From: Diacronema lutheri
Taxonomy: Eukaryota; Haptophyta; Pavlovophyceae; Pavlovales; Pavlovaceae
DNA: 64,000 nucleotides
Direction of reading: 5' to 3'
NCBI GenBank assembly: GCA_019448385.1
Contig: JAGTXO010000031.1
Coordinates: 374,501 to 438,500, forward strand
Shown one piece after another: positions 1-64,000 of the stretch. A program made the translations under genes and the position numbers. The notes beneath the pieces are model-generated. The model ran no database searches. It saw only the letters and a list, made by a program, of their open reading frames with translations, and had not been told where the DNA came from. Each line of letters begins with the position of its first letter. Position 1 is the stretch's first letter.

Positions 1-879
1 CTGCAGAATGGAAAGCATGGCTGCCGCGATCACGCCGACCGCCGGAACCGAGAAAACGCCCATCTCGGGCAGGAGCGCGAGCGGCGCGACGGCGAGGTAG
101 AGCGCGACGGCGCCCGTCAGTTGCGCGTCGTACAGCGGCGGCATCGGCGTCAGCCGGATCTTGAGCGCGACGCCGATGCATCCGGCGAGTCCGGACACGG
201 ACCGATCGATGCCAACGTACGCGGCCGCGCGCAGCTCGGCGGTGGGCAGCCGCGCGCGGGCGGCGCGCGAAACGGCCTCGTCGGCAAACGCGTGTGCGAG
301 CTCGGCACGCAGCATGTCGAGGCACGCGTGCGGCCCCCACACGCCCGCACAACCGCTCGCCAGCGCGAGCTCGCGCGCCGACAGGTGGCGAAGTGCGGGC
401 TCGCCCATGTCCTCGGGCAGCACGGCCTCCGCGTCGCCAGGCGCGCGGCCGATCGAGCGCAGGTGGCACGCGCTCGAATAGCCAAACGCGACGACGAGCG
501 ACTGAATCCGGCCGCGCCGCGTGTCGGCGCCGACCGCTGCGCGCACCTGCTGCGTGAGGTTGAGCGCGTGGAAGATGAGCGCGCCCCACACGCTCCGGCC
601 CTCCCACCAGCGAGCGTAAGCAATGTTGACGCGTGCGGCGACCAGCATGCCGAGCACACCACCAATCACGGCGAACGCTGGCACGAGCGTATGCCCAGAC
701 TCGGCCGCGAGCCACTCGGCGAGCGCGTCCAGCTCGTCGACGCCGCGCATGCGCGTCAGCGCCCACCACACGGCCGCAGCGTACGCCGATGCGGCGAGCA
801 CGCGCGCGTTCGGAAAATGTGCCACCACCGAGAGCAGCCCGTGCCAGCCTGGGCTGCCGGCGCTGCGGCGGAGCGGCAT
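1..879 (-). CDS. Bestrophin-like (RFP-TM/UPF0187) anion channel, 3' end cut by window
   Basis: An open frame of 293 codons runs from an ATG at 879 off the left end of the window, so the C-terminus is missing. Landmarks of the bestrophin family are visible: NIAYARWWEGR followed by W-G-A-L near residues 95-110, then a long helical stretch, the segment PPLYDAQLT, and a hydrophobic ALLPE segment followed by a second membrane stretch near residues 265-293. Family members are chloride or bicarbonate channels; algal and plant homologues sit in thylakoid or plasma membrane. The frame stays open some 40 codons upstream of 879 without another ATG, so an upstream exon is possible. It lies 146 bp downstream of the PPR gene on the same strand. 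I am fairly sure of the family, not of the start or localisation. Confidence 0.72.
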   Translation of the reverse strand, partial: MPLRRSAGSPGWHGLLSVVAHFPNARVLAASAYAAAVWWALTRMRGVDELDALAEWLAAESGHTLVPAFAVIGGVLGMLVAARVNIAYARWWEGRSVWGALIFHALNLTQQVRAAVGADTRRGRIQSLVVAFGYSSACHLRSIGRAPGDAEAVLPEDMGEPALRHLSARELALASGCAGVWGPHACLDMLRAELAHAFADEAVSRAARARLPTAELRAAAYVGIDRSVSGLAGCIGVALKIRLTPMPPLYDAQLTGAVALYLAVAPLALLPEMGVFSVPAVGVIAAAMLSILQ

Positions 880-1024
880 CGCGTTCGGCAGGCGTGCGGA
901 CGCGAGCGATGCGTGCTCCGTGGTGATGGGGGAAAGGAAAGAAATTTTCAAGGAAAGGAAAGGACTGGTTTTGAAGTTTTCAGTCAGGCCCTTTTCTCGG
1001 CCATTTCCGTTTCCGACTCCTCAA

Positions 1025-2607
1025 TCACTGCGCCGCGTGCGGCCGCGCGCCGTGCCGCCGGCTCGAGCCGGCCCCCAACCTGCCGCCTTGCGCGAGTCGC
1101 AACTGCGCGGGCGGCATGCGCGCGCGCGCTGCGCCGCCTGCTAGCGCGCGAGCCACCTTCTCCGCCTCGTACGCGTCCAGCAGCAGCCTGTCCGGCGCGT
1201 GGCCGGCTCGGCGCGTGAGCCGGATGACGTGCTCCGCCACGTCGAGTTCGCCCTGCTGCAGCGCCGCGCCCAGCAGCTTGGCGCACGTGCCCACCGCCGG
1301 CAGGCAGCCCACGCGTTCCATCTCGCTCAGCACGCCCCCGAGCCTGTGCATCTGGCCGCCCTCGACGCCAGCAAGCATTAGGTGGGTGAACGCAACGGGC
1401 GTGAAGCGCGGCGCAAAGAGCGACTTGCGCAGCTCCGCCTGCTCGCGGAACACGTCGAGCGCGCGGTCGTGCGCGCCAACCGACGTGCACATCTCGTACC
1501 TACGGGAGCACGGCACGCCGCGCGCGAGGCGAGAAGGCGCACGCGACGGCGGCGCACGGCCGCGCGATGGCGATCAGCTGGATTGTCGGCTGCCATGCGG
1601 CCACGCGCGCCTGCCCGCCCGCCCGCCCGTGCGTGCGTGCGCGCACATGGAGTCGAACGCGCGCTCGTCGGGCAGGAACTGCGGCAGCGAGAGCGTCTTT
1701 TCAAAAAGGGCGAATGCGGCCTCGAGCTGGCCGGCCTTGCCGCACGCGCGGAGGAGCTCGACGTAGGTGTACGAGTCGACGCGCAGTCGCGCCGCGCGCA
1801 TCTCCGCCCACAAGTCGAGCACGCGCTGGTAGAGCGCGAGCGTAAGGCGGTCGGGTCCCCGATCATCAGCGGTGACGCGTGTCATCGCGAGCGTGCAGCC
1901 GCGAATAAGCATCTCGTACGTGGAGGCGGTGGGTGCGGTGCCCTCCGCCTTCATCTCGGCGAAGCATGCAAAGGCCTGCGCGCGCGCGCCGGGGGAGGAG
2001 CGACCAGAGCGAGCGGCGCGCGTGAGCGCGCGCCGGCTGCGCGCGCGCGGGAGGAGGGGGGTGGGGGGCACGCGCGTGCCTCGGTCAAATTATCCTCGCG
2101 CAGGAATTTATGGATGAGCGAGTCGTACGTGTGACCGAGCAGCTGGTCCCACGTGTCGGGCAGCCGGCGCATCCACTCGGCGAAGCGGCGGAGCGGAGGC
2201 GGCACGTACGCCCGGGTTGGCACGAGCTGCTCATCGTTGGCGGGCAGCGGCAAAAGAGGCGCGGCGGCCGCGGCGTCCGCGGCGTGTGGGAGCGCGCGCG
2301 CGCTCGTATCGAGACTGAGTGCGCGCGCCGGTCGCGGCGGTGAGCCCGTGAGCTCGTCATACGCCGCGCCAAGCGCCTCGAGCTGAGCTGCGGCAGCGAG
2401 CCGCGTCGGCACGTCTGCGCCTCGGCGCGCGCGGCGCGCAAGGGCAAGGTCGAGGTAGGCGCGCTGGACTTGCTCGCGGCTGGCGTCGCGCGCAACACCG
2501 AGCAGCTCGTGCGCCGCCGGCGCCGCCGCGCGTGCGCACAGCCGTGCCCAGCCGAGCCCGAGCGCTCGGGTCCACCCGTGCGCGGGCGGGCGGCAAAAGG
2601 CGGCCAT
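1025..2607 (-). CDS. J-like domain plus pentatricopeptide repeat protein
   Basis: Three exons read as complement(1025..1499, 1647..1975, 2080..2607), giving 443 residues. Residues about 27-85 resemble a DnaJ J domain (AAHELLGVARDASREQVQRA, later AAYDELTG), but the HPD tripeptide needed to stimulate Hsp70 is absent. From about residue 177 on come PPR-type helical pairs, for example TYEMLIRGC, YTYVELLRACGKAG, AFALFEK and THLMLAGVEGG. PPR proteins bind organellar RNA; a J/PPR combination suggests an organelle RNA-processing factor, which is inference. The first intron (1976-2079) appears to be GC-AG, the second GT-AG; both keep frame. An alternative ATG at 2670 would add 21 residues. The gene is divergent from VAP with under 100 bp between starts. 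Confidence 0.72.
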
Positions 2608-2705
2608 GGAGAAAGTGGCCCAGGGTCCGGTGCGTTTGAAGCTCTGACAGCCCTCAAAAGCGCCGGACAAAGCGGAGAGAGGAGAGGAGGGCCTCTCGGC
2701 GAGCC
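2608..2705. promoter_or_regulatory. Divergent promoter between the PPR gene and VAP
   Basis: Only 98 bp separate the ATG of the minus-strand J-like/PPR gene (2607) from the ATG of the plus-strand VAP gene (2706), so both promoters and both 5' UTRs must fit here or overlap coding sequence. No TATA-like box is evident. The position is seen; the regulatory role is inferred from the geometry. Confidence 0.4.
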
Positions 2706-4709
2706 ATGTCGAGCAAGCTGCGCGTGGAGCCGTCGCCCGACATCACGTTTGAGGTGTCGGGCGGGAAGCCCAACTCGTGCCCGCTGCGCCTGTACAACTC
2801 GGGCACCGAACACACCGCCTTCAAGGTGAAGACGACCGCGCCCAAGAAGTACTGCGTCCGGCCAAATGCCGGCGTGATCCCGCCGGGTAAGCACGTCGAG
2901 GTCCACGTCATCCCGCAGACGACCAAGGGCGCGGATCCGACGCTGCAGAACGATCTGGCGGGCAAGTGCAAGGACAAATTCATGATCCAGTCCACCACCG
3001 TCCAGGACGACCAGGCGCCCACCTCGGAGCTTTGGGCGCACGTGCCTCCGACCGAACTCCAACAGACGCTCCTCCGATGCAAGTACAAGGTGCGCCAGCA
3101 CGCGCGGCGTCTAAGCGCCCGCTGCGCACGCAGCTCACTCGCTCGCGCGGGGTAAAGGGCATGGGCTTCGCGGCTTCCGCGGGCACGCCGTCGCGCCGTT
3201 GCGCGGCGCAGTGCGGCGGCGACGCGTTGCGCGCCGCGCGCGCGCGTCGACTTTTGCTCGATGGGCGCTGCCGCGCGTGCCCGGGGCGAGCAGCGCGGAG
3301 CTTGGCGGCCAAGCTTGCACGCTTGGCCCGCCAAGCCGAGCGTCGAACGCCTCGTCGCTGCGCGCGGGCCTCGGGCCACCGCTCGCGCCCCGCTGGCGTG
3401 GACGGGCGCAGGGACGCAGGTGGCCGCGCGTGGGGCGCGTGGCAGCGTGGTTGGGTGGGTGGGCATGCGCCGATTAGCGGCGCGGTGCACGTGTGTGCTA
3501 CACGGGATCGAGCCGCGTGCCGGCGCTCGTCGCGCGGCGTCCGCCTCATCTGAGTCACCGCACGGGCGACTCGACACAGGGGGGGGGGGGGGGGGGGGCG
3601 GGATGGGGATGGGGGATAGGGAGGATGCGGGGATCTGATGAAAGAGCGCCGCGGGGCCATTCGGCAGCGCCCGGTCGCGCGCCGCGGCGCGCGCGCCTCC
3701 TCGGAAGCGAAGGGTCGTCCGTCCGGCACGGTCCGGCGCGCGGTCTGTGCCAGGCATTCACGCCGCAGCTGCATTCAGCATGGCGTCTGCGTCGCGGCCT
3801 GTGCCAGGCATTCGCGCAGCAGCTGCATTCAGCATGGCATGTGCGTCACGGGCTTTGACCGGCGCTCCACCGCACTGCGCCGCGACCGCGCGACCCGCTC
3901 CGCTACCGCGTGAACCGCCGCAGCAAGCGTCTGTTGGCTCGGAGGGCGTGGGCGGCGCAATCCCCGAGGGCGGCGAGACGGGCGCGTTCGCGACGGTGAA
4001 GGGCTTCAACCTGGACAAGCTCGACTTTGCGAACCCAGAGACGGTGCGCGCGCAGAGCGTGCGGCGGAGCGTCGGCTCTTGCGCGAGCGCGCTTGCGTCG
4101 GAGTACCACGCGCCGCGCATCGCCCCCTTCTCGGGCTCGCGCATCGCCCCCTTCTCGGGCTCGCGCATCGCCCCCTTCTCGGGCTCGCGCATCGCCCCCT
4201 TCTCGGGCTCGCGCATCGCCCCCTTCTCGGGCTCGCGAGCGAACGCGTTGGGGGGGGGGGGTGTACGCGCCAAAGATGTTCATGCCGATGCTGGTCTCGC
4301 GCATGCCGCGCTGCCTGCGCCCGTTGGCGCACCTGGCACTCACCGCCCAGCGCCATCACCTCCCCTCCCCCTTCCCCCCCTCTTCTCTCTCCATTTCGAC
4401 CATACTCGACGCGACACGGCACCCTTCTCGCAGCTCAAGGCGCGACTGAGCGAGGCGAACAAGGAGATTCAAAACACGCTGCTCGCGAACGCGCGCAAGA
4501 TCAACGAGCTCACGCAGGGGAACGCGGCGCTCGCCGCGCAAAAGGGCGCGGGCAGCAGCGCGGGCGCCGATCTGAGCGCAGTGCGCTACAAGCCGCCGGC
4601 CGCGCCGGTGGCGGTGATCGACGGTTTCACGCCGCTGTTCGTCGTGCTCGCCGCGCTCATCGCGTACATGAGCGGACTGTATACCGTGCTGATGACGCTA
4701 CCCAAGTGA
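2706..4709 (+). CDS. VAMP-associated protein (VAP), MSP domain and C-terminal anchor
   Basis: Exons read as 2706..3089, 3924..4043 and 4434..4709 (259 residues). Residues 1-125 form an MSP domain: LRVEPSPDITFEV, the core CPLRLYNSGT, TAPKKYCVRPNAGVIPPG and KDKFMIQST. The last exon encodes a coiled-coil stretch (LKARLSEANKEIQNTLLANA) and a hydrophobic tail anchor ending TVLMTLPK. VAPs sit in the ER membrane and bind FFAT motifs to build membrane contact sites. All three exons join in phase 0 at GT-AG borders (CKYK/QAS, PET/LKA). Both introns are packed with tandem repeats. The length is normal for the family. The second exon boundary is the least certain. Confidence 0.85.
3747..3854 (+). repeat. 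Two copies of a 54-bp direct repeat in VAP intron 1
   Basis: Starts at 3747 and 3801 both begin GTGCCAGGCATTC and continue through GCAGCTGCATTCAGCATGGC with a few differences. The repeat lies wholly inside the first VAP intron, downstream of a poly-G run near 3581-3598. Confidence 0.7.
4115..4234 (+). repeat. Five perfect 24-bp tandem repeats in VAP intron 2
   Basis: Five identical units in a row, each beginning GCGCATCGCCCCC and ending TTCTCGGGCTC. The array is in the last VAP intron. Because the period is a multiple of three and contains no stop, it produces long spurious open frames on both strands. Confidence 0.9.
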
Positions 4710-5284
4710 GGCGAAAGACGCGCGCGAAGGCCCGGCCGACGGGTCGGCGGCGCGCGCGCCGCGCGGCGGGCGCCCAGGGCGCCGGCATCAGTGCGTCGAG
4801 GGGCAGATGGGCGATGGCGGCGTTTGCGCTCGGGCTTGGAGGGCAGCGGCTTGGGCACCGCGAGCGTCGCTCGCGCGCGGACGATGGCGGTGTGCGGCAG
4901 GCGCCCAGAGCCGCACACCGCCGCGCAGCATCAGCATGGTGAGCAGCATCGGCGCCTCGCCCTTGGCGGCCGGGCGTGGCGCGCTGAGGCGACGGCGGTT
5001 GTTTCCAGCCGTCCGATTGCACGGCCAGTCATTTCAATTGAACGGGTGTGACACCGGCACACCGCACCCATCACCGCGGCACTCTGCGATCGAGCGCGCG
5101 AACGGCCGCTTGCCAGGCACGGCGTCTCGCGGTCTCGTCGACGTTCTCAAAGACCTCAACTGACTGTCGACTCGCGTTTCACTTTCGACAGCGGCTCTTT
5201 TTTTTTTTGTTTTCCTTCTTCTCTTTTCGCATTTCAAACATCGGCGGGGATCAGAGACCGACTCGGCGCGATCGTCTCCCCATT
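4710..5284. other. Intergenic region before the sterol fusion gene
   Basis: 575 bp between the VAP stop and the ATG of the fusion gene. I see no gene. The last 100 bp or so are unlike the surroundings: a pyrimidine-rich tract with a T run around 5199-5210, then a short AT-richer stretch before the ATG. This probably holds the promoter and 5' UTR of the fusion gene. Confidence 0.4.
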
Positions 5285-8200
5285 ATGTTTGGCGCATCGC
5301 GCAGCGCGACGGCGCCGCCGGCCGCGCCGCCGTTCGCGTTGCCCGAGCTGCGCGCGCTCGACGCGTACCAGCTGTATGCCACGTGTCTCGTCGTCCTCTT
5401 CGTCCTCAAGGCCATCATCGGCGTCATGCGCCGCGCGCGCGTGCGCGCGGCGGCTGCGCAGGGCAAGGCGGCGAAGTTCGCGCCGATCCTCTGCACGGAC
5501 GCACCAGCGCCGGCGGGCTCCAAGGGCAAGGCGGTCGTCGTCGGCGGTGGTTGTGCGCGCCGCGCCTGCACGCCTTGCCCGCGTTGCCGCAGCCGTTTGC
5601 CCGCGCCGCGCACGCGCGTGTCGCGCACTGGCTGCGTGTCGTGCGCCGCGCGCTGGCTGCGCTCGCTCACGACGCACGCGCCGCGCCGCCGTTGCGCGCA
5701 GCCTTCATGGGCCGGCACGTCGTCGAGCAGTTGATCCACAAGGGCTTCAAGGTCTTCGTCTTCGACATGCCTGGCGGCTGCCTCCACCCGCGCGGCACCG
5801 GCGCCGTCTATTCGGCTGGTGACGTGACGTCGGCCGAGCAGCTGCGCGGCGTTTTCGCCGGCGCCGCGCTCGTCGTGCACGCCGCGGCGGCGCCGGCGTC
5901 GTGCACCGACGCGGCGAAGATCGAAGCGATCAATCTGGGCGGCACGCGTGCCGTCCTCGACGCCGCGCGCGCCACCGGCGTGCGCGCGCTCGTCTACACG
6001 TCGAGTGCGACCGTCGTCTTCGACGGCGAGGGTCTGACTGACGTTGACGAATCGCAGCCCTACCCGCGCAAGCACGCGGACGTGGCGACGGAGACGCGCG
6101 CGCGCGCGGAGGAGCTCGTGCTCGCCGCGTCGTCCGCGAGCCTCTCCACCTGCGCGATCCGGCCGGGCGTCCTCTACGGCCAGCTCGACTGCTCGCTCCT
6201 CCCAGGCCTCGTCGCGGCGGCCTACTGCGGCGCCAGCCGCCTCGTCCTCGGCTCGGGCAAGAACTTTGCAGACTTCACGTACGCGGAGAACGCGGCGCAC
6301 GCGCACGTGCTCGCCGCCGACGCGCTCCTCTCCGCCGACGCGCCCAAGCGCAAGCTCGTGTGCGGTCACGCCTTCTTCGTCTCGGACGGCGCGCCGGTCG
6401 CGTTCTGGCGCATGTGCGGCCTGCTCCTCTCCGGACTCGGCTACTCGGCGCCGTGGCTGCGCGTGCCGGCGTGGCTGGGCGGGCTGCTCCTTGGCGGGCT
6501 CTCGTCGCAGTCCGTCCGCTTCGCCACCACCCACCATTATTTCTCCACCGAGGCCGCGCGCAAGGCCCTCGGCTACGCCGCGCCCGTGCCGCAGGACGCG
6601 GCCGTCGCCGCGACGGTCACCCACTTTGCGCACCTGCGCGCGGCGGCGCTCGGCGTCGACCCGGTGCGCTGCTTGCTCGAGGTGACGGCGAGCGCGACGC
6701 TGATCGCCGCGCTCGCCCACGCCGCACTCACCGCGCCGCATCCGCTCGCCGTCAAGGCCGCCGCCGAGGTTGCGCGCGCGCTCGCGGCGCCCGCCGCCGC
6801 GCTCGCCGGCGCGGGCGTGCCGCAGCCTCACCTGCTCATCATCGCCGGCGGCCTTTCGCTCGCGCTGCACGCCCTCGGCGCCGCGCTGCCGAACGCCAAG
6901 CCGATGCGCGTGCCGCGCGTCCTGCCGCCCACCATCCCGGGCGTGCCTATCATCGGAAACCTTGTCGATTTCCTTAAGGGGTGAGGCGCCGCTGCGCTGG
7001 GCCCGCGCCGCTGCGCCGTGCCCGATGCGTCGGTGCCGCGCGCGCTCGCGCGAGCGCGCGGCTGCCCGGTGCGCCCGTACCGCGCTGTGCGTTTGGTACG
7101 CCCCGTTACGCGTCCCCTCGCCTCCACCCCTCACACGTTCTCCTCCTCCCTGTTGGTCGCCCTGTCCCTGTGCCCGCCCTGCTCGCTCCTTCCACGCAAT
7201 TGTGCTTCGTCAGACCGCTCGACCTGATCGCTGTCGCGCGCCAGCACCACCGTAACATCTTCACGCTCAAGATTGGACCGCAACCAATCACCTTCTGCTG
7301 CCATCCGGACGGGTACGAAACTTTCGGCCGAGGCAAGGACGACGTGCTCGACCAGGCCGCCGTCTACGGCTTCACTATCCCCGCGTTTGGCAAGAACGTG
7401 CGCCACGCCGCGCCACGCCGCGCCGCGCCGCGCCACGCCGCGCCGCGCCGCGCCACGCCGCGCCGCGCCGCACGCGCCGCGTTGCGACACGCGCTGCGCG
7501 CGATGCACGCGCGCCGCCATCTTGATTAGCTCACCTTAGCCGCCGCCCGCCGCCGCCCGCCGCCGCGCCTGCGCGCAGGTCGTCTACGACGCGCCGCTTG
7601 ACAAGCGCCTGCAGCAAATTCAATTCGTGGCAGCCATTATGAACACATCGACAATGCGCTCGTACGTGCCGAAGATCATCCACGAGGCGGAGGCGTATTT
7701 TGCGGCGTGGGGCGAGGAGGGGACCGTCGAGCTGCACAAGGAGATCGCGCAGCTCACGACGCTCACCGCCTCGCGCTGCCTGCACGGCCACGAGGTCCGC
7801 GAGACGCTCTGCAAGGAGGTGGCTGACCTGTATCACGACATTGATGGCGGCATGCAGCCGATCTCGACCATCATGCCGAGGCTGCCGATTCCCGCGCACC
7901 GCAGGCGCGACCGCGCGCGCCAGGAGCTCGCCAAGCTCTTCGGTCCGCGCAGCGCGCGCGGCGCGCACGCACGCGCCGCGCGGCACGCGCGTGCGCGCTC
8001 GCGTGCGTGCTCGCGCGACGCGTGAGGAGGGGATGACGAAAAGATTTGCCGCCCCAGGCTGAGGTCTCGTGACGATTGGACGACATTGCACGTCAGGCCG
8101 ACCCTCCTCCGCACACACGCGCGCGCGCGCCGGCGCGTTGCGGCGCGCGGCGCGCGGCGACGCGTCGCGCCCGCGCACGTGTGGCGCGACACACGCGTGC

Positions 8201-9410
8201 ATGCAACCACTTGATCCACCCACCAACCCGCGCGCGCCCCTCTTTGCGCTCAGGCTCGGTGATCGACAAGCGGCGCGCGTCCGGCCTCAAGGGCGACGAC
8301 ATCCTGCAGGTCTTCATCGACGCGCGCTACAAGGACGGCAAGGCGCTGACCAACGACGAGATCACCGGCCTTCTCATCACGCTCCTCTTTGCTGGACAGC
8401 ACACCTCGTCGATCACAGGTGCGCTTGGACCCACGCGCGCATCGCCGCTCTCTCGCGCGGACGCGGACGCGCGCCGCGCCGCGCCCCGTCGCCTTTCCCG
8501 CGCGCGCGTTGCACTCACCCACGCCACGCGTCACGTCACCTCCGCGCGTCACGTCACCTCTGCGCGTTCACTCACCCACGCCACGCGTCACGTCACCTCC
8601 GCGCGTCACGTCACCTCCGCGCGTCTCCGCGTGCCCGCGGCAGGCACGTGGCTCGGGATGAACATCGTCGGGTATGGCTACCTCGACGCTGTCTACGCGG
8701 AGCAGAAGGCCGCGCGCGAGGCCAACGGCGGCGAGCTCAACTACGACGCGCTGATGAGCATGGCGCTGATGCGCAACTGTGTCTCCGAAACACTTCGGTG
8801 CGTGCGGCGGGTACCGCGCAGCATGGCGCCGCGCCGCGTTGCGGGCTGCGGGCTGCGGGCTGCGGGGCAATGCGCGGCGGCAGCGCTACGCGCGCGCGCG
8901 CGCGTCCGTCGAAAACGTGCGTCGCTCACGCGCGTGCTCGCCGCGCGTCTCGGCCGGTCGCTCTCTGTTCCGTATAGGCTTTATCCGCCCCTCATCTTCC
9001 TCATGCGCAAGGTGATTGTCGACCGGACATGCAAGCACTGGACTGTGCCGCGTGGACACATTCTCGCCATCTCGCCGCGCGAGGCCGGGCGCGACGAGCG
9101 AATCTTTGCAGATGCGAACGCGTTCAAGCCCGAGCGCTTTGCCGAGGGCGGGCAGGCGGAGGGCCTGTGGAGCTCGAAGACGCTGTCTGACGACAAGAAG
9201 GTCTTCTCGTACATGGCGTTTGGGACTGGCCCGCACATGTGCCTTGGCCGCCGCTTTGCCTTTTTGCAGCTCTCGATTATTTGGGCGGTGCTTTCTGATA
9301 TGTACGACATGGAAGTGATTGGAAAGATCCCGCCACCCGACTATGATGCGATGGTCGTTGGCCCCAAGGGCGACTGCATGGTCAAGTACAAGAGGCGCGC
9401 CAAGAAGTGA
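5285..9410 (+). CDS. NSDHL/ERG26-like reductase fused to CYP51 sterol 14-alpha-demethylase
   Basis: Seven exons, 5285..5552, 5702..6980, 7214..7397, 7579..7942, 8254..8418, 8644..8797 and 8978..9410, all at GT-AG borders, give 948 residues in one frame. Residues about 15-40 form a membrane helix. From about 85 comes a Rossmann fold (VVVGGGSFMGR) and an NSDHL-like body (YTSSATVVFDGEG, IRPGVLYG, GSGKNFADFTYAENAAHAHV). At the catalytic YxxxK position it reads A218-T-E-T-R222. Residues about 505-948 are a full CYP51: I-helix AGQHTSS near 745, ExxR in SETLR, and the haem loop FGTGPHMCLGRR with Cys893. CYP51 removes the sterol C-14 methyl; NSDHL oxidatively decarboxylates the C-4 carboxysterol. Introns carry GC-rich repeats. 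The CYP51 half looks functional; the reductase half may not be. Confidence 0.9.
7398..7578 (+). repeat. CACGCCGCGC-type tandem repeats filling intron 3 of the fusion gene
   Basis: Most of the intron is a degenerate array of CGCCACGCCGCGC units (about 7401-7475), followed by three CGCCGCC blocks near 7541-7566. The GT donor at 7398 and the GCGCAG acceptor at 7573-7578 are intact. Confidence 0.6.
8500..8635 (+). repeat. CACGCGTCACGTCACCTC repeats in intron 5 of the fusion gene
   Basis: At least five copies of an 18-20 bp unit containing CGCGTCACGTCACCTC lie in two clusters, each preceded by CACTCACCCACGCC. They sit between the I-helix exon and the next P450 exon. Confidence 0.7.
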
Positions 9411-9663
9411 AGCGCCGTTGGCGATGGGCGCGCGGGAACAGCCGTTGGCGAGGCGAGCGAGCCGTGGCGCACAGACTTATGGACGAATTGCGGGTTGGGG
9501 GTGGGGGGGGGGGGGGGGGTGAGGGGGCGAGGCGGAGGGGCAAGCTCCCCGGTGGGTGCAGCGGTCTTCCGCGCGTGTGCGCGCGTTTCAGTGGCGCTGA
9601 CGCATGCGCCCCACTGTGGGAAAATGCCCGACTGGGTAACTACGACTGAGTCCAAATGCAGCG
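9411..9663. other. Convergent intergenic region with poly-G run
   Basis: The fusion gene and the minus-strand CFAP100 gene converge here. A run of about 18 G near 9500-9518 is the only notable feature. I see no gene, and no obvious polyadenylation signal. Confidence 0.4.
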
Positions 9664-10020
9664 CTAGGAGAGCGCGAGGTAAAAGTTCACGTCATCCTCC
9701 TCGTCGAGCTTGCCAGAGTCGTCCGTCTCCGCGCGCTTGGCGCGGTGCAGCGGCTGCGAGCGCGACATGATGGGCTTGCCCACGCGCTTTTGCACCTGCG
9801 CGCGGCACGACGCCGCGCGCGCGCCGCCGCGCGCCGCGTGAGCGCCACGAGGCAATGCCTGCACGGGCAATGCCTGCACGGGCAATGCATGCATAAGCAA
9901 TGCATGCATGCGCGCAAGTCGCAGCGAGGCGCGCGCACCGGCTCCTGCGCGCGGCGGAGTGAGCGCTGAATGCGCTCCTCCTGCATCTTGCGCGAGATCT
10001 CGAGCTTCTCCTCGCGCACG

Positions 10021-10058
<38 letters not shown>

Positions 10059-11876
10059 GCACACGCAGGGTCCGCACGTCAGCGCGCGCGCGCTCAAAGC
10101 GCGCGCAAAATGCAAAAGCGTCAGAGGGGAGGGGAAGGGGGGTGGCTTCTTTTGGGGGGGGGGGGGGGTGGGGGGGTAAGGCGGTTACGGTGGGGGCGGT
10201 GCACCTTCTCGGCGGCCTCGACCTCGTCGGGCGGCATCGTCTGCACGAGCGCGAGGAGCTCCTCGAGCTTGGACTCGACGGCTGTGAGCATCTGCAGGGT
10301 CGACAGATTTGGGTCGAGCTCGCCAAAGATGCGCGTGAAGGCGTCGGCCACCTTCTTGTTGAGCTCGGCGAGCGTGGCTTCGTGCGCGAGCGCGCCCGTC
10401 GAGGTGGCCGAGCGCTCGAGCAGCGCGCGCACACGTTCCTCCTCTGTACGGATCGCGCGGCGGAGCGTGTCAATCTGCGCGCGGAGCGAGCGCGTCTCGT
10501 TCTCCTTGCTCGACTTGGTCGAGCGCAGCTTGTGCCGCAGCTCCTCGAGCGCCTCCTCCGTCTCCTGCGAGTTCTGGATAAGGAAGAGGTTCGACTCCTC
10601 GAGCGAGGCGAAGATGGCGAGGAGCTGGCCGGGCGTTTCAAAGTACATGGGCAGCTCGTCGCCCGAGTCCTCGACGACAATCTCGTCGTCGCGGATCGCG
10701 CGCGGCTGCACGCGCCGGCGGCGCTGCTCGTCGGCGGCGGCGCGTACCGCGGCCTCGTCCGCCTCGGCCTGCCGTCCGAACCGCTTGCGCGCAGCCAGCC
10801 GCCCGCCGGCCTGCCTCTCAGCCTCGGCCTGCCTCTCCGCCTCCGCCGCGAGCTCCGCCTCGTGCGCCGTCGCGTCTTCGAACGCGATCGCCTCGAGGCG
10901 CGCGCGCTCGGCGGCGCGTCGCGCGCGACGGCGCTCGGCCTTGGCCTCGCGCTGCGCGGCGATCCACTCAGCGGGCGTCAGCCGGTCGAGGAAGGCGCGA
11001 TACCTGTACACGCGCAGCGTGCGCCGCGCGCGAGCCCGAGCGGCGTGCGCGAAGTACGGCGTCGCGGTCGCGTGGCGCACGTGTGAGAACGCCGGCCGTG
11101 CGCGGCGCGCCATCGTCGCCGGCGCCGTGCTGCGGCGCGCGTAGGGCGCACCGTTGGCAATCGTCGAGTTGCTCTTCGTACTTGGACATTTCCGAGCGGA
11201 TGGCGGAGATGGCGGCGTTGAGCTTCTTGATCTCGTGGACCTTATCGGCCTTAAGCTTGGTTTGCACCTCCGCCTTGCGCATCGCCTCGACCGCGTCCGT
11301 GTCGTTCTGCTTGAGGAACTTGTCGAAGCGGTTCACGTCGTCCTCGAGCATCGCCTCCGACTTCTTCAGGGCCTCCTCGCGCGCCTGCGCGCGCTCCTCG
11401 AGCTTGCGGATCTCGAGGCGCTTGGTGTCGAGCGCCATCTGCACGAGAAACATCTCGCGCTTCTTGTTGATCAGCTCCGACAGCTTCTCCTTATCCGGCC
11501 GCCGCTCGCGCGTCGCGGCCGCGACGAGGGAGAGGCTGACACCGCCGCCCGCCGGCGCGCGCGGCGCCGAGCCGCCCGCGTCCGCGCCGTCGGCGGCGTC
11601 GTCACCACCCATCACCTGGCGGAAGCTCGGGCGCGCCTTGCCCACGGCCCCTTTCTCCCAGATCTTCTGTGTCGCCCGCACCTTGCGCTCCTGCGCGCGG
11701 GCGGGGCGCACGCGCGCGCGCGCCGCGCGGGTCAGCCCGCGCGCGCGCGCGCGCTGGATCGGGATGGCGTGCGATTGCACGCGCACCTCCTCCTTGCGCA
11801 ACTTCTCCTCGTCGCGCAGCGCGAAGACCTCCGCGTCCGATGGCATGGCGAACGGGTTGTTGCGCCCGGCCGCCAT
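9664..11876 (-). CDS. CFAP100: Cilia- and flagella-associated protein CFAP100 (CCDC37/MIA1-like)
   Basis: Five exons as complement(9664..9795, 9939..10010, 10205..11003, 11152..11690, 11787..11876), 543 residues. The start NPFAMPSDAEVFALRDEE, the long coiled coil with KREMFLVQMALDTKR, the segment FLDRLTPAEW, and the block YFETPGQLLAIFASLEESN followed by LFLIQNSQETEEALEEL are characteristic of CFAP100. In green algae the homologue MIA1 forms, with MIA2, the modifier-of-inner-arms complex near the I1/f dynein on axonemal doublets; so this alga builds motile flagella. Most of the protein is predicted coiled coil. Exon joins keep phase and use GT-AG. Introns 3 and 4 carry poly-G runs and short repeats. 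The length is slightly shorter than animal homologues. Confidence 0.9.
9855..9915 (+). repeat. Short GGGCAATGCCTGCAC repeat in a CFAP100 intron
   Basis: Three GCAATGCCTGCACGG-like units followed by two GCAATGCATGCAT variants. They lie in the last CFAP100 intron (9796-9938). Confidence 0.6.
10022..10055 (+). repeat. 34-base poly-G run next to a CFAP100 splice acceptor
   Basis: An unbroken run of G on the plus strand is a poly-C run on the coding strand, ending about 8 bases before the acceptor of exon 4. It may serve as the pyrimidine tract. A second G run lies at about 10155-10167 in the same intron. Confidence 0.85.
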
Positions 11877-12084
11877 GTCGAACGAACGAAGGAGCCGCGC
11901 ACCACCCTTGCAAAACTGTCACCGCTTTTGAAAAAGCCCTCTGACTGTGATACCAACGACGCTCAGGCGGGCCAGCAGGGGGGGACAAACGGTGAAACGG
12001 AGCGAGCGAAAGAGAGCGCGCAACGTCGGGCCGAAGTCAGGGCGTCGACCCTGTGCACGCCGGATACTATGATACTCGGTGACC

Positions 12085-13869
12085 TCACTCCGAGCGCCTG
12101 GCGGGCATCTTGATCTTGGCGTTGAGCCGGAGCTGCGGCCCGACGCCCATGATCGCATTGGCCGCCTGCGCGCCGCCCGCCGCGACCGCGGGCACGCCGA
12201 TGCCCGCAGTCGTCGAGTCGCCGCATCGGAACAGTCCGGGCAGCGGCGTGCACACGCCCGGGAACGTGCCCTCGCCCGCGGCGATGGCCGGGCCGTAAGT
12301 GCCGCGATCCCTGCGCAGGTACCGCTCGCACGTGAGCGGCGTGCCTACGAGCGAGACTTTTGCGCGCGTGCGGATGTCCGGGATGTACCGCTCGATCGCC
12401 TGCCAGAGGCACTCGGCGCGCTCCGCCTTGAGCGCCGCGTACTCGGCGCCGGCGCGGTCGAGGCCGGCCCACAGCTCGTACGGCTCGCAGCCGGCGGTGT
12501 ACGCGTGGATCACGTGATGCCCCTCCGGCGCCATCTGCGCGTCGAGCATGGAGCCGCACGAGACGACGATCACGTTCTGCGGCGCGTCGATCGGCACGTC
12601 CCACGACTTGACCACGGTCCACTGCGGCGGGATCTGCGTGTCGAGGCCGTCGGCGACGAAGCCGACGTGCAAATGGACGAACGAGTTGCACTGCTTCGTC
12701 GGCACGAGCTGCGCGCGCTCGGCGTCCAGCGCCGCACATGCCCCTTCCGGAATCATGCGGAAAGTGCTCCATAGATCCGCGTTCGACACGACTGCCCGCC
12801 GCACACGCACGCACCGGCCGGAGCGGAGGCGCACGCCGGCGGCGCGGCCGCCCTCGACGAGAATCTCCTCCACGTGCGCGCCCTTTCGGATGCTCCCGCC
12901 GTGTTTGGTCACGCCGCGCGCGAGGGCGCCGACAAGGGCGCCCGAGCCGCCGACGGGAAAATCCATGACCGCGTCTTTTTGGAAAAAGTCGTCGATCATG
13001 TACGCCATCACGGCGGTGAGCGTGCCCTCGGATGGGAGGCCCTGCAGCAAGAAGGCGAGCATGTTCAGGTAGTTGGTGAGGAAACGGTCCGTCACCGCCA
13101 CTTCGCGCAGAATCTCGGAGAAGGGACGCGTGAGGCCGCGCGCTGCGTCCTGCAGCGTCCGCGCGACGGCGCGCGGATACTTGGCGACGACGGTGAGGAG
13201 CGCGCCGGCGTCGGGGCGGACGGCCACCGCGGGCAGCGCCTTCACGCCGTCGGTCAGCGGCCGCAGCCGCGCCGCCAGCCGCCGCCAGTCGTCGAGGGCC
13301 GTCGGACCTCCGTACGTGGCAAGCACCTGCTCGAATTGCGACGCGCCGATTGAGACGCAGTAACCGTCGGGCGCCTCGGGAAGGAAGGCGCCCCACCGGT
13401 CGAACGTGATCCACTCCGGCTCCTCGCCAATCATCTCGTACACGTGCTTGAGCGGATTGGGCGAGCCGTCGGTCCACGAGAGGCCCGAGTAGAGCGACGG
13501 GCCCGATTCGAACCGGAACACGCGCTCGCCGGGCTGCAGCTTGTCCGACGGGACGGTCGTGCCGTCGAGTCGGTAACAAAACTCGTGCGCGCATCCGCCT
13601 AGCTCGTAGTGGCTCTCGCACACGAGCACGTCCAACCCCGCCGCCGCGAGGAGGGACGCGCAGCTCAGGCCACCAAGGCCCGAGCCGATCACGACGACGT
13701 CGCGCTCCTCGACCGGCTCGACGGCGACGGCCGCGCTCGCGCGCGGTGCGGCACGGCACGTAGCGCGCGCTGGCGCGCGCCCACGCGCTCTCGCGCCGGG
13801 CGCGCCGCGCAAGCCACCGACGGTGGCCGGGGCGAGGAGCGCGAGCAAGCCGATGGCGCGGTGCCCCAT
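12085..13869 (-). CDS. CRTISO/CRTH-type carotenoid isomerase-like FAD enzyme, plastid-targeted
   Basis: Single exon, 594 residues from the ATG at 13869. The leader GHRAIGLLALLAPATV followed by a basic, Ser/Ala-rich stretch fits a signal peptide plus transit peptide for a secondary plastid. Then come the FAD-binding VVVIGSGLGGLSCASLL (about 57-73), VCESHYELGGCAHEF, FRFESGPSLYSGLS, NPLKHVYEMIGE, NMLAFLLQGLPSEGT, DFPVGGSGALVGAL and AVVSNADLWSTF. This order matches prolycopene isomerase relatives, which convert poly-cis to all-trans carotenoids. An ATG 12 codons upstream (13905) is possible, but the signal sequence starts better at 13869. Specific substrate is uncertain, because algae have several CRTISO paralogues. 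Confidence 0.86.
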   Translation of the reverse strand: MGHRAIGLLALLAPATVGGLRGAPGARARGRAPARATCRAAPRASAAVAVEPVEERDVVVIGSGLGGLSCASLLAAAGLDVLVCESHYELGGCAHEFCYRLDGTTVPSDKLQPGERVFRFESGPSLYSGLSWTDGSPNPLKHVYEMIGEEPEWITFDRWGAFLPEAPDGYCVSIGASQFEQVLATYGGPTALDDWRRLAARLRPLTDGVKALPAVAVRPDAGALLTVVAKYPRAVARTLQDAARGLTRPFSEILREVAVTDRFLTNYLNMLAFLLQGLPSEGTLTAVMAYMIDDFFQKDAVMDFPVGGSGALVGALARGVTKHGGSIRKGAHVEEILVEGGRAAGVRLRSGRCVRVRRAVVSNADLWSTFRMIPEGACAALDAERAQLVPTKQCNSFVHLHVGFVADGLDTQIPPQWTVVKSWDVPIDAPQNVIVVSCGSMLDAQMAPEGHHVIHAYTAGCEPYELWAGLDRAGAEYAALKAERAECLWQAIERYIPDIRTRAKVSLVGTPLTCERYLRRDRGTYGPAIAAGEGTFPGVCTPLPGLFRCGDSTTAGIGVPAVAAGGAQAANAIMGVGPQLRLNAKIKMPARRSE

Positions 13870-14085
13870 CTCGCGCGAGTTTTCGACGGCGGGAGAGAAG
13901 CGCACAGAGAAAGTACGATGGAGGGCGCCGCGCGCATCCCACCTGGTCGATGGGTGGAGGAAGAGCTCACCCTCGTGCGCGCACCGCCACCCGCCCCTCG
14001 CCCTTCCACCACGCCATGGCGCTCGCCACAGACGCGAAGCTGTGCCGAGGGCGCGCCGCCAGCCTCTGCTCGCTCACGCGCAGCG

Positions 14086-14241
14086 ATGCAGCCGATGGCG
14101 GCGCTGGGCGTGTCCATCCTCGGCTTCTCGGCGCTCAACCTGCTTGTCGGCATCTCGATGTACGGCGAGCTCGGTGTGCGGAACCGCGCCGCGCTTCGCG
14201 CCTGGATGGAGGAGCGGAGCAACAGGCGCAAGGAGAGCTGA
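14086..14241 (+). CDS. Possible small single-pass membrane protein
   Basis: A 51-residue frame beginning MQPMAALG, with one hydrophobic helix (about residues 5-25, SILGFSALNLLVGISM) and a basic tail ending NRRKES. It lies between the divergent carotenoid isomerase and the TTL-like gene. The clean hydrophobic-then-basic pattern resembles small organellar membrane subunits, but I do not recognise it. It could also be the last exon of a longer gene. Confidence 0.35.
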   Translation: MQPMAALGVSILGFSALNLLVGISMYGELGVRNRAALRAWMEERSNRRKES

Positions 14242-14632
14242 GCTCGAGCTCGCGCGCAGCGCACGGCGCGCGGCCGCGCACGCACAACCGGAGCCAGAGC
14301 CCGAGACTTCAGGGTGGCAGTGGCACGAAGAGAAGCGCCACGAGACGGAGGTGTGCGGAGAGCCAAAAGGTTCACTCGTGGTGTGCCGGCGACTGCGCAT
14401 CGGCTGGGCGAAGCGCGCGATTCTGCGATCAATCACATGACGGGCTTGATCGCAGAATCGCACACGAAGCACGGCAACATGCAGGCCCGTGACTGTCGCG
14501 TCCATCGTGTCTGCGGCTGGCTGCCGGCCGCCGGGTGCCGGCGGCCTCGCCCAGCACTGAGTGCGCGTGCAGACTTGCAGTTTGGAAGTGGCCGTTGCGG
14601 CGATGGCGCCCGGGCGATGAAGCCGCGGCCGG

Positions 14633-17600
14633 ATGAGACTCTCCCAGCTGATACGCGTGGTGCTCGTCGGGCTTGGTGTCATCTCCTTCGGCTTCAACGT
14701 GTGGCAGGTGTGGGAGCTCTCGCGCAACGCAGGCGGCGTGCGCGGCTTGGCCGGCGGTGGCGCGCGCGCAGGCGGCGCAAGCGGCAGGCGCGCGCACGCC
14801 GCAGCCGAGCGCGCGGTCGCGGCGGCGCTCGCGCCGGACGAGGCGGCGCGCACGCGCGTGGCGCGGATCTCAGGGGCTCGGCGGCGCGACGCGCGTCTCT
14901 TCGAGTCGCTCGGTCTCGCGCTCCAGTCGCCGCTCGACGATGCCGCGCTCACGAGCTCGGCCGCGGCGGGCGGCGAGGGCCGCGCCAAGTTTGCCGACCC
15001 GACCGACCTGCTGCGCGCGCAGTGGGTGATGCACGGCGCGAGCAGGACGGTGGCCGCCGAGATCGCCGGCGCCGACGTGCTCTGGGGCACGTGGGTGACC
15101 AACATTGAATTCTTCGACCACCGGCTGCACGACGGCCTCATCATCAACTCGCTCCTTGGCCTCGAGCACGACACCCTTGGCACCGCCGCGACCTTCGCGC
15201 AGGCGCACCGGCGATGCATTGCGGCGCACGGGTTCCGGCGGTGCGACCACGCGTCGCCCGCTCTCTTCATCCACGCCCACACCGACCCCTCCCGCTTCGA
15301 GACCGTCTTTGGCGAGGACACGCTCGCGGACCTGGCGACGTGGCGCCACCTCGCCTCCAACGACGTGCGCGCGATCTGGGTCGCAAAGCCCGCGTCGTAC
15401 GCGCGCTCGCAGGTGCACCGCTCTGTCGAGCTCTTTGGCGGCACGCAGCTCGTCGCGTCGAACGACAGGCTGCCGACGGGCATCTGGTCGCTCCAGCCGT
15501 ACGTCACTTCGCCTCTGCTCTGGAAGTCCTTCCGGTCAGCGCAGCCGGGGAGGGGAGGGGGGGGGGGGGGGGGGGACGGGCTGTGCTGCGTCGCTGGCGC
15601 GCGCACGTGGCGAACCGTGCGCAAGGGGGCTGGAACGGGTGCTGCTAGGAGGGAAGGGGGGGCAGGGGGGCACACAGCGGCTGCCGGCGCCGATGGCGCG
15701 CGTGCGGTGTGTGCAGCCATCCGCCATCCGCCATTGGGCACAGGGGAGGGGAGGGGTGTGTGCAGCCGCCCGCCATCCGCCATTGGGCACAGGGGAGGGG
15801 AGGGGAAGGGTGTGTGCAGCCATCCGCCATCCGCCATTGGGCACAGGGGAGGGGAGGGGTGTGTGCAGCCGCCCGCCATCCGCCATTGGGCACAGGGGAG
15901 GGGAGGGGAAGGGTGTGTGCAGCCATCCGCCATCCGCCATTGGGCACAGGGGAGGGGAGGGGAGGGGAGGGGTGTGTGCAGCCGCCCGTCATCCGCCATT
16001 GGGCACAGGGGAGGGGAGGGGAGGGGAGGGGAGGGGTGTGTGCAGCCGCCCGCCATCCGCCATTGGGCACAGGGGAGGGGAGGGGAGGGGTGTGTGCAGC
16101 CGCCCGTCATCCGCCATTGGGCACAGGGGAGGGGAGGGGAGGGGAGGGGTGTGTGCAGCCGCCCGTCATCCGCCATTGGGCACAGGGGAGGGGAGGGGAG
16201 GGGTGTGTGCAGCCGCCCGTCATCCGCCATTGGGCACAGGGGAGGGGAGGGCTGTGTGCAGCCGCCCGCCATCCGCCATTGGGCACAGGGGAGGGGAGGG
16301 GAGGGGTGTGTGCAGCCGCCCGTCATCCGCCATTGGGCACAGGGGAGGGGAGGGGAGGGGTGTGTGCAGCCGCCCGTCATCCGCCATTGGGCACAGGGGA
16401 GGGGAGGGGAGGGGTGTGTGCAGCCGCCCGTCATCCGCCATTGGGCACAGGGGAGGGGAGGGGAGGGGTGTGTGCAGCCACCCGTCATCCGCCATTGGGC
16501 ACAGGGGAGGGGAGGGGAGGGGTGTGTGCAGCCGCCCGCCATCCGCCATTGGGCACAGGGGAGGGGAGGGGAGGGGTGTGTGCAGCCGCCCGTCATCCGC
16601 CATTGGGCACAGGGGAGGGGAGGGGAGGGGTGTGTGCAGCCGCCCGTCATCCGCCATTGGGCACAGGGGAGGGGAGGGGAGGGGTGTGTGCAGCCGCCCG
16701 CCATCCGCCATTGGGCACAGGGGAGGGGAGGGGAGGGGTGTGTGCAGCCATCCGCCATCCGCCATTGGGCACAGGGGAGGGGAGGGGAGGGGTGTGTGCA
16801 GCCGCCCGCCATCCGCCATTGGGCACAGGGGAGGGGAGGGGAGGGGTGTGTGCAGCCATCCGCCATTGGGCACAGGGGAGGGGAGGGGAGGGGTGTGTGC
16901 AGCCATCCGCCATCCGCCATTGGGCACAGGGGAGGGGAGGGGAGGGGTGTGTGCAGCCGCCCGCCATCCGCCATTGGGCACAGGGGAGGGGAGGGGTGTG
17001 TGCAGCCGCCCGCCATCCGCCATTGAGCACAGGGGAGGGGAGGGGAGGGGTGTGTGCAGCCGCCCGCCATCCGCCATTGGGCACAGGGGAGGGGAGGGGA
17101 GGGGTGTGTGCAGCCGTCCGCCATCCGCCATTGAGCACAGGGGAGGGGAGGGGAGGGGTGTGTGCAGCCGCCCGCCATCCGCCATTGGGCACAGGGGAGG
17201 GGAGGGGAGGGGAGGGGTGTGTGCAGCCGCCCGCCATCCGCCATTGGGCACAGGGGAGGGGAGGGGAGGGGTGTGTGCAGCCGCCCGCCATCCGCCATTG
17301 GGCACAGGGGAGGGGAGGGGAGGGGTGTGTGCAGCCGCCCGTCATCCGCCATTGGGCACAGGGGAGGGGAGGGGAGGGGTGTGTGCAGCCGCCCGCCATC
17401 CGCCATTGGGCACAGGGGAGGGGAGGGGAGGGGAGGGGTGTGTGCAGCCGCCCGTCATCCGCCATTGGGCACAGGGGAGGGGAGGGGAGGGGTGTGTGCA
17501 GCCGCCCGTCATCCGCCATTGGGCACAGGGGAGGGGAGGGGAGGGGTGTGTGCAGCCGCCCGCCATCCGCCATTGGGCACAGGGGAGGGGAGGGGAGGGG

Positions 17601-20386
17601 TGTGTGCAGCCATCCGCCATCCGCCATTGGGCACAGGGGAGGGGAGGGGAGGGGTGTGTGCAGCCGCCCGTCATCCGCCATTGGGCACAGGGGAGGGGAG
17701 GGGTGTGTGCAGCCGCCCGTCATCCGCCATTGGGCACAGGGGAGGGGAGGGGTGTGTGCAGCCGCCCGTCATCCGCCATTGGGCACAGGGGAGGGGAGGG
17801 GAGGGGAGGGGTGTGTGCAGCCGCCCGTCATCCGCCATTGGGCACAGGGGAGGGGAGGGGAGGGGAGGGGTGTGTGCAGCCGCCCGTCATCCGCCATTGG
17901 GCACAGGGGAGGGGAGGGGAGGGGTGTGTGCAGCCGCCCGTCATCCGCCATTGGGCACAGGGGAGGGGAGGGGAGGGGAGGGGTGTGTGCAGCCGCCCGT
18001 CATCCGCCATTGGGCACAGGGGAGGGGAGGGGAGGGGTGTGTGCAGCCGCCCGTCATCCGCCATTGGGCACAGGGGAGGGGAGGGGAGGGGAGGGGTGTG
18101 TGCAGCCGCCCGTCATCCGCCATTGGGCACAGGGGAGGGGAGGGGAGGGGTGTGTGCAGCCGCCCGCCATCCGCCATTGGGCACAGGGGAGGGGAGGGGA
18201 GGGGAGGGGTGTGTGCAGCCGCCCGCCATCCGCCATTGGGCACAGGGGAGGGGAGGGGAGGGGTGTGTGCAGCCGCCCGCCATCCGCCATTGGGCACAGG
18301 GGAGGGGAGGGGAGGGGAGGGGTGTGTGCAGCCGCCCGCCATCCGCCATTGGGCACAGGGGAGGGGAGGGGAGGGGTGTGTGCAGCCGCCCGCCATCCGC
18401 CATTGGGCACAGGGGAGGGGGGGGGGAGGGGTGTGTGCAGCCGCCCGCCATCCGCCATTGGGCACGCGCGTGCCGTGCGACGAGTGCGCGCGTTAGCTCA
18501 GCCGCTGCTCGTCTTGTGCCCGCCCCTGAGCGACCCCGACCCCGACCCGGCCTTAACATCTGCCTCCACCCCCATGTCCCCTGCCGCCTCCGCCTCCGCC
18601 TCCGCCTGCGCCTCCGCTCCGGCAGGTTCTTCGCGCGCACGTGGGTGGTTATCACGAGCGTGCTGCCCCTACGGCTTTACGTGCTGCAGGATGGCTGGGC
18701 CCACCTCGCGGCCGAGCCTTACCGCGAGGAGCAGTTGGCAACCAACTATAGGTCCAAATGCGTCCATTTCCCGTCGGCAGACGAATGCCGTTACCTTTTT
18801 GACACACAGACCCTCCGGCTGAACACGCAGGTGCGTCGCCATCGCTTGCGCGCGCGCGCGCGCACGCCGCAGCGCACGGGACTTTGTCGCTCGCGGCGGT
18901 GGTGCGCCGCGCCGTTCCTCCGCGCCGCCGCGCGCGCGCGCCGCGCGGCGCCTTCTCACGGGCCCGGGTCGCGGTTCGTCACCTGGGTACGTGGGTGTGT
19001 GTGGGTACGTGGGTATGTATGGGTATGTGGGTAGGCTTTCCAAGGCGACTTGAGCAGTCGCAAAATGGGCGCGCAGCTCGAGCCCTTCTCGCTCTGGCGG
19101 CACAGGGCGTGGCCGTCGATCGAGCGCGCCGTCAGCCGCGCCGTGCTCATGGTCTGGTCGCAGCTCGCGCAATACGAGCTCATCCTACGGCGCGAGCGCT
19201 TTAAATACCGGCGCGTCGGACTGCTCGATGTCTTTTTAAATGTGGACGAGACGGGCAGCGCGACGGTGCACGACGTCGACACGTCGGGCGGCGAGCCGAG
19301 CGAGTCGCTCCCGTGCTCCGTCGGGTACGCGCTCGACGCCATCATGCTCCTTGGCGTGAATGCGTTCCCCGGCAGGCCGGCGTATCGCGACCGCGCCGCG
19401 CACGCGGTGGCTGAGTTTTGCGCGGCGCGTGGGCGCGGCGCCGAGTGGCCGCCGGAGCGAGGCGATGCAGCCGCGAGCGCGCAGGATGGCGGCGCTGAGC
19501 TGGCGGCTGGGTGCACCGCCTCCGAGGCGGCCGAGCTCGTGCGTACCCTCGACGAGCACGAACATTCCGGAAATTTCCGAATGGCGTTTCCCGCCGTTTC
19601 GCGAGCGGACGGCGGCGCGGCGGGCGATGGCCGCGAGGCGGGATGCGGCGAGCACTGCTACTTCTTCGAGACAGGCCCGTCACTTTCGGGCGCGCACGCG
19701 CCGCGGCGCGCACAGGCGGGCGCGAGCGCTTCGCAGAGCGCCGGGCATGCGGAGAGCGCGGACGCCGCGGAGGCGAGAAGGTACACCTGCGAGCGCCCAC
19801 GCCTCGGCGCGGCGTCGGGCGAGCCCACGCGACGCCGAGCGCCCGCCGCTGCTCGCGCACGCGCGCCCCTCGCGCCGCGCCGCACGCGCCGCGCACGCGC
19901 AGGCTGAACGAAATGCTCTGGGCGTTCCTGCGCGCCTTCCCGCCCGCAGCGCACCACGGGCCGCAATTCTCACGCGACGGCACGTGCCATGTGGCGCGCG
20001 CCGAGGACGAGGCCTTCCTGGATGAGGTGGCCGCGGGCGCGCGCGCGCGCGCGGACGGGAGCGACGTGATCGAGGCGGCGCGCGCGGCCAACCGCAGCGC
20101 GGACGCATACGCCGGCCGGACCTTCTTCATCGATCGGCCGGACGCTTCCGACGGCGCCCAGTCGGCCACGGTGCTTGCGCGAGCGGCGGGCGGCTCTGCG
20201 AGCGCGCGGCGCGCGAGCGGGCCGGCGCTCGCGCGGCTCGCGCAGGATGAAAGCGAGCAAGCGGTCGGTGTGCGCACAGCGCCAGCGGAAGGCGACGCCG
20301 AGCGCGGCGCGGTTGCAACGCCGGTGGGCGCCGCGGAAGGCGACGCAGAAGGCGCAGGTCCGGAGGACACGAGTGAGGAAGCCTAG
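14633..20386 (+). CDS. Tubulin-tyrosine-ligase-like protein with N-terminal membrane anchor
   Basis: Exons 14633..15534, 18626..18830, 19035..19678 and 19903..20386 give 744 residues; all borders are GT-AG and phases fit. Residues 5-28 (LIRVVLVGLGVISFGFNVW) form a signal anchor. The second exon holds the clearest TTL signature, WVVITSVLPLRLYVLQDGW followed by AAEPY, with the third continuing into LLDVFLNVDETG. TTL enzymes are ATP-grasp amino-acid ligases acting on tubulin tails. Here the usual final glutamate-asparagine motif is not evident, and a membrane anchor is unusual, so activity on tubulin is doubtful. The first intron is 3.09 kb, nearly all minisatellite. The family is supported mainly by one motif block. 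Confidence 0.65.
15709..18466 (+). repeat. About 51-copy G-rich minisatellite inside the TTL-like intron
   Basis: Roughly 51 units averaging 54 bp. Each unit has TGTGTGCAGCC, then a variable CGCCCGYC or ATCCGCC, then ATCCGCCATTGGGCAC, then a ladder of two to five GGGGA blocks. Length differences between units come mainly from the number of GGGGA blocks. The G-rich strand is the transcribed RNA's sense strand. Nearly every reading frame on both strands is open, so the 300-1300 codon frames here are artefacts of the repeat, not genes. A G run (about 15548-15564) precedes the array. Confidence 0.95.
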
Positions 20387-20502
20387 GATGGTTTGAGCAC
20401 GGGGGTTGACGGACGGCCCACGGGGCGCGAGCACCTTGCCGACCCGCGAGCATCTCGCGCCACGGCCGTGAACGATGGCGGCCGCGCGACACGAATAGCT
20501 CG

Positions 20503-21909
20503 ATGGCAGCGCGGGAGAGATGGCTGCGCACACTCAACCGCCTCGAGCTCACGCGGCGCTCGGGCGTGCGTCTCGAGTCCTTCATCGTGCAGCAAGCGAT
20601 CGAATGCGCCGAGGCGCTCGGCAGCTTTGAGCTCGCGCAGGACTGGGTGCGCGCGTCCGAGCGGAGCGCGATCGAGCTCTTCTGCGCCGAGCGCGTCGAG
20701 CAGCCAGACGCGCCGGCGGCGTGCGGCGAAGCGCTCGAGCCGACGGCCGTCCTCGCGCCGCTCGTGCCCGGTGGTTCGGCCGTCCTTCTGCACGGCGTGC
20801 GGCACGGCGGCTGCGAGCGCGGCATCGCGCGCGCGATCGCGGCGGCGCAGCCGGCGGCCGTCGCGCTCGAGTGCGGCGCCGAGGAGGCGATGCCAGGCAC
20901 GGCGCTGGAGCGCGCGCGCGCGTGCAAGTCGGGTCTGCTCGCGGCGGAGCTCGCGCACACGCGCGCGCATCACCCGAGCGCGTCAAGCTGGCTGAACTCA
21001 CCCGGCTGGGCCGCGGTGCAGCGCAGCGCCGAGCGCACCGAGTCGCTCGCACTCGTGAGCGCGTGGGCATGCGGTGCGCGCGTCGTCGCGCTCGACCGGC
21101 CAAAGCACATGACGTGGGCGCGGTGCGTGGCAGGACACGGCTTGCGCGAGCTCGACGAGCTCTTCGCCCAAAAGGTCACCACCGGCTTCCCGCGCTCGAG
21201 ATTCGTTCTCGACGAGCGCGAGGCGGTGATGGCGTCAACGCTCGCGCAGCTGAGCGCCGCGCGTTTGCCGCGTGGCGGCGGCGCGCGCGCGTGCGGCGTC
21301 GGCGGCTTGGAAGCGGCGCGGCGCGAGGAGTGCATTGGGACCGAGCGCGACACGCGGGCGCTCACGCCCGCGCCCGCGCCCGTCGTTGCGCTCGTCGGAT
21401 CGGCGCACGTCGCGCCGATTTTAAAGATTTGGCAACGGCTGTTACGCGGCGGGCCGCGTGCGCGCGACGTGCTCGCGCTGTCCGCGGCTGCCGCGCTCAC
21501 TGAGCCGGCGCAGCGAGCGGAGGCGGACGAGCCACGGCGCGTGGGCGCGCAGTATGGCCTGCTTGACGCCATCTTTGCGCCGTCTGCACGGCCGTCCCGG
21601 CACCTGCCCCCGCTGAGCTTCGTGGGGGAGACTGCGCAACGACTTACAATCGAATGCTACTCGTCACCCGATATGGCGCTCGCCGTGCTGCCGCGCGACG
21701 CGTTGCGCGCGCGCGTCCTGGCAGAACAGCTCGGCGCGCCACGCGACGGCGCGAGCATGGGCGCGGACACCCGTGGATGTGTCGACGACGGGCGAACGGC
21801 GCGCGCGCGCGCGCTCGCCGACGCGGTCTGGGAGAGCCTCGAGCCGGTACGCGCGGCGAGGCCAGTCAATGGTGGCCCGGGCTGGGTGGCTTTCTGGAGC
21901 GTTCGATGA
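20503..21909 (+). CDS. TraB/PrgY-family protein
   Basis: Single exon, 468 residues. Signatures of the TraB fold: HGVRHGG near residue 98 followed by the strand AAVALECG (the family's GTAHV...VELD region), the segment LDEREAVMAST near 240 (the conserved arginine-rich motif), and VALVGSAHVAPI near 300 (the second GxxH motif). TraB domains occur in bacterial pheromone shutdown proteins, animal Tiki proteases and plant or algal organellar proteins; the chemistry is known only for some. The region after 330 is low complexity and may be non-conserved. The start was chosen because an upstream ATG at 20475 runs into a stop. It converges on the repeat protein gene with 65 bp between stops. Confidence 0.7.
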   Translation: MAARERWLRTLNRLELTRRSGVRLESFIVQQAIECAEALGSFELAQDWVRASERSAIELFCAERVEQPDAPAACGEALEPTAVLAPLVPGGSAVLLHGVRHGGCERGIARAIAAAQPAAVALECGAEEAMPGTALERARACKSGLLAAELAHTRAHHPSASSWLNSPGWAAVQRSAERTESLALVSAWACGARVVALDRPKHMTWARCVAGHGLRELDELFAQKVTTGFPRSRFVLDEREAVMASTLAQLSAARLPRGGGARACGVGGLEAARREECIGTERDTRALTPAPAPVVALVGSAHVAPILKIWQRLLRGGPRARDVLALSAAAALTEPAQRAEADEPRRVGAQYGLLDAIFAPSARPSRHLPPLSFVGETAQRLTIECYSSPDMALAVLPRDALRARVLAEQLGAPRDGASMGADTRGCVDDGRTARARALADAVWESLEPVRAARPVNGGPGWVAFWSVR

Positions 21910-21974
21910 CTTTCAGTGACTCTGTGGGGGCGAATGGCCAACAGCCAGTCCTTTCTCACACGTCAGCGGCCTTC

Positions 21975-24900
21975 TCACCTCCAACCGGCCAGCAACGCGC
22001 TGCCGGACGGCAGCCGGGCGCCGCGCCCCGGCGCCGAGCCGGCGCGCACGGGCCCACGCTCGCCCGTGCTGCCCGTACGGCGGAGCGCGCCATTGGGGGC
22101 CGCGCCAAAAGGTGCTGGCGAGGTCGCGCGCCCTGCCGGCCGACCGCCCGCACCCGCAGGGTTGCCCGCCGGCGCGCTGCCGCCTCCCGAGCGCAGCGTG
22201 CCGGCCGCGCCGCGCTTGGCCGGCGAGTTTGCGCGCGCCTGCGTGACGGCCGCAAGCTTCTCTGCGGTGATGACGCCCCTGCGCACAGTAGCGCCAGCGC
22301 GGCCGCGCGACTCTGTACGCCCACCGGACGCCGCACAGGCGGCGCCAAGTCCGGCGGCGCCAAGTCCGGCGGCGCCAAGTCCGGCCGCTCCGCCAAAAGA
22401 CGACCGTCGAGGCAGCATGGAGGCAAGCGCGCCGATCCGCTCGGCGCCGAGGCCGAGGTCGCCCGCGAGGAGCGCGTCGAAGCGCGCCTCGCCGAGCGCG
22501 CGCGAGAGCTCGCCCATGAGCTTGGAACGGAGCGCGGCGACGAGGGCGGACGCGCCGCCGTGCGCGCTCGAAAGCGCGAGCGCGCGCAGGAGTTCGGAGA
22601 GGCGTTCCCGCCCGGACTCGGCCGCTCGCTGGCTGAGCACGTGCGCAAGGCTCTCCCAGCGGTGCCTGCGCGCCGGCGCGCGGCGCGGGCGGTGTGCTCG
22701 CTCGTGGGCGCGCGCGCGGCGGCGGCGCTCGCGCGCGCGCGCGTGCGCGTGCGGGCAGCAAAGTCGCGCGCGCTCATTGACGGCGCGTGAACGGCGCGCG
22801 CGCGCGCGCGCGCGCGCGCGCACCGAGCAAGCACGAGGTAGACGACGAGCAGGCCCATCTCGACGAGCGCGACCGACGTGTCTGACGGCCGCACTTCCTC
22901 GTCGGCGTCCGCGCTGCGCGAGTCGGACGCCGAGTCCGGCGGCGAGGTGGCGCTTGCGCGCGCGCGGCGCGGCGCCGCCGCGCCGGGCAGCGTGCGCGCG
23001 AGCGCCTCGATAGCCACCTCGAGGAGGAGCTCGGGCTGCAGCGCGGAGCACGCCGCGCAGCGCACGGCCTCGCGCGCCTCGGCGCGGAGCGAGCGAGCAA
23101 CGAAATGGTCGCTGACGGCGAGAAGGCGGAAAAGCGCGCGAAGCACGCCGGCGTGTAGCGCGCGGTGCGGCTGGCCGAGGGACGCGGGCGGCGGATCGAG
23201 CAGGCGGCGCGTGGCAAACTTGTAGCAGAAATGCTCGGCGACGTGCGTGAGCGCATGCTGCTGAAGCGCGAGCGCCGTGTTCTGCGAGAGAAGCCTGCAC
23301 GCATGCGCGAGCACGCGCGCGGGCGCGGTCACGGGTACGGGCGCGCGGGGCGACACTGCGGACGCGATGCGCACGCGCGCGCGCACGCGCGCGCGCACCG
23401 CAGGATGAACGTGAGCATCGCGGCGAAGGCGTGCAGGCGGAGCGGCGAGGGCTCGGAACGTTCGTCGTCACACAGCCGGTGACAGCGGCGGATGCGCACA
23501 AGGCAGTTGTGCACGAGCGCGGGGTCGAGCGTGGCGGTGGAGGGCGCGCCGTCCGGCTGCGGCAACCATGCCGCCGAGCAGTGCTCGACGAGCATCAGCA
23601 CGCGCGCGATCTCGTCGTCCAGGTCGGGCGCGACCTCCGCCGAGACCACGGAGCCATCGAACGGCCGCACGAGCGTGAGCGAGCCCGAGTCGGCGCGACG
23701 CAAGTGGCTCGGGCCGGCGAGCGAACCGCGGCGCGAGCCGACGGGCGGTGGCGTGTGCGCTGCCGCGCCGCCGCCGCCGCTGCTGGGCGAGCGAGCCACA
23801 GCGCAGCGCTCGCCTCTTTCTGCGGCAGCCATCATTATCATTCTGCCCAAAAAAGGCCCGCCCTCCTCATCAGCTGACGATGGCAGCTTTTCGAGGAGCT
23901 TCAGCGCGGAGAGGTCGAGGCGGTGGCCCGTGCCACCCGGCGCGCCCTCGACAAAGTAGCCCGAGTTGATCGTGCTGATCACGCGCGAGATCGGCGCGGG
24001 CGGCGTGGGCGTGTGCGGCGCGCCGTCCGCCGGCGCGCCGAGCTCTGCGCCGGCCGCGACGCGCGCCGAGCCGTTGGTGGACGACGAGGCGGGTGAGCGC
24101 GCGGCCACGCCGCTCGCCGTCGCGTGCCGCACGTTCTCCTCCTCTTCGTTGACAGCCGCGACCGCCGCGCGCACTTCGAGCGCGAACGCGCTCGGCCCGC
24201 CGCTCGCGCGCGGCGCGGACGACGCGCGCCCGCCGCCCGTCGCCGCTAGCGCCGACTTCGCGCGCCGGCGAAAAGAGCCGCCGCCCGCCGACGCGCTCCG
24301 GCGGCCGCTTATTGACGAGCGGGCGGACGAGGCGAGGCTGGCGGCGGGAATGATGCCGCCCGCAACGAGCAGCTCGTCCGCCGCATCGAGGTCGAGCTCG
24401 GACATGCGCACGACGCCCGCCAGCCGCTCGCCGACGAGCGCGCCGAGCGCGCCCACCGTCTCGGCGGCGAGCGCCTTGTTGAGCGCCGACTTGGCCGCGT
24501 CGGCGCGCGCGGCGGCGAGCACGCCGACGAGCGCGTGCAGCTTTGAGCGCAGCCCCGTCGTGCGGCACGCGCCGTCGAGGTAGGATCGCGCCGCGCCCCA
24601 ACCGTGCCGGCGGAGAGCGAGCAGCACGATGGTGAGGCCCATCTCGCGCGTGCGCACGGCATAGTCGTCGCGCTGCTTGCCGAAGCGAAGCATCGGCTCG
24701 ATTGCCGCCTCGAGCAGCAATGGCGCCGGCGCGTCCGAGCACGCCGCGCAGCGCAGCGCCTCGCGCACCGCCGCGCGGCTCGCGTCGTTGAGTTGCGAGC
24801 CGCGTGCCAGCAGGCCGAAAAGCGACAGGAGCGCGTCGCGCAGCACGGCGATCGCGGCGCCGCGCCCAACTCGCCGCTCGGGCCCTGCAAGGCGCAGCAC

Positions 24901-27657
24901 GGGCGGCGAGATGTACTTGTAGCAGAAGAACTCGCCGATGTGCTTCACTGCCTGGTTGTACAGCGCCGACCTGCCCGACTCGGTGATCACGACCGTGCAG
25001 AAGTCAAGCATGCGCACGATGCCGTCGATCGCCTCATCGCCGACGATGGCGGGCGCCGTGTCCTCGAGCAGACGGTGGTATCGCCTGATGCGCACGAGGC
25101 AGTTGTGCAGCATGGCGACCACTGGGTTGTTCGCGCCGCCCATCGCCTTCTTCGCCCACAGCGCCTCATCCTCGGACGCCGCCTGGATCAGCGCGACGAG
25201 CGCGACACGCTCGTCGCCGAGCGACGCGCTGCGCACCTCGTGCGAGGCGCGCGCCTCGGCGGAGCGGTGCACGCGCAGCCCGAGCTGCGCAGCGCTCGTC
25301 GCGCGCAGGTCCGCCGGGATCACGAAGCTCTCCGCCGCGCTCGGCGCGCGCGCGTCGACCGTCGTTGTGATCGGCGCCGCCGGCCGGCGCGCGTTCGCCT
25401 CCTCCGACGCCGCGGGCAGCGCCTCGAGCATGCGCAGCGCGTCGGGCCGGATCTGCGTGATCGCACGCGCCGCGCGTAACCCGCTCCCGTCAACAAGGAG
25501 ATCGAGGTTGACAGCCGCGCCGCCGGCCCCGACATCACCGCACGCGTCGCCCGCGCGCGCCCCGCTGGCCCCAGCTGCGACGTTGCGCGTGTCGGCACAA
25601 CTTGCGTCCACGCCGCCATCGCAAAACATCGGCTCGAGAAGCGTTACGAGCGATGCGCGCGCGACCGCGCCCATCGTGCCGCCCGGAACGGACCCCGTCA
25701 CGTCACTCGAACTCGTCGCCCTGCGGAGAAAAGCGTGGGCGCGCGCGCTCCCAGACGCGGAGCGGCGGCCGCTCAGCCGCGACGACGGTGCGCGCGCCGA
25801 CGAGCCCACCGCCGACGAGCAGCTCGCCTCGGGCTCGTCGGCGCTCGTGCTCGAGCGCTGACATGAAGACACGCTCGTGCCTGCACCCTCCTCCGCGCTT
25901 TGAAGCGCGCGGCCGCTGGCGCCTCGCCGCGCCGCGCGCCGCGTAGCGCTCGGCGCGGCGACGAGCCGCGGCGAGGCAGTCGGCTCATCGACGCGGACAG
26001 TCGGCGACGAACCGCCGCGCGAGAGCGAGCGACGTCGTAGCTTATGCGGCGACGACGAAACCCTGCTCCCCGTGTGCGCGCCAGACGCAACCTCGTCCGC
26101 GTCCGGCCCAAGTCCGGCGAGCCGCACGAGCTCGTCCGCCGCATCAAGGTCGAGCTCGGACATGCGCACGACGCCCGCCAGCCGCTCGCCGACGAGCGCG
26201 CCGAGCGCGCCCACCGTCTCGGCGGCGAGCGCCTTGTTGAGCGCCGACTTGGCCGCGTCGGCGCGCGCGGCGGCGAGCACGCCGACGAGCGCGTGCAGCT
26301 TTGAGCGCAGCCCCGTCGTGCGGCACGCGCCGTCGAGGTAGGATCGCGCCGCGCCCCAACCGTGCCGGCGGAGAGCGAGCAGCACGATGGTGAGGCCCAT
26401 CTCGCGCGTGCGCACGGCAAAGTCGTCGCGCTGCTTGCTGAAGCGAAGCATCGGCTCGATTGCCGCCTCGAGCAGCAATGGCGCCGGCGCGTCCGAGCAC
26501 GCCGCGCAGCGCAGCGCCTCGCGCACCGCCGCGCGGCTCGCGTCGTTGAGTTGCGAGCCGCGTGCCAGCAGGCCGAAAAGCGACAGGAGCGCGTCGCGCA
26601 GCACGGCGATCGCGCCCGCCGCGCCCAGGCGCAGCACGGGCGGCGAGATGTACTTGTAGCAGAAGAACTCGCCCATGTGCTTCACTGCCTGGTTGTACAG
26701 CGCCGACCTGCCCGACTCGGTGATCACGACCGTGCAGAAGTCAAGCATGCGCACGATGCCGTCGATCGCCTCATCGCCGACGACGGCGAGCGCCGTGTCC
26801 TCGAGCAGACGGTGGTATCGCCTGATGCGCACGAGGCAGTTGTGCAGCATGGCGACCACTGGGTTGTTCGCGCCGCCCATCGCCTTCTTCGCCCACAGCG
26901 CCTCGTCCTCGGACGCCGCCTGGATCAGCGCGACGAGCGCGACACGCTCGTCGCCGAGCGACGCGCTGCGCACCTCGTGCGAGGCGCGCGCCTCGGCGGA
27001 GCGGTGCACGCGCAGCCCGAGCTGCGCAGCGCTCGTCGCGCGCAGGTCCGCCGGGATCACGAAGCTCTCCGCCGCGCTCGGCGCGCGCGCGTCGACCGTC
27101 GTCGTGATCGGCGCCGCCGGCCGGCGCGCGTTCGCCTCCTCCGACGCCGCGGGCAGCGCCTCGAGCATGCGCAGCGCGTCGGGCCGGATCTGCGAGCCAT
27201 GCGAGGCGAACGCAGGCTCAGCGAGCGTGCGTAGCACCAAGCCGCGCCCTGGCTCGGGCGCGTCCGCCGACGGCGCGCACGAGCCGCGCCGGCTGCGCGC
27301 GGCCGGCGCGCTTGTGGACCGAGCCGTGCCCGCTCCGCCATGATCGTCGCTGCTCCGCGCGGCCTTCGGAGCGGAGGGCATGGCGGGCGCGCGCTTGCTG
27401 CGCGCCTCCGTCAGACCGAGCCTGCGCTGTGGCGCGCTCGCACGGCCGGGAGGAACGGCCGCCGAGTCGAGCGCGTCGCGCACCGCGCGGAGCGGCTCGA
27501 CGCGCGGCCGCTGCTTGCCGCCATTTACCCGCGGCTCCGCGGCGTCCACCGCACCTTCGGCGCGCGTGAGCGGCCTGAGCTCGCTCCTGTCGCGGAGCCG
27601 CAGCGTCTCCGCGAGCAGGTCGCCCACACTGTCGTCCGGCTCGAGCGTCAGGCGCAT
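21975..27657 (-). CDS. Large protein of unknown family with three homologous blocks
   Basis: Three exons, complement(21975..22665, 22824..23294, 23399..27657), give 1,806 residues. I do not recognise the family. The core block contains RPDALRMLEALPAASEE, NCLVRIRRYHRLLED, SALYNQAVKHMGEFFCYKY, and a long helical region ending AGVVRMSELDLDAADEL. It occurs twice almost identically (DNA 26130-27192 and 24370-25455) and a third time, diverged and split by an intron (NCLVRIRRCHRL, ALTHVAEHFCYKF). The helical pattern suggests an armadillo- or GAP-like scaffold, which is inference. Linkers are Ser/Ala/Arg-rich. The start at 27657 (MRLTLEPDDSVGDLL) is chosen over 27720; upstream DNA is AT-rich. Confidence 0.65.
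24370..25455 (-). repeat. Second copy of the 1.08-kb intragenic duplication
   Basis: Nearly identical at DNA level to 26130-27192, including synonymous positions, with a 21-bp insertion near 24865-24885. It is the distal copy in the 1,806-residue gene. Confidence 0.85.
26130..27192 (-). repeat. First copy of the 1.08-kb intragenic duplication
   Basis: Partner of 24370-25455. Only scattered single-base differences are visible. The unique spacer between the copies (25456-26129) is coding and low in complexity. Confidence 0.85.
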
Positions 27658-27780
27658 CGCGCACGCCACAAGGGCTAGCCAGCCCCTTCCAAGCTTTATG
27701 ACAATCCTTTTAAAAATCAATATGGGTAATAATGACAGTATTTAGTATTATCAAATATACTAACGACGCTTTCCGACGGG
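27658..27780 (-). promoter_or_regulatory. AT-rich island upstream of the three-block protein gene
   Basis: About 70 bp around 27695-27765 are strikingly AT-rich (for example TTTAGTATTATCAAATATAC) in otherwise about 70% GC DNA, directly upstream of the minus-strand start at 27657. This is the position expected for a promoter. No defined box can be assigned. Confidence 0.4.
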
Positions 27781-27848
27781 TCGACGGATGGGGTCAGGAA
27801 GTGCGCAGCGAGGCGCCAGGCGGAGCAGGCCCAAAGGCCCACACGCGC

Positions 27849-28988
27849 CTAGCCACCGCGCGCCGCCGCCCGCGCGCCGCCGCACCGGTGGCTGCCGTCA
27901 ATCACACCACCGGCCGACGCGCACGCGCACGCCGAGGCCCGAAGATCGTCGGCGACGACCGCCACCCCCGAGCCGCCGCCTGCCACGTCGCCAAGCCGCC
28001 CGCCGCCGCTGCAGAGCGCGACGCCCGCCGCCAGCGAGCCGCCGCCCTCCCCGCCGCGTCGCAGCCCCCTGTCGCCGCGGCGAAGCGCACCGCCACCCGC
28101 CGCCAGCGTGGCAAGCGCCGCGATGCTGGCCGCGTGGCCGCGCACGCGCGCCCCGCCACCCCCAAACCCACCGACCGGGGCGAAAAGTACGTTGTTCGCG
28201 GTGCCGGCGCAGTCGATGGGCAGGGGCGGCGGGGCGCGCGGAGCGCGGCCAGCAGAGCGCGAGGGCGCAGCCGTCGCAAGCGAAGGTTTCGTCGTAGAGA
28301 AGGCCACGCCGCCGTCGCTCGTGCGGCCGTGCGCGCGCGCCCCGCCACCTCCAAACCCACCGACCGGGGCGAAAAGTACGTTGTTCGCGGTGCCGGCGCA
28401 GTCGATGGGCAGGGGCGGCGGGGCGCGCGGAACGCGGCCATCAGAGCGCGAGGGCGCAGCCGTCGCAAGCGAAGGTTTCGTCGTAGAGAAGGCCACGCCG
28501 CCGTCGCTCGTGCGGCCGTGCGCGCGCGCCCCGCCACCCCCAAACCCACCGACCGGGGCGAAAAGTACGTTGTTCGCGGTGCCGGCGCAGTCGATGGGCA
28601 GGGGCGGCGGGGCGCGCGGAGCGCGGCCAGCAGAGCGCGAGGGCGCAGCCGTCGCAAGCGAAAGTTTCGTCGTAGAGAAGGCCACGCCGCCGTCGCTCGT
28701 GCGGCCGTGCGCGCGCGCCCCGCCACCCCCAAACCCACCGACCGGGGCGAAAAGTACGTTGTTCGCGGTGCCGGCGCAGTCGATGGGCAGGGGCGGCGGG
28801 GCGCGCGGAGCGCGGCCAGCAGAGCGCGAGGGCGCAGCCTGGATGGCAAAGGCAGGCGTCGTCAAGGCAGCCGGCGTTTCGAAGCTGCCGGCCGGCACGG
28901 CCGCGCCGGCGCGCGCCGCGCCGACGGGGACCACGGTGCCTCGCAGCTGTTCAAATATCAAATATTGACACCCCCCTGTCAGGCCCAC
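27849..28988 (-). other. Region of 189-bp repeats with an open frame; gene uncertain
   Basis: A minus-strand frame of 379 residues begins MGLTGGCQYLIF and contains four repeats with the motif PPLPIDCAGTANNVLFAPVG and a Gly-rich segment. The opposite strand is also open across the repeats, giving basic Arg-rich peptides. The minus-strand reading looks more protein-like (mixed hydrophobic composition, Gly/Pro loops), but the repeat period is a multiple of three, so openness is weak evidence. It sits between the transporter stop and the three-block gene start. I do not recognise it. Confidence 0.3.
28140..28836 (+). repeat. Four 189-bp tandem repeats
   Basis: The landmark GTTGTTCGCGG recurs at 28191, 28380, 28569 and 28758, an exact 189-bp (63-codon) period. 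Units differ by only a few bases, so the array is young or homogenised. Confidence 0.95.
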
Positions 28989-28994
28989 ATCGAG

Positions 28995-30032
28995 TTACGA
29001 CCCTCGGCTGCCCTGCTCGTACAGCCAGACGCCGCCCAGCGTCGTGGCGCAGCCGAGCGCGCTCCACGGCGAGAGCGGGTTTCGAAAGATGAGCAGCGAG
29101 ACGCCGATCGAGATCACGACCTTTACGTTGCCCAGCACCTGCAGCGTCACGGCCGACGTGTACTTCGTGACGAGGAAGTTGCACACGTTGAGCAGGAAGG
29201 CGATGGCGCCGCTTGCGAGCACCGTCGCCGCGACGCGCGCGCGCTGAACGCGCGCGTCCGCCGCGAGCGCGTGCGCCTCGCCGGTGACGAGCGCGTAAAG
29301 CGCGAGCAGGCCGACAGAGTAGCGCGACATGTGCCGCAGGAGCGTAAGCGCGTCTAGCCTGTCGTCATCGCTCGTGAGCAGCGCGCCCTGCATGATCGAC
29401 TTGACGCCGCGTAGCGCCGTCGACGCGACGATAAGGCCGAGCCCGAGCCACGAGAAGGAGCGGTCGGCGCTGAGCGCGCGCAGCTCGCCCAAAACGCACA
29501 GCATCACACCGCCGCACATTGGGAGCATGCTCACGTGAGCAAGGCGCGAGAAGGCCTTGTCGGTGAGCAGCTTGGCGAGCAGCAGCGTCATTAGCGGCGA
29601 CGCCGCCGTCACCATCTGCTGGAACGAGACCCACACATACTTGAGCGCGAGGTTGCCGCAAAACACAGACCCGCAGAACGTGAGCGAGAGGGTGCGCACC
29701 TTGCGCAGCGTCTCGGCGCTCGGCGCGGTGGGCTTGCTCGGCGGCAGGCACGTCGCCAGGCACAGCGTCGAGAGTGCGTACGAGCACGCCATGTGCACCA
29801 CCGTGAGGAGTGCCGGGTACTCGAAGTGCTCGACGGAGATCACCCACTTGTTGACCGACGCGATCGCAATGTTGAGCGCGAACCACGATGCGACGGCGAG
29901 CGCCTTATTGGCGAAGGGGACGCTACTCGTACTCGTCTGCTTGCCCAGCTGCGTTCTGAGCAGCGGCGCCGCCTCGTGCTCCTCCTCCACGTCGTCGGCG
30001 GCGGGCCGAGCTGTCCCGGTCGGACCTGCCAT
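28995..30032 (-). CDS. TPT/DMT-superfamily (triose-phosphate or nucleotide-sugar) transporter
   Basis: Single exon, 345 residues from the ATG at 30032. An acidic, dileucine-bearing N-terminus (DDVEEEHEAAPLLRTQ) precedes about ten hydrophobic helices. TPT landmarks are ALNIAIASVNKWV in the first helix, SVFCGNLALKYVWVSFQQM, STALRGVKSIMQ in the middle loop, and NFLVTKYTSAVTLQVLGNVK followed by WSALGCATTLGGVWLYE. Such proteins exchange phosphorylated sugars or nucleotide sugars across plastid envelope or Golgi membranes. The cytosolic acidic tail and absence of a transit peptide favour Golgi or ER, which is inference. An upstream in-frame ATG at 30221 exists but encodes non-conserved sequence. 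Confidence 0.85.
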   Translation of the reverse strand: MAGPTGTARPAADDVEEEHEAAPLLRTQLGKQTSTSSVPFANKALAVASWFALNIAIASVNKWVISVEHFEYPALLTVVHMACSYALSTLCLATCLPPSKPTAPSAETLRKVRTLSLTFCGSVFCGNLALKYVWVSFQQMVTAASPLMTLLLAKLLTDKAFSRLAHVSMLPMCGGVMLCVLGELRALSADRSFSWLGLGLIVASTALRGVKSIMQGALLTSDDDRLDALTLLRHMSRYSVGLLALYALVTGEAHALAADARVQRARVAATVLASGAIAFLLNVCNFLVTKYTSAVTLQVLGNVKVVISIGVSLLIFRNPLSPWSALGCATTLGGVWLYEQGSRGS

Positions 30033-30369
30033 CGTGGAGAGGCCCACGATGGCGGCGCTCCGTGACCCTTGATCAGAGCGGATGGACTTTTGGCCTCGGC
30101 CACCGCGACTGCAAGACACGGGCAGGCGCACCGGCACGGCGCACGCGCGCTGGTCCGATCGAATGGCATTCAGGGCGAGGCGCGCTGCGCGCTGCTCAGA
30201 GTCTAGCTCCTTCAAATCCATCGCGCGCTCGCATCAGCCGAGCGCTGATCTCGCCGTGTGCGCTCGTCGCCCCCGCGCTCGCCGCCTGCGCACGGCGAGC
30301 GCGCGCGTGTACGCTTGCGGCGCCGAGGCGGTGCGCGGCGTCTGCGCCAGCTGTGCATATTTCGCGCGA

Positions 30370-31398
30370 TCACTTCTTTTCGCTCGGCGCTGCCCACGAG
30401 ACCGAGAGGATGAGGTGGTCGTACCCGTGCCCATCGAGTTTGTTGATCGCCGTCTGCGCGTCGTCGCGGGAGTAAAAGTTGACGAATGCAAAGCCGCGCG
30501 AGAGGCCGGTCTCGCGGTCCTTCGCGAGGTAGACGCGCTGGATCGAGCCGAACCGGCGGAACAGGTCGCGCAGGTCCTGGTCCGTCACGTCGTCTGACAG
30601 GTTGGACACGCGCACCGTCGTCGTGTCGTCGCGCTCCTGGTACGCCGGCGTCGCCATCCGCGAGCCGTCCGAGTTGCGCATCGACGGTGGCACGTACCGG
30701 CTGCCGCCGCCGGCGCCCGCGGCGAGCGCCTCGAGCGAGCTGCTCCCGCCGCCCCCGCCCCCCGATGGCTGCACCGCGCCGAGCGCGCCGTGCTTCTCCG
30801 CCCACTCGCGCGCGCCCGCGTTCGAGTAGGTCGTGCGGCTGCCCGCGTCCTCGTCGGGCGGCAGGCCGTCGGCGCCGGTGGGGCGCGCGGAGGGCTTCCA
30901 CGCGACGAAGGTACCCTCCTGCTTCGTGTTCGCGAACGCCTTCTCCGCCGCCTTGTTCGACTCCTCCAGCTTTTGCGACTTTGGCTTGAGCTCGAGCGTC
31001 TGCTCGGAGATGTCAAACGACGTGACCGACTCGCCCGAGAAGCTGTAGCCGGCGCCGTGGTAGCCGGCAGGCTGATCGGTGCAGCGGCCAAACTTGGCCC
31101 AACCGCGCCGCTCGACCACCGCCTTGGGCACGCGCACCTGCTTCTTCTCCACCTTGACCGTCTGCGTGCACTTGATCTTGCGGTTGTGGTCGTTGATCTT
31201 GAAGATGGTCACCTGCTTGAGGCCGTGGCGATCGACTTCGGTCTCGGTGCGCTCGAGCGTGCGCTCACCCTCACCCTCCTCCCCCTCGGCCCCCTCCTCC
31301 TCGGCGTCCGCCCACTTGGCCTTGGCCGGCTCGGCAACCACGGCCTCGCCCTCGGGCACGTCTCGCAGTTCCGGCATGCTTTTGGCCTTGAGCGCCAC
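30370..31398 (-). CDS. EIF3G: Translation initiation factor eIF3 subunit G
   Basis: Single exon, 342 residues. The N-terminal half has the eIF3g domain: KQVTIFKINDHNRKIKCTQT, VRVPKAVVERRGWAKFG, and EGTFVAWKPSARP. The C-terminal 85 residues are an RRM with RNP2-like VRVSNLS and RNP1 RGFAFVNFYS, ending SVSWAAPSEKK. eIF3g helps the eIF3 complex in 43S scanning and reinitiation. Length and domain order match the family. A second ATG lies seven codons in (MPELRDVP). It is in tandem with the transporter gene (338 bp apart). Confidence 0.95.
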   Translation of the reverse strand: MALKAKSMPELRDVPEGEAVVAEPAKAKWADAEEEGAEGEEGEGERTLERTETEVDRHGLKQVTIFKINDHNRKIKCTQTVKVEKKQVRVPKAVVERRGWAKFGRCTDQPAGYHGAGYSFSGESVTSFDISEQTLELKPKSQKLEESNKAAEKAFANTKQEGTFVAWKPSARPTGADGLPPDEDAGSRTTYSNAGAREWAEKHGALGAVQPSGGGGGGSSSLEALAAGAGGGSRYVPPSMRNSDGSRMATPAYQERDDTTTVRVSNLSDDVTDQDLRDLFRRFGSIQRVYLAKDRETGLSRGFAFVNFYSRDDAQTAINKLDGHGYDHLILSVSWAAPSEKK

Positions 31399-31712
31399 GA
31401 GGCGCAGGGTCGGAAGTCAAGTGAGCCCCACACTGGGGTTGCGACTCAAATGATACGGGGATCGTGTGATCGGCCCCGTCCCCCGCTGCGCTCTTGCCCC
31501 AGCAGCAGCGCAGCTCAGCGCGCACGACGTGCGCCCCCTCCCTCTTCCTCCCCCGGAGCCCCATAACCGCCGCGCGCGTGCTCTCGGCGCGGCGCGATCG
31601 GCCGTCGGCGCCGTCCGAGTGCGCGCCGACGTTCGTTTCGCGCGCCGCGTGCGCGCCGTGATTCATCACGAGGAATGCACGCCTCTGGCTTACCGGACTC
31701 GTCCGGACCCCT

Positions 31713-32953
31713 TCAAAACTTGGCGCGCAGCGAGCGCTCCAAGCGGTTGCGCAGCTGGTCAGTGCCACGGGCATGCACGCCTTCGAGCCTGCCCTTGAAG
31801 TGCTTGGCGAGCAGCATGCGCACGTCCAGGATCTGCAAATGTGCGCGAGCGCGCGGCGAGCAAGCGGACGAGGCGTGCGTCCGCGTGAGCGGAGGGGGTC
31901 CGGAAGCGCAGTCCGGACGTGCGTTGCGCCCCGTCGCGCGGCAGGGTCGCGCGCGCGCGCGCGGCGGCGCACCTGGTTCGCAATCTCGCGCGGGTCTACG
32001 ATCGTGCACCCGTCCGTGCGCGCCTCGGCGCGCGCGCCGTCCAGATCTGCCGAGATGTCCGGCCGCACGACGACCGCGCCGTGCGCCGCGAGCGAGTCGA
32101 GAAACAGCCGGCTCGTACCGAAGCCCTGGTCGCCGCAGAGGAAGCCGGACTGCGCAAACTTGCGCTCGAGCCATGCATGCCGCGCCGACGGCTCGCCACC
32201 GCCGCCGCCGCTCGCGCCACCGCTGCCTGGCGCGAGGCCGCCGCGCCGCTCGCGCGATAGGACGAGCAACGTCTGCTTCACCGCCACGTGCAAGGTCAGC
32301 TTTTGAAGGAGGTCAAAGGTGGCGCGGCGGGTGGGCGAGGACTCGGCGGTGGACGAGCCGTCAGCGAGCGTCGCGTGCGCCGCGCCGCTCTCACGCTGCC
32401 GCCAAAAGTCGGCGTCGCAGCCGGCGAGCACGTCCAGATCGGCGCTCACCTCGTCGGCAATCTGGTCGCGCACGCGCAGCAACGCGGCACCGATCCGGTC
32501 GGGATAGACGACGAAGTCGTGGGTGGCGGACGCGTGCTGCGAGAGGTGCGGGTTGCCCGGCGAGCCGCCCCACGAGACCGAGCCCCACGACGAGCGGACC
32601 TGCACGGTCGTCGGCGGCGACTCGAGCAGTTTTTGGATGTAGTCCTCCGCGTCGACGCGCAGGCCGTCAAAGCCGTGGTACGTGTCGATGCCCTGGTGAT
32701 CGAGGAAGTTGGCGATGAAACGCGCGCTCGGCTGGTCGTGCAGCTCGTTGAGGTAGTAGATCTGCGTCTGCACCGCGCGTTGGAGCAAAAACTTGTCGAA
32801 GATGCGGTCGTGCCGCGAGAGCGACATGGCCGGGCGCGCCGCGGACCGCGCGGACCGCGCGGGCCGCGCGGGCCGCGTGGTGGCACACGGCGCGCGGTGC
32901 GAGTGCAACGCGGCGCGCGCGTCGAGCAGCCCGAGGAGCAGGAGCGGGATCAT
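31713..32953 (-). CDS. Conserved-looking protein of unknown function with plastid-type leader
   Basis: Two exons, complement(31713..31832, 31973..32953), 366 residues, GT-AG and phase 0 (NQ/ILDV). The leader IPLLLLGLLDARAALH is a good signal peptide, followed by a basic Ala/Pro/Arg stretch, as expected for a complex plastid. The mature part contains LLQRAVQTQIYYLNELHD, a DHQGIDTYHGFDGLR segment, WGGSPGNPHL, and a C-terminal RMLLAKHFKGRLEG. I do not recognise a domain. An ATG ten codons upstream (32983) is less likely because it precedes the hydrophobic core. It is the last intact host-type gene before the element-like block. Confidence 0.65.
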
Positions 32954-33549
32954 GCGGCGCGTCGGCGCGGCGCGCGGCTGCATCTCGCTTCGAGGCTGCG
33001 GACGGTAGTTTTCCGCCGGTTGAGCGCTTCACGTTGGCGTCAGCTCAAAAACCGCTCGGGCGGGAACTCGGGCGCCCCTTTTCCCGGGGACCTTCCGGCT
33101 TCCGGGCGGATGGACGAAGTCCGTGAGGATCATGGAAAATTCAAGTATAGATGGTCAAGCCAAATCCGATCAGGGGCACGATCGCGCCCCGAGTGCAGCG
33201 CGGGCCGTTCGGAAGGACGTCCTTGTGAGGGAGCTCTTCGCGTTTGGCGAGCGGGGGAGCACGACGCGCAGCGTTGCTGCGGCGGCGTGCGGGCGGCGAG
33301 CAGCGGTCGGGCTGCTCGCGACGAGGCCGGAGCAGACGGCGCCGTGGCCGCCGGCGCAGGTGACGCGCGCCGACGAGCCGTAGCGAGCGTCCGTGATCCG
33401 CACGGCGGTTGGAGCGGGCCGGCTGGTGCGGCGCGCTCGGCCACGGGTGGCGGCGTGCACGGTCGTGCCGCGCGCGGCACGCGTCGCCAGCCGCGCGCGA
33501 CCTGGGCAGAGCCCGCAAAGCGTCGACCGCTGCGCGGCTCGGCCGTGCG
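32954..33549. other. Boundary region downstream of the Fanzor coding sequence
   Basis: About 600 bp between a host gene start and the stop of the polyprotein. I see no protein gene. There is a small AT-richer patch at 33128-33175 and GC-rich, structured DNA on both sides. In known Fanzor and TnpB loci the guide (omega) RNA is made from just 3' of the nuclease gene, so 33100-33550 on the minus strand is where one would look. No scaffold can be recognised by eye. Confidence 0.3.
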
Positions 33550-36285
33550 TCAACGCCGGCCGCGCTTCGGCCCGCGCGCGCTGCCGCCGCCGGCACTGGC
33601 GCTGGCAGCTCCGCGGGCGGGGGTGCGGGCGCGAGAGCCGCCGCCGCCACCGCCGCCGCGCCCGCCGCCGTCGTCGCCACCGCCGTCGCCGCCGCCGCCT
33701 CCCCCGCCGTCATCGTCGTCGTCGCCGCCGCCGCCTCCGTCGCCGTCGCCGTCGCCGTCGCCCTCGCCGCCGCCGCCGTCGCCGCTGCCATCGTCGTCGT
33801 CGTCGTCGTCGCCCTCGTCGTCGCCCTCGTCGTCGCCGTCGCACTCGTCGTCGCAGTCGTCGCCCTCGCCGTGCACCATGCGCTCCTCACGCTCCCACAC
33901 CTCGCCGCGCGCCCACCAGGCGAGCACGAGGGCAAAGCGCTCAGGCGTCGACGTGGTGTCGCGCCCGGCCGCGTGCGCCGCCATGTCGTGCACGTCGTAG
34001 AAGATGTTGCGCGCGGCGTTGTAGTCGCGGTGCACGGGCTTCTTGCCGCCGTTGCACGCCGGGCAGATGACGAGCGCGTGCACCGTGCGCGTGCCGCCCT
34101 TTGCCACGGGCAGGCGCGGGTTCTGCGCGAGCTCCGCGCCGCAGCGCTGCAGCCTGCCGCCCTTGGCGAGCCGCGGCATCGAGCAGTGCATCGACGTGTA
34201 CGGCTCGGGCACGAAGACGGCCGCGACGCCGCGCCGCCGCAGCTCGCGCAGCAGCCCCACCTGGAAGGCGGGCGGCGCGCCCTTGGGCTGCGCGCCCTTG
34301 TGGTCGCGCAGCCACTTGCCCACGCACACGAGCAGCCGGTCGCGCGTCACGCCGTCGACACAGTGCGCCGCGATGAGCGCCTCGGCGACGCGCGCCGCGT
34401 TGGACCGCCCGCCGCTGTCGCGCCGCCAGCGCTCCTTCCGGCGCGCCGGCGCGTCGTACACGTGCTCGGCGGCGCGCTCGCGCACCCGCGCGCTCTCGCG
34501 GTGGAAGGCGATGTATTTGCCCGCGTCGAGCACCTTGGCGCTGTGCGCCTCGCCAAGCCGCGCCTCGTCCGCCTCCACGCTGAACTCCTCGCCGCGCCCG
34601 TCGGTGCGCACGCGCCGCCGCGCCGCGTTGGTCTTGGCCGTCTCGCGCGCAAAGCCCGCGGCGCGCGCGCGCGCGCGCTGCGTGAACTGCCGCCAGACGG
34701 CCGCCCGCCCGACGTGCGCAGAGTAGGTGGTGATGTTGCCCATGTTCGGGTCGGCCGCGACGACGACCGCCGCCTCGACGTCGATCGCCCGCCGCAGCTC
34801 GGAGCCGAGCGCGACGGCGATGCGCCCGTCCGGCCGGCGCCAGCGGTGCAGGACGCCCGAGCCGCCGGCCGGCGCCTGCGCCTTCGGCACGAGGACGGTC
34901 CCGACGGCGTGCACGGCGACGCCATCTGTCACCACCGACTTGACGGGCTGCCGGCCCGGGAGCGGCACGCGCGGCAGCGGCGCGAGGCCAACCCACGAGC
35001 GCCGCGCGTGCCACGGCAGATCGGCCGGCGGCCGCTCGCGCCCGGCGTAGTCGAAGACGCGGTTGGAGATGTCGAAGCGCGTCGCAAAGACCGCGTACCT
35101 GACGCGCACGTCCGACATCGGCGGGGTGTTGCCGTTTGTGCCTGTCCACTTGATCGGCTCGCCATCGTGGTCGCGCAGGTCCAGCGCCTTGAGCCGCGCG
35201 CGCAGCTCCTTGCGCTCGTCATCCGAAAGCGTCACCCAGATGGCGCTCGCGGCGAGGCGCACGTTGCGCGGCACCTGCGCGCAGCGCGCGGCGCGCGAGC
35301 GCGCGGGCGCGTGACCAACCTGGCCGCGGGGCGGCGCGCACGGCGGCGGCGCGCGCGCTTGGGCGCTCGGCGGCGGCAGCGGCAGCCACGCCTCGCGCGC
35401 ACATTGTGCGTGCGCAGCGGCGCCACATTGTACCGCGGCGGCCGTCCGGTCAGCTGCGTGTGGATGTGCGCGAGCCGGCAGAGCAGCGCCTGCCCCTCGG
35501 CCACGTGCTGCAGGGTGCGGATCTGCACGAGGAAGTAGCGCGTCGTGTGCCGGTCGTAGTTCCACCTTTTCGTGGGCGTGCACTTGTAGTCGATCTTGTG
35601 GAGGACCATGTCGGGCAGGTGGCGGTCGAGCGCGGCGGGGCAGCCGACGCGCGCGCCCTCCACGTCGCCGCGCAGCAGCCGCTCGCACAGCTCGCGCACG
35701 CGCGCGTTTCGCTGCATCTCGGGCAGCGCGACGAGCGCCTCGTCGCGCTCGACTGCCGCGCGGACGACGTCGCGGAGCAGCCCGTTCACGACGCGCGATG
35801 GATGCATCAGGCACGCGGTGGACACCTGCGTCGCCTCCGCCTCGAGGATCTCCGTGAGGCCCACCGCGCAGACGGGCTGGACGCCCTCGGCCATCTCGCC
35901 GACGGCGCGCGCCGTCGCCGCCTTGGTCTGCGCGGCGGCTTGCTCGGCGGGCTTGCCTCGGGGCGCTGCACCGTACGTGCTCTCGTCCTTGTGCCAGCCG
36001 ATGGCCGAGAAGATCGCACGGACGGTTCCCTTGTCCATCGTGGTCGACGTGTGCACGCTGGTCGACGGGCCGCCCGACGCCGCGCCGACGGCCTGCGCGC
36101 TCGCCACCGCAGCCTCGTCGCGCACCACCTTGTTGATGACGCGGTACGCCTGTGTCGTGAGCCTGTGCACGGCCGCCGCGATGCGCCGCAGCTCCTTCCG
36201 CGCACCGGGCTGCGCCGTCACCGCCTGCGGCCCCGCGTTGAGCGTCGAGCGCTTGACCACGAAGCCCGGGAGCACGCTGACGCGC
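33550..36285 (-). other. Fanzor (eukaryotic TnpB-like) nuclease region of the polyprotein
   Basis: Begins near VLPGFVVKRSTLN and runs to the stop. Visible landmarks are RuvC-I VVAADPNMGNITTYS (Asp codon 34750-34752), FVPEPYTSMHC holding the candidate glutamate (34204-34206) where Fanzors have their displaced RuvC-II residue, a zinc ribbon with cysteines in MHCSM, QRCGAE and ICPAC, and RuvC-III HRDYNAARNI (Asp 34024-34026). All catalytic and zinc positions are kept. A tail of GAC/GGC codons gives Asp/Gly runs before a basic KRGRR end that could act in nuclear import. TnpB relatives cut DNA guided by an RNA from the adjacent 3' region; Fanzors are the eukaryotic branch. Confidence 0.8.
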
Positions 36286-39200
36286 GTGCGCGCCGTCGCG
36301 CCGCCGGCGGCGCGCGCGCTCGGCGCAGCGGGCTCGTCCACGCGCGCGCGCTCGACGCCGCGCGCGCGGGGAACGCTCGGCGCGCGCGCGCCCGCGGCGT
36401 CGCGCGCGCTCGCGGCGGCACCCGCCGCGGCGCGCTTGCCCGCGGCGCCCGACTCGCCGTGCGCGCGAAGCGGCGCCGACGCCAATGCCGACGCCGCGCC
36501 CGCGCCGCCGCTGCCGCTGCCCGATACGCCCGCGCGCCGCTTCTGCTCGTCGCGCGTCTTGCGGAACTGGGCGACGAGGTCGCTGCTCACGTTGGCCTCA
36601 GGCTCCCACGTGTCGGCGCTCTCGTCGTAGCCCCGCCACCTGATCCGGAACTGGAACGTCACCTTCTTGCCCGCCTTGCGGCGCTCGTCGACGACCGCCT
36701 CGACCTCGTACGTGCGCGCCTCCTCGTCGACGCTCGCGCCCGCCGCGCTCGCGCCCGTGTCCGGCCACCCAGCGACCGTGCCGCCCAGCCTCTCGGCGGC
36801 CGCGCGCAGCTGCCGCTCGCGCTGGGCGGCCGCGGCGCCTCGCGCGACCAGCGCGGGCAGCATGCCCGCGCCGCCCGCGAGGCCGTGCGCGCCGACGCTG
36901 GCGGTCATCAGCGCGTCGAGGCACGCGAACGTTGCGAGCGCACGCGCGCCATCGTCGCCGCCGCGCGGCTGCGAGCGCACGACGGGCGATGGCCGCGGCT
37001 CCCCCTCGGCCGCGAGCAGCGGCCAGATCGCACTGGCCAGCGCGACGGCATGCGCGCCGACCGCGACGGCCACGTCCGCGTCGAGCGGCGCAAAGTCGTA
37101 GCGCACGAGCGCGGCCGGGCGCGAGTCGTCCGTCGGCCGGTCGGCGACGAGCAGCCCGACCGGGCGCGGCGGCTCGCCGGACGGCGCGGCGACGGGCACG
37201 CAGAGGAGCACGACGAGCAGGCGCGGCGTGCCGCCGAGCAGCGCGCGCGCGGCATCCGCCCCGTCGGCTCCGCCGCGCGCGGCCGCGGCGAGCAGCTCGG
37301 CCGCGCGCGTCGGGCCCAGCGCCGTGCGCGCGTCCTTGCGCGCGCGTGCGCGGGCCGTGTACGCGGCGCAGGCGTCGTCGAGCACCGCCGCGCTGGGCGC
37401 GGTGCCAGTCGTCGCCCACGCGCGCAGCGCGTCGCGCACCCGCGTGACGATCGCCTGGTCGACCGCCGCCTCGCCGGCAGCGTGCGCCGGCGCGCACGCC
37501 GGCGGTGCGGCGGCAGGCGCGAGCGCGGGCGCGCCGTCGGCGCCGTCAACGCCGACGGCGCCGTCGGCGCGCCGCCACGCGAGCTTCGCCTCGATCTGCT
37601 GCCGGACGGCGTGGCAGTGCCGGTCGATGCCGCGCGCGTCGTCGAGCGCGGCCAGCGCGTCCTCAGCGGCGGGACGGCCGCTCGCGTCCGCGACGGCCTG
37701 CAGGCAGAGCAGCGCGGCCGCACGCGCGTTGCACGCGCTCTGCGGCTCGGGCGCGAGCGCGAGCTCGAGCTCGAGCGGCGACGCGCCTCGCGCCGCGGCG
37801 ATCGCGTCCATCAGCACGTCCAACCGCTGCACCAGCGCCCTGTGCGCGTCGCGCGGCGCGCCCGTCGACGGCGCGCGCGAGCGCGTCGCCAGGAGCCCGA
37901 GCGCGCGCGCCGGCGCGCCCGCCGGCGTGTGCAGCACGAGCAGCGCCGCGCCCGCCAAGCTCGCGTTGCGCGTGACGAGCGCGAAGATGCGCGTCGCCTC
38001 GTGCGCGCCCACCGACGCCCAGATCGCAGCGCGATCGGCGTCCGTCTGCGCGTCGCACAGGTCGCGCACGTCGTCCGGCGCGAGCAGCGCGCCGCCGCCG
38101 GCGGAGCGCGCGACGATCGCCCGCGCCTCCGCCACGAAGACGGCCTGCGGCAGGTCGGCGTGGCGCGCGTCGACGATGGCGCGCGTCGCGTGCACGCCGA
38201 GCTCCACGCCGCGGTAGAAGGCGCGCGCGTTGGCCGCGCGCGCGTGCGCCGGCCGTCCGTCCGCGTTGCGCCTCGCGCGCGCCTGCTTGCTCGTGCGCGC
38301 GAGGCCGTCGCGTGGCGGTGGCGGCAGCGTGGCGAGGAAGCGCGCGGCGGGCGGCGGCGCGCGCACGCCGCGCTGCCGCCGTGCGATGGCCGCGAGCCGC
38401 CGGCCCGCCGCGCTGCCGCCCGCGCCGACGTGCTGCCGGCGGCCGAGCGCCGCCGGTGGCGGCGGCGGCGGCGGCGCGGCGGCGGGCGGCGGCGCGGCGG
38501 CGGGCGGCGGCGCGACGGCGGGCGGCGGCGCGGCGGCGGGCGGCGGCGCGGCGGCGGGCGGCAGCGGCGGCGGCGCGGCGGCGACGGCAGCACCAGTCGG
38601 CTTGTCCGCCCACGCACCCGAGACGCTGTCCCAGGCCTTGCCCGGTGGCGCGCGCCCACGCGGCCGCGGGTGGCGGGCTCGAGCGGCGGGGGGCGGGCGG
38701 CCGGCGCGCCAGTCGAAGACAGGTGCAACCGTGGCGGCAGGCGCCGAGTGCAGCGCGTCGGTCACAGAGCGCGTGGTGCGCGCGGCGACCGTGGCGCGCA
38801 TGGCGGGCGGGCGGTGAGCAGCGCCCGCCGGCGCGCCGGCGGGCGCGGCAGCCGGCGCGCCGGCGGGCGCGGCCGCCTCGAGCCCGGCGGAGGCGCCGCG
38901 CTTGCGCTTGCGCGTGCCGCCGCGCGTGCGCCTGCGCGCGCGCCCGCCGCGCGCCCGTGCGGCCTGCGCGTCGCCAGCCGCGTCGCCGGCCGCGTCGCCG
39001 CGCCGCACGTAGACGATCGCGAACGCCTCCTCGCCGGTCCCGTCGACGCCGCCGCGCGCGCGGCGTAGGACCGACCGCCACTGCAGCCGCCGCGCGCGGC
39101 CGGGCTCGCACGCAAACCAGCGCCCACCGCGCCTGACGACGGCCACAAAGTCGTCGTCGCGCCGCCCGCGCCGGCGCGTGCGCAGCAGCACGCACTGCAC

Positions 39201-42200
39201 GTCGAGCCAGCCCTCGTGCCAGTCGGCCGTGCTGGGGGCGACGCGAATCGACTGCGGGAGCTCGACGCCAAAGCCGGCGAGGCGCACGATGTGCGCGACG
39301 ATGACGCTCGAAATGGCGGGGGCGCTCGACGGGTCGTCCGCTGCAGCGAGCACCGCCTCGCCCCAGTGCTCACGCGTGACGCAATCCGCGTCCTCGACGT
39401 GCACGTGCGCCACGCTCGCGCCGAGCTGGTGCACCAACGCGCAGATGTCGGCGTCGACCGTCCTCTCCTCCTCGGCCGCCTCGGCCGTGCCGCGGGCGGC
39501 GGCGTCGCCCGCCGGCTGCCCGAGGTACGCGATCGCCCGCTCGACGGCCGCGCCCTCCGCACGCGCTGCGCTGTCGATCGCCGCATTGCCGACGGGCGCG
39601 CGCAGCGCCGCGATCGCGTCTTGCAACGCCGTCGCGTCGCCCGTCGCCGCCGCCGCCGTCACCGCCGCCGCGCTCGCGGTGCCGTGCGCGACGGCGTGCA
39701 GCGCGGCGGCGCGCGCGGCGGGGATGCGCCCGTCCAGCGCGAGCACGAGCGGCGGCCCGGCCGGCGTCTGCTGCCGCCGGTGCCGCCGGCTCGCAGCCGG
39801 GTGGTCGGCGCGCGCGCGCTCGAGCCGCGCGCGCCGCTCGACGACGCGCGCCCAGAAGGCCTGCACCCTCGGCTGCGCGAATGCAAGCCAGCCGGCGCCG
39901 CGCGTCACGACGTGCACGACGATCCGGTCCTCGTGCCTGAGGTACTGCACGTAGAGCGCTTTGCTCACGCCGAGGACGTGCATGCCGAGCTGCAGCTGAT
40001 CGCGGTGCGGCTGCGGCGGCCCGTCCTCGTGCGCCGTGGCGCCCGCCTTGGTGAGCGTCTTCACCTCGACGAGGACCTGCTCGTTGTTTTCGGGGAGGAT
40101 GGCGAGCCCGTCCGGCGAGAAGGCGAACGGCGCGCTCTTGTCGTGCGGGTCCGCACGCACCATCGGCAGGTTGCACACGACGGTGATGCCGTACGCGGCC
40201 GCCAGCTTGCGCAGCGCGACGGCCTCGCCGAGGATGCCCGCGGTCGTCGCCTTGGTCCGCACCTCGCGCCGCCGCCGGTGCACGTACTCGTCGGTGAGCG
40301 TCTCGTGCGCGACGCCGGCGTTGTCGTTCACGACGTCGCCAACCTTGCTGCCCGTGACCTCCTCCCATCGCTCGTCGTGCCAGCGCGGGCTGCGCTGCGC
40401 GGGCGCGCCCGCGCCGACGGCGTCGAGCACGCGGCGCAGCGCTGTGCCGTCGGGCGCAGCAGGCACGCGCGCGCGGTCCTGGGCCTCGCGAGCGTCGAGG
40501 ACGCAGCCCGTAGTGGAATGTTGGGGTAGGTCGAGCTTGCTCGCCTCGCCGTAGCGGCTCTCCAGCTGGCGCGGTGCGTCGGCAGGGCCGCCGTCCGTGC
40601 GCGCACCCGACGCGCCCGCCAGTGCACGGGGCGCAGCGTCCGAGGCGCCCGCCGCGCCCGCGCCGCCGCCAATCGCGCCAGCGCACGCGCGCGCCGCGAC
40701 CTGCGGACGGCCAGCCGCAGGGACCTCGTCCGCTCGGCCGGCCGCTGCGTCGGCCGTCCGCTTGGCCACCTCGCGCACGTCTCCGAGCGCGAGCGTGGCT
40801 GGCGCCGTCCAGCTCCCGTTGCGTTTGTCCCAAAATTTGAGCAGCCCGCCAAGGAAGGGCGTGCCCGTCGGGCGGTCCTCGGGCACCTCCGCCAGGATCG
40901 CGTCGACGCGCAGCGCGGCCGCCACATCGCAGAACGCGCGCGCGGCGCGCGCCATCCGCTCGGCGCGCGCGCCGCCGTCGTCCGCCGCGCGGCGGATGGC
41001 GTGGCTCACGTGCGCGACGCGGAGCGAGACGACGGCGTGCGCCGGCGCGTCGGCGCCCGTGCCGAGCGTGTGCCGCCGGATGGCCAGCTGCCCATCGCCC
41101 ATGCGCGGCGGCAGCGACGCGCACGCCGCGACGGTCGTCGTGCCGGCCGCGCTGTCGCACAGCCAGCTCGCCTCGCCGCCGCCCGCAAACTCAAAGGTCG
41201 CGAAGCCCTCGCGGCCGAAAAGCGCGACGAAGTGGTCGAGCACCGCCTTGTTGATCGCGCGCGCCGCCGGCCGCGTCGATGCGCCGCGGGCAGCGCCACC
41301 CGCCGCGCCGCGCGCATCGCTGCACGTCGCAGGGCAGGTGCAGCCGGACGCGCGCACGCCGTCCGACCGCGTCCGCGGCAGCTCGAGCTCGCGCACCTTG
41401 GGGCAGAACCAGAGCGGGTTGGACGCCTCGAGGCACAGCACGACGAGCCGCCCGTCCGTGCCGGCCAGCGCGCGCGCGTCGCGCAGCAGCTCGACGGCGA
41501 GCTCGGACGTCGCCGCGTGCACCGCCGGCTCGCCCGTCGCGCGGTCGGGCGGGAAGAGGCCGCCGCCGACGAGCGGGCTGGGGCAGCGGCCGAGCATCAC
41601 GAGCAGCGGCGGCGGCGGCGTCTGCGGCGCCTGCTGCCCGACCGCAGCCGCCGTCAGCCCGGCCAGGTCGGAGCTCGTGCGGAGGGCCTTGAGCGCGACG
41701 CGCGAGCCGGTGCCCGCCTGCTCGGAAAACGTGGCGAGCATGGCGCACGTGCTCGCCCTCGCGCCGCACTGCCAGCTGACGCGCGCGAGGAGGCCTTCCA
41801 GCGTGTCGTTTTCGCGCGGCCGCGTGACCGCGTCGAGCGCCGCCGGGCCGAGCTGGAGGCTGCCGGGCGTGACGCACAGCACCGCCTCGTGGTAGGCGCG
41901 CAGCAGCTCCCTCGGCAGCTGCTCGGCGGGCGTCGCCGCCTGCTCGCCCACCCACCGTACACCGTGGCCGCCGTCGCCCGCGCCCGCGAGCCGGACCGCC
42001 GGCCCGCCCGTGATCGCCGAGGTCGGTGGCGTGCCGAGCGCGTCGACGAGCGCGCGCACGGGCGCGACACGCCTGCGCGCAGCGTCCGCGCCGACGGCGA
42101 GCGCGGCGATCTGAGCGCCCTCCCATGCGCGCTCCCTCGCGTCGTCCCGCGCGGCCGCCGGCGCGGCGCCCGGCCGCGCGCCGGGCGGCACCGCGCACGC

Positions 42201-44091
42201 CGCCGCGACGACCTCCGCGCGCGCGCCGGCGGCGTCGGGCGCGTGCAGCTGCGCGAGCGCGCCAAAGAGCGCGGCGGCCGAGCGGTAGCGGCCGTGCGCC
42301 GCGACGAGCGCGTAGAGCACGCGCAGCGCGGCCACGCCCGCCTGGTCGGGCGCGTCGCCAGCGATGCGCCCGACCTCCCACGTGCGCGTGGGCGGCGGGC
42401 TGCCGTCGGCCGGGTCCGGACGCAGCGCCCACGCGCGCTCGACGATCGCGTTGAACACGTCGCGCGCGGCGCCCTCGTCAAACTCGGCGGCGCCCGCCGC
42501 GTGCGCGCACCACCCGTGCACGCGCGACGTGGGCGCATCCACGGCGCGCTGCACGACGAGCACCGCCGGCCGGTCGACGCAGCCGAGGCTCACCGCCGCG
42601 TGCTTGCCCTCGAGCAGCGCCGCCGCCGCAGCCTCGACCAAGGCGTCACCAGGCGCGTCGCCGACGACGACGGCACAGCCGTCGCCGTACTCGGCCTGCA
42701 TCGCGGCGACGCACGACGCGACAAAGTCGCCGCCCGCGGCCGCCGCGTGTCGCGCCGCCAGCATCCGGCGCGCGATGGCAAGCCAGACGTACTCGGCCGG
42801 CGCGCGCGCGGCGCGCGCGCGAGGCGCGCCGGCCGCGCCGCGTGCGCCAGCGCGTGCGCCTCCAGCGGCCGCAACGGCCGAGGCGGCTGGAGCGGCGGTG
42901 AGCGTGCGCCGCGCGCGCTTCGCCGGCCGCGCGATGGGCGATGCACCCGCCGTCGCACCGCCCGCAGCAGCCGGTGCGGCCGCCACAGCGCCCGCCGCGA
43001 CGCCACTCGTCACGACGCCCGTGGCGGGCGGCGCGGCGTCGGACGCGGCCGCCTCGACGGGCGTCGCGCAACTACCGCCAGCGGTCGCGGACGCGCCCGG
43101 CGACGCGTCGGCGAGGAGGTGGCGCAGCACGCCGCGCGCGAGCGCGACTCGCACGGCGAGCGTCAGCGCGCGCAGGCGGTCGGAAGGCGAGGCGTCGCGC
43201 TCGGCGTCGGCGGACGTGGCGGCAGCAGGCGGGGCGGCGGGCGGCGCGGCGGCGGACTGGGCGGCCGCCGGCGCAACCTCGTCGGCCTTGGCCAGCCAGA
43301 CGAGCCCGGCGACTGCGAGCACGACGCTGTACGCGCCGACATCGTCACCCGCAACGCGCGCCAGCCGGGCGTGGGCGTCGGCCTCGGACACGGCGACGCG
43401 GAAGAGCACGTCGTCGCGGGCAGCTTGCTCGGCAAACTGACGCAGCTGCTTGGCCATCGTCACGCCGGCGACGCACGCCTCGCCCGCCTCTGCCTCGACC
43501 TGCTCGTCCTGGCCGATGGCGGACGCGCCGGCCTCGGCGCCACCGTCGAGTGTCCGGCGGCGCTCGAGGGCAAAGCCACGCACACAGACGCTCTGGAGGC
43601 CGCCGAGCGCGCCCGCCTTCTCGTGCAGCGCGCACGACAGCTCGACCACCGAGTCCACGCGCGTCGCGGCGGCGCCCCCCCGCTCGCCGCGCGTGGGCGC
43701 GCGCACGACGAACACCGTGAATTGCGCGCGCTTCGCCGCGCGCGCCGACGCGCACGCGTGCTTCAGGAGCCGGCAAAGCGCGGGCCTTTGCGCCGCTGCG
43801 CCCCGCGTGCACAGCAGCAGTTGGCCGCGCTCGTCGCCCAGCTCCTGCTCGACGGCGGCCTCGAGCGCGTCGTCCGTCAAATCGCCGTGCTCCGTCGAGG
43901 CGAGCGCGCGCGCAGCCGCGAGCGCCAGCTCGCCTGCGCCCGCGCGCCGCCGGCGGCGCGCACCGGCGGGCGCGTGCGGCGCCGACGCGTATGACGACGC
44001 CGCCGCGTCCGCGCGCGCACACGCGGCGCGCAACGCCTCACGCGCCGAGGCGGCCGCGCGCGCCCTGGGCGCGAGCCTCAAGAACGTGCGC

Positions 44092-44178
<87 letters not shown>

Positions 44179-47100
44179 TCGCCCGCGTCGCCGGCCGGCG
44201 GCGGCGGTGGCGGCGGTGACGGCGCGGCCACGGCGGCGGCAGCAGCGGCGGCGGCGGCGGTGGCGGCGGCGGCGGCGCCCAGCGCGGGCGGCGGCGGCGT
44301 GGCGGCGGCGGTGGCGGCGGCGGTGACGCCAGCGGCGGCCTTGGCGACGCGCGTCTGCGGCGGCGCTTCGGCGCGATCGGGGCTGCCCCCGCCACGCACC
44401 GCGCTCGTGCCCGCGCAGACGCCGCCCGGCGCACGATCGCTGGCCGCGCCGGTCAGCGCGACGCGGAGGCGCTCGCCGACAGCGTACATGTCCGCCACGC
44501 TGAACGTGCGCGGCGCGGACGAGCAGCCCGCCGCGGCGAGCGCGTCGTTGAGCGCGCCCACTATCGCGAGGCCGCACGTCGCGCCACGCTGCGCCGCCTC
44601 GTCGAGCAGCCGCGCGCGGCGCACGCGCGAAATGTCGAGACCCGCCGCGTGCAGCGTGGCAGTTATCGCCGTGGCGAGCACGAGCGCCCGCCTGCAGGGC
44701 GACGCGAGCGTGTCGACGAGCACCGCGTCGTAGCGACGCTCGCCCGCGCGCGCGACGCGCACAAGGCGCAACGCGGTGAAATGGCCGGAGGCGAGCTGCG
44801 CGCCGTCGTCACCGCCCGCGCCGCCGCGCTCGTCCGACGGGCTCCACACGCCGATGACAGCCTGCGTCGTCGCCTCGCTGCGCAGGCGGTGCAGCAGCGC
44901 GGCGCGCTCGGCGCCGTCCTGGAACACCGCGGGTTGCGCGGCGAGCGGCACGTGGCAGACATGCCCGCCGCCGGCCTGCCCGTGCACGCGTAGCACGACC
45001 TCGCAGCACGCGTCGACGGTTGAGGCGAGCATGTCGCCGCTGGCGATGCGCTCCACCTCTGCCTGCGGGAGGCCGGCGCTCGCGGCGGCGGAGGCCAGCC
45101 GGCGCGCAGCCGCGTCGCCCGCCCACGCAAGCAGCGCCGAGTTGGCGGGTTGGAGGGGAAGCTCAAGGGCGGCTGGTTCGGTGGCGGTAGCCTCGTTGGC
45201 AACGGGCACGTTGGCGGTGCGCACGTTGGCGGCGGGCGCGGCGGCGATGGCTGGTGGGGCGGAGGACACGCCCGCGGCGGCAGGCGCGGACGCGACAGCG
45301 GCAGCGGCTAGCGGGGCGGGGAAAACGCCGTCGGTGGCTGGCGCGGAGGCGAGTGCAGGAGCAACTAGTGGGGCGGGAAAATCGGCGGCAGGCGCGAAGG
45401 CGGATGCAGCAGCGGCTAGTGCGGCGGGGAAAACACCGTCGGCGGCAGGCGCGAAGGCGGATGCAGGAGCGCCCAGCGGGGCGCAGAAAACACCGTCGGC
45501 GGCAGGCGCGAAGGCGACAGCAGCAGTGGCCAGTGGAGCGGAGGCGCAGGGCCACGCGCGCGCCAGCCGTGCAAGCCCAAGCCGCGCGCGAGCGACGCAC
45601 GCGCCGATGGCCGAGGCGGCGGCGCAGGCCACGACGTGGCCTGGCACCGGTGTGGCCAGCCGCTCGCGGGTGTGCACGTCGAGCCGCGCCCCACGCCAAG
45701 AGCGGCGGCGCGCTGAACGGAGGCGCGCGACCCCGATCGATCCGCCCGCGCACGCGCGCGCCGGCTCAGTGTGGCCAACGCGCGCCGCTATGCAAGGCGC
45801 GCGCGCGATAACGGCGGCTGTCGGCCGTGGCGTGCGCGTGGCGGCGCCGCGGCGACGGGCGCGGCACACGAGCCGCTCGGGCGCGCCGCCGCCGCGCGGC
45901 ACGATGTCGAGCAGCACGGTCACGCCGCGCGCGCGCGCGACCGCCGTGCACGCGAGCCGCACGGGCAGCGGCGGCCCGTCCGGGCGCGCGAGCGCCGCCA
46001 CCTCGGCGTCGGTGAGGCTGTGCAGCTCGCGGCGCGCGCGCGCGAACGCGGCGATGTCCGCGCGCAGCTCCGCGTCCGTGCCGAGCGCGGCACGCGCGTG
46101 CACGGGGAGCGACGCGCGCAGCGCGTGGAGCACGCCGCCGCGCGCGCCGCGCGGCGCCGGCGCGCGCTCGCGCTCAGCGCGCGCGGCGCGCGTGAGCTCG
46201 CGCACCGCGCGCGCGAGATTGCGCCGCGCGGCCGCGACGGGAGGGCTAGGTGCGCGCGCGCGCCGGTTGTAGCGCGGCCGCGCCGAGTCGAGGGGCGGCG
46301 GACGCGGTGCGTACGCCGCGGCGCGGCCCGCGCGCCAAAAGGCCGGCGGCGGGCGCAGCTCCGTCGCGTCGACCGCGGCCGCGAGCGCGCCGAGCGCGGC
46401 GTCGCTGTCGCCCGCCGCGTCGGCCGCGTCGACGAGCACGAAGAGCGCGCCGAGCGCGCGCGACGCGGCCGCCTGCGCGGCGGTGGGGCGGGCGCAGGCA
46501 GCGACGCATGCGGCCGCCATGCCGCGCGCCGCGGCGAACGCCGGTGACGTGACGGCCGCGCCGATGGCAACGGCGGCGGCGGCGACGGTCGAGGCGGCAG
46601 CGCCGGCGATGGAGGTGGCAGCGGCGGCGGCGCTTGCCATCGCGCGGCGCGCGAGACGCGAGGCGCCACCGACCGCCGCCGCCGCAGCGCGCGCTGCGCG
46701 CGCGCCGGTGGCGCGCATCGTCGCCGCGCCAGGCGCCGCCGCGCCGACGCCGCCGGCGCCCGCGCCGTCGCCGCTCTCGGCCGTGCAGGGCTCCGATGGC
46801 GAACCCGGCGTGCGCTGGCGCGTGATGCGCGCGCCGAGGCGCGCGCTCCGCGCCGCGCGGCCGGCGACGTCGAGGAAGCGCCGTGCGCGCGCCGCGCGCA
46901 GGCCACGCGCGCGCGGCGGCGCACCGACAGGCGCCGAGCGCCGCGGCGCGCACGCCGGCGCGTCGCTGTCGGGTTGCGCAGCGCGCGCGCGGGAACTCGG
47001 CGCGGCGTGTGCGGGCGGCGGGCGCGCGCCCGCGCGGCGCAGAGGCGCGAGGCGCCGGCCGCAGACGAGGCGTGTGCGCAACCAGGACGGCGAGGGCCGC

Positions 47101-50100
47101 AGGGCGCCGTCGACGTCGCGCATCGGCGGGCCGCGAGCCCGCCGCGCAGCCGTGCGGCGCGCGCGAGGCGCTCGGCGGCGCGCGCGCCGCACGGCGCGCG
47201 CGGCGGCGCGCACGCCAGCGACGGCTGCGGCCACGCCGCGCGCCAACACGGCCGCGGCGTGCGCCATCGCACCGAGCACGGCGCGTGGCGCGCCGAGCAA
47301 GCGCAGCAAGCGCGACGCCGTCGCGCGCGCCGGCGCACCGTGTGCAGGGGCCTCGCCAGCGCCAGCACCGACGCCGCCATCGCCGCAGCCGCAGGTGGCG
47401 TCGCCGCCGCCGCAGGCGTCGCGACGGACGCCGCCGCCGCCGAAACAATCGCCGCACACGTCGCCGCCGACGTTGCCACCCCAGCCGCCGTTGCGTGCGC
47501 AGGTGGCTGCGGCGCGTGCGTGCGGGAGGCGTGCCGTGCGGCGCGCATCACACGGGCTGCGCGACGCGAGCGACGCCGCCGGGGTCCCCGCTGCGCCAGG
47601 CGCGCCGTGCGCGCCAGCCTCGCCGGCCTCGCCGGCGCGCGGTCGCGCGCTCGCCTCGACGTGGCCGCCTCCGCCGCCATCGCCGCCGTCGAACCGGGCG
47701 GCGGAGGGCTGCCGCTCGAACCGCTCGTCGGCGTCGGCCGCCACCGCCGCCTCGCGCTCCGCCGCCGCGGCGGCCGCACGGCGCGCGTGGCGGAGCGCGC
47801 GGCCGCCGTCCGCTGCGCGGCGTGGCGGCGCGGGCGCCGCCTTCGGCGCGCGCGGCCCCTCGGCGCGCTCGCGGAGCACGGCGAGCGGCGTGCCCGTGGC
47901 GACGCTCGTGCAGACGCGCCGCAAGGCGGCGCTTACGCACGCGTGGACGACGCGCGCCGTCCGCTTGTCGGCGGCGCGCGCGGCGCGGCGCGCGGCCTTG
48001 GCGGCGGCCTTTTTGGCGCGCCTCCGCTCCGCCTGCTCCGACAGCGCGCGCGCCTGGCGCTCGGCTGCGAGCGCGTCCTCGGGCGAAACGGTCGGCCTCG
48101 GCGGCCGCGCGCGCGCGCTGCGACGCTGCGCGCTGCGGCGGTCGGACGGCGGCTGCCGCGGCGGCGAGGACGGCGGGCGCGAGCTCGGCGTGGGCGACCA
48201 ATCGCCGCTGACGGTTGCGAGCGGCGCAAACGGGTTGTCGTCCCCGCGCCCCGCGGCGTGCGACAGTGCACGCGGCGTCGGGCGCCGGCCGACCGCTGGC
48301 GGGCCCCACTCGGACGGCGGCTCCGAGGGCGAGCGCGCCGTCGGCGCCGCGCGTTGCGCGGCCGGCGGCGCCTCCCGGTCCAGCGCCGCCTGCTCTCTCG
48401 CCGCGGCCTGCTCGTCACCCTCCGGCACGCCACGCGGCGCGAGCACCGCGGTGGCGCAGCGCGTCGCGTTGAGCAACGCCGCCTCCATCTGCCGCACGCT
48501 GGCCTTGGCGCACGCCACACCCTGTCTCGCCCGGCGCAGCGCCTCGTGCGCGCGGCGCACTTCCGCGTCGGCATCTTCGCGCATGCCAAAGTGCGCCTGT
48601 TGCAGCCGCAGGTCCGCAGGGCGCCCCTGCGCGCGAGGGGCACGGGCGCGGCGGCGCGCAGGTGACGGAGCTGGCGCGCCGTTCTGCGCTGCGCGCACGC
48701 CAATCGACGGGCGCGCGCGCGGCGGGGCGCGCGCGCGCGCGCGCGCGCGCGCTGCCTACCCAGCCGCCGGCCGGCTCGCGCGAGCGCGCCAGCTGCTCCG
48801 CCGCCTCGGCGTCGAGCACGCGCTGCTGCGCCTCCTCCTCGCCCAGTGCAGCGAGGTGCAGCCGGCGGGCTGCCTTGCGGCAGTTGCCCTCCGCCTTGCC
48901 CACGGCCTTGCGCGCCGCGTCGACGGGGTCGTCGTTGGCTCTGGCGCGCCTGCGCTTGCCCTTGTCGGCGGGCGGCGGCTCGGCGCGCTGCAGCGTGCCG
49001 AGCGCGTCGTCGGCTCCGCGCGCGGCCGCCCGCGGGCGGCGGGCCCCAAAAAGCGCACCGGTCGCCGTGCGCGCCGCGCAAGCAACGACCAGCGCTGACA
49101 TGCCGGCGAAGACCGCACCGCCCAGCGCCACGGTTGCCACGATGCGCAGCGTCCCGTGCGCAAGCTGCGCTGCCTCCGCCGCTTTGGCGGCCTCGCGCGC
49201 GCGCGCATCGGCGGCTCTCATCTCGTGCAGCAGCCCGGCCGCGCCGCTCGCGCCGTCGCGGCCGCGCGCGAGCTCGCACAGCACCGCCGCCGCGCGCCGC
49301 GTGGGCTCGCGCGCGAGCAGCTGCGCGCCGCCGTCGGGGCGCAGCTTCTCAACGAACTCGACAAACGTCGCGTCGCGCCAGAGGGACATGCGGAAGGCCC
49401 TGTGCACCGCCCCCTCCTGCTCGCGCATCCGCCGTGCCGCCCGCCTGCCGTCGCGCGCGTGCGCGTGCGCGGCCGCGTCGACTCCCGCGACGCCGCGCTG
49501 CGCGTCGCGCGCGGCCGACGACGGCGCCGCCGCGCTGCCCGCCAAGGGCGCCGCAGCGGCGACGCGCGCGTGCGGAGCGACGGGATCGCCGGCGGCCGGC
49601 GGCTCGGCGCGCTGCGGCGTGCCGTTTGCTCCGCGCGCGGCCGTCCCGGGGGAGGTGGCCGCGATGGCGCCGCCAGCCGCGCCGCGCGCCAGCCACGCGC
49701 ATAGGCTGCCGACGAGCTCGCCGAGACCCCCGACGGTCGCCGCGGCGGCGAGTGCGCCGGGCTTGCCGGCCGACAGCGGCTCGCGAGCGTCGTCGTCGCA
49801 GCCGCCGGCACCCGTCTTGGCGAGTGCGTCGCGCTCGCCCTCGACGCCCGCCACGACCGCCGCCCCTCCGTCGTCCGCCGCGCCGGCCGCGCGCGCGGCC
49901 GGGCGCAGAGGAGGCGTGCCGGTGCAGCCGTCGCCGCTCGTCTTCGCCGTTTCCTCCACTTTGGTCACTTCGTCGCCACCTGCGCCATCTCCGACGCCGG
50001 GGCCCTTGGTCACGCTTGCCGCCATGCGCGCCGTGCCCGCCGGCCAGCCCGCCGACTGCTCGAGCGCGGCGGCGAGCGGCGCGACGCGCGTCGACTCGGG

Positions 50101-52434
50101 CGCGCTCTCGTCATCGGGCTCGAGCGCGTTGTGCAGGCGCGCGAGCGCGCGCTCGACGGCCGCGGCGCCACTGCCGGGGGCGCGGCTCGCCGCGCGCACC
50201 GCGCGCCGCCAGGCCGGCGCGAACATGAGCGCCGGCTCGAGCGCCGCGAGCGCGCGCGCCTCGCGCGCGTCGCTCGCGCCGAGGCGCGGCGGCACGCGCG
50301 CGGCTCCGCGCGGCGCGGTGCCTCGGAAGCGTGGGCTCAGCGTGTAGGCGAGGTGCTGCGGCACGCCGCGCGCCTCCGCGCGCGCGCGTCCGTCCTCGAC
50401 CTCGCGCCGCGCCTTCGCGATCGCCGGCGTGGCGCGCGCGAGCCAGTCGGGGTCGGCGGGCAGGTGGATCACGACGAGAATCGGCGCCCAGTCCAGCCGC
50501 GGGTTCTTGTGACGGTCGGGCACGACCCACACGAGCAGCACCGTGCCCTCCGCGCCGCACGCCGCCTCGTAGATCCTGGGCTGCGAGCGCCAATCGGGCC
50601 TGACGCGCAGCGCCCGCGCGTGGTCGATGGCGGCGGCGCGGTCGCCATTGAAGTGAACCGTCGTCACCTCGCCGATGACGGACCGGCCGGACCGCCAGCA
50701 GAACACCGCGTCCGCCGACCCGCCGGCGATGGCCGCGAGCGATTCGGGCGCGGCGAGCCGCGGCAAGCCCTCGAAGGCGGCAAAGTCCTCGTGCGCATTG
50801 TACACGCCGCCCCAGCCGTCGTGCGCGTACGCGCGCGCGGCCGCTCGTACCGCGCGCGGCTGGTTCTCCACGCCCGACGTCATGTGCCATGTCGTCCCCG
50901 CGAAGCCGGGCTCGCCCAGCTCGGCCCGCACGACGGTACCGTACCCCGCGCCCTGCGTCGGGGCGGCGAGGTGGTGCATGCCCGCGCCGGTCACGCCCTC
51001 CGTGCGCTGCCGCGTGACGATCGTGCCCGTCGCGTGCGCGAAAAGCGTGTCGACCACGGCGGGCGCGCGCCCGCTGTTCGCCCGTGGCCGCGCCCTGCCC
51101 GCTTTTAGCTGCTCGGGGTCCTTGGCGTCGTACACGCGCGCGTCCGCGTCGCCCTCATCAGGCGCAGTGTAGACGCAGCGGCGTTCGAGCGGCGCCGAGC
51201 CACCGCCGTCCGCCGCCGCCGGCGAGGTTGGCGCCGCGCCCGCCGCCACCGCGCTCGTCGCCGCCGTGCCCGTCGCCACCGCCGCAGCCGCCGCGCCCGC
51301 GGGGTCGTCGTCCCCGTCCTCCGCGCCCTCCCCGTCGTCAGCGGTGGTGGCGTCGCCATCGTCCCCGTCGCCCTCGCCCCCGCCGAGGCTGCTGAATGGT
51401 CGGGGCCCCCACGCCGAGGCGGCGCGCCGCTGCGGCGCACGCGGCGGTGGCGCTCGCGACGGCGGCCTTGGCGCCGCCGCGCCGCGCGGCCTGGCCGCCG
51501 TCGACAGCGCGCGGCCTGCAGCGCCCGTGAGCGCGTCGAGCGCGGCCGTGCGTGCGATGCGGTCGTCGGGCGCGCGCAGCGCCGCCTCGACGGCCTGCAG
51601 CAGCCCGTCGGGCGCGGATCCGCCGACACTGGCATCGCACGCCTCGGCGAGCCGCGCGGCCTCGGCGAGCCGCGCGGCCTCGCGGGTGAACGGGCCGAAG
51701 CGCCTGGCGCGGTCGCCGAGCAGAGCGCCGATGGCGGCGCGGAGCGTGCGCGCGCGGGTCTCCTCGTACGCGGCCGTCGTGAGGCGCGCGAGGCGCGCGT
51801 CCAAAGCCTTCTTGATGTCGACAAGGACACTCGCGCGGCGGCCGTAGAGCGTCGATGCGCTCGCCACGACCTCGGCCGCGACTGTTGCCGCGGCGAAGCA
51901 ACACGCGGCCCCACTCTGCGGGGGCGCCTTGAAGGCATCGATGGGCGGCGCTGTTCTGCCGATGCGCTGCGCAAGCTTCTTGATGAGCACGCCGGCCGCC
52001 GTGGCGTACGCCGATTCGCCGTTGCCCAAGGTGCGCGAATCGGCGAGCAGGGCGAGCGCGGCGCCGGGCGGCGCGCCGCGCTGCGCGGGCGGCGCGAGGA
52101 GCAGGTACGCCGCCGTCCAGTGCACGAGGCCGCTGGACGCGCGGAGGCAGAGCGGTAGCACGACCACGAGCACCTGCCCAAACCGGTCCGCATCCGCGCA
52201 TGCTTTGCGCAGGTTGCGCAGCGCCACCTTGAGCGCATGCTGCGAGCACCCCGTGTCGCCCACCCTAACCCTGCTCGTGCCGAAATCCGCGTAACGCAGC
52301 AGGGCGATGAGGCAAGTGGATGGGACCACGTGGGGGTGGGTATCTCCCGGCGACAGAATGGTGCTGAGGGCCAGCGAGAAACTGTCCGAGCCGCCCCGCC
52401 CGCCGGGCAAAGCGTCCTTCACGGAGTCCTCCAT
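33550..52434 (-). CDS. Giant polyprotein: C48-like protease, YqaJ nuclease, chromodomain, Fanzor
   Basis: Exons complement(33550..35274, 35403..48626, 48760..52434), two 128- and 133-bp GT-AG introns, both phase 0, predict about 6,207 residues with no internal stop. Domains: C48/Ulp1-like protease (His105-Trp, Asp132-Ser, Gln173, Cys178 or 179); a low-complexity acidic region; a hydrophobic helix near 1100-1125; a second C48-like module (GHFTALRLV near 2507, GATCGLAIVGAL near 2575); poly-Ala near 2704-2736; YqaJ exonuclease 3967-4146; chromodomain 5194-5254; Fanzor about 5339-6207 with RuvC residues Asp5808, Glu5990 and Asp6050. The protease may process the chain; that is inference. Whether it is one mRNA or several genes (for example one starting at the ATG 48584) needs RNA evidence. 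The coding strand is uninterrupted, unlike its neighbours. Confidence 0.75.
35275..35402 (-). other. 128-bp intron inside the Fanzor region
   Basis: Donor follows codon Asn (AAT/GTGCGC), acceptor GCGCGCAG/GTG. It joins THN to VPRNVRLAASAI in phase 0, restoring one continuous Fanzor frame. Without removing it, the upstream frame ends at 35232 and the Fanzor C-terminal half is in another frame. Border sequences resemble host introns. Confidence 0.65.
36535..36725 (-). other. Chromodomain segment of the polyprotein
   Basis: The segment runs from YEVEAVVDERR through FQFRIRWRGYDESADTWEP to VAQFRKTRDEQ. It has the aromatic cage residues (Tyr, Trp of RWRGY, Trp of DTWEP) and the glutamate-proline turn typical of histone-methyl-lysine readers. 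In retroelement integrases such domains direct insertion to heterochromatin. Here it lies between the YqaJ and Fanzor modules. Confidence 0.85.
38460..38590 (-). repeat. Ala/Pro-coding (GGCGGCGCG)n repeat in the polyprotein
   Basis: A GGCGGC/GCGGCGGGC array encodes alternating PPPAAA on the minus strand. It is a flexible linker just upstream of the region with GVDGTGEEAF and downstream of the YqaJ module. Confidence 0.6.
39885..40400 (-). other. YqaJ/lambda-exonuclease-like nuclease segment of the polyprotein
   Basis: Motifs of this PD-(D/E)XK family appear in order: SPRWHDERWEEVTGSK at the start, a GILGEAVALRKL helix with the first acidic residue, FSPDGL (Asp), VLVEVKT (the E-x-K pair) and HRDQLQLGMHVLG (the Q-x-Q helix). 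Such nucleases chew 5' ends to make single strands for recombination, and often travel with viral or mobile replication genes. Confidence 0.82.
44098..44190 (-). repeat. GGC trinucleotide repeat encoding a poly-alanine tract
   Basis: About 30 GGC/GCC units encode poly-Ala on the minus strand, with more Ala/Gly-rich triplet sequence up to about 44330. It separates the second C48-like module from the downstream half of the polyprotein. Confidence 0.85.
45260..45545 (-). repeat. Imperfect tandem repeats encoding APAADGVF units
   Basis: Four to six units of 60-70 bp with the peptide theme SAFAPAADGVFxAPLxA. They lie in the low-complexity zone before the second C48-like module. Copies are diverged, so older than the 189-bp array at 28 kb. 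Confidence 0.65.
48627..48759 (-). other. 133-bp intron joining the two halves of the giant reading frame
   Basis: Donor GGCTGG/GTAGGC, acceptor GCGCGCAG/GGGCGC, phase 0 on both sides. It joins a Lys/Arg/Ala-rich helical stretch (AEAAEQLARSREPAGGW) to a similar one (GRPADLRLQQAHFGMR), so the coiled-coil character continues. If not spliced, the two frames would be separate overlapping genes. Confidence 0.5.
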
Positions 52435-54335
52435 CTGCAGACTGTGGGCACGTCAGTGTCCGGATGGCGGCCCGGATGATACTTGGGAGAATTTACATGA
52501 TGCCCTGGAGAATGCCCCGCTCTCCCACAACCAGGACCCGCCAGCGCGCCGAGCCTACTCGTTTGCCCGCGCCGCCTCTCTTTGCGCGCCCGAGCGCGGC
52601 CTCCGAGCGCGGCCAACGTCCTCCGGGGGCGTGCATCGTGGCTGCTCGGAGGGGCTGCGACGCGGCGAAAGCTCGCTGCGCGGCCGCAACGTGAGCGCGC
52701 GCGCGCGGCCGCGCGCCGGCCTGCGCTGCTCTGCACGGCCGCGCGCCGGCCTGCGCAGCCTCGTCGCGCAGCGTGAGCGCGAGCGCGCGCGAGGTGAGCT
52801 CGGCGGATGGGTGCGCGGCGGCGTTGGCGGCGGGTGCGGCGGCAGGCTGGGCGGCGGGTTTGGACGGAGAGTGTCGGGGAAGAACGGGGCGCATCCTGGC
52901 TGGGAGTTGGACGGCGCCCACCACGCGCTGGCGGATCCTGGTTGCCACCACCACCCCCCCCCCCCCCGGAGACGAGGACCAGGGGCATGGCCGACTCGCT
53001 GCGCCGCACAGCGCGCGGCGCGCGGCATGCTGCGCGACCTCAAGCACATCCAGCCGCGCTCCGCCCACGCAACGCGCGCAATGCCGCGTTGCACTGCAGG
53101 TGTGCACGTGCGGCTCTCACGCGCACTGTGTTGCACGAACGGCATCACGCCACCGAGCTGCGTCCGGACCACGCGCCGCGCGCAGGCGACCACACAGGGG
53201 CGCGCCGCGCGGCGCGTGCGCGCCCTCGCAACCGTTGCAGCACGCTCTGCCTTGCACTGCGCCGAGCCGCCGCGCGCTGTGCGCGTGCATGCAGGGCGCA
53301 CGCGTGCGACGAAGCGCGCGCGCGGCGAGGCGCGCGGGCGGCTCGCTGCGCGGGCGGCAACGCGCCCAGCTGCGCCCAGGCCAGGCGCGCGCCCGCGAGT
53401 GCCACCGGGACGCACTGCCCCCGCCGGGGTCGCCGCGCGCTCTGTGTGTGCGCTCGCGCGCTGCGAGCGCGGCGGAACGTTCGTGCATGGCGCGAAGAGC
53501 GCGGCACCCGAAGACGGCTGCCCCGAGCCCGCGCCGGGTGGCAGCGAGCGGCGGCACCTCCTCGGCGAGCCCGCCCCGCGCCTTCCCCTCCACGTGGCGT
53601 TTTGAGGCAGACGGACACGCGCCCACACTGCGACTGGGCACGCTGCTCGAGGCAGACACGCACCCAACGCGCGCGCACCACGCGCCCGCGTCGGCGGGCC
53701 GGTGTGAACGAGCGAGAGCTCGGTGTCGCCAACGGGGGCACGGGCGCGACTTCGGTCCGCCTCTCGACGGACGCAGGCGACGCTGCCGGGAACTTCCCCG
53801 ACGCCTGCACATCCAGGGCTTCGAGGTACAGAGCTGGGCAACAGTGCCGCTCGTCACCGATGAGGCGGCCAAGCTCGCTATCCTTGCTGCCCTCGGCTCC
53901 ACCAAACAGCCGGGCGACCCAACGGTTCGTGATCGCCTGGCCGCCAGGTGCGAACCGCGCCCGTGCAAGCGCTTCACCCGCATTCTCCGCCCCGCTGCGG
54001 ACGTCCGCCTGCCGGCCGCGAACACGGCCGGTGCGCGTTGCCGCCTGGCCCAACACGAAAACCCGCCCGCCCCCGAGGCCGCAGGTCCTACCTGCCCAAG
54101 CGCAGCCCAACGGCACGCAGACAGCCCGCCTTGGCAACCGACTCGTGCGCGAGCGCTCCGCCCTCCACAAGAGCCTGCCCCACGCCACCGCCGACGCGGA
54201 GCCAGCGCAGCCGACGCCCCTCCGCGACGCTCGCGCCGCAAGGCGCAAGGGCCCCGGCGAGACGGCGTCAACCAAGCCCGCCGCTGGCACAGCGCCGGCA
54301 CCCGGAGCCCACCCCAAGCCCCCGCGCACGCCTCG

Positions 54336-54366
<31 letters not shown>

Positions 54367-54768
54367 ATCGGCGGACCGATTGCGTTTTGGTGCGCCAGGC
54401 TCAATGCGCCATCGCAGTGGCGGGCCCGCAGACGCAGACGCTGACATGCCCAACGCTGGGCACTGAGGCCGCAGGCCGGCCCTCCTGGACCTGGCGGGCG
54501 AGCTGCCCGCGCAGCGGCCACGCGAGCCTCGCACTGACCGTGGCGGTCGCTGCCACCGTGATAGCTGCGGGTGCGGCGGCCTTGGCCCCAACCCCATCAT
54601 CCGTCTTCATCCCCGCCCTGCTCGCGCTCGCGGCCTACGTCGGCAATCCCTGCACCGGGATCCGCCCCGCGAAGTCCACACAAGACTTATCCGTGCTGCA
54701 CGCCAGCCGCGCGCGCCGACGCGCGCCGCTCCCACACGCTCACCTCCGTTTCCGCGGGCGGCCCAACG

Positions 54769-54802
<34 letters not shown>

Positions 54803-54880
54803 CCCCCCCCCCCCCCCCCCCGGCAGGCGGCCATCGAGCCGCATTAGCACACCCGCCCGGGGCCTCCCGCCGCACCCGCA
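52435..54880. other. Gene-poor stretch upstream of the polyprotein
   Basis: I see no convincing gene. About 52440-52510 is AT-richer than its surroundings and directly upstream of the polyprotein ATG, so it may be its promoter. The rest has poly-C tracts (about 52957-52969 and 54336-54365) and long meaningless open frames. A plus-strand stretch near 53830-54010 reads as mixed-composition peptide but matches nothing I know. Confidence 0.35.
54769..54820 (+). repeat. About 50-base poly-C tract
   Basis: A run of C broken by a single T. It lies shortly upstream of the retroelement-like fragment. Long G/C homopolymers of this type recur in introns and intergenic DNA across the window. Confidence 0.85.
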
Positions 54881-54889
54881 GCGGCTCGG

Positions 54890-55071
54890 CGCCTTGAATC
54901 CTCCCGTCCCCCGGGGTGAGGCCTTCAACCCGGGCCCAGCGCGCTCCGACTGCCTCACGCGCGCCAGCGCCAACCTCGGCGGCATGGTAGACCCCGAGCG
55001 AAAAGCCGCACTTCTCGCCGTCCTCGTCAGGCGCAAGTACGTTATCCTGCTCCTACTGCCGACGCGGCTCC
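54890..55071 (+). mobile_element. Fragment resembling the start of a non-LTR retrotransposon endonuclease
   Basis: The plus frame reads VPRGEAFNPGPARSD, then RASANLGGMVDPERKAALLA, then a VILLLLPTRL strand. The pattern of a conserved NPGP, then N-x-x-G, then KxxxLxxLL and a hydrophobic strand ending before acidic residues matches the N-terminus of APE-type endonucleases in LINE ORF2. Nothing recognisable follows past about 55160, so it is a truncated relic. Opposite orientation to the flanking element genes. Confidence 0.35.
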
Positions 55072-55362
55072 CGCGCGCGCGGACTACTACGCCGGGCAGA
55101 TCGCCGCAGACGCACGTGAGTGCACACGTGCGGACAAGGCGCACACGCTCGACGTCCAGTTAGCGCACGTGCACGTGCGCGCCACTGGTCACATTTGAGC
55201 GTCCGTGCTCGCCCACAGCGTCGCCATCCACAAGATGCGCGCTGGAGCCATCCAAGCAGGGCTCTGCCTGCTCGGCTTCCGCAAGGCAATTTGGGCCGCG
55301 GACAGCGGACAGCGGACGGCGTGCGCGTGCGAGGTGCGAAAGGAGGAAGAAGGTAGGGAGAG

Positions 55363-55366
55363 TTGT

Positions 55367-55409
<43 letters not shown>
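55363..55409 (+). repeat. GT dinucleotide run followed by 29-base poly-G
   Basis: Nine GT units (55363-55380) pass directly into an unbroken poly-G run (55381-55409). No gene is seen around it (55165-55815). Confidence 0.9.
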
Positions 55410-55414
<5 letters not shown>

Positions 55415-55815
55415 CGGCCGCCGGAGACGAGGACGCACTCACCGCTGTTGGCAATGCGCGCGTCACGGAGACAACTTGGCGGGCCTCGCACGCAGCTGGG
55501 CCGATCGCCGCCGTAGAGATGTCTGCAGCCGTCTCCGCGATGCCGATCGTCGCATCTGTTGGCACCGCTGCCATCTGCCGCACCCGCGGCCAGGCTGCCG
55601 GCAAGGTCGGCGCGTCGGGCTCCGAGCTCGGCCACGCAGGCGATGCGGCCGACGGCGGTGACGCTGAGCCCAGCGCCGGGTCCAACGGCTCCACGTCGAG
55701 CCGGCTGTGAACGAGCATGCTCGCACCACTTGCCCACGCCAGCGCGTCGGACTCAGGCACGTTGTAGATCTGCGCGGGCAACGCGCGTGCGTGCGGCAGG
55801 CGCGCGCGCGAGCTT

Positions 55816-56838
55816 TCAGGCCACGCGCGCGTGCCGCGCGGGAGGACGGGGCGGTCGCGGCTGCGCTCGACCGCCGGTCGCGGCACCGAGCGACCGTGCG
55901 CGCCGCCGCACGTTGTAGTCGTCGCACGGAAACCAAGCCTCGTTGCGGAGCACGATGGCGACAAGGTGCCCGCTCATCGGCCCCTCGCCCACGTGCACCA
56001 CGCCGGCGACGGGGAGGTGGTCGCGCCCGCCGAGCAGCAGCCGCGGCGCGCACACGAGCGCGCGGTTGTTCTTGCACTGCGAGCCATTGCCGCGCGTCGT
56101 GCGCGGCGCCTCGACAGCAATGCTGGCTGGCGTGAGCACGCCCGAGTGGCCCGCGTTCGTGTGGCGATCCCGCGGCGGCCCAGCGGCGCCCCCCAGAGCG
56201 TGTGCAAGCGCGCGCGCCGCATCGCCGCCGACGCTGACGAGTACGGCGATGCCCTCGCCGGCCTCTGAAGGCACGGCGATCTGCTCGAGCACTGGCCCGA
56301 CGCGTGTGTCGGCTTCAAAGGCCGCAGCGAGCCCGGGCACTCGGCCGAGCAGCAACCGGAAGAACTCAGCGGCATCCTGCGGCGTCCTTCGCGCGCCACG
56401 GCCCGAGATGACGTCGATGACGGACACAAGACACAGCCGTGTCGGCGCCCTGGTGTCCTCGATCAGCGTGCCAAAGTCCCGAAAACGCGCCCTCTCGACG
56501 CTGTTGGCACGGCGCGAAGCGGAGCGAAGCATCGCACGGAGCATGTTCAGGGCGAAGAGCGATTGCATAAGGACGGTCGTGTAGCACGCGCTGCCCTCGT
56601 TTTTCGCGCCTGCGCCGCGCCGCGCAGCGCCGGGTGTGCGGGGTGCGCACGCACGGTTTGCGGCGGGATGGAGAGAGGCTGGCTGGGCGCGCGCCGAGCC
56701 CGGCAAGCCGTGCAGGCGCTCACCACGCGGCACGCCGGGCACTCTCACCGGCCACATCGGGCCGTCAAACGCGTCTTCCACAGGCTGCCGACCGACGACG
56801 TAAAACTTGCTCAAGGCGCCGCGCCGTGCACGCGCCAT
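55816..56838 (-). CDS. USP-type deubiquitinating cysteine protease, compact
   Basis: Read from the ATG at 56838, about 340 residues. The Cys box NEGSACYTTVLMQSLFAL (catalytic Cys at codon 56586) and the His box GHLVAIVLRNEAWFPCDD (His and the following Asp) sit about 206 residues apart, with TPQDAAEFFRLLLGRVPG between them, as in the UCH/USP family, but shorter than host USPs. USPs remove ubiquitin from proteins. It is on the same strand as the polyprotein and helicase, suggesting a role for the element in blocking host degradation; that is inference. The open frame extends upstream to 57228, but that part is not conserved-looking. An upstream exon is possible. Confidence 0.65.
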   Translation of the reverse strand: MARARRGALSKFYVVGRQPVEDAFDGPMWPVRVPGVPRGERLHGLPGSARAQPASLHPAANRACAPRTPGAARRGAGAKNEGSACYTTVLMQSLFALNMLRAMLRSASRRANSVERARFRDFGTLIEDTRAPTRLCLVSVIDVISGRGARRTPQDAAEFFRLLLGRVPGLAAAFEADTRVGPVLEQIAVPSEAGEGIAVLVSVGGDAARALAHALGGAAGPPRDRHTNAGHSGVLTPASIAVEAPRTTRGNGSQCKNNRALVCAPRLLLGGRDHLPVAGVVHVGEGPMSGHLVAIVLRNEAWFPCDDYNVRRRARSLGAATGGRAQPRPPRPPARHARVA

Positions 56839-58379
56839 GCGCGCGCTGTTGCGGGCTGCGCAGCAGGGACGACGGGGGAATTGGCGAGCGAGGGTTGGGC
56901 GCAGATCAGCGTGGTGGCGCGGCAAGACGAGCGCGCGCCGGGCGCCTGGCGCGGAGGCGCCCCGCGCGAGGACGCGAGCCGCTTCTCGCACCGGACGGGC
57001 GCCCACGCGCAAGCCGGCTTTCGAGGGCTGGTGGATGGTGGCAGATGCCGAAACGGACACATGGAATGATGCGTCGGCGGCGCGAGCGCGGGACGATCTT
57101 GCCCGGGCAATTTTGCGCACGCTGCCAGCGCGCGTATGCGTGCGCATGCAGCGGGCGGCGCGCACGTTGCGCGTGACGGGGCGCCGAGCGGCACACCGGC
57201 GGGGACGCGCTCGCCGCTGCCGTGGCATCGTACGCTGCCTGCGTGCTGGCCCGCACGCACGTTGCCGGCGCGAGGGGACGGCGAGTGCGCCTCGGCCGAA
57301 CAGGCGCGAACGTTACGCCCGAGCGCGTGGCCGGGCCCCGCCGACTGCACGCAGCGCCGGCCCAGGCGCGCATCCGCCCGACGCGGATTTGGACGACGCA
57401 TCGACCGGCACGCCGAGCGTCTGCGCCCGCCTCGCGGCCGGTCGCGCCGGCCCCTCTTCGGCCCGAGGCCGCACGTCCGCCGCGCGCCGCTTTGGCGCGC
57501 GGCGCGGCGCTCCCGGAACGCGCATGGCACACGCGCGGTGCGCGGGCACGCCCGCAACGCGCCATTCCAGCGCGAGCAGTTCGGCAAGCTTGCAGCGCGC
57601 GAGCAGCCGGGCATGTGCCGCGGAAACACAGTTCGCTGTGTGCGCCGGCCGCGACGACACGGCGTAGCGGCGCGAGGCTGGCCGCCGGGGCCACGGGCGT
57701 ACTGCCGTGGCGCGACGCCATGGTATGAGCAATAATTTCATCGGGGGGTGGGGTGGGGGGGGGGGGGGGGGCGCGTTGTGCGCACTTGGCGCGCGAGTAG
57801 TGCGAGTGGCGGGCGAGCCTCGTCGCCCACGGAGCCCGCCCCCGGCTCGGCGGCGCGCCGCCTGCTCGCCGGGTCGCGCACCGCCGTCGCCGCCGCTGCG
57901 CACTTGCCCAGCTTGCCGGCAGGCGGCAGGCGGCGGCGACGGCGGCGGCGGCGGCTGCGGCTGCGGCGCGAGCGCGACGCCGGGCGGCGGCAGCGCCGAC
58001 GGCACGCGCGCAGCGGCGACCCACGCGGCGGCGGGCAGCGCGCCAGCGTGAGGCCCCTGCGCGCCGGCCGCATTGGCGCCGCCCTGCGCGCCCTAGAAGG
58101 GCGCGCAGGTACGCGGGCCGGTCGCGCGGCGCGCGGTGCTGGCGAGCACCCGACGGCTGCGCGTCGGCGCGAGCGGCGCGGCGGGCGTCGCGCCGGCGGG
58201 TGCTGGCCAGCACCGCGCGCCGGCGGCGCGCCCGCCGCCAGCGCGCCGCCCGCCGCCGGCGCCGCGCGCGCCGTCCGCGCCCGCCGCCACCGCGCGCCGC
58301 CGCCGCGCATTCGCGCGCGGCGGCGACGGCGGCCGCGGCGAGCGCCGCCGCCGCCGCCTCGCCACCGCTGACCGCGCGG
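56839..58379. other. Gene-poor GC-rich stretch between USP and helicase
   Basis: No recognisable gene on either strand. Long Arg/Ala-rich frames are composition artefacts. A G run lies near 57740-57771. Around 58130-58240 the word GCTGGC(G/C)AGCAC occurs twice with partial inverted symmetry. Confidence 0.35.
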
Positions 58380-60740
58380 AGCACCTCTTTGAAGACGACG
58401 CTGCGCGTCACGAGGTCCGCGCCGAGCGCAAAGCGGACGCGCGACGTGTGCCCGACGCGCGAAGCGGCCACGTGGAGCTGGCCGTGCGTGAAGCACGGCT
58501 CGGCGAGCCACACGCCCGCGCACCCGAGCGCTTGCCCCTGCGCCTCGTTACGCCGGCCGCACCGGGGAACTGGCGGCGCATCCGCACAAGCGCGAACGTG
58601 CCGTCGTCGGGCGAGTGGTGGTCGACACGCGCGACGAGCACGGTGCTGTCGCGCCCGGCGGCCGCGCCGGGGCGTGCGCACTCGAGCAGCCGGCCGCCGG
58701 CGCGCACGCCGCGCACGATCAGCCGCGTGCCGCCGCACAGCCCCTCGCCGGGCGAGAGGTTGCGCGGCAGCATCACCACCATCCCGGGCTTCAGGTCGAG
58801 GACGCGGTGCGGCATCTGCGCGTGCTCGAGCGAGTCGAGGAATTCGACCGACGCCCGCGCAATCTGCTTGCCCGCCCCGTCGTCGCGCCAGCTCGTCCGC
58901 CGACGCGCACCTCGCCGCCGCGCCCGGGAAGCGGCCGATCGCCAGCCAGTTGATCCGCGCCACGTCCGTCTGCTTGGCGCAGAGCACCGCGCGGTCGCAC
59001 AGCGAGCCGTCGTCGGTCCAACACGTCGCGCCGTGGACAAAGTCGTCACGAGCTCCGTCGGGTAGGCCGAGCCCACGCGGATGGGGACGCCGCCGACGGC
59101 CTCGGGCAGCTGCACGGGATCGAGCGGGAATGCGCCGGGCATGGCCCCGGCCGCCGGCACCGCCGCGGGAACGGCGCCGTCGCCGGGGCTGCGCAGCAGC
59201 TCCGCCCACTCGCCCGCGCCGAGCGCGTCGCCCGTGTCGCGCGCCGCGCTCGAGGCGCGAACGTTCTCGACCAAGGCGTGCTGCCGATCGTGCTGCCACG
59301 GCGCCGAGTACTTGAGGCAGGAGCGCACGATCTGCGCGCGCGAGCCGCGCCGCACCACCGGCAAGCACTGGCGAAAGTCGCCGGCGAGCAGCAGCGTCTC
59401 GCCGCCGAAGCGCTCGTCGACGCCCGTCACGTCGCGCAAACACCGATCAGGCGAGTCGAGGTGGCACCGCGTCTGCATCGGCGCCTCGTCCCACACGACC
59501 AGCCGCCGCGGCGGCCAGGGAGCGCCCGCGCTCGGAGCGCGGCACGCCATTGAACGGCTTGCCCGTCGGAGTCGGCACCGCCGGGCACCTTGAAGGTCGA
59601 GTGGAAGGTGCGGCCGTCGGGCAGCAGCGTGGCGGCGACGCCCGAGGACGCGCCCACGACGACCGCGTGCCCATCCGCGCGCACGGCGGCGATAATGGCG
59701 CGCTCGACGAACGTCTTGCCCGTTCCGCCCGGCGCGTCGCAAAGATGCAGCCGGTTGCCCACGCCGCGCAGCGCCGATTTGACGACCGCGCCGTGGAGCG
59801 CGCACTGCTGGCCGCCCTCGGCCATCGCCGCGCGCGCCGCCGCCGCGCTCGCAGCCCGCTCGGCGCGATGGTAGCCCTGCGCGCGCGCGAGCTCGCGCCC
59901 GCCCGGCCCGGCCGGCGCGCGCGCCGTGCGCAGACCGGCCACCGCCGCGAGCGCCGCCGCGCGCTCGCGCTCGTCGGGCACGTACAGCCCCGTGGAGTCG
60001 AACGTGTCGGCCCAGGCGGGCACGCCGTACGAGGCGAAGGCGTCCGAGCCGGGCTGCGGCCGCTGCTCGGCGCGCTTCAGGAGCATGACCCCGCACACGT
60101 TCCACTTGGTGCCAAACATCGAGCCCGTGAGCCCCGTGTAGACGCGGTCGAGCTGCGTGGCGATGGCGCAGACGTCCTCGTGCCGGATCTCGTCGACCGG
60201 TTCGCGCCGCGCGTCGACGAGCGGCACGACGCGCTCGGAGCCCGCCCACGTGAACGTGCGCGTCGACATGTTCAGCCGCGTGTGCGCGAGCGTGTCGTCC
60301 TCGTACTTGGGCTTGACGGCGGGCGAGAGCTTGCCGCGCACCTCCTCCTTCGAGAGGCCGCGCGTGTTGAGCAGCTCCTTCTGGCGCGCGTGCACCGTCT
60401 CGACGCGCTGATCGTCGATGGCGCGCAGGGCGCCAAAGTAGGCGTCCATCTGCGCGAGCGGCGCGCCTTCAATCGGCAGCTCCTTGTCGGTCACGCCGGC
60501 CGTGTACGCCGCCTTGTCGACGTCCGTCGGCCCGTACATGGTGCCAAAGTTGCCGTCGCCCGTGAGCTCGGGCCAGTCGACGACGCAGGGCGGCGAGACG
60601 AAGGCGAGCGCGCGGCGCGACGGCCCGTAGCTCAGCTTGTCGACCGTGCGCGCCTGCTCGCTCGGCTTGACCGGCCGCGTGCTCACGATCTCGCAGTTGA
60701 CGAGCGCCGCGTCGAAGGCGCGCAGGTCGATGGCGGCCAT
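58380..60740 (-). pseudogene. Pif1-family helicase with unknown N-terminal domain, frame-disrupted
   Basis: Starts at the ATG 60740 (MAAIDLRAFDAALVN). Residues 1 to about 250 form a domain with YGPTDVDKAAYTAG and FGTKWNVCGVMLL that I do not recognise; it might be a single-strand DNA-binding fold. Then come the Walker A GGTGKT (59712-59729), DEAPM, GDFRQCLPVV, LCGGTRLIV, and EAQGQALGCAGV with HGQLHVAASR, the full Pif1 motif set. The reading frame must change at about 59550, 59050, 58880 and 58545, so no single product can be made. The neighbouring polyprotein is intact, which argues against general sequencing error. Pif1 helicases unwind DNA in replication, and serve Helitrons and many large elements. 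Confidence 0.75.
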
Positions 60741-60953
60741 GGTCGTTGTGCGCGGGAGATCACGCTGCAGGCGGGCTCCACAGTAGGTTCGAGAAAAAAA
60801 AAAAGCTGGGCCAACGGTCAGTCGAGCGCCACAAGCAATCCTCGGGAGCCGGTGGCCCAACCCAACCCAACGATCTTCGTCGCCACCCTTCGCGCGTTTT
60901 CCGTTCGCGCCCAAGCAGACAATGAGACCACAATCTCGGTGCTGCTCGGCGCG

Positions 60954-61217
60954 ATGATGGGCCTCAGCGGCTCGGTGGCGATCGTGCTCTACGTGCGCGC
61001 GCGACGTCGCGAGGTGCAGCACGGGCGCGTGGCGACGCCGCGCATCATCCAGCGCCAGCTCGAGCTGCAGCTGCCGTGGGGCCGGCCGGACGAGGCATCC
61101 GTCGCCTCGCGTGCCGAAACGCCGGGCGTCGAGGCCGCGTCGCGCTCGGTGCGCGACGCGGCGCCCGAGCCGGACCCGGACGAGGGCTACGTGCGCGTGG
61201 CGAGCGCGGCGTTCTGA
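60954..61217 (+). CDS. Possible small membrane protein or C-terminal exon
   Basis: The plus-strand frame ends at 61217. From the ATG at 60954 it encodes about 87 residues starting MMGLSGSVAIVLYVRARRR, a membrane helix followed by a basic stop-transfer, then a hydrophilic tail ending YVRVASAAF. The frame continues upstream with a credible extracellular-side sequence (RAQADNETTISVLLG) but no ATG, so an upstream exon is likely. It begins just beyond the helicase start on the other strand. Unrecognised. Confidence 0.35.
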   Translation: MMGLSGSVAIVLYVRARRREVQHGRVATPRIIQRQLELQLPWGRPDEASVASRAETPGVEAASRSVRDAAPEPDPDEGYVRVASAAF

Positions 61218-61299
61218 GGCGCGCACGACGTCGCCCAGCCAGAGCAGCCCGGGGCGGGGCGAGTCCGGCTGCGCGGAGGTCCGGCTCGAGCGGGCGGGC

Positions 61300-61644
61300 G
61301 CCATGCTCTGAGGCGCCGCCGCTTTCTAAAAGGGTGTAGGGTGTAGGGTGTAGGATGCAAAACAAGCCCTCCCCACATTTGGGCCCAACGTCATTCCTTC
61401 TTCGAAGCCGTGACGTTACTCACATACGAGTACTTTTACTTAGTGTAGGATGTATCTATTCTCTAAGTATTTGCATAGTGTAGGGTGTAGGATACGTACG
61501 GTTACGAAAGTCCTACAGGGAGTGAAGGAATGACGCTGTGACGAAAGAAGGAATGACGTCGGGCCCAGATGTGGGGAGGGCTTGTTTTGCATCCTACACC
61601 CTACACCCTACACCCTTTTGAAAAGCGGCGGCGCCTCAGAGCAT
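61300..61644 (+). mobile_element. Short TIR element, copy 1
   Basis: About 100-bp terminal inverted repeats (61300-61402 and 61540-61644) with only a few mismatches surround a 137-bp AT-rich core. The arms begin GCCATGCTCTGAGGCGCC, pass through three TGTAGGG heptamers, and end at ACGTCATTCCTTC. No coding capacity, as in MITEs. A target-site duplication is not obvious because the surrounding DNA is itself part of the larger palindrome. Confidence 0.8.
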
Positions 61645-61850
61645 GGCGGCTCGACAGCATGGCGCCTATACAGCATGGCGTCGTCCAGCGTCACGCCGCG
61701 TCGTGGTCCTGCCGCTCCTCCGTGGCGCACGGATGGCGCTCCTCCGTGACGCAGCCGAACGACGTCGCGGCGTCACGGCCCGGGCGCAGTCGCCATCCTG
61801 GACGCCACGCTGGACGACGCCATGCTGTCGAGGCGCCATGCTGTCGAGCC
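61645..61850. other. Spacer of the palindrome with repeated CAGCATGGCG words
   Basis: The left half holds three CAGCATGGCG-type words, the right half their complements (CGCCATGCTG). The middle has two GCTCCTCCGTG(A/G)CGCA words. No gene. Confidence 0.6.
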
Positions 61851-62185
61851 GCCATGCTCCGAGGCGCCGCCGCTTTCTAAAAGGGTGTAGGGTGTAGGGT
61901 GTAGGATGCAAAACAAGCCCTCCCCACATTTGGGCCCGACGTCATTCCTTCTTTCGTCACAGCGTCATTCCTTCTCCCCCCTATGGGACTTTCATAACCG
62001 TACGTATCCTACACCCTACACTATGCAAATACCTAGAGAATAGATACATCCTACACTAAGTAAAGGTACTCGTATGTGAGTAACGTCACGGCTTCGAAGA
62101 AGGAATGACGTCGGGCCCAAATGTGGGGAGGGCTTGTTTGGCATCCTACACCCTACACCCTACACCCTTTTAGAAAGCGGCGCCG
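61851..62185 (-). mobile_element. Short TIR element, copy 2, inverted
   Basis: Same arms as copy 1; the core reads as the reverse complement of copy 1 (for example the CATACGAGTAC / GTACTCGTATG pair). Near-identity of arms and core indicates a recent duplication or an inversion copy. The left arm keeps the CGAGGCGCC flank, whereas the right flank becomes unique after about 62180. Confidence 0.8.
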
Positions 62186-62599
62186 AAGGTGGGAGGATGC
62201 CACCCGTATGCGCGCGTTTGAACGTGCGCGGACGGCCGTTGGCTTCGCGCCCTTTCGCCCACGGTTTGCGCGCCAACGGACCAGTCCTCCGCGGGCGCCG
62301 CGCATCGTCTCAGGGGCGGTCGGTGTGGTACGCCGCGCGCATCGTCAGCGCCGCGGCGTCGAGCTCGGCGAGCGAGGGCGCGTACGTGACGCCGCTCAGC
62401 ACCTCGTCCGCGCCCGCCCTCGTCGCGCTCGCCGCCTCCGCAGTGCGCGCAGGCGGCTTCGTGACGGCACGCGAGGCCACGCCGCGCGCCGCAGGTGCCT
62501 TCGCGCGCTGCATCGTCTGTCTGCCGGTCCGACGCGCTCTGCTCTGAACGAACGGACGGCACGCCCGACGAGATCTCGTCGCGTGCACGCTCGCACAGC

Positions 62600-63433
62600 A
62601 TGTACCCCCAGAACGTCTCCGAGCTGCTGCCCGACGAGATCTTCGGCGACGAGCTGCTCGTCGACCGGCACTACCGCGTGCGCATCCTTCAGCGCGTCGC
62701 CCGCCGCCGCGATGCGGCCGAGGCCAACTTTTGGCTCGACGGCGGGCCCGCCGACTCGGTCGTCGGCGCGTGCATGTGCGGCCGAATCTACGCGCTCAAG
62801 TGCATGGGCCGGCTCGTCCGCGGCGCCCGGATCCTCGCGCTGCTGCGCAAAAATGTGGCGCTCGCCACGTGCCGCGCACAACCTCATGGGCCACATGCTC
62901 CAGCGCATCGTCGGCGACAGCGGCGTCGCGCGGCTGCTGCAGCTGGTTGCAGCTCGTTCGCGAGGATCACGACACGCTCAACGCCGAGCACCAGGCCTTG
63001 GAAGCACAGCATGACACCGGCCAAGTCATGCGACGGCATGTGCGCGCGCGCCGACGCGCTCTCCAAGGACCTCGCACGGGCGCACGAGCACGCTCACAAG
63101 CTCGATGGCTATCTGGTGTGGTGCAGCGAGCGCCTCGGTGAGAGTGACTCTTTCAACGGAGCGCTCGAGAACCTGAACACGCGGTGCAGCATGAGATGTG
63201 CTGGCTCCACGCCGAGATGTCGTCGCTCGTTGCGAGTTCGCCCGAGGCTTACGCGAACGACAGCGAGGCCACCGACTTCAAGGACCACGGCGTGTGCGTC
63301 GAGTTCGATGTCTTCAACCGCGACGGGGTCGAGGGCGCGCCCGTGCCCGCGACCGCGCCCACGAAGGCAGAGCCGGGCATCGAGTCCGAGTGCATCGCGC
63401 CCGCACAGGCAGAGCCGGGCAGCGAGTCCGAAG

Positions 63434-63466
<33 letters not shown>

Positions 63467-63900
63467 GGCAGAGCCGCGCACCGAGCCCAAGTGAGCCAAC
63501 GTGCCGCCGAACTCGCCCAAGCTCTCGTCGGTCGACAGTCAGGCCACCGAGTACAAGACCTCCTACGCGAACTCACGTGCTCGCCACCTGCAACGCCTCG
63601 AGTTTACGCACGCGTTCGAGTCTGTGCAGGCCGAGGTCGCTTAGCCAAAGCGCGCCAAGGTTCCGGCCACCGGCGCATCCAGCCGCTGGCTGCGCAACAC
63701 GGCGGTGCGCAACACCCGCAGCTCGGCCAACGGCAAGTAGCGCGCCGGCGCAGCGCACGGTATGCCGCGGCGAGCTCAGTCGCGAAGAGTGTCCGACTGG
63801 CCGCGCCCTCCACGGGGTGCACGCGCACTCGGCGCGGTCCGGTCAGTCAGGGGGCCTCAGCTTGCGCGATGCCAGTTGCGAGCCCCCCGGAATCCGCCAT
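62600..63900 (+). pseudogene. Decayed or intron-split gene of unknown function
   Basis: Protein-like sequence starts at the ATG 62600 (MYPQNVSELLPDEIFGDELL) but must change frame near 62875 (to HNLMGHMLQRIVGDSGVAR), near 62950 and 63050 (REDHDTLNAEHQAL, ALSKDLARAHEHAHKLDGYL), and near 63187 (HEMCWLHAEMSSLVAS). The middle is helical and could be coiled coil; the end is a Pro/Arg-rich repeat. None of the changes looks like a normal host intron of 100 bp or more. I do not recognise the family. It lies directly beyond the palindrome. Confidence 0.4.
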
Positions 63901-64000
63901 TCTATTCTACTAGGCGTAAATCACCCAAGCCCTTCCGGTCGCCCGCATTCCGGGGTCGGACCCTCCGTCGGCCCGGCTCGGGCCCTCCGTCCGCCGCGCC

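Follow-up and report, generated by a model that had tools for sequence, protein, structure and literature searches.

Fanzors are the RNA-guided nucleases of eukaryotes, and the element described here bears on the question of how they serve the transposons that host them. A nuclease gene beside the right end, with the motif conserved on the left and the flank variable on the right, is the layout in which TnpB-type nucleases recut the empty site; IS605 elements have a conserved motif on the left only and make no target-site duplication (TSD). Transposons of eukaryotes that bear Fanzor1 have been described (Bao & Jurka 2013, PMC3627910). In the passages of that source on the Chlamydomonas Helitron2 elements CRe-1/2/3, these are described as non-autonomous and as inserting after TTTT, with TSDs of about 7–19 bp in many copies. 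For the giant DNA transposons of brown algae, the transposase gene is reported to be often pseudogenised, implying mobilisation in trans (PMC12477816). The assembly of Diacronema lutheri comprises 103 contigs, the longest of 3.042 Mb (PMC8379373), and the strings ‘transpos’, ‘Fanzor’ and ‘polyprotein’ have no occurrence in the main text of that genome paper. The EukProt record P0005 (Pavlova lutheri) carries the name of this species; it may not be a transcript and is left out as evidence of expression.

The window, by which we mean the whole stretch of 64,000 nucleotides that was analysed, holds at 33145..64000 on the minus strand a mobile element of 31,032 bp, counted from the first to the last fixed base. 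Its left (5′) end is at 64176, 176 bp past the window end in the same contig. Similarity to the other copies breaks off abruptly on both sides, at 33145 and near 64184. The core of the YqaJ domain was scored in 150 copies among 236 candidates, 148 of which had no stop inside it. The exon-1 piece 50155-51444 was scored in 98 copies, again among 236 candidates, and all 98 were free of stops; the Fanzor exon was found at 76 scored places among 455 candidates, 99–100% identical and never interrupted by a stop. We read the element as having amplified very recently in Diacronema lutheri, to well over a hundred near-identical copies. If the 98 scored exon-1 copies were all full length, they would add up to some 3 Mb and so to about 7% of the assembly.

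Within the element, stop-free minus-strand frames extend over 52452-48415, 48755-35232 and 36597-33550, where a preliminary description of this DNA had placed them. Joined via two proposed introns they give 1,225 + 4,408 + 574 = 6,207 codons. The run 48755-35232 stays open for 4,507 codons. Sixty first-order Markov sequences, simulated from the composition of 35232-48755, had longest ORFs of 857 codons on average and of 1,222 at most. GC contents at codon positions 1/2/3 were 0.79/0.64/0.90, 0.82/0.66/0.91 and 0.78/0.57/0.95 for the three frames, a pattern of the coding-sequence type in all three parts. Thus, the frames are real, and the long run far exceeds chance and is no by-product of the 80% GC. 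The main part of the polyprotein (exon 2, 4,408 codons) lies at 35403..48626, with the first ATG of its frame at 48584, and 104 of the 150 scored copies retain an open frame no shorter than 4,000 codons. The first part (exon 1, 1,225 codons; 48760..52434) contains no recognised domain, only an H...D...C pattern seen by eye near its start, and of the 7,994 candidates scored in a search for its homologues not one reached E≤0.001.

The preliminary description had claimed four domain types for this chain and had called for profile searches, which returned both a YqaJ-type (PHROG) and a Fanzor (Pfam TNB) match. The YqaJ/RecE-type exonuclease domain at 39822..40409 was identified by a PHROG RecE-like match (6.2e-15), by an NCBIfam lambda-exonuclease match below its cut-off (3e-5), and by tblastn against 20 coliphage records at 27–28% identity (best E 4e-5); the gene name in most of these records is a tail or structural protein, and in two a putative endonuclease. 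In Pfam, YqaJ scored below the cut-off in the window copy (0.031) and above it in one other genome copy. The domain contains GEA, SPDG, VEVK and Q motifs, which we take to be those of the YqaJ family; SPDG and VEVK supply the D..ExK core that, together with the profile match, places it among the YqaJ/lambda-exonuclease proteins. A structure model of this domain (pLDDT 41) was too poor for fold comparison. Closer to the C-terminus, a chromodomain at 36558..36710 (residues 3973-4023 of the exon-2 frame) matched Pfam Chromo at E 6.5e-12 (45.6 bits against a cut-off of 25.1) and 48 PDB sequences at E≤0.001, the best being 2dnt (2.4e-11).

The Fanzor occupies the end of the chain. Its C-terminal half (33553..35274) carries the RuvC-like D..N, E, C4 finger and RD features followed by a low-complexity acidic tail, and matches the Pfam Fanzor/Cas12f profile Cas12f1-like_TNB above the cut-off (1.7e-6). 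A regular expression for the published motif D-x(125,275)-[TS][TS]xx-C4 zinc finger-x(5,50)-RD, as defined in PMC3627910, also found its match in exon 3, with the zinc finger coded loosely as two cysteines with spacing. Three homologues are 46, 44 and 39% identical. Against the PDB, the Fanzor exon gave no significant match (a Cas12f1 at E 0.31), and its structure model (pLDDT 43) was too poor for use. The segment 35403..36272 is presumably the Fanzor N-terminal half, assigned by its position and resemblance, no profile having matched it. Past the Fanzor stop the element continues for only about 405 bp; this right end (33145..33552) comprises the stop codon and some 400 nt up to the element 3′ end ...GACCATCTATAC. 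A scaffold for a Fanzor guide RNA could lie here. The predicted fold of the right end is not unusual (z-score -1.5), and Rfam returned no match.

The fourth domain type, a C48 protease, lacked support at any threshold tried. In Pfam, no protease family appeared at E≤1 in the three frames or at E≤10 in ten pieces, PDB searches with the H...D...C-like pieces returned nothing relevant, and neither a profile match to Peptidase_C48 nor one to a solved C48 (Ulp1) structure was obtained. With Pfam and PDB negative, the basis left for an embedded protease is the H...D...C pattern seen by eye, and we rejected this candidate; no profile backs the proposal that such a protease processes the polyprotein.

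The two GT-AG introns by which the frames had been joined fared differently. Intron 1 (48627..48759) is doubtful on sequence grounds. It holds a GC-dinucleotide tract whose length varies among copies, and in the 20 copies fetched there the status of the frame tracks that length. Because of this variation, the exon-1 frame runs on unspliced for 3,752–6,136 codons in 6 of the 98 scored copies; in the other 92 it measures 1,170–1,505 codons. In four of the six run-on copies, the exon-1 match and the YqaJ match reported equal frame lengths, so that exon 1 and YqaJ share one uninterrupted frame of 4,864 to 6,136 codons. Either intron 1 is a true intron, and tract length would be irrelevant, or the chain would be continuous in a minority of copies and made as two proteins in the majority. 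At the 3′ side of intron 2 (35275..35402), inside the Fanzor, lies the annotated start of three homologues, which coincides with the opening codon of exon 3. Annotation of the near-identical copy P0001 begins four codons deeper, though the window frame is open upstream, and the homologue starts may for this reason be gene-caller choices. A conserved intron at this position would fit the homologue starts and is weakly supported by them.

Comparison of copies revealed two classes on the 5′ side: among 20 sampled, 14 belonged to class a, that of the window, and 6 to a shorter class b. One class-b copy was read across. In place of 45139-55411 it has about 2.4 kb of unrelated-looking sequence, whose N-terminal coding part has no Pfam match, and its frame is open for 4,090 codons despite this different N-terminus. 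The last 4.7 kb of this copy are identical to the window except for one base. Farther upstream, five gaps (3, 3, 5, 1 and 36 bases) separate classes a and b, all in or near low-complexity sequence, with those of 5 and 1 lying 12 bp apart, and the frame stays open. Between the classes, pN/pS was 0.60 in 45137-42600, and the two blocks that follow, where changes are few, gave 1.4 and 1.7; L001 showed 9 synonymous versus 29 non-synonymous codons and hence no constraint. That class b, in the one copy read, keeps the frame open through a different N-terminal part adds to the support for a single giant frame holding YqaJ, chromodomain and Fanzor. As side observations on copy structure, the spacing of end matches on C3, C5 and C9 suggests copies of ~26 kb (e.g., C9:1904137-1930219) and so a third class between 31 and 21 kb, and 61314-61809 is inverted in class-b copies relative to the window.

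Upstream of the polyprotein the element carries two further genes, likewise on the minus strand. An open frame at 55819..57312 is ubiquitin-specific protease-like (UCH/USP; Pfam UCH 4.3e-8), with what we take to be the Cys and His boxes in one frame. A PIF1-family helicase gene has approximate limits 58411..60740 (Pfam PIF1 1.8e-24 and 2.6e-15, Pif1_2B 6.2e-13); a Dda-like helicase match (1.6e-5) is to this same gene. In the window copy it is split over two frames by Pfam, and over a third by eye. The word ‘intact’ in the preliminary description thus holds for the polyprotein frames and not for this neighbour, which is broken into at least two frames. None of the six class-b copies that were sampled has the stretch matching 59095-58759, a part of PIF1. 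Other profile matches were sub-threshold (RES 0.026, Cse2 0.066). Both genes, like the 31-kb repeat context of at least 150 copies, had been overlooked in the preliminary description. Pfam recognised no transposase or recombinase (HUH, tyrosine, serine or DDE) in the polyprotein and 20 other ORFs of at least about 130 codons, the PHROGs and NCBIfam transposase scans covering fewer frames. The scanned frames likewise yielded no TnpA serine recombinase or Y1 transposase that would place the element with IS607 or IS605, and no reverse transcriptase, RNase H or integrase.

The junctions are asymmetric. On the left, TATATA[C/G] is present in 23 of 27 junctions and CTATATA plus one base stands at the edge in 20 of the 27 (L032 and L075, whose left ends are missing or truncated, are excluded); the heptamer TATATA[C/G] is absent from both strands of window positions 1-33000. 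On the right, 48 of 50 junctions have TATAC; L025 does not, nor does L006, which lies at a contig end. There is slight variation in the left motif, which finishes with C or G in both size classes (class b: G in L033, C in L044; 30-kb copies: G in L064, C in L063); CTATATA[C/G] is therefore read as the target sequence, and the right TATAC as the element's own. Among 26 paired copies (L073, whose right flank is cut by the contig end, is left out), a target duplication was found in one, the copy at C9:2907684 (L060, L028), where 13 bp are repeated beside TATAC on both sides. Shuffled flank pairings shared words of at least 13 in 5 of 520 cases, from repeats, and the 13-bp duplication is credited because of its position at both edges. 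The element thus lands immediately 3′ of the TATA-like motif CTATATA[C/G], in most cases with no duplication of the target. At nt 40-57 the 5′ end contains an 18-bp palindrome, and a subterminal hairpin is predicted at the 3′ end; the two end regions share no exact inverted repeat of at least 8 bp. Terminal inverted repeats with a TSD of constant length, by which DDE elements are recognised, were not found, a TSD occurring in 1 of the 26 pairs. A search with the flanks of the 26 pairs against all sequence fetched found no clean unoccupied site.

Several features of the flanking DNA deserve mention in their own right. The 14-mer GCGYCGTTAGTATA occurs 426 times in the genome, with 0 occurrences of the reversed-pattern control. 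When up to 2 mismatches are allowed, 6 of 27 left flanks (L033, L047, L065, L071, L072 and L073) have it right at the insertion edge and 6 of 50 right flanks have it no more than 150 bp away; it is possibly a preferred landing repeat. Window positions 15706-18465 consist of about 51 repeats of a 54-bp unit lying within long plus-strand open frames, 28136-28839 holds 3.7 copies of a 189-bp tandem unit, and 24371-25457 and 26129-27194 form a direct repeat of about 1.07 kb at 97% identity. Another copy of the element, L026, is bordered by a 99% match to the stretch 27823-28715.

We favour, with moderate confidence, the following account. The locus would be a giant, recently amplified DNA transposable element that encodes a very long polyprotein with a Fanzor at its right end, and that spreads by Fanzor recutting and recombination copying. 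The polyprotein, of about 4,400 to 6,200 residues and perhaps processed, would carry a YqaJ/lambda-exonuclease-type domain within and a chromodomain–Fanzor unit at its end, the ubiquitin-protease-like protein and the PIF1-type helicase being made separately. A strand-transfer enzyme, residing in an unrecognised domain or supplied in trans, would move the element. The Fanzor, guided by an RNA that starts in the right end and extends into the flanking DNA, would cut unoccupied sites next to the left motif, and the exonuclease and helicase would promote copying of the element back by recombination. Recombination and break-induced replication are both modes of copying to which a 5′–3′ exonuclease and a PIF1 helicase would be suited. 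The chromodomain may steer the nuclease to marked chromatin, such as that with methylated histones. SpuFz1 recognises CATA (PMC10432273), and CTATATA would be the candidate counterpart. What the sequence itself shows is the ends and copies of the element, its frames, the identities of the domains and the asymmetry of the junctions. In a bolder version, which strikes us as distinctly unlikely, the polyprotein itself would mobilise the element with no dedicated transposase, through a chromatin-tethered RNA-guided cut at CTATATA and copying driven by the exonuclease and PIF1.

Other explanations account for parts of the same evidence. It is possible, if doubtful, that we are dealing with a non-autonomous giant Helitron-type (rolling-circle) element that carries PIF1 and Fanzor as cargo and uses an HUH enzyme in trans. 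The PIF1 helicase domains, the 18-bp 5′ palindrome and the predicted 3′ subterminal hairpin would suit such an element, and the mode of insertion, next to the 3′ side of a short invariant motif and in most cases with no TSD (a 13-bp duplication in 1 of 26 pairs), resembles that of CRe-1/2/3. However, of the Rep/HUH-plus-helicase pair that characterises Helitrons the scanned frames contain PIF1 and no Helitron_like_N, whose sole match in the genome lies on C63, a contig without scored element copies; where Helitron2 elements have asymmetric terminal inverted repeats and hairpins at both ends, the two ends here show the palindrome and the predicted hairpin and share no exact inverted repeat as long as 8 bp; and PIF1 families are generally known outside Helitrons too. 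Somewhat less probable is that several genes stand in a row (one for the exon-1 protein, at least one in the long frame, and the Fanzor), their frames joined by chance or by length variation in GC-rich DNA. This would explain why the exon-1 frame stops before exon 2 in 92 of 98 scored copies and why the exon-2 frame has its first ATG at 48584, but it sits poorly with 4,507 stop-free codons that far exceed chance and bear a coding signal in frame throughout, with the long frame of the class-b copy and the at least 4,000 codons kept in 104 of 150 scored copies, and with the four copies that hold exon 1 and YqaJ in one frame of 4,864 to 6,136 codons.

That the locus is an integrated virus or virophage-like element appears improbable. 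Giant polyproteins, RecE-type nucleases and helicases are common knowledge for viruses, and Fanzors occur in viruses as well (PMC3627910). Against this, the scanned frames held no capsid, packaging ATPase or DNA polymerase family, IMG/VR scans gave 12, 1 and 13 pattern matches with no confirmed relative, and at least 150 near-identical copies with fixed ends across the assembly are better accounted for by a transposon. Least credible of all, to the point of being nearly negligible, is an assembly artefact that inflates copies or frames: 18 of 26 left and 20 of 26 right flanks match only their own locus within the sequence fetched, even though the PacBio subread N50 of 23.458 kb falls short of the element length (PMC8379373), L008 and L009 have a right flank in common, and some contigs end at the element 3′ end. 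Contigs C1, C12 and C43 begin or end at this point or a few bases from it, presumably because reads were shorter than the element.

In the transposon that we favour, the Fanzor, joined to a chromatin reader and coupled to an exonuclease of recombination, belongs to an amplification burst of very recent date. The proposed roles of guide and left motif lend themselves to direct tests in a cultured alga, given dozens of near-identical insertions whose left motif is conserved and whose right flank is free.

How does this element relate to the systems described so far? As in CRe-1/2/3 (PMC3627910), the mobile element of an alga carries a Fanzor and inserts 3′ of a fixed short motif, full-length copies mostly lacking a TSD. 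In those elements, as that source presents them, the Fanzor is a gene of its own, whereas here it is the C-terminal part of a reading frame thousands of codons long that also holds a chromodomain and YqaJ, in an element of 31 kb; the target motif and the ends differ as well. With the TnpB-bearing IS200/IS605 and IS607 elements (PMC10711439) it shares a nuclease gene and a candidate guide RNA at the right end. Its junctions recall the asymmetry of IS605, the motif being conserved on the left and target duplication rare, but it is eukaryotic, measures 31 kb and revealed no TnpA of either kind. ISL2EU is likewise a eukaryotic transposon encoding a YqaJ exonuclease-domain protein (PMC4482050); the DDE transposase, terminal inverted repeats and TSDs reported for it in that source were not seen here. 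In length, there is a parallel with the giant DNA transposons of brown algae (KDZ, EnSpm and Sola-1; PMC12477816), which exceed 10 kb, in some cases 30 kb, and bear extra genes. Those belong to known DDE superfamilies, and neither ‘Fanzor’ nor ‘YqaJ’ occurs in the text of PMC12477816. A chromodomain as an accessory to a mobile-element polyprotein is familiar from LTR elements (PMC6338049), from which the present chain differs in that no reverse transcriptase, RNase H or integrase was recognised. YqaJ, chromodomain and Fanzor in one frame were not found together in the open-licence PMC literature searched. The preliminary description had spoken of a new type of element organisation, and leaving aside processing by an embedded protease, which no profile backs, this is plausible: Fanzor transposons, YqaJ in ISL2EU, chromodomain polyproteins and giant algal transposons are each known, and what would be new is their combination in one frame.
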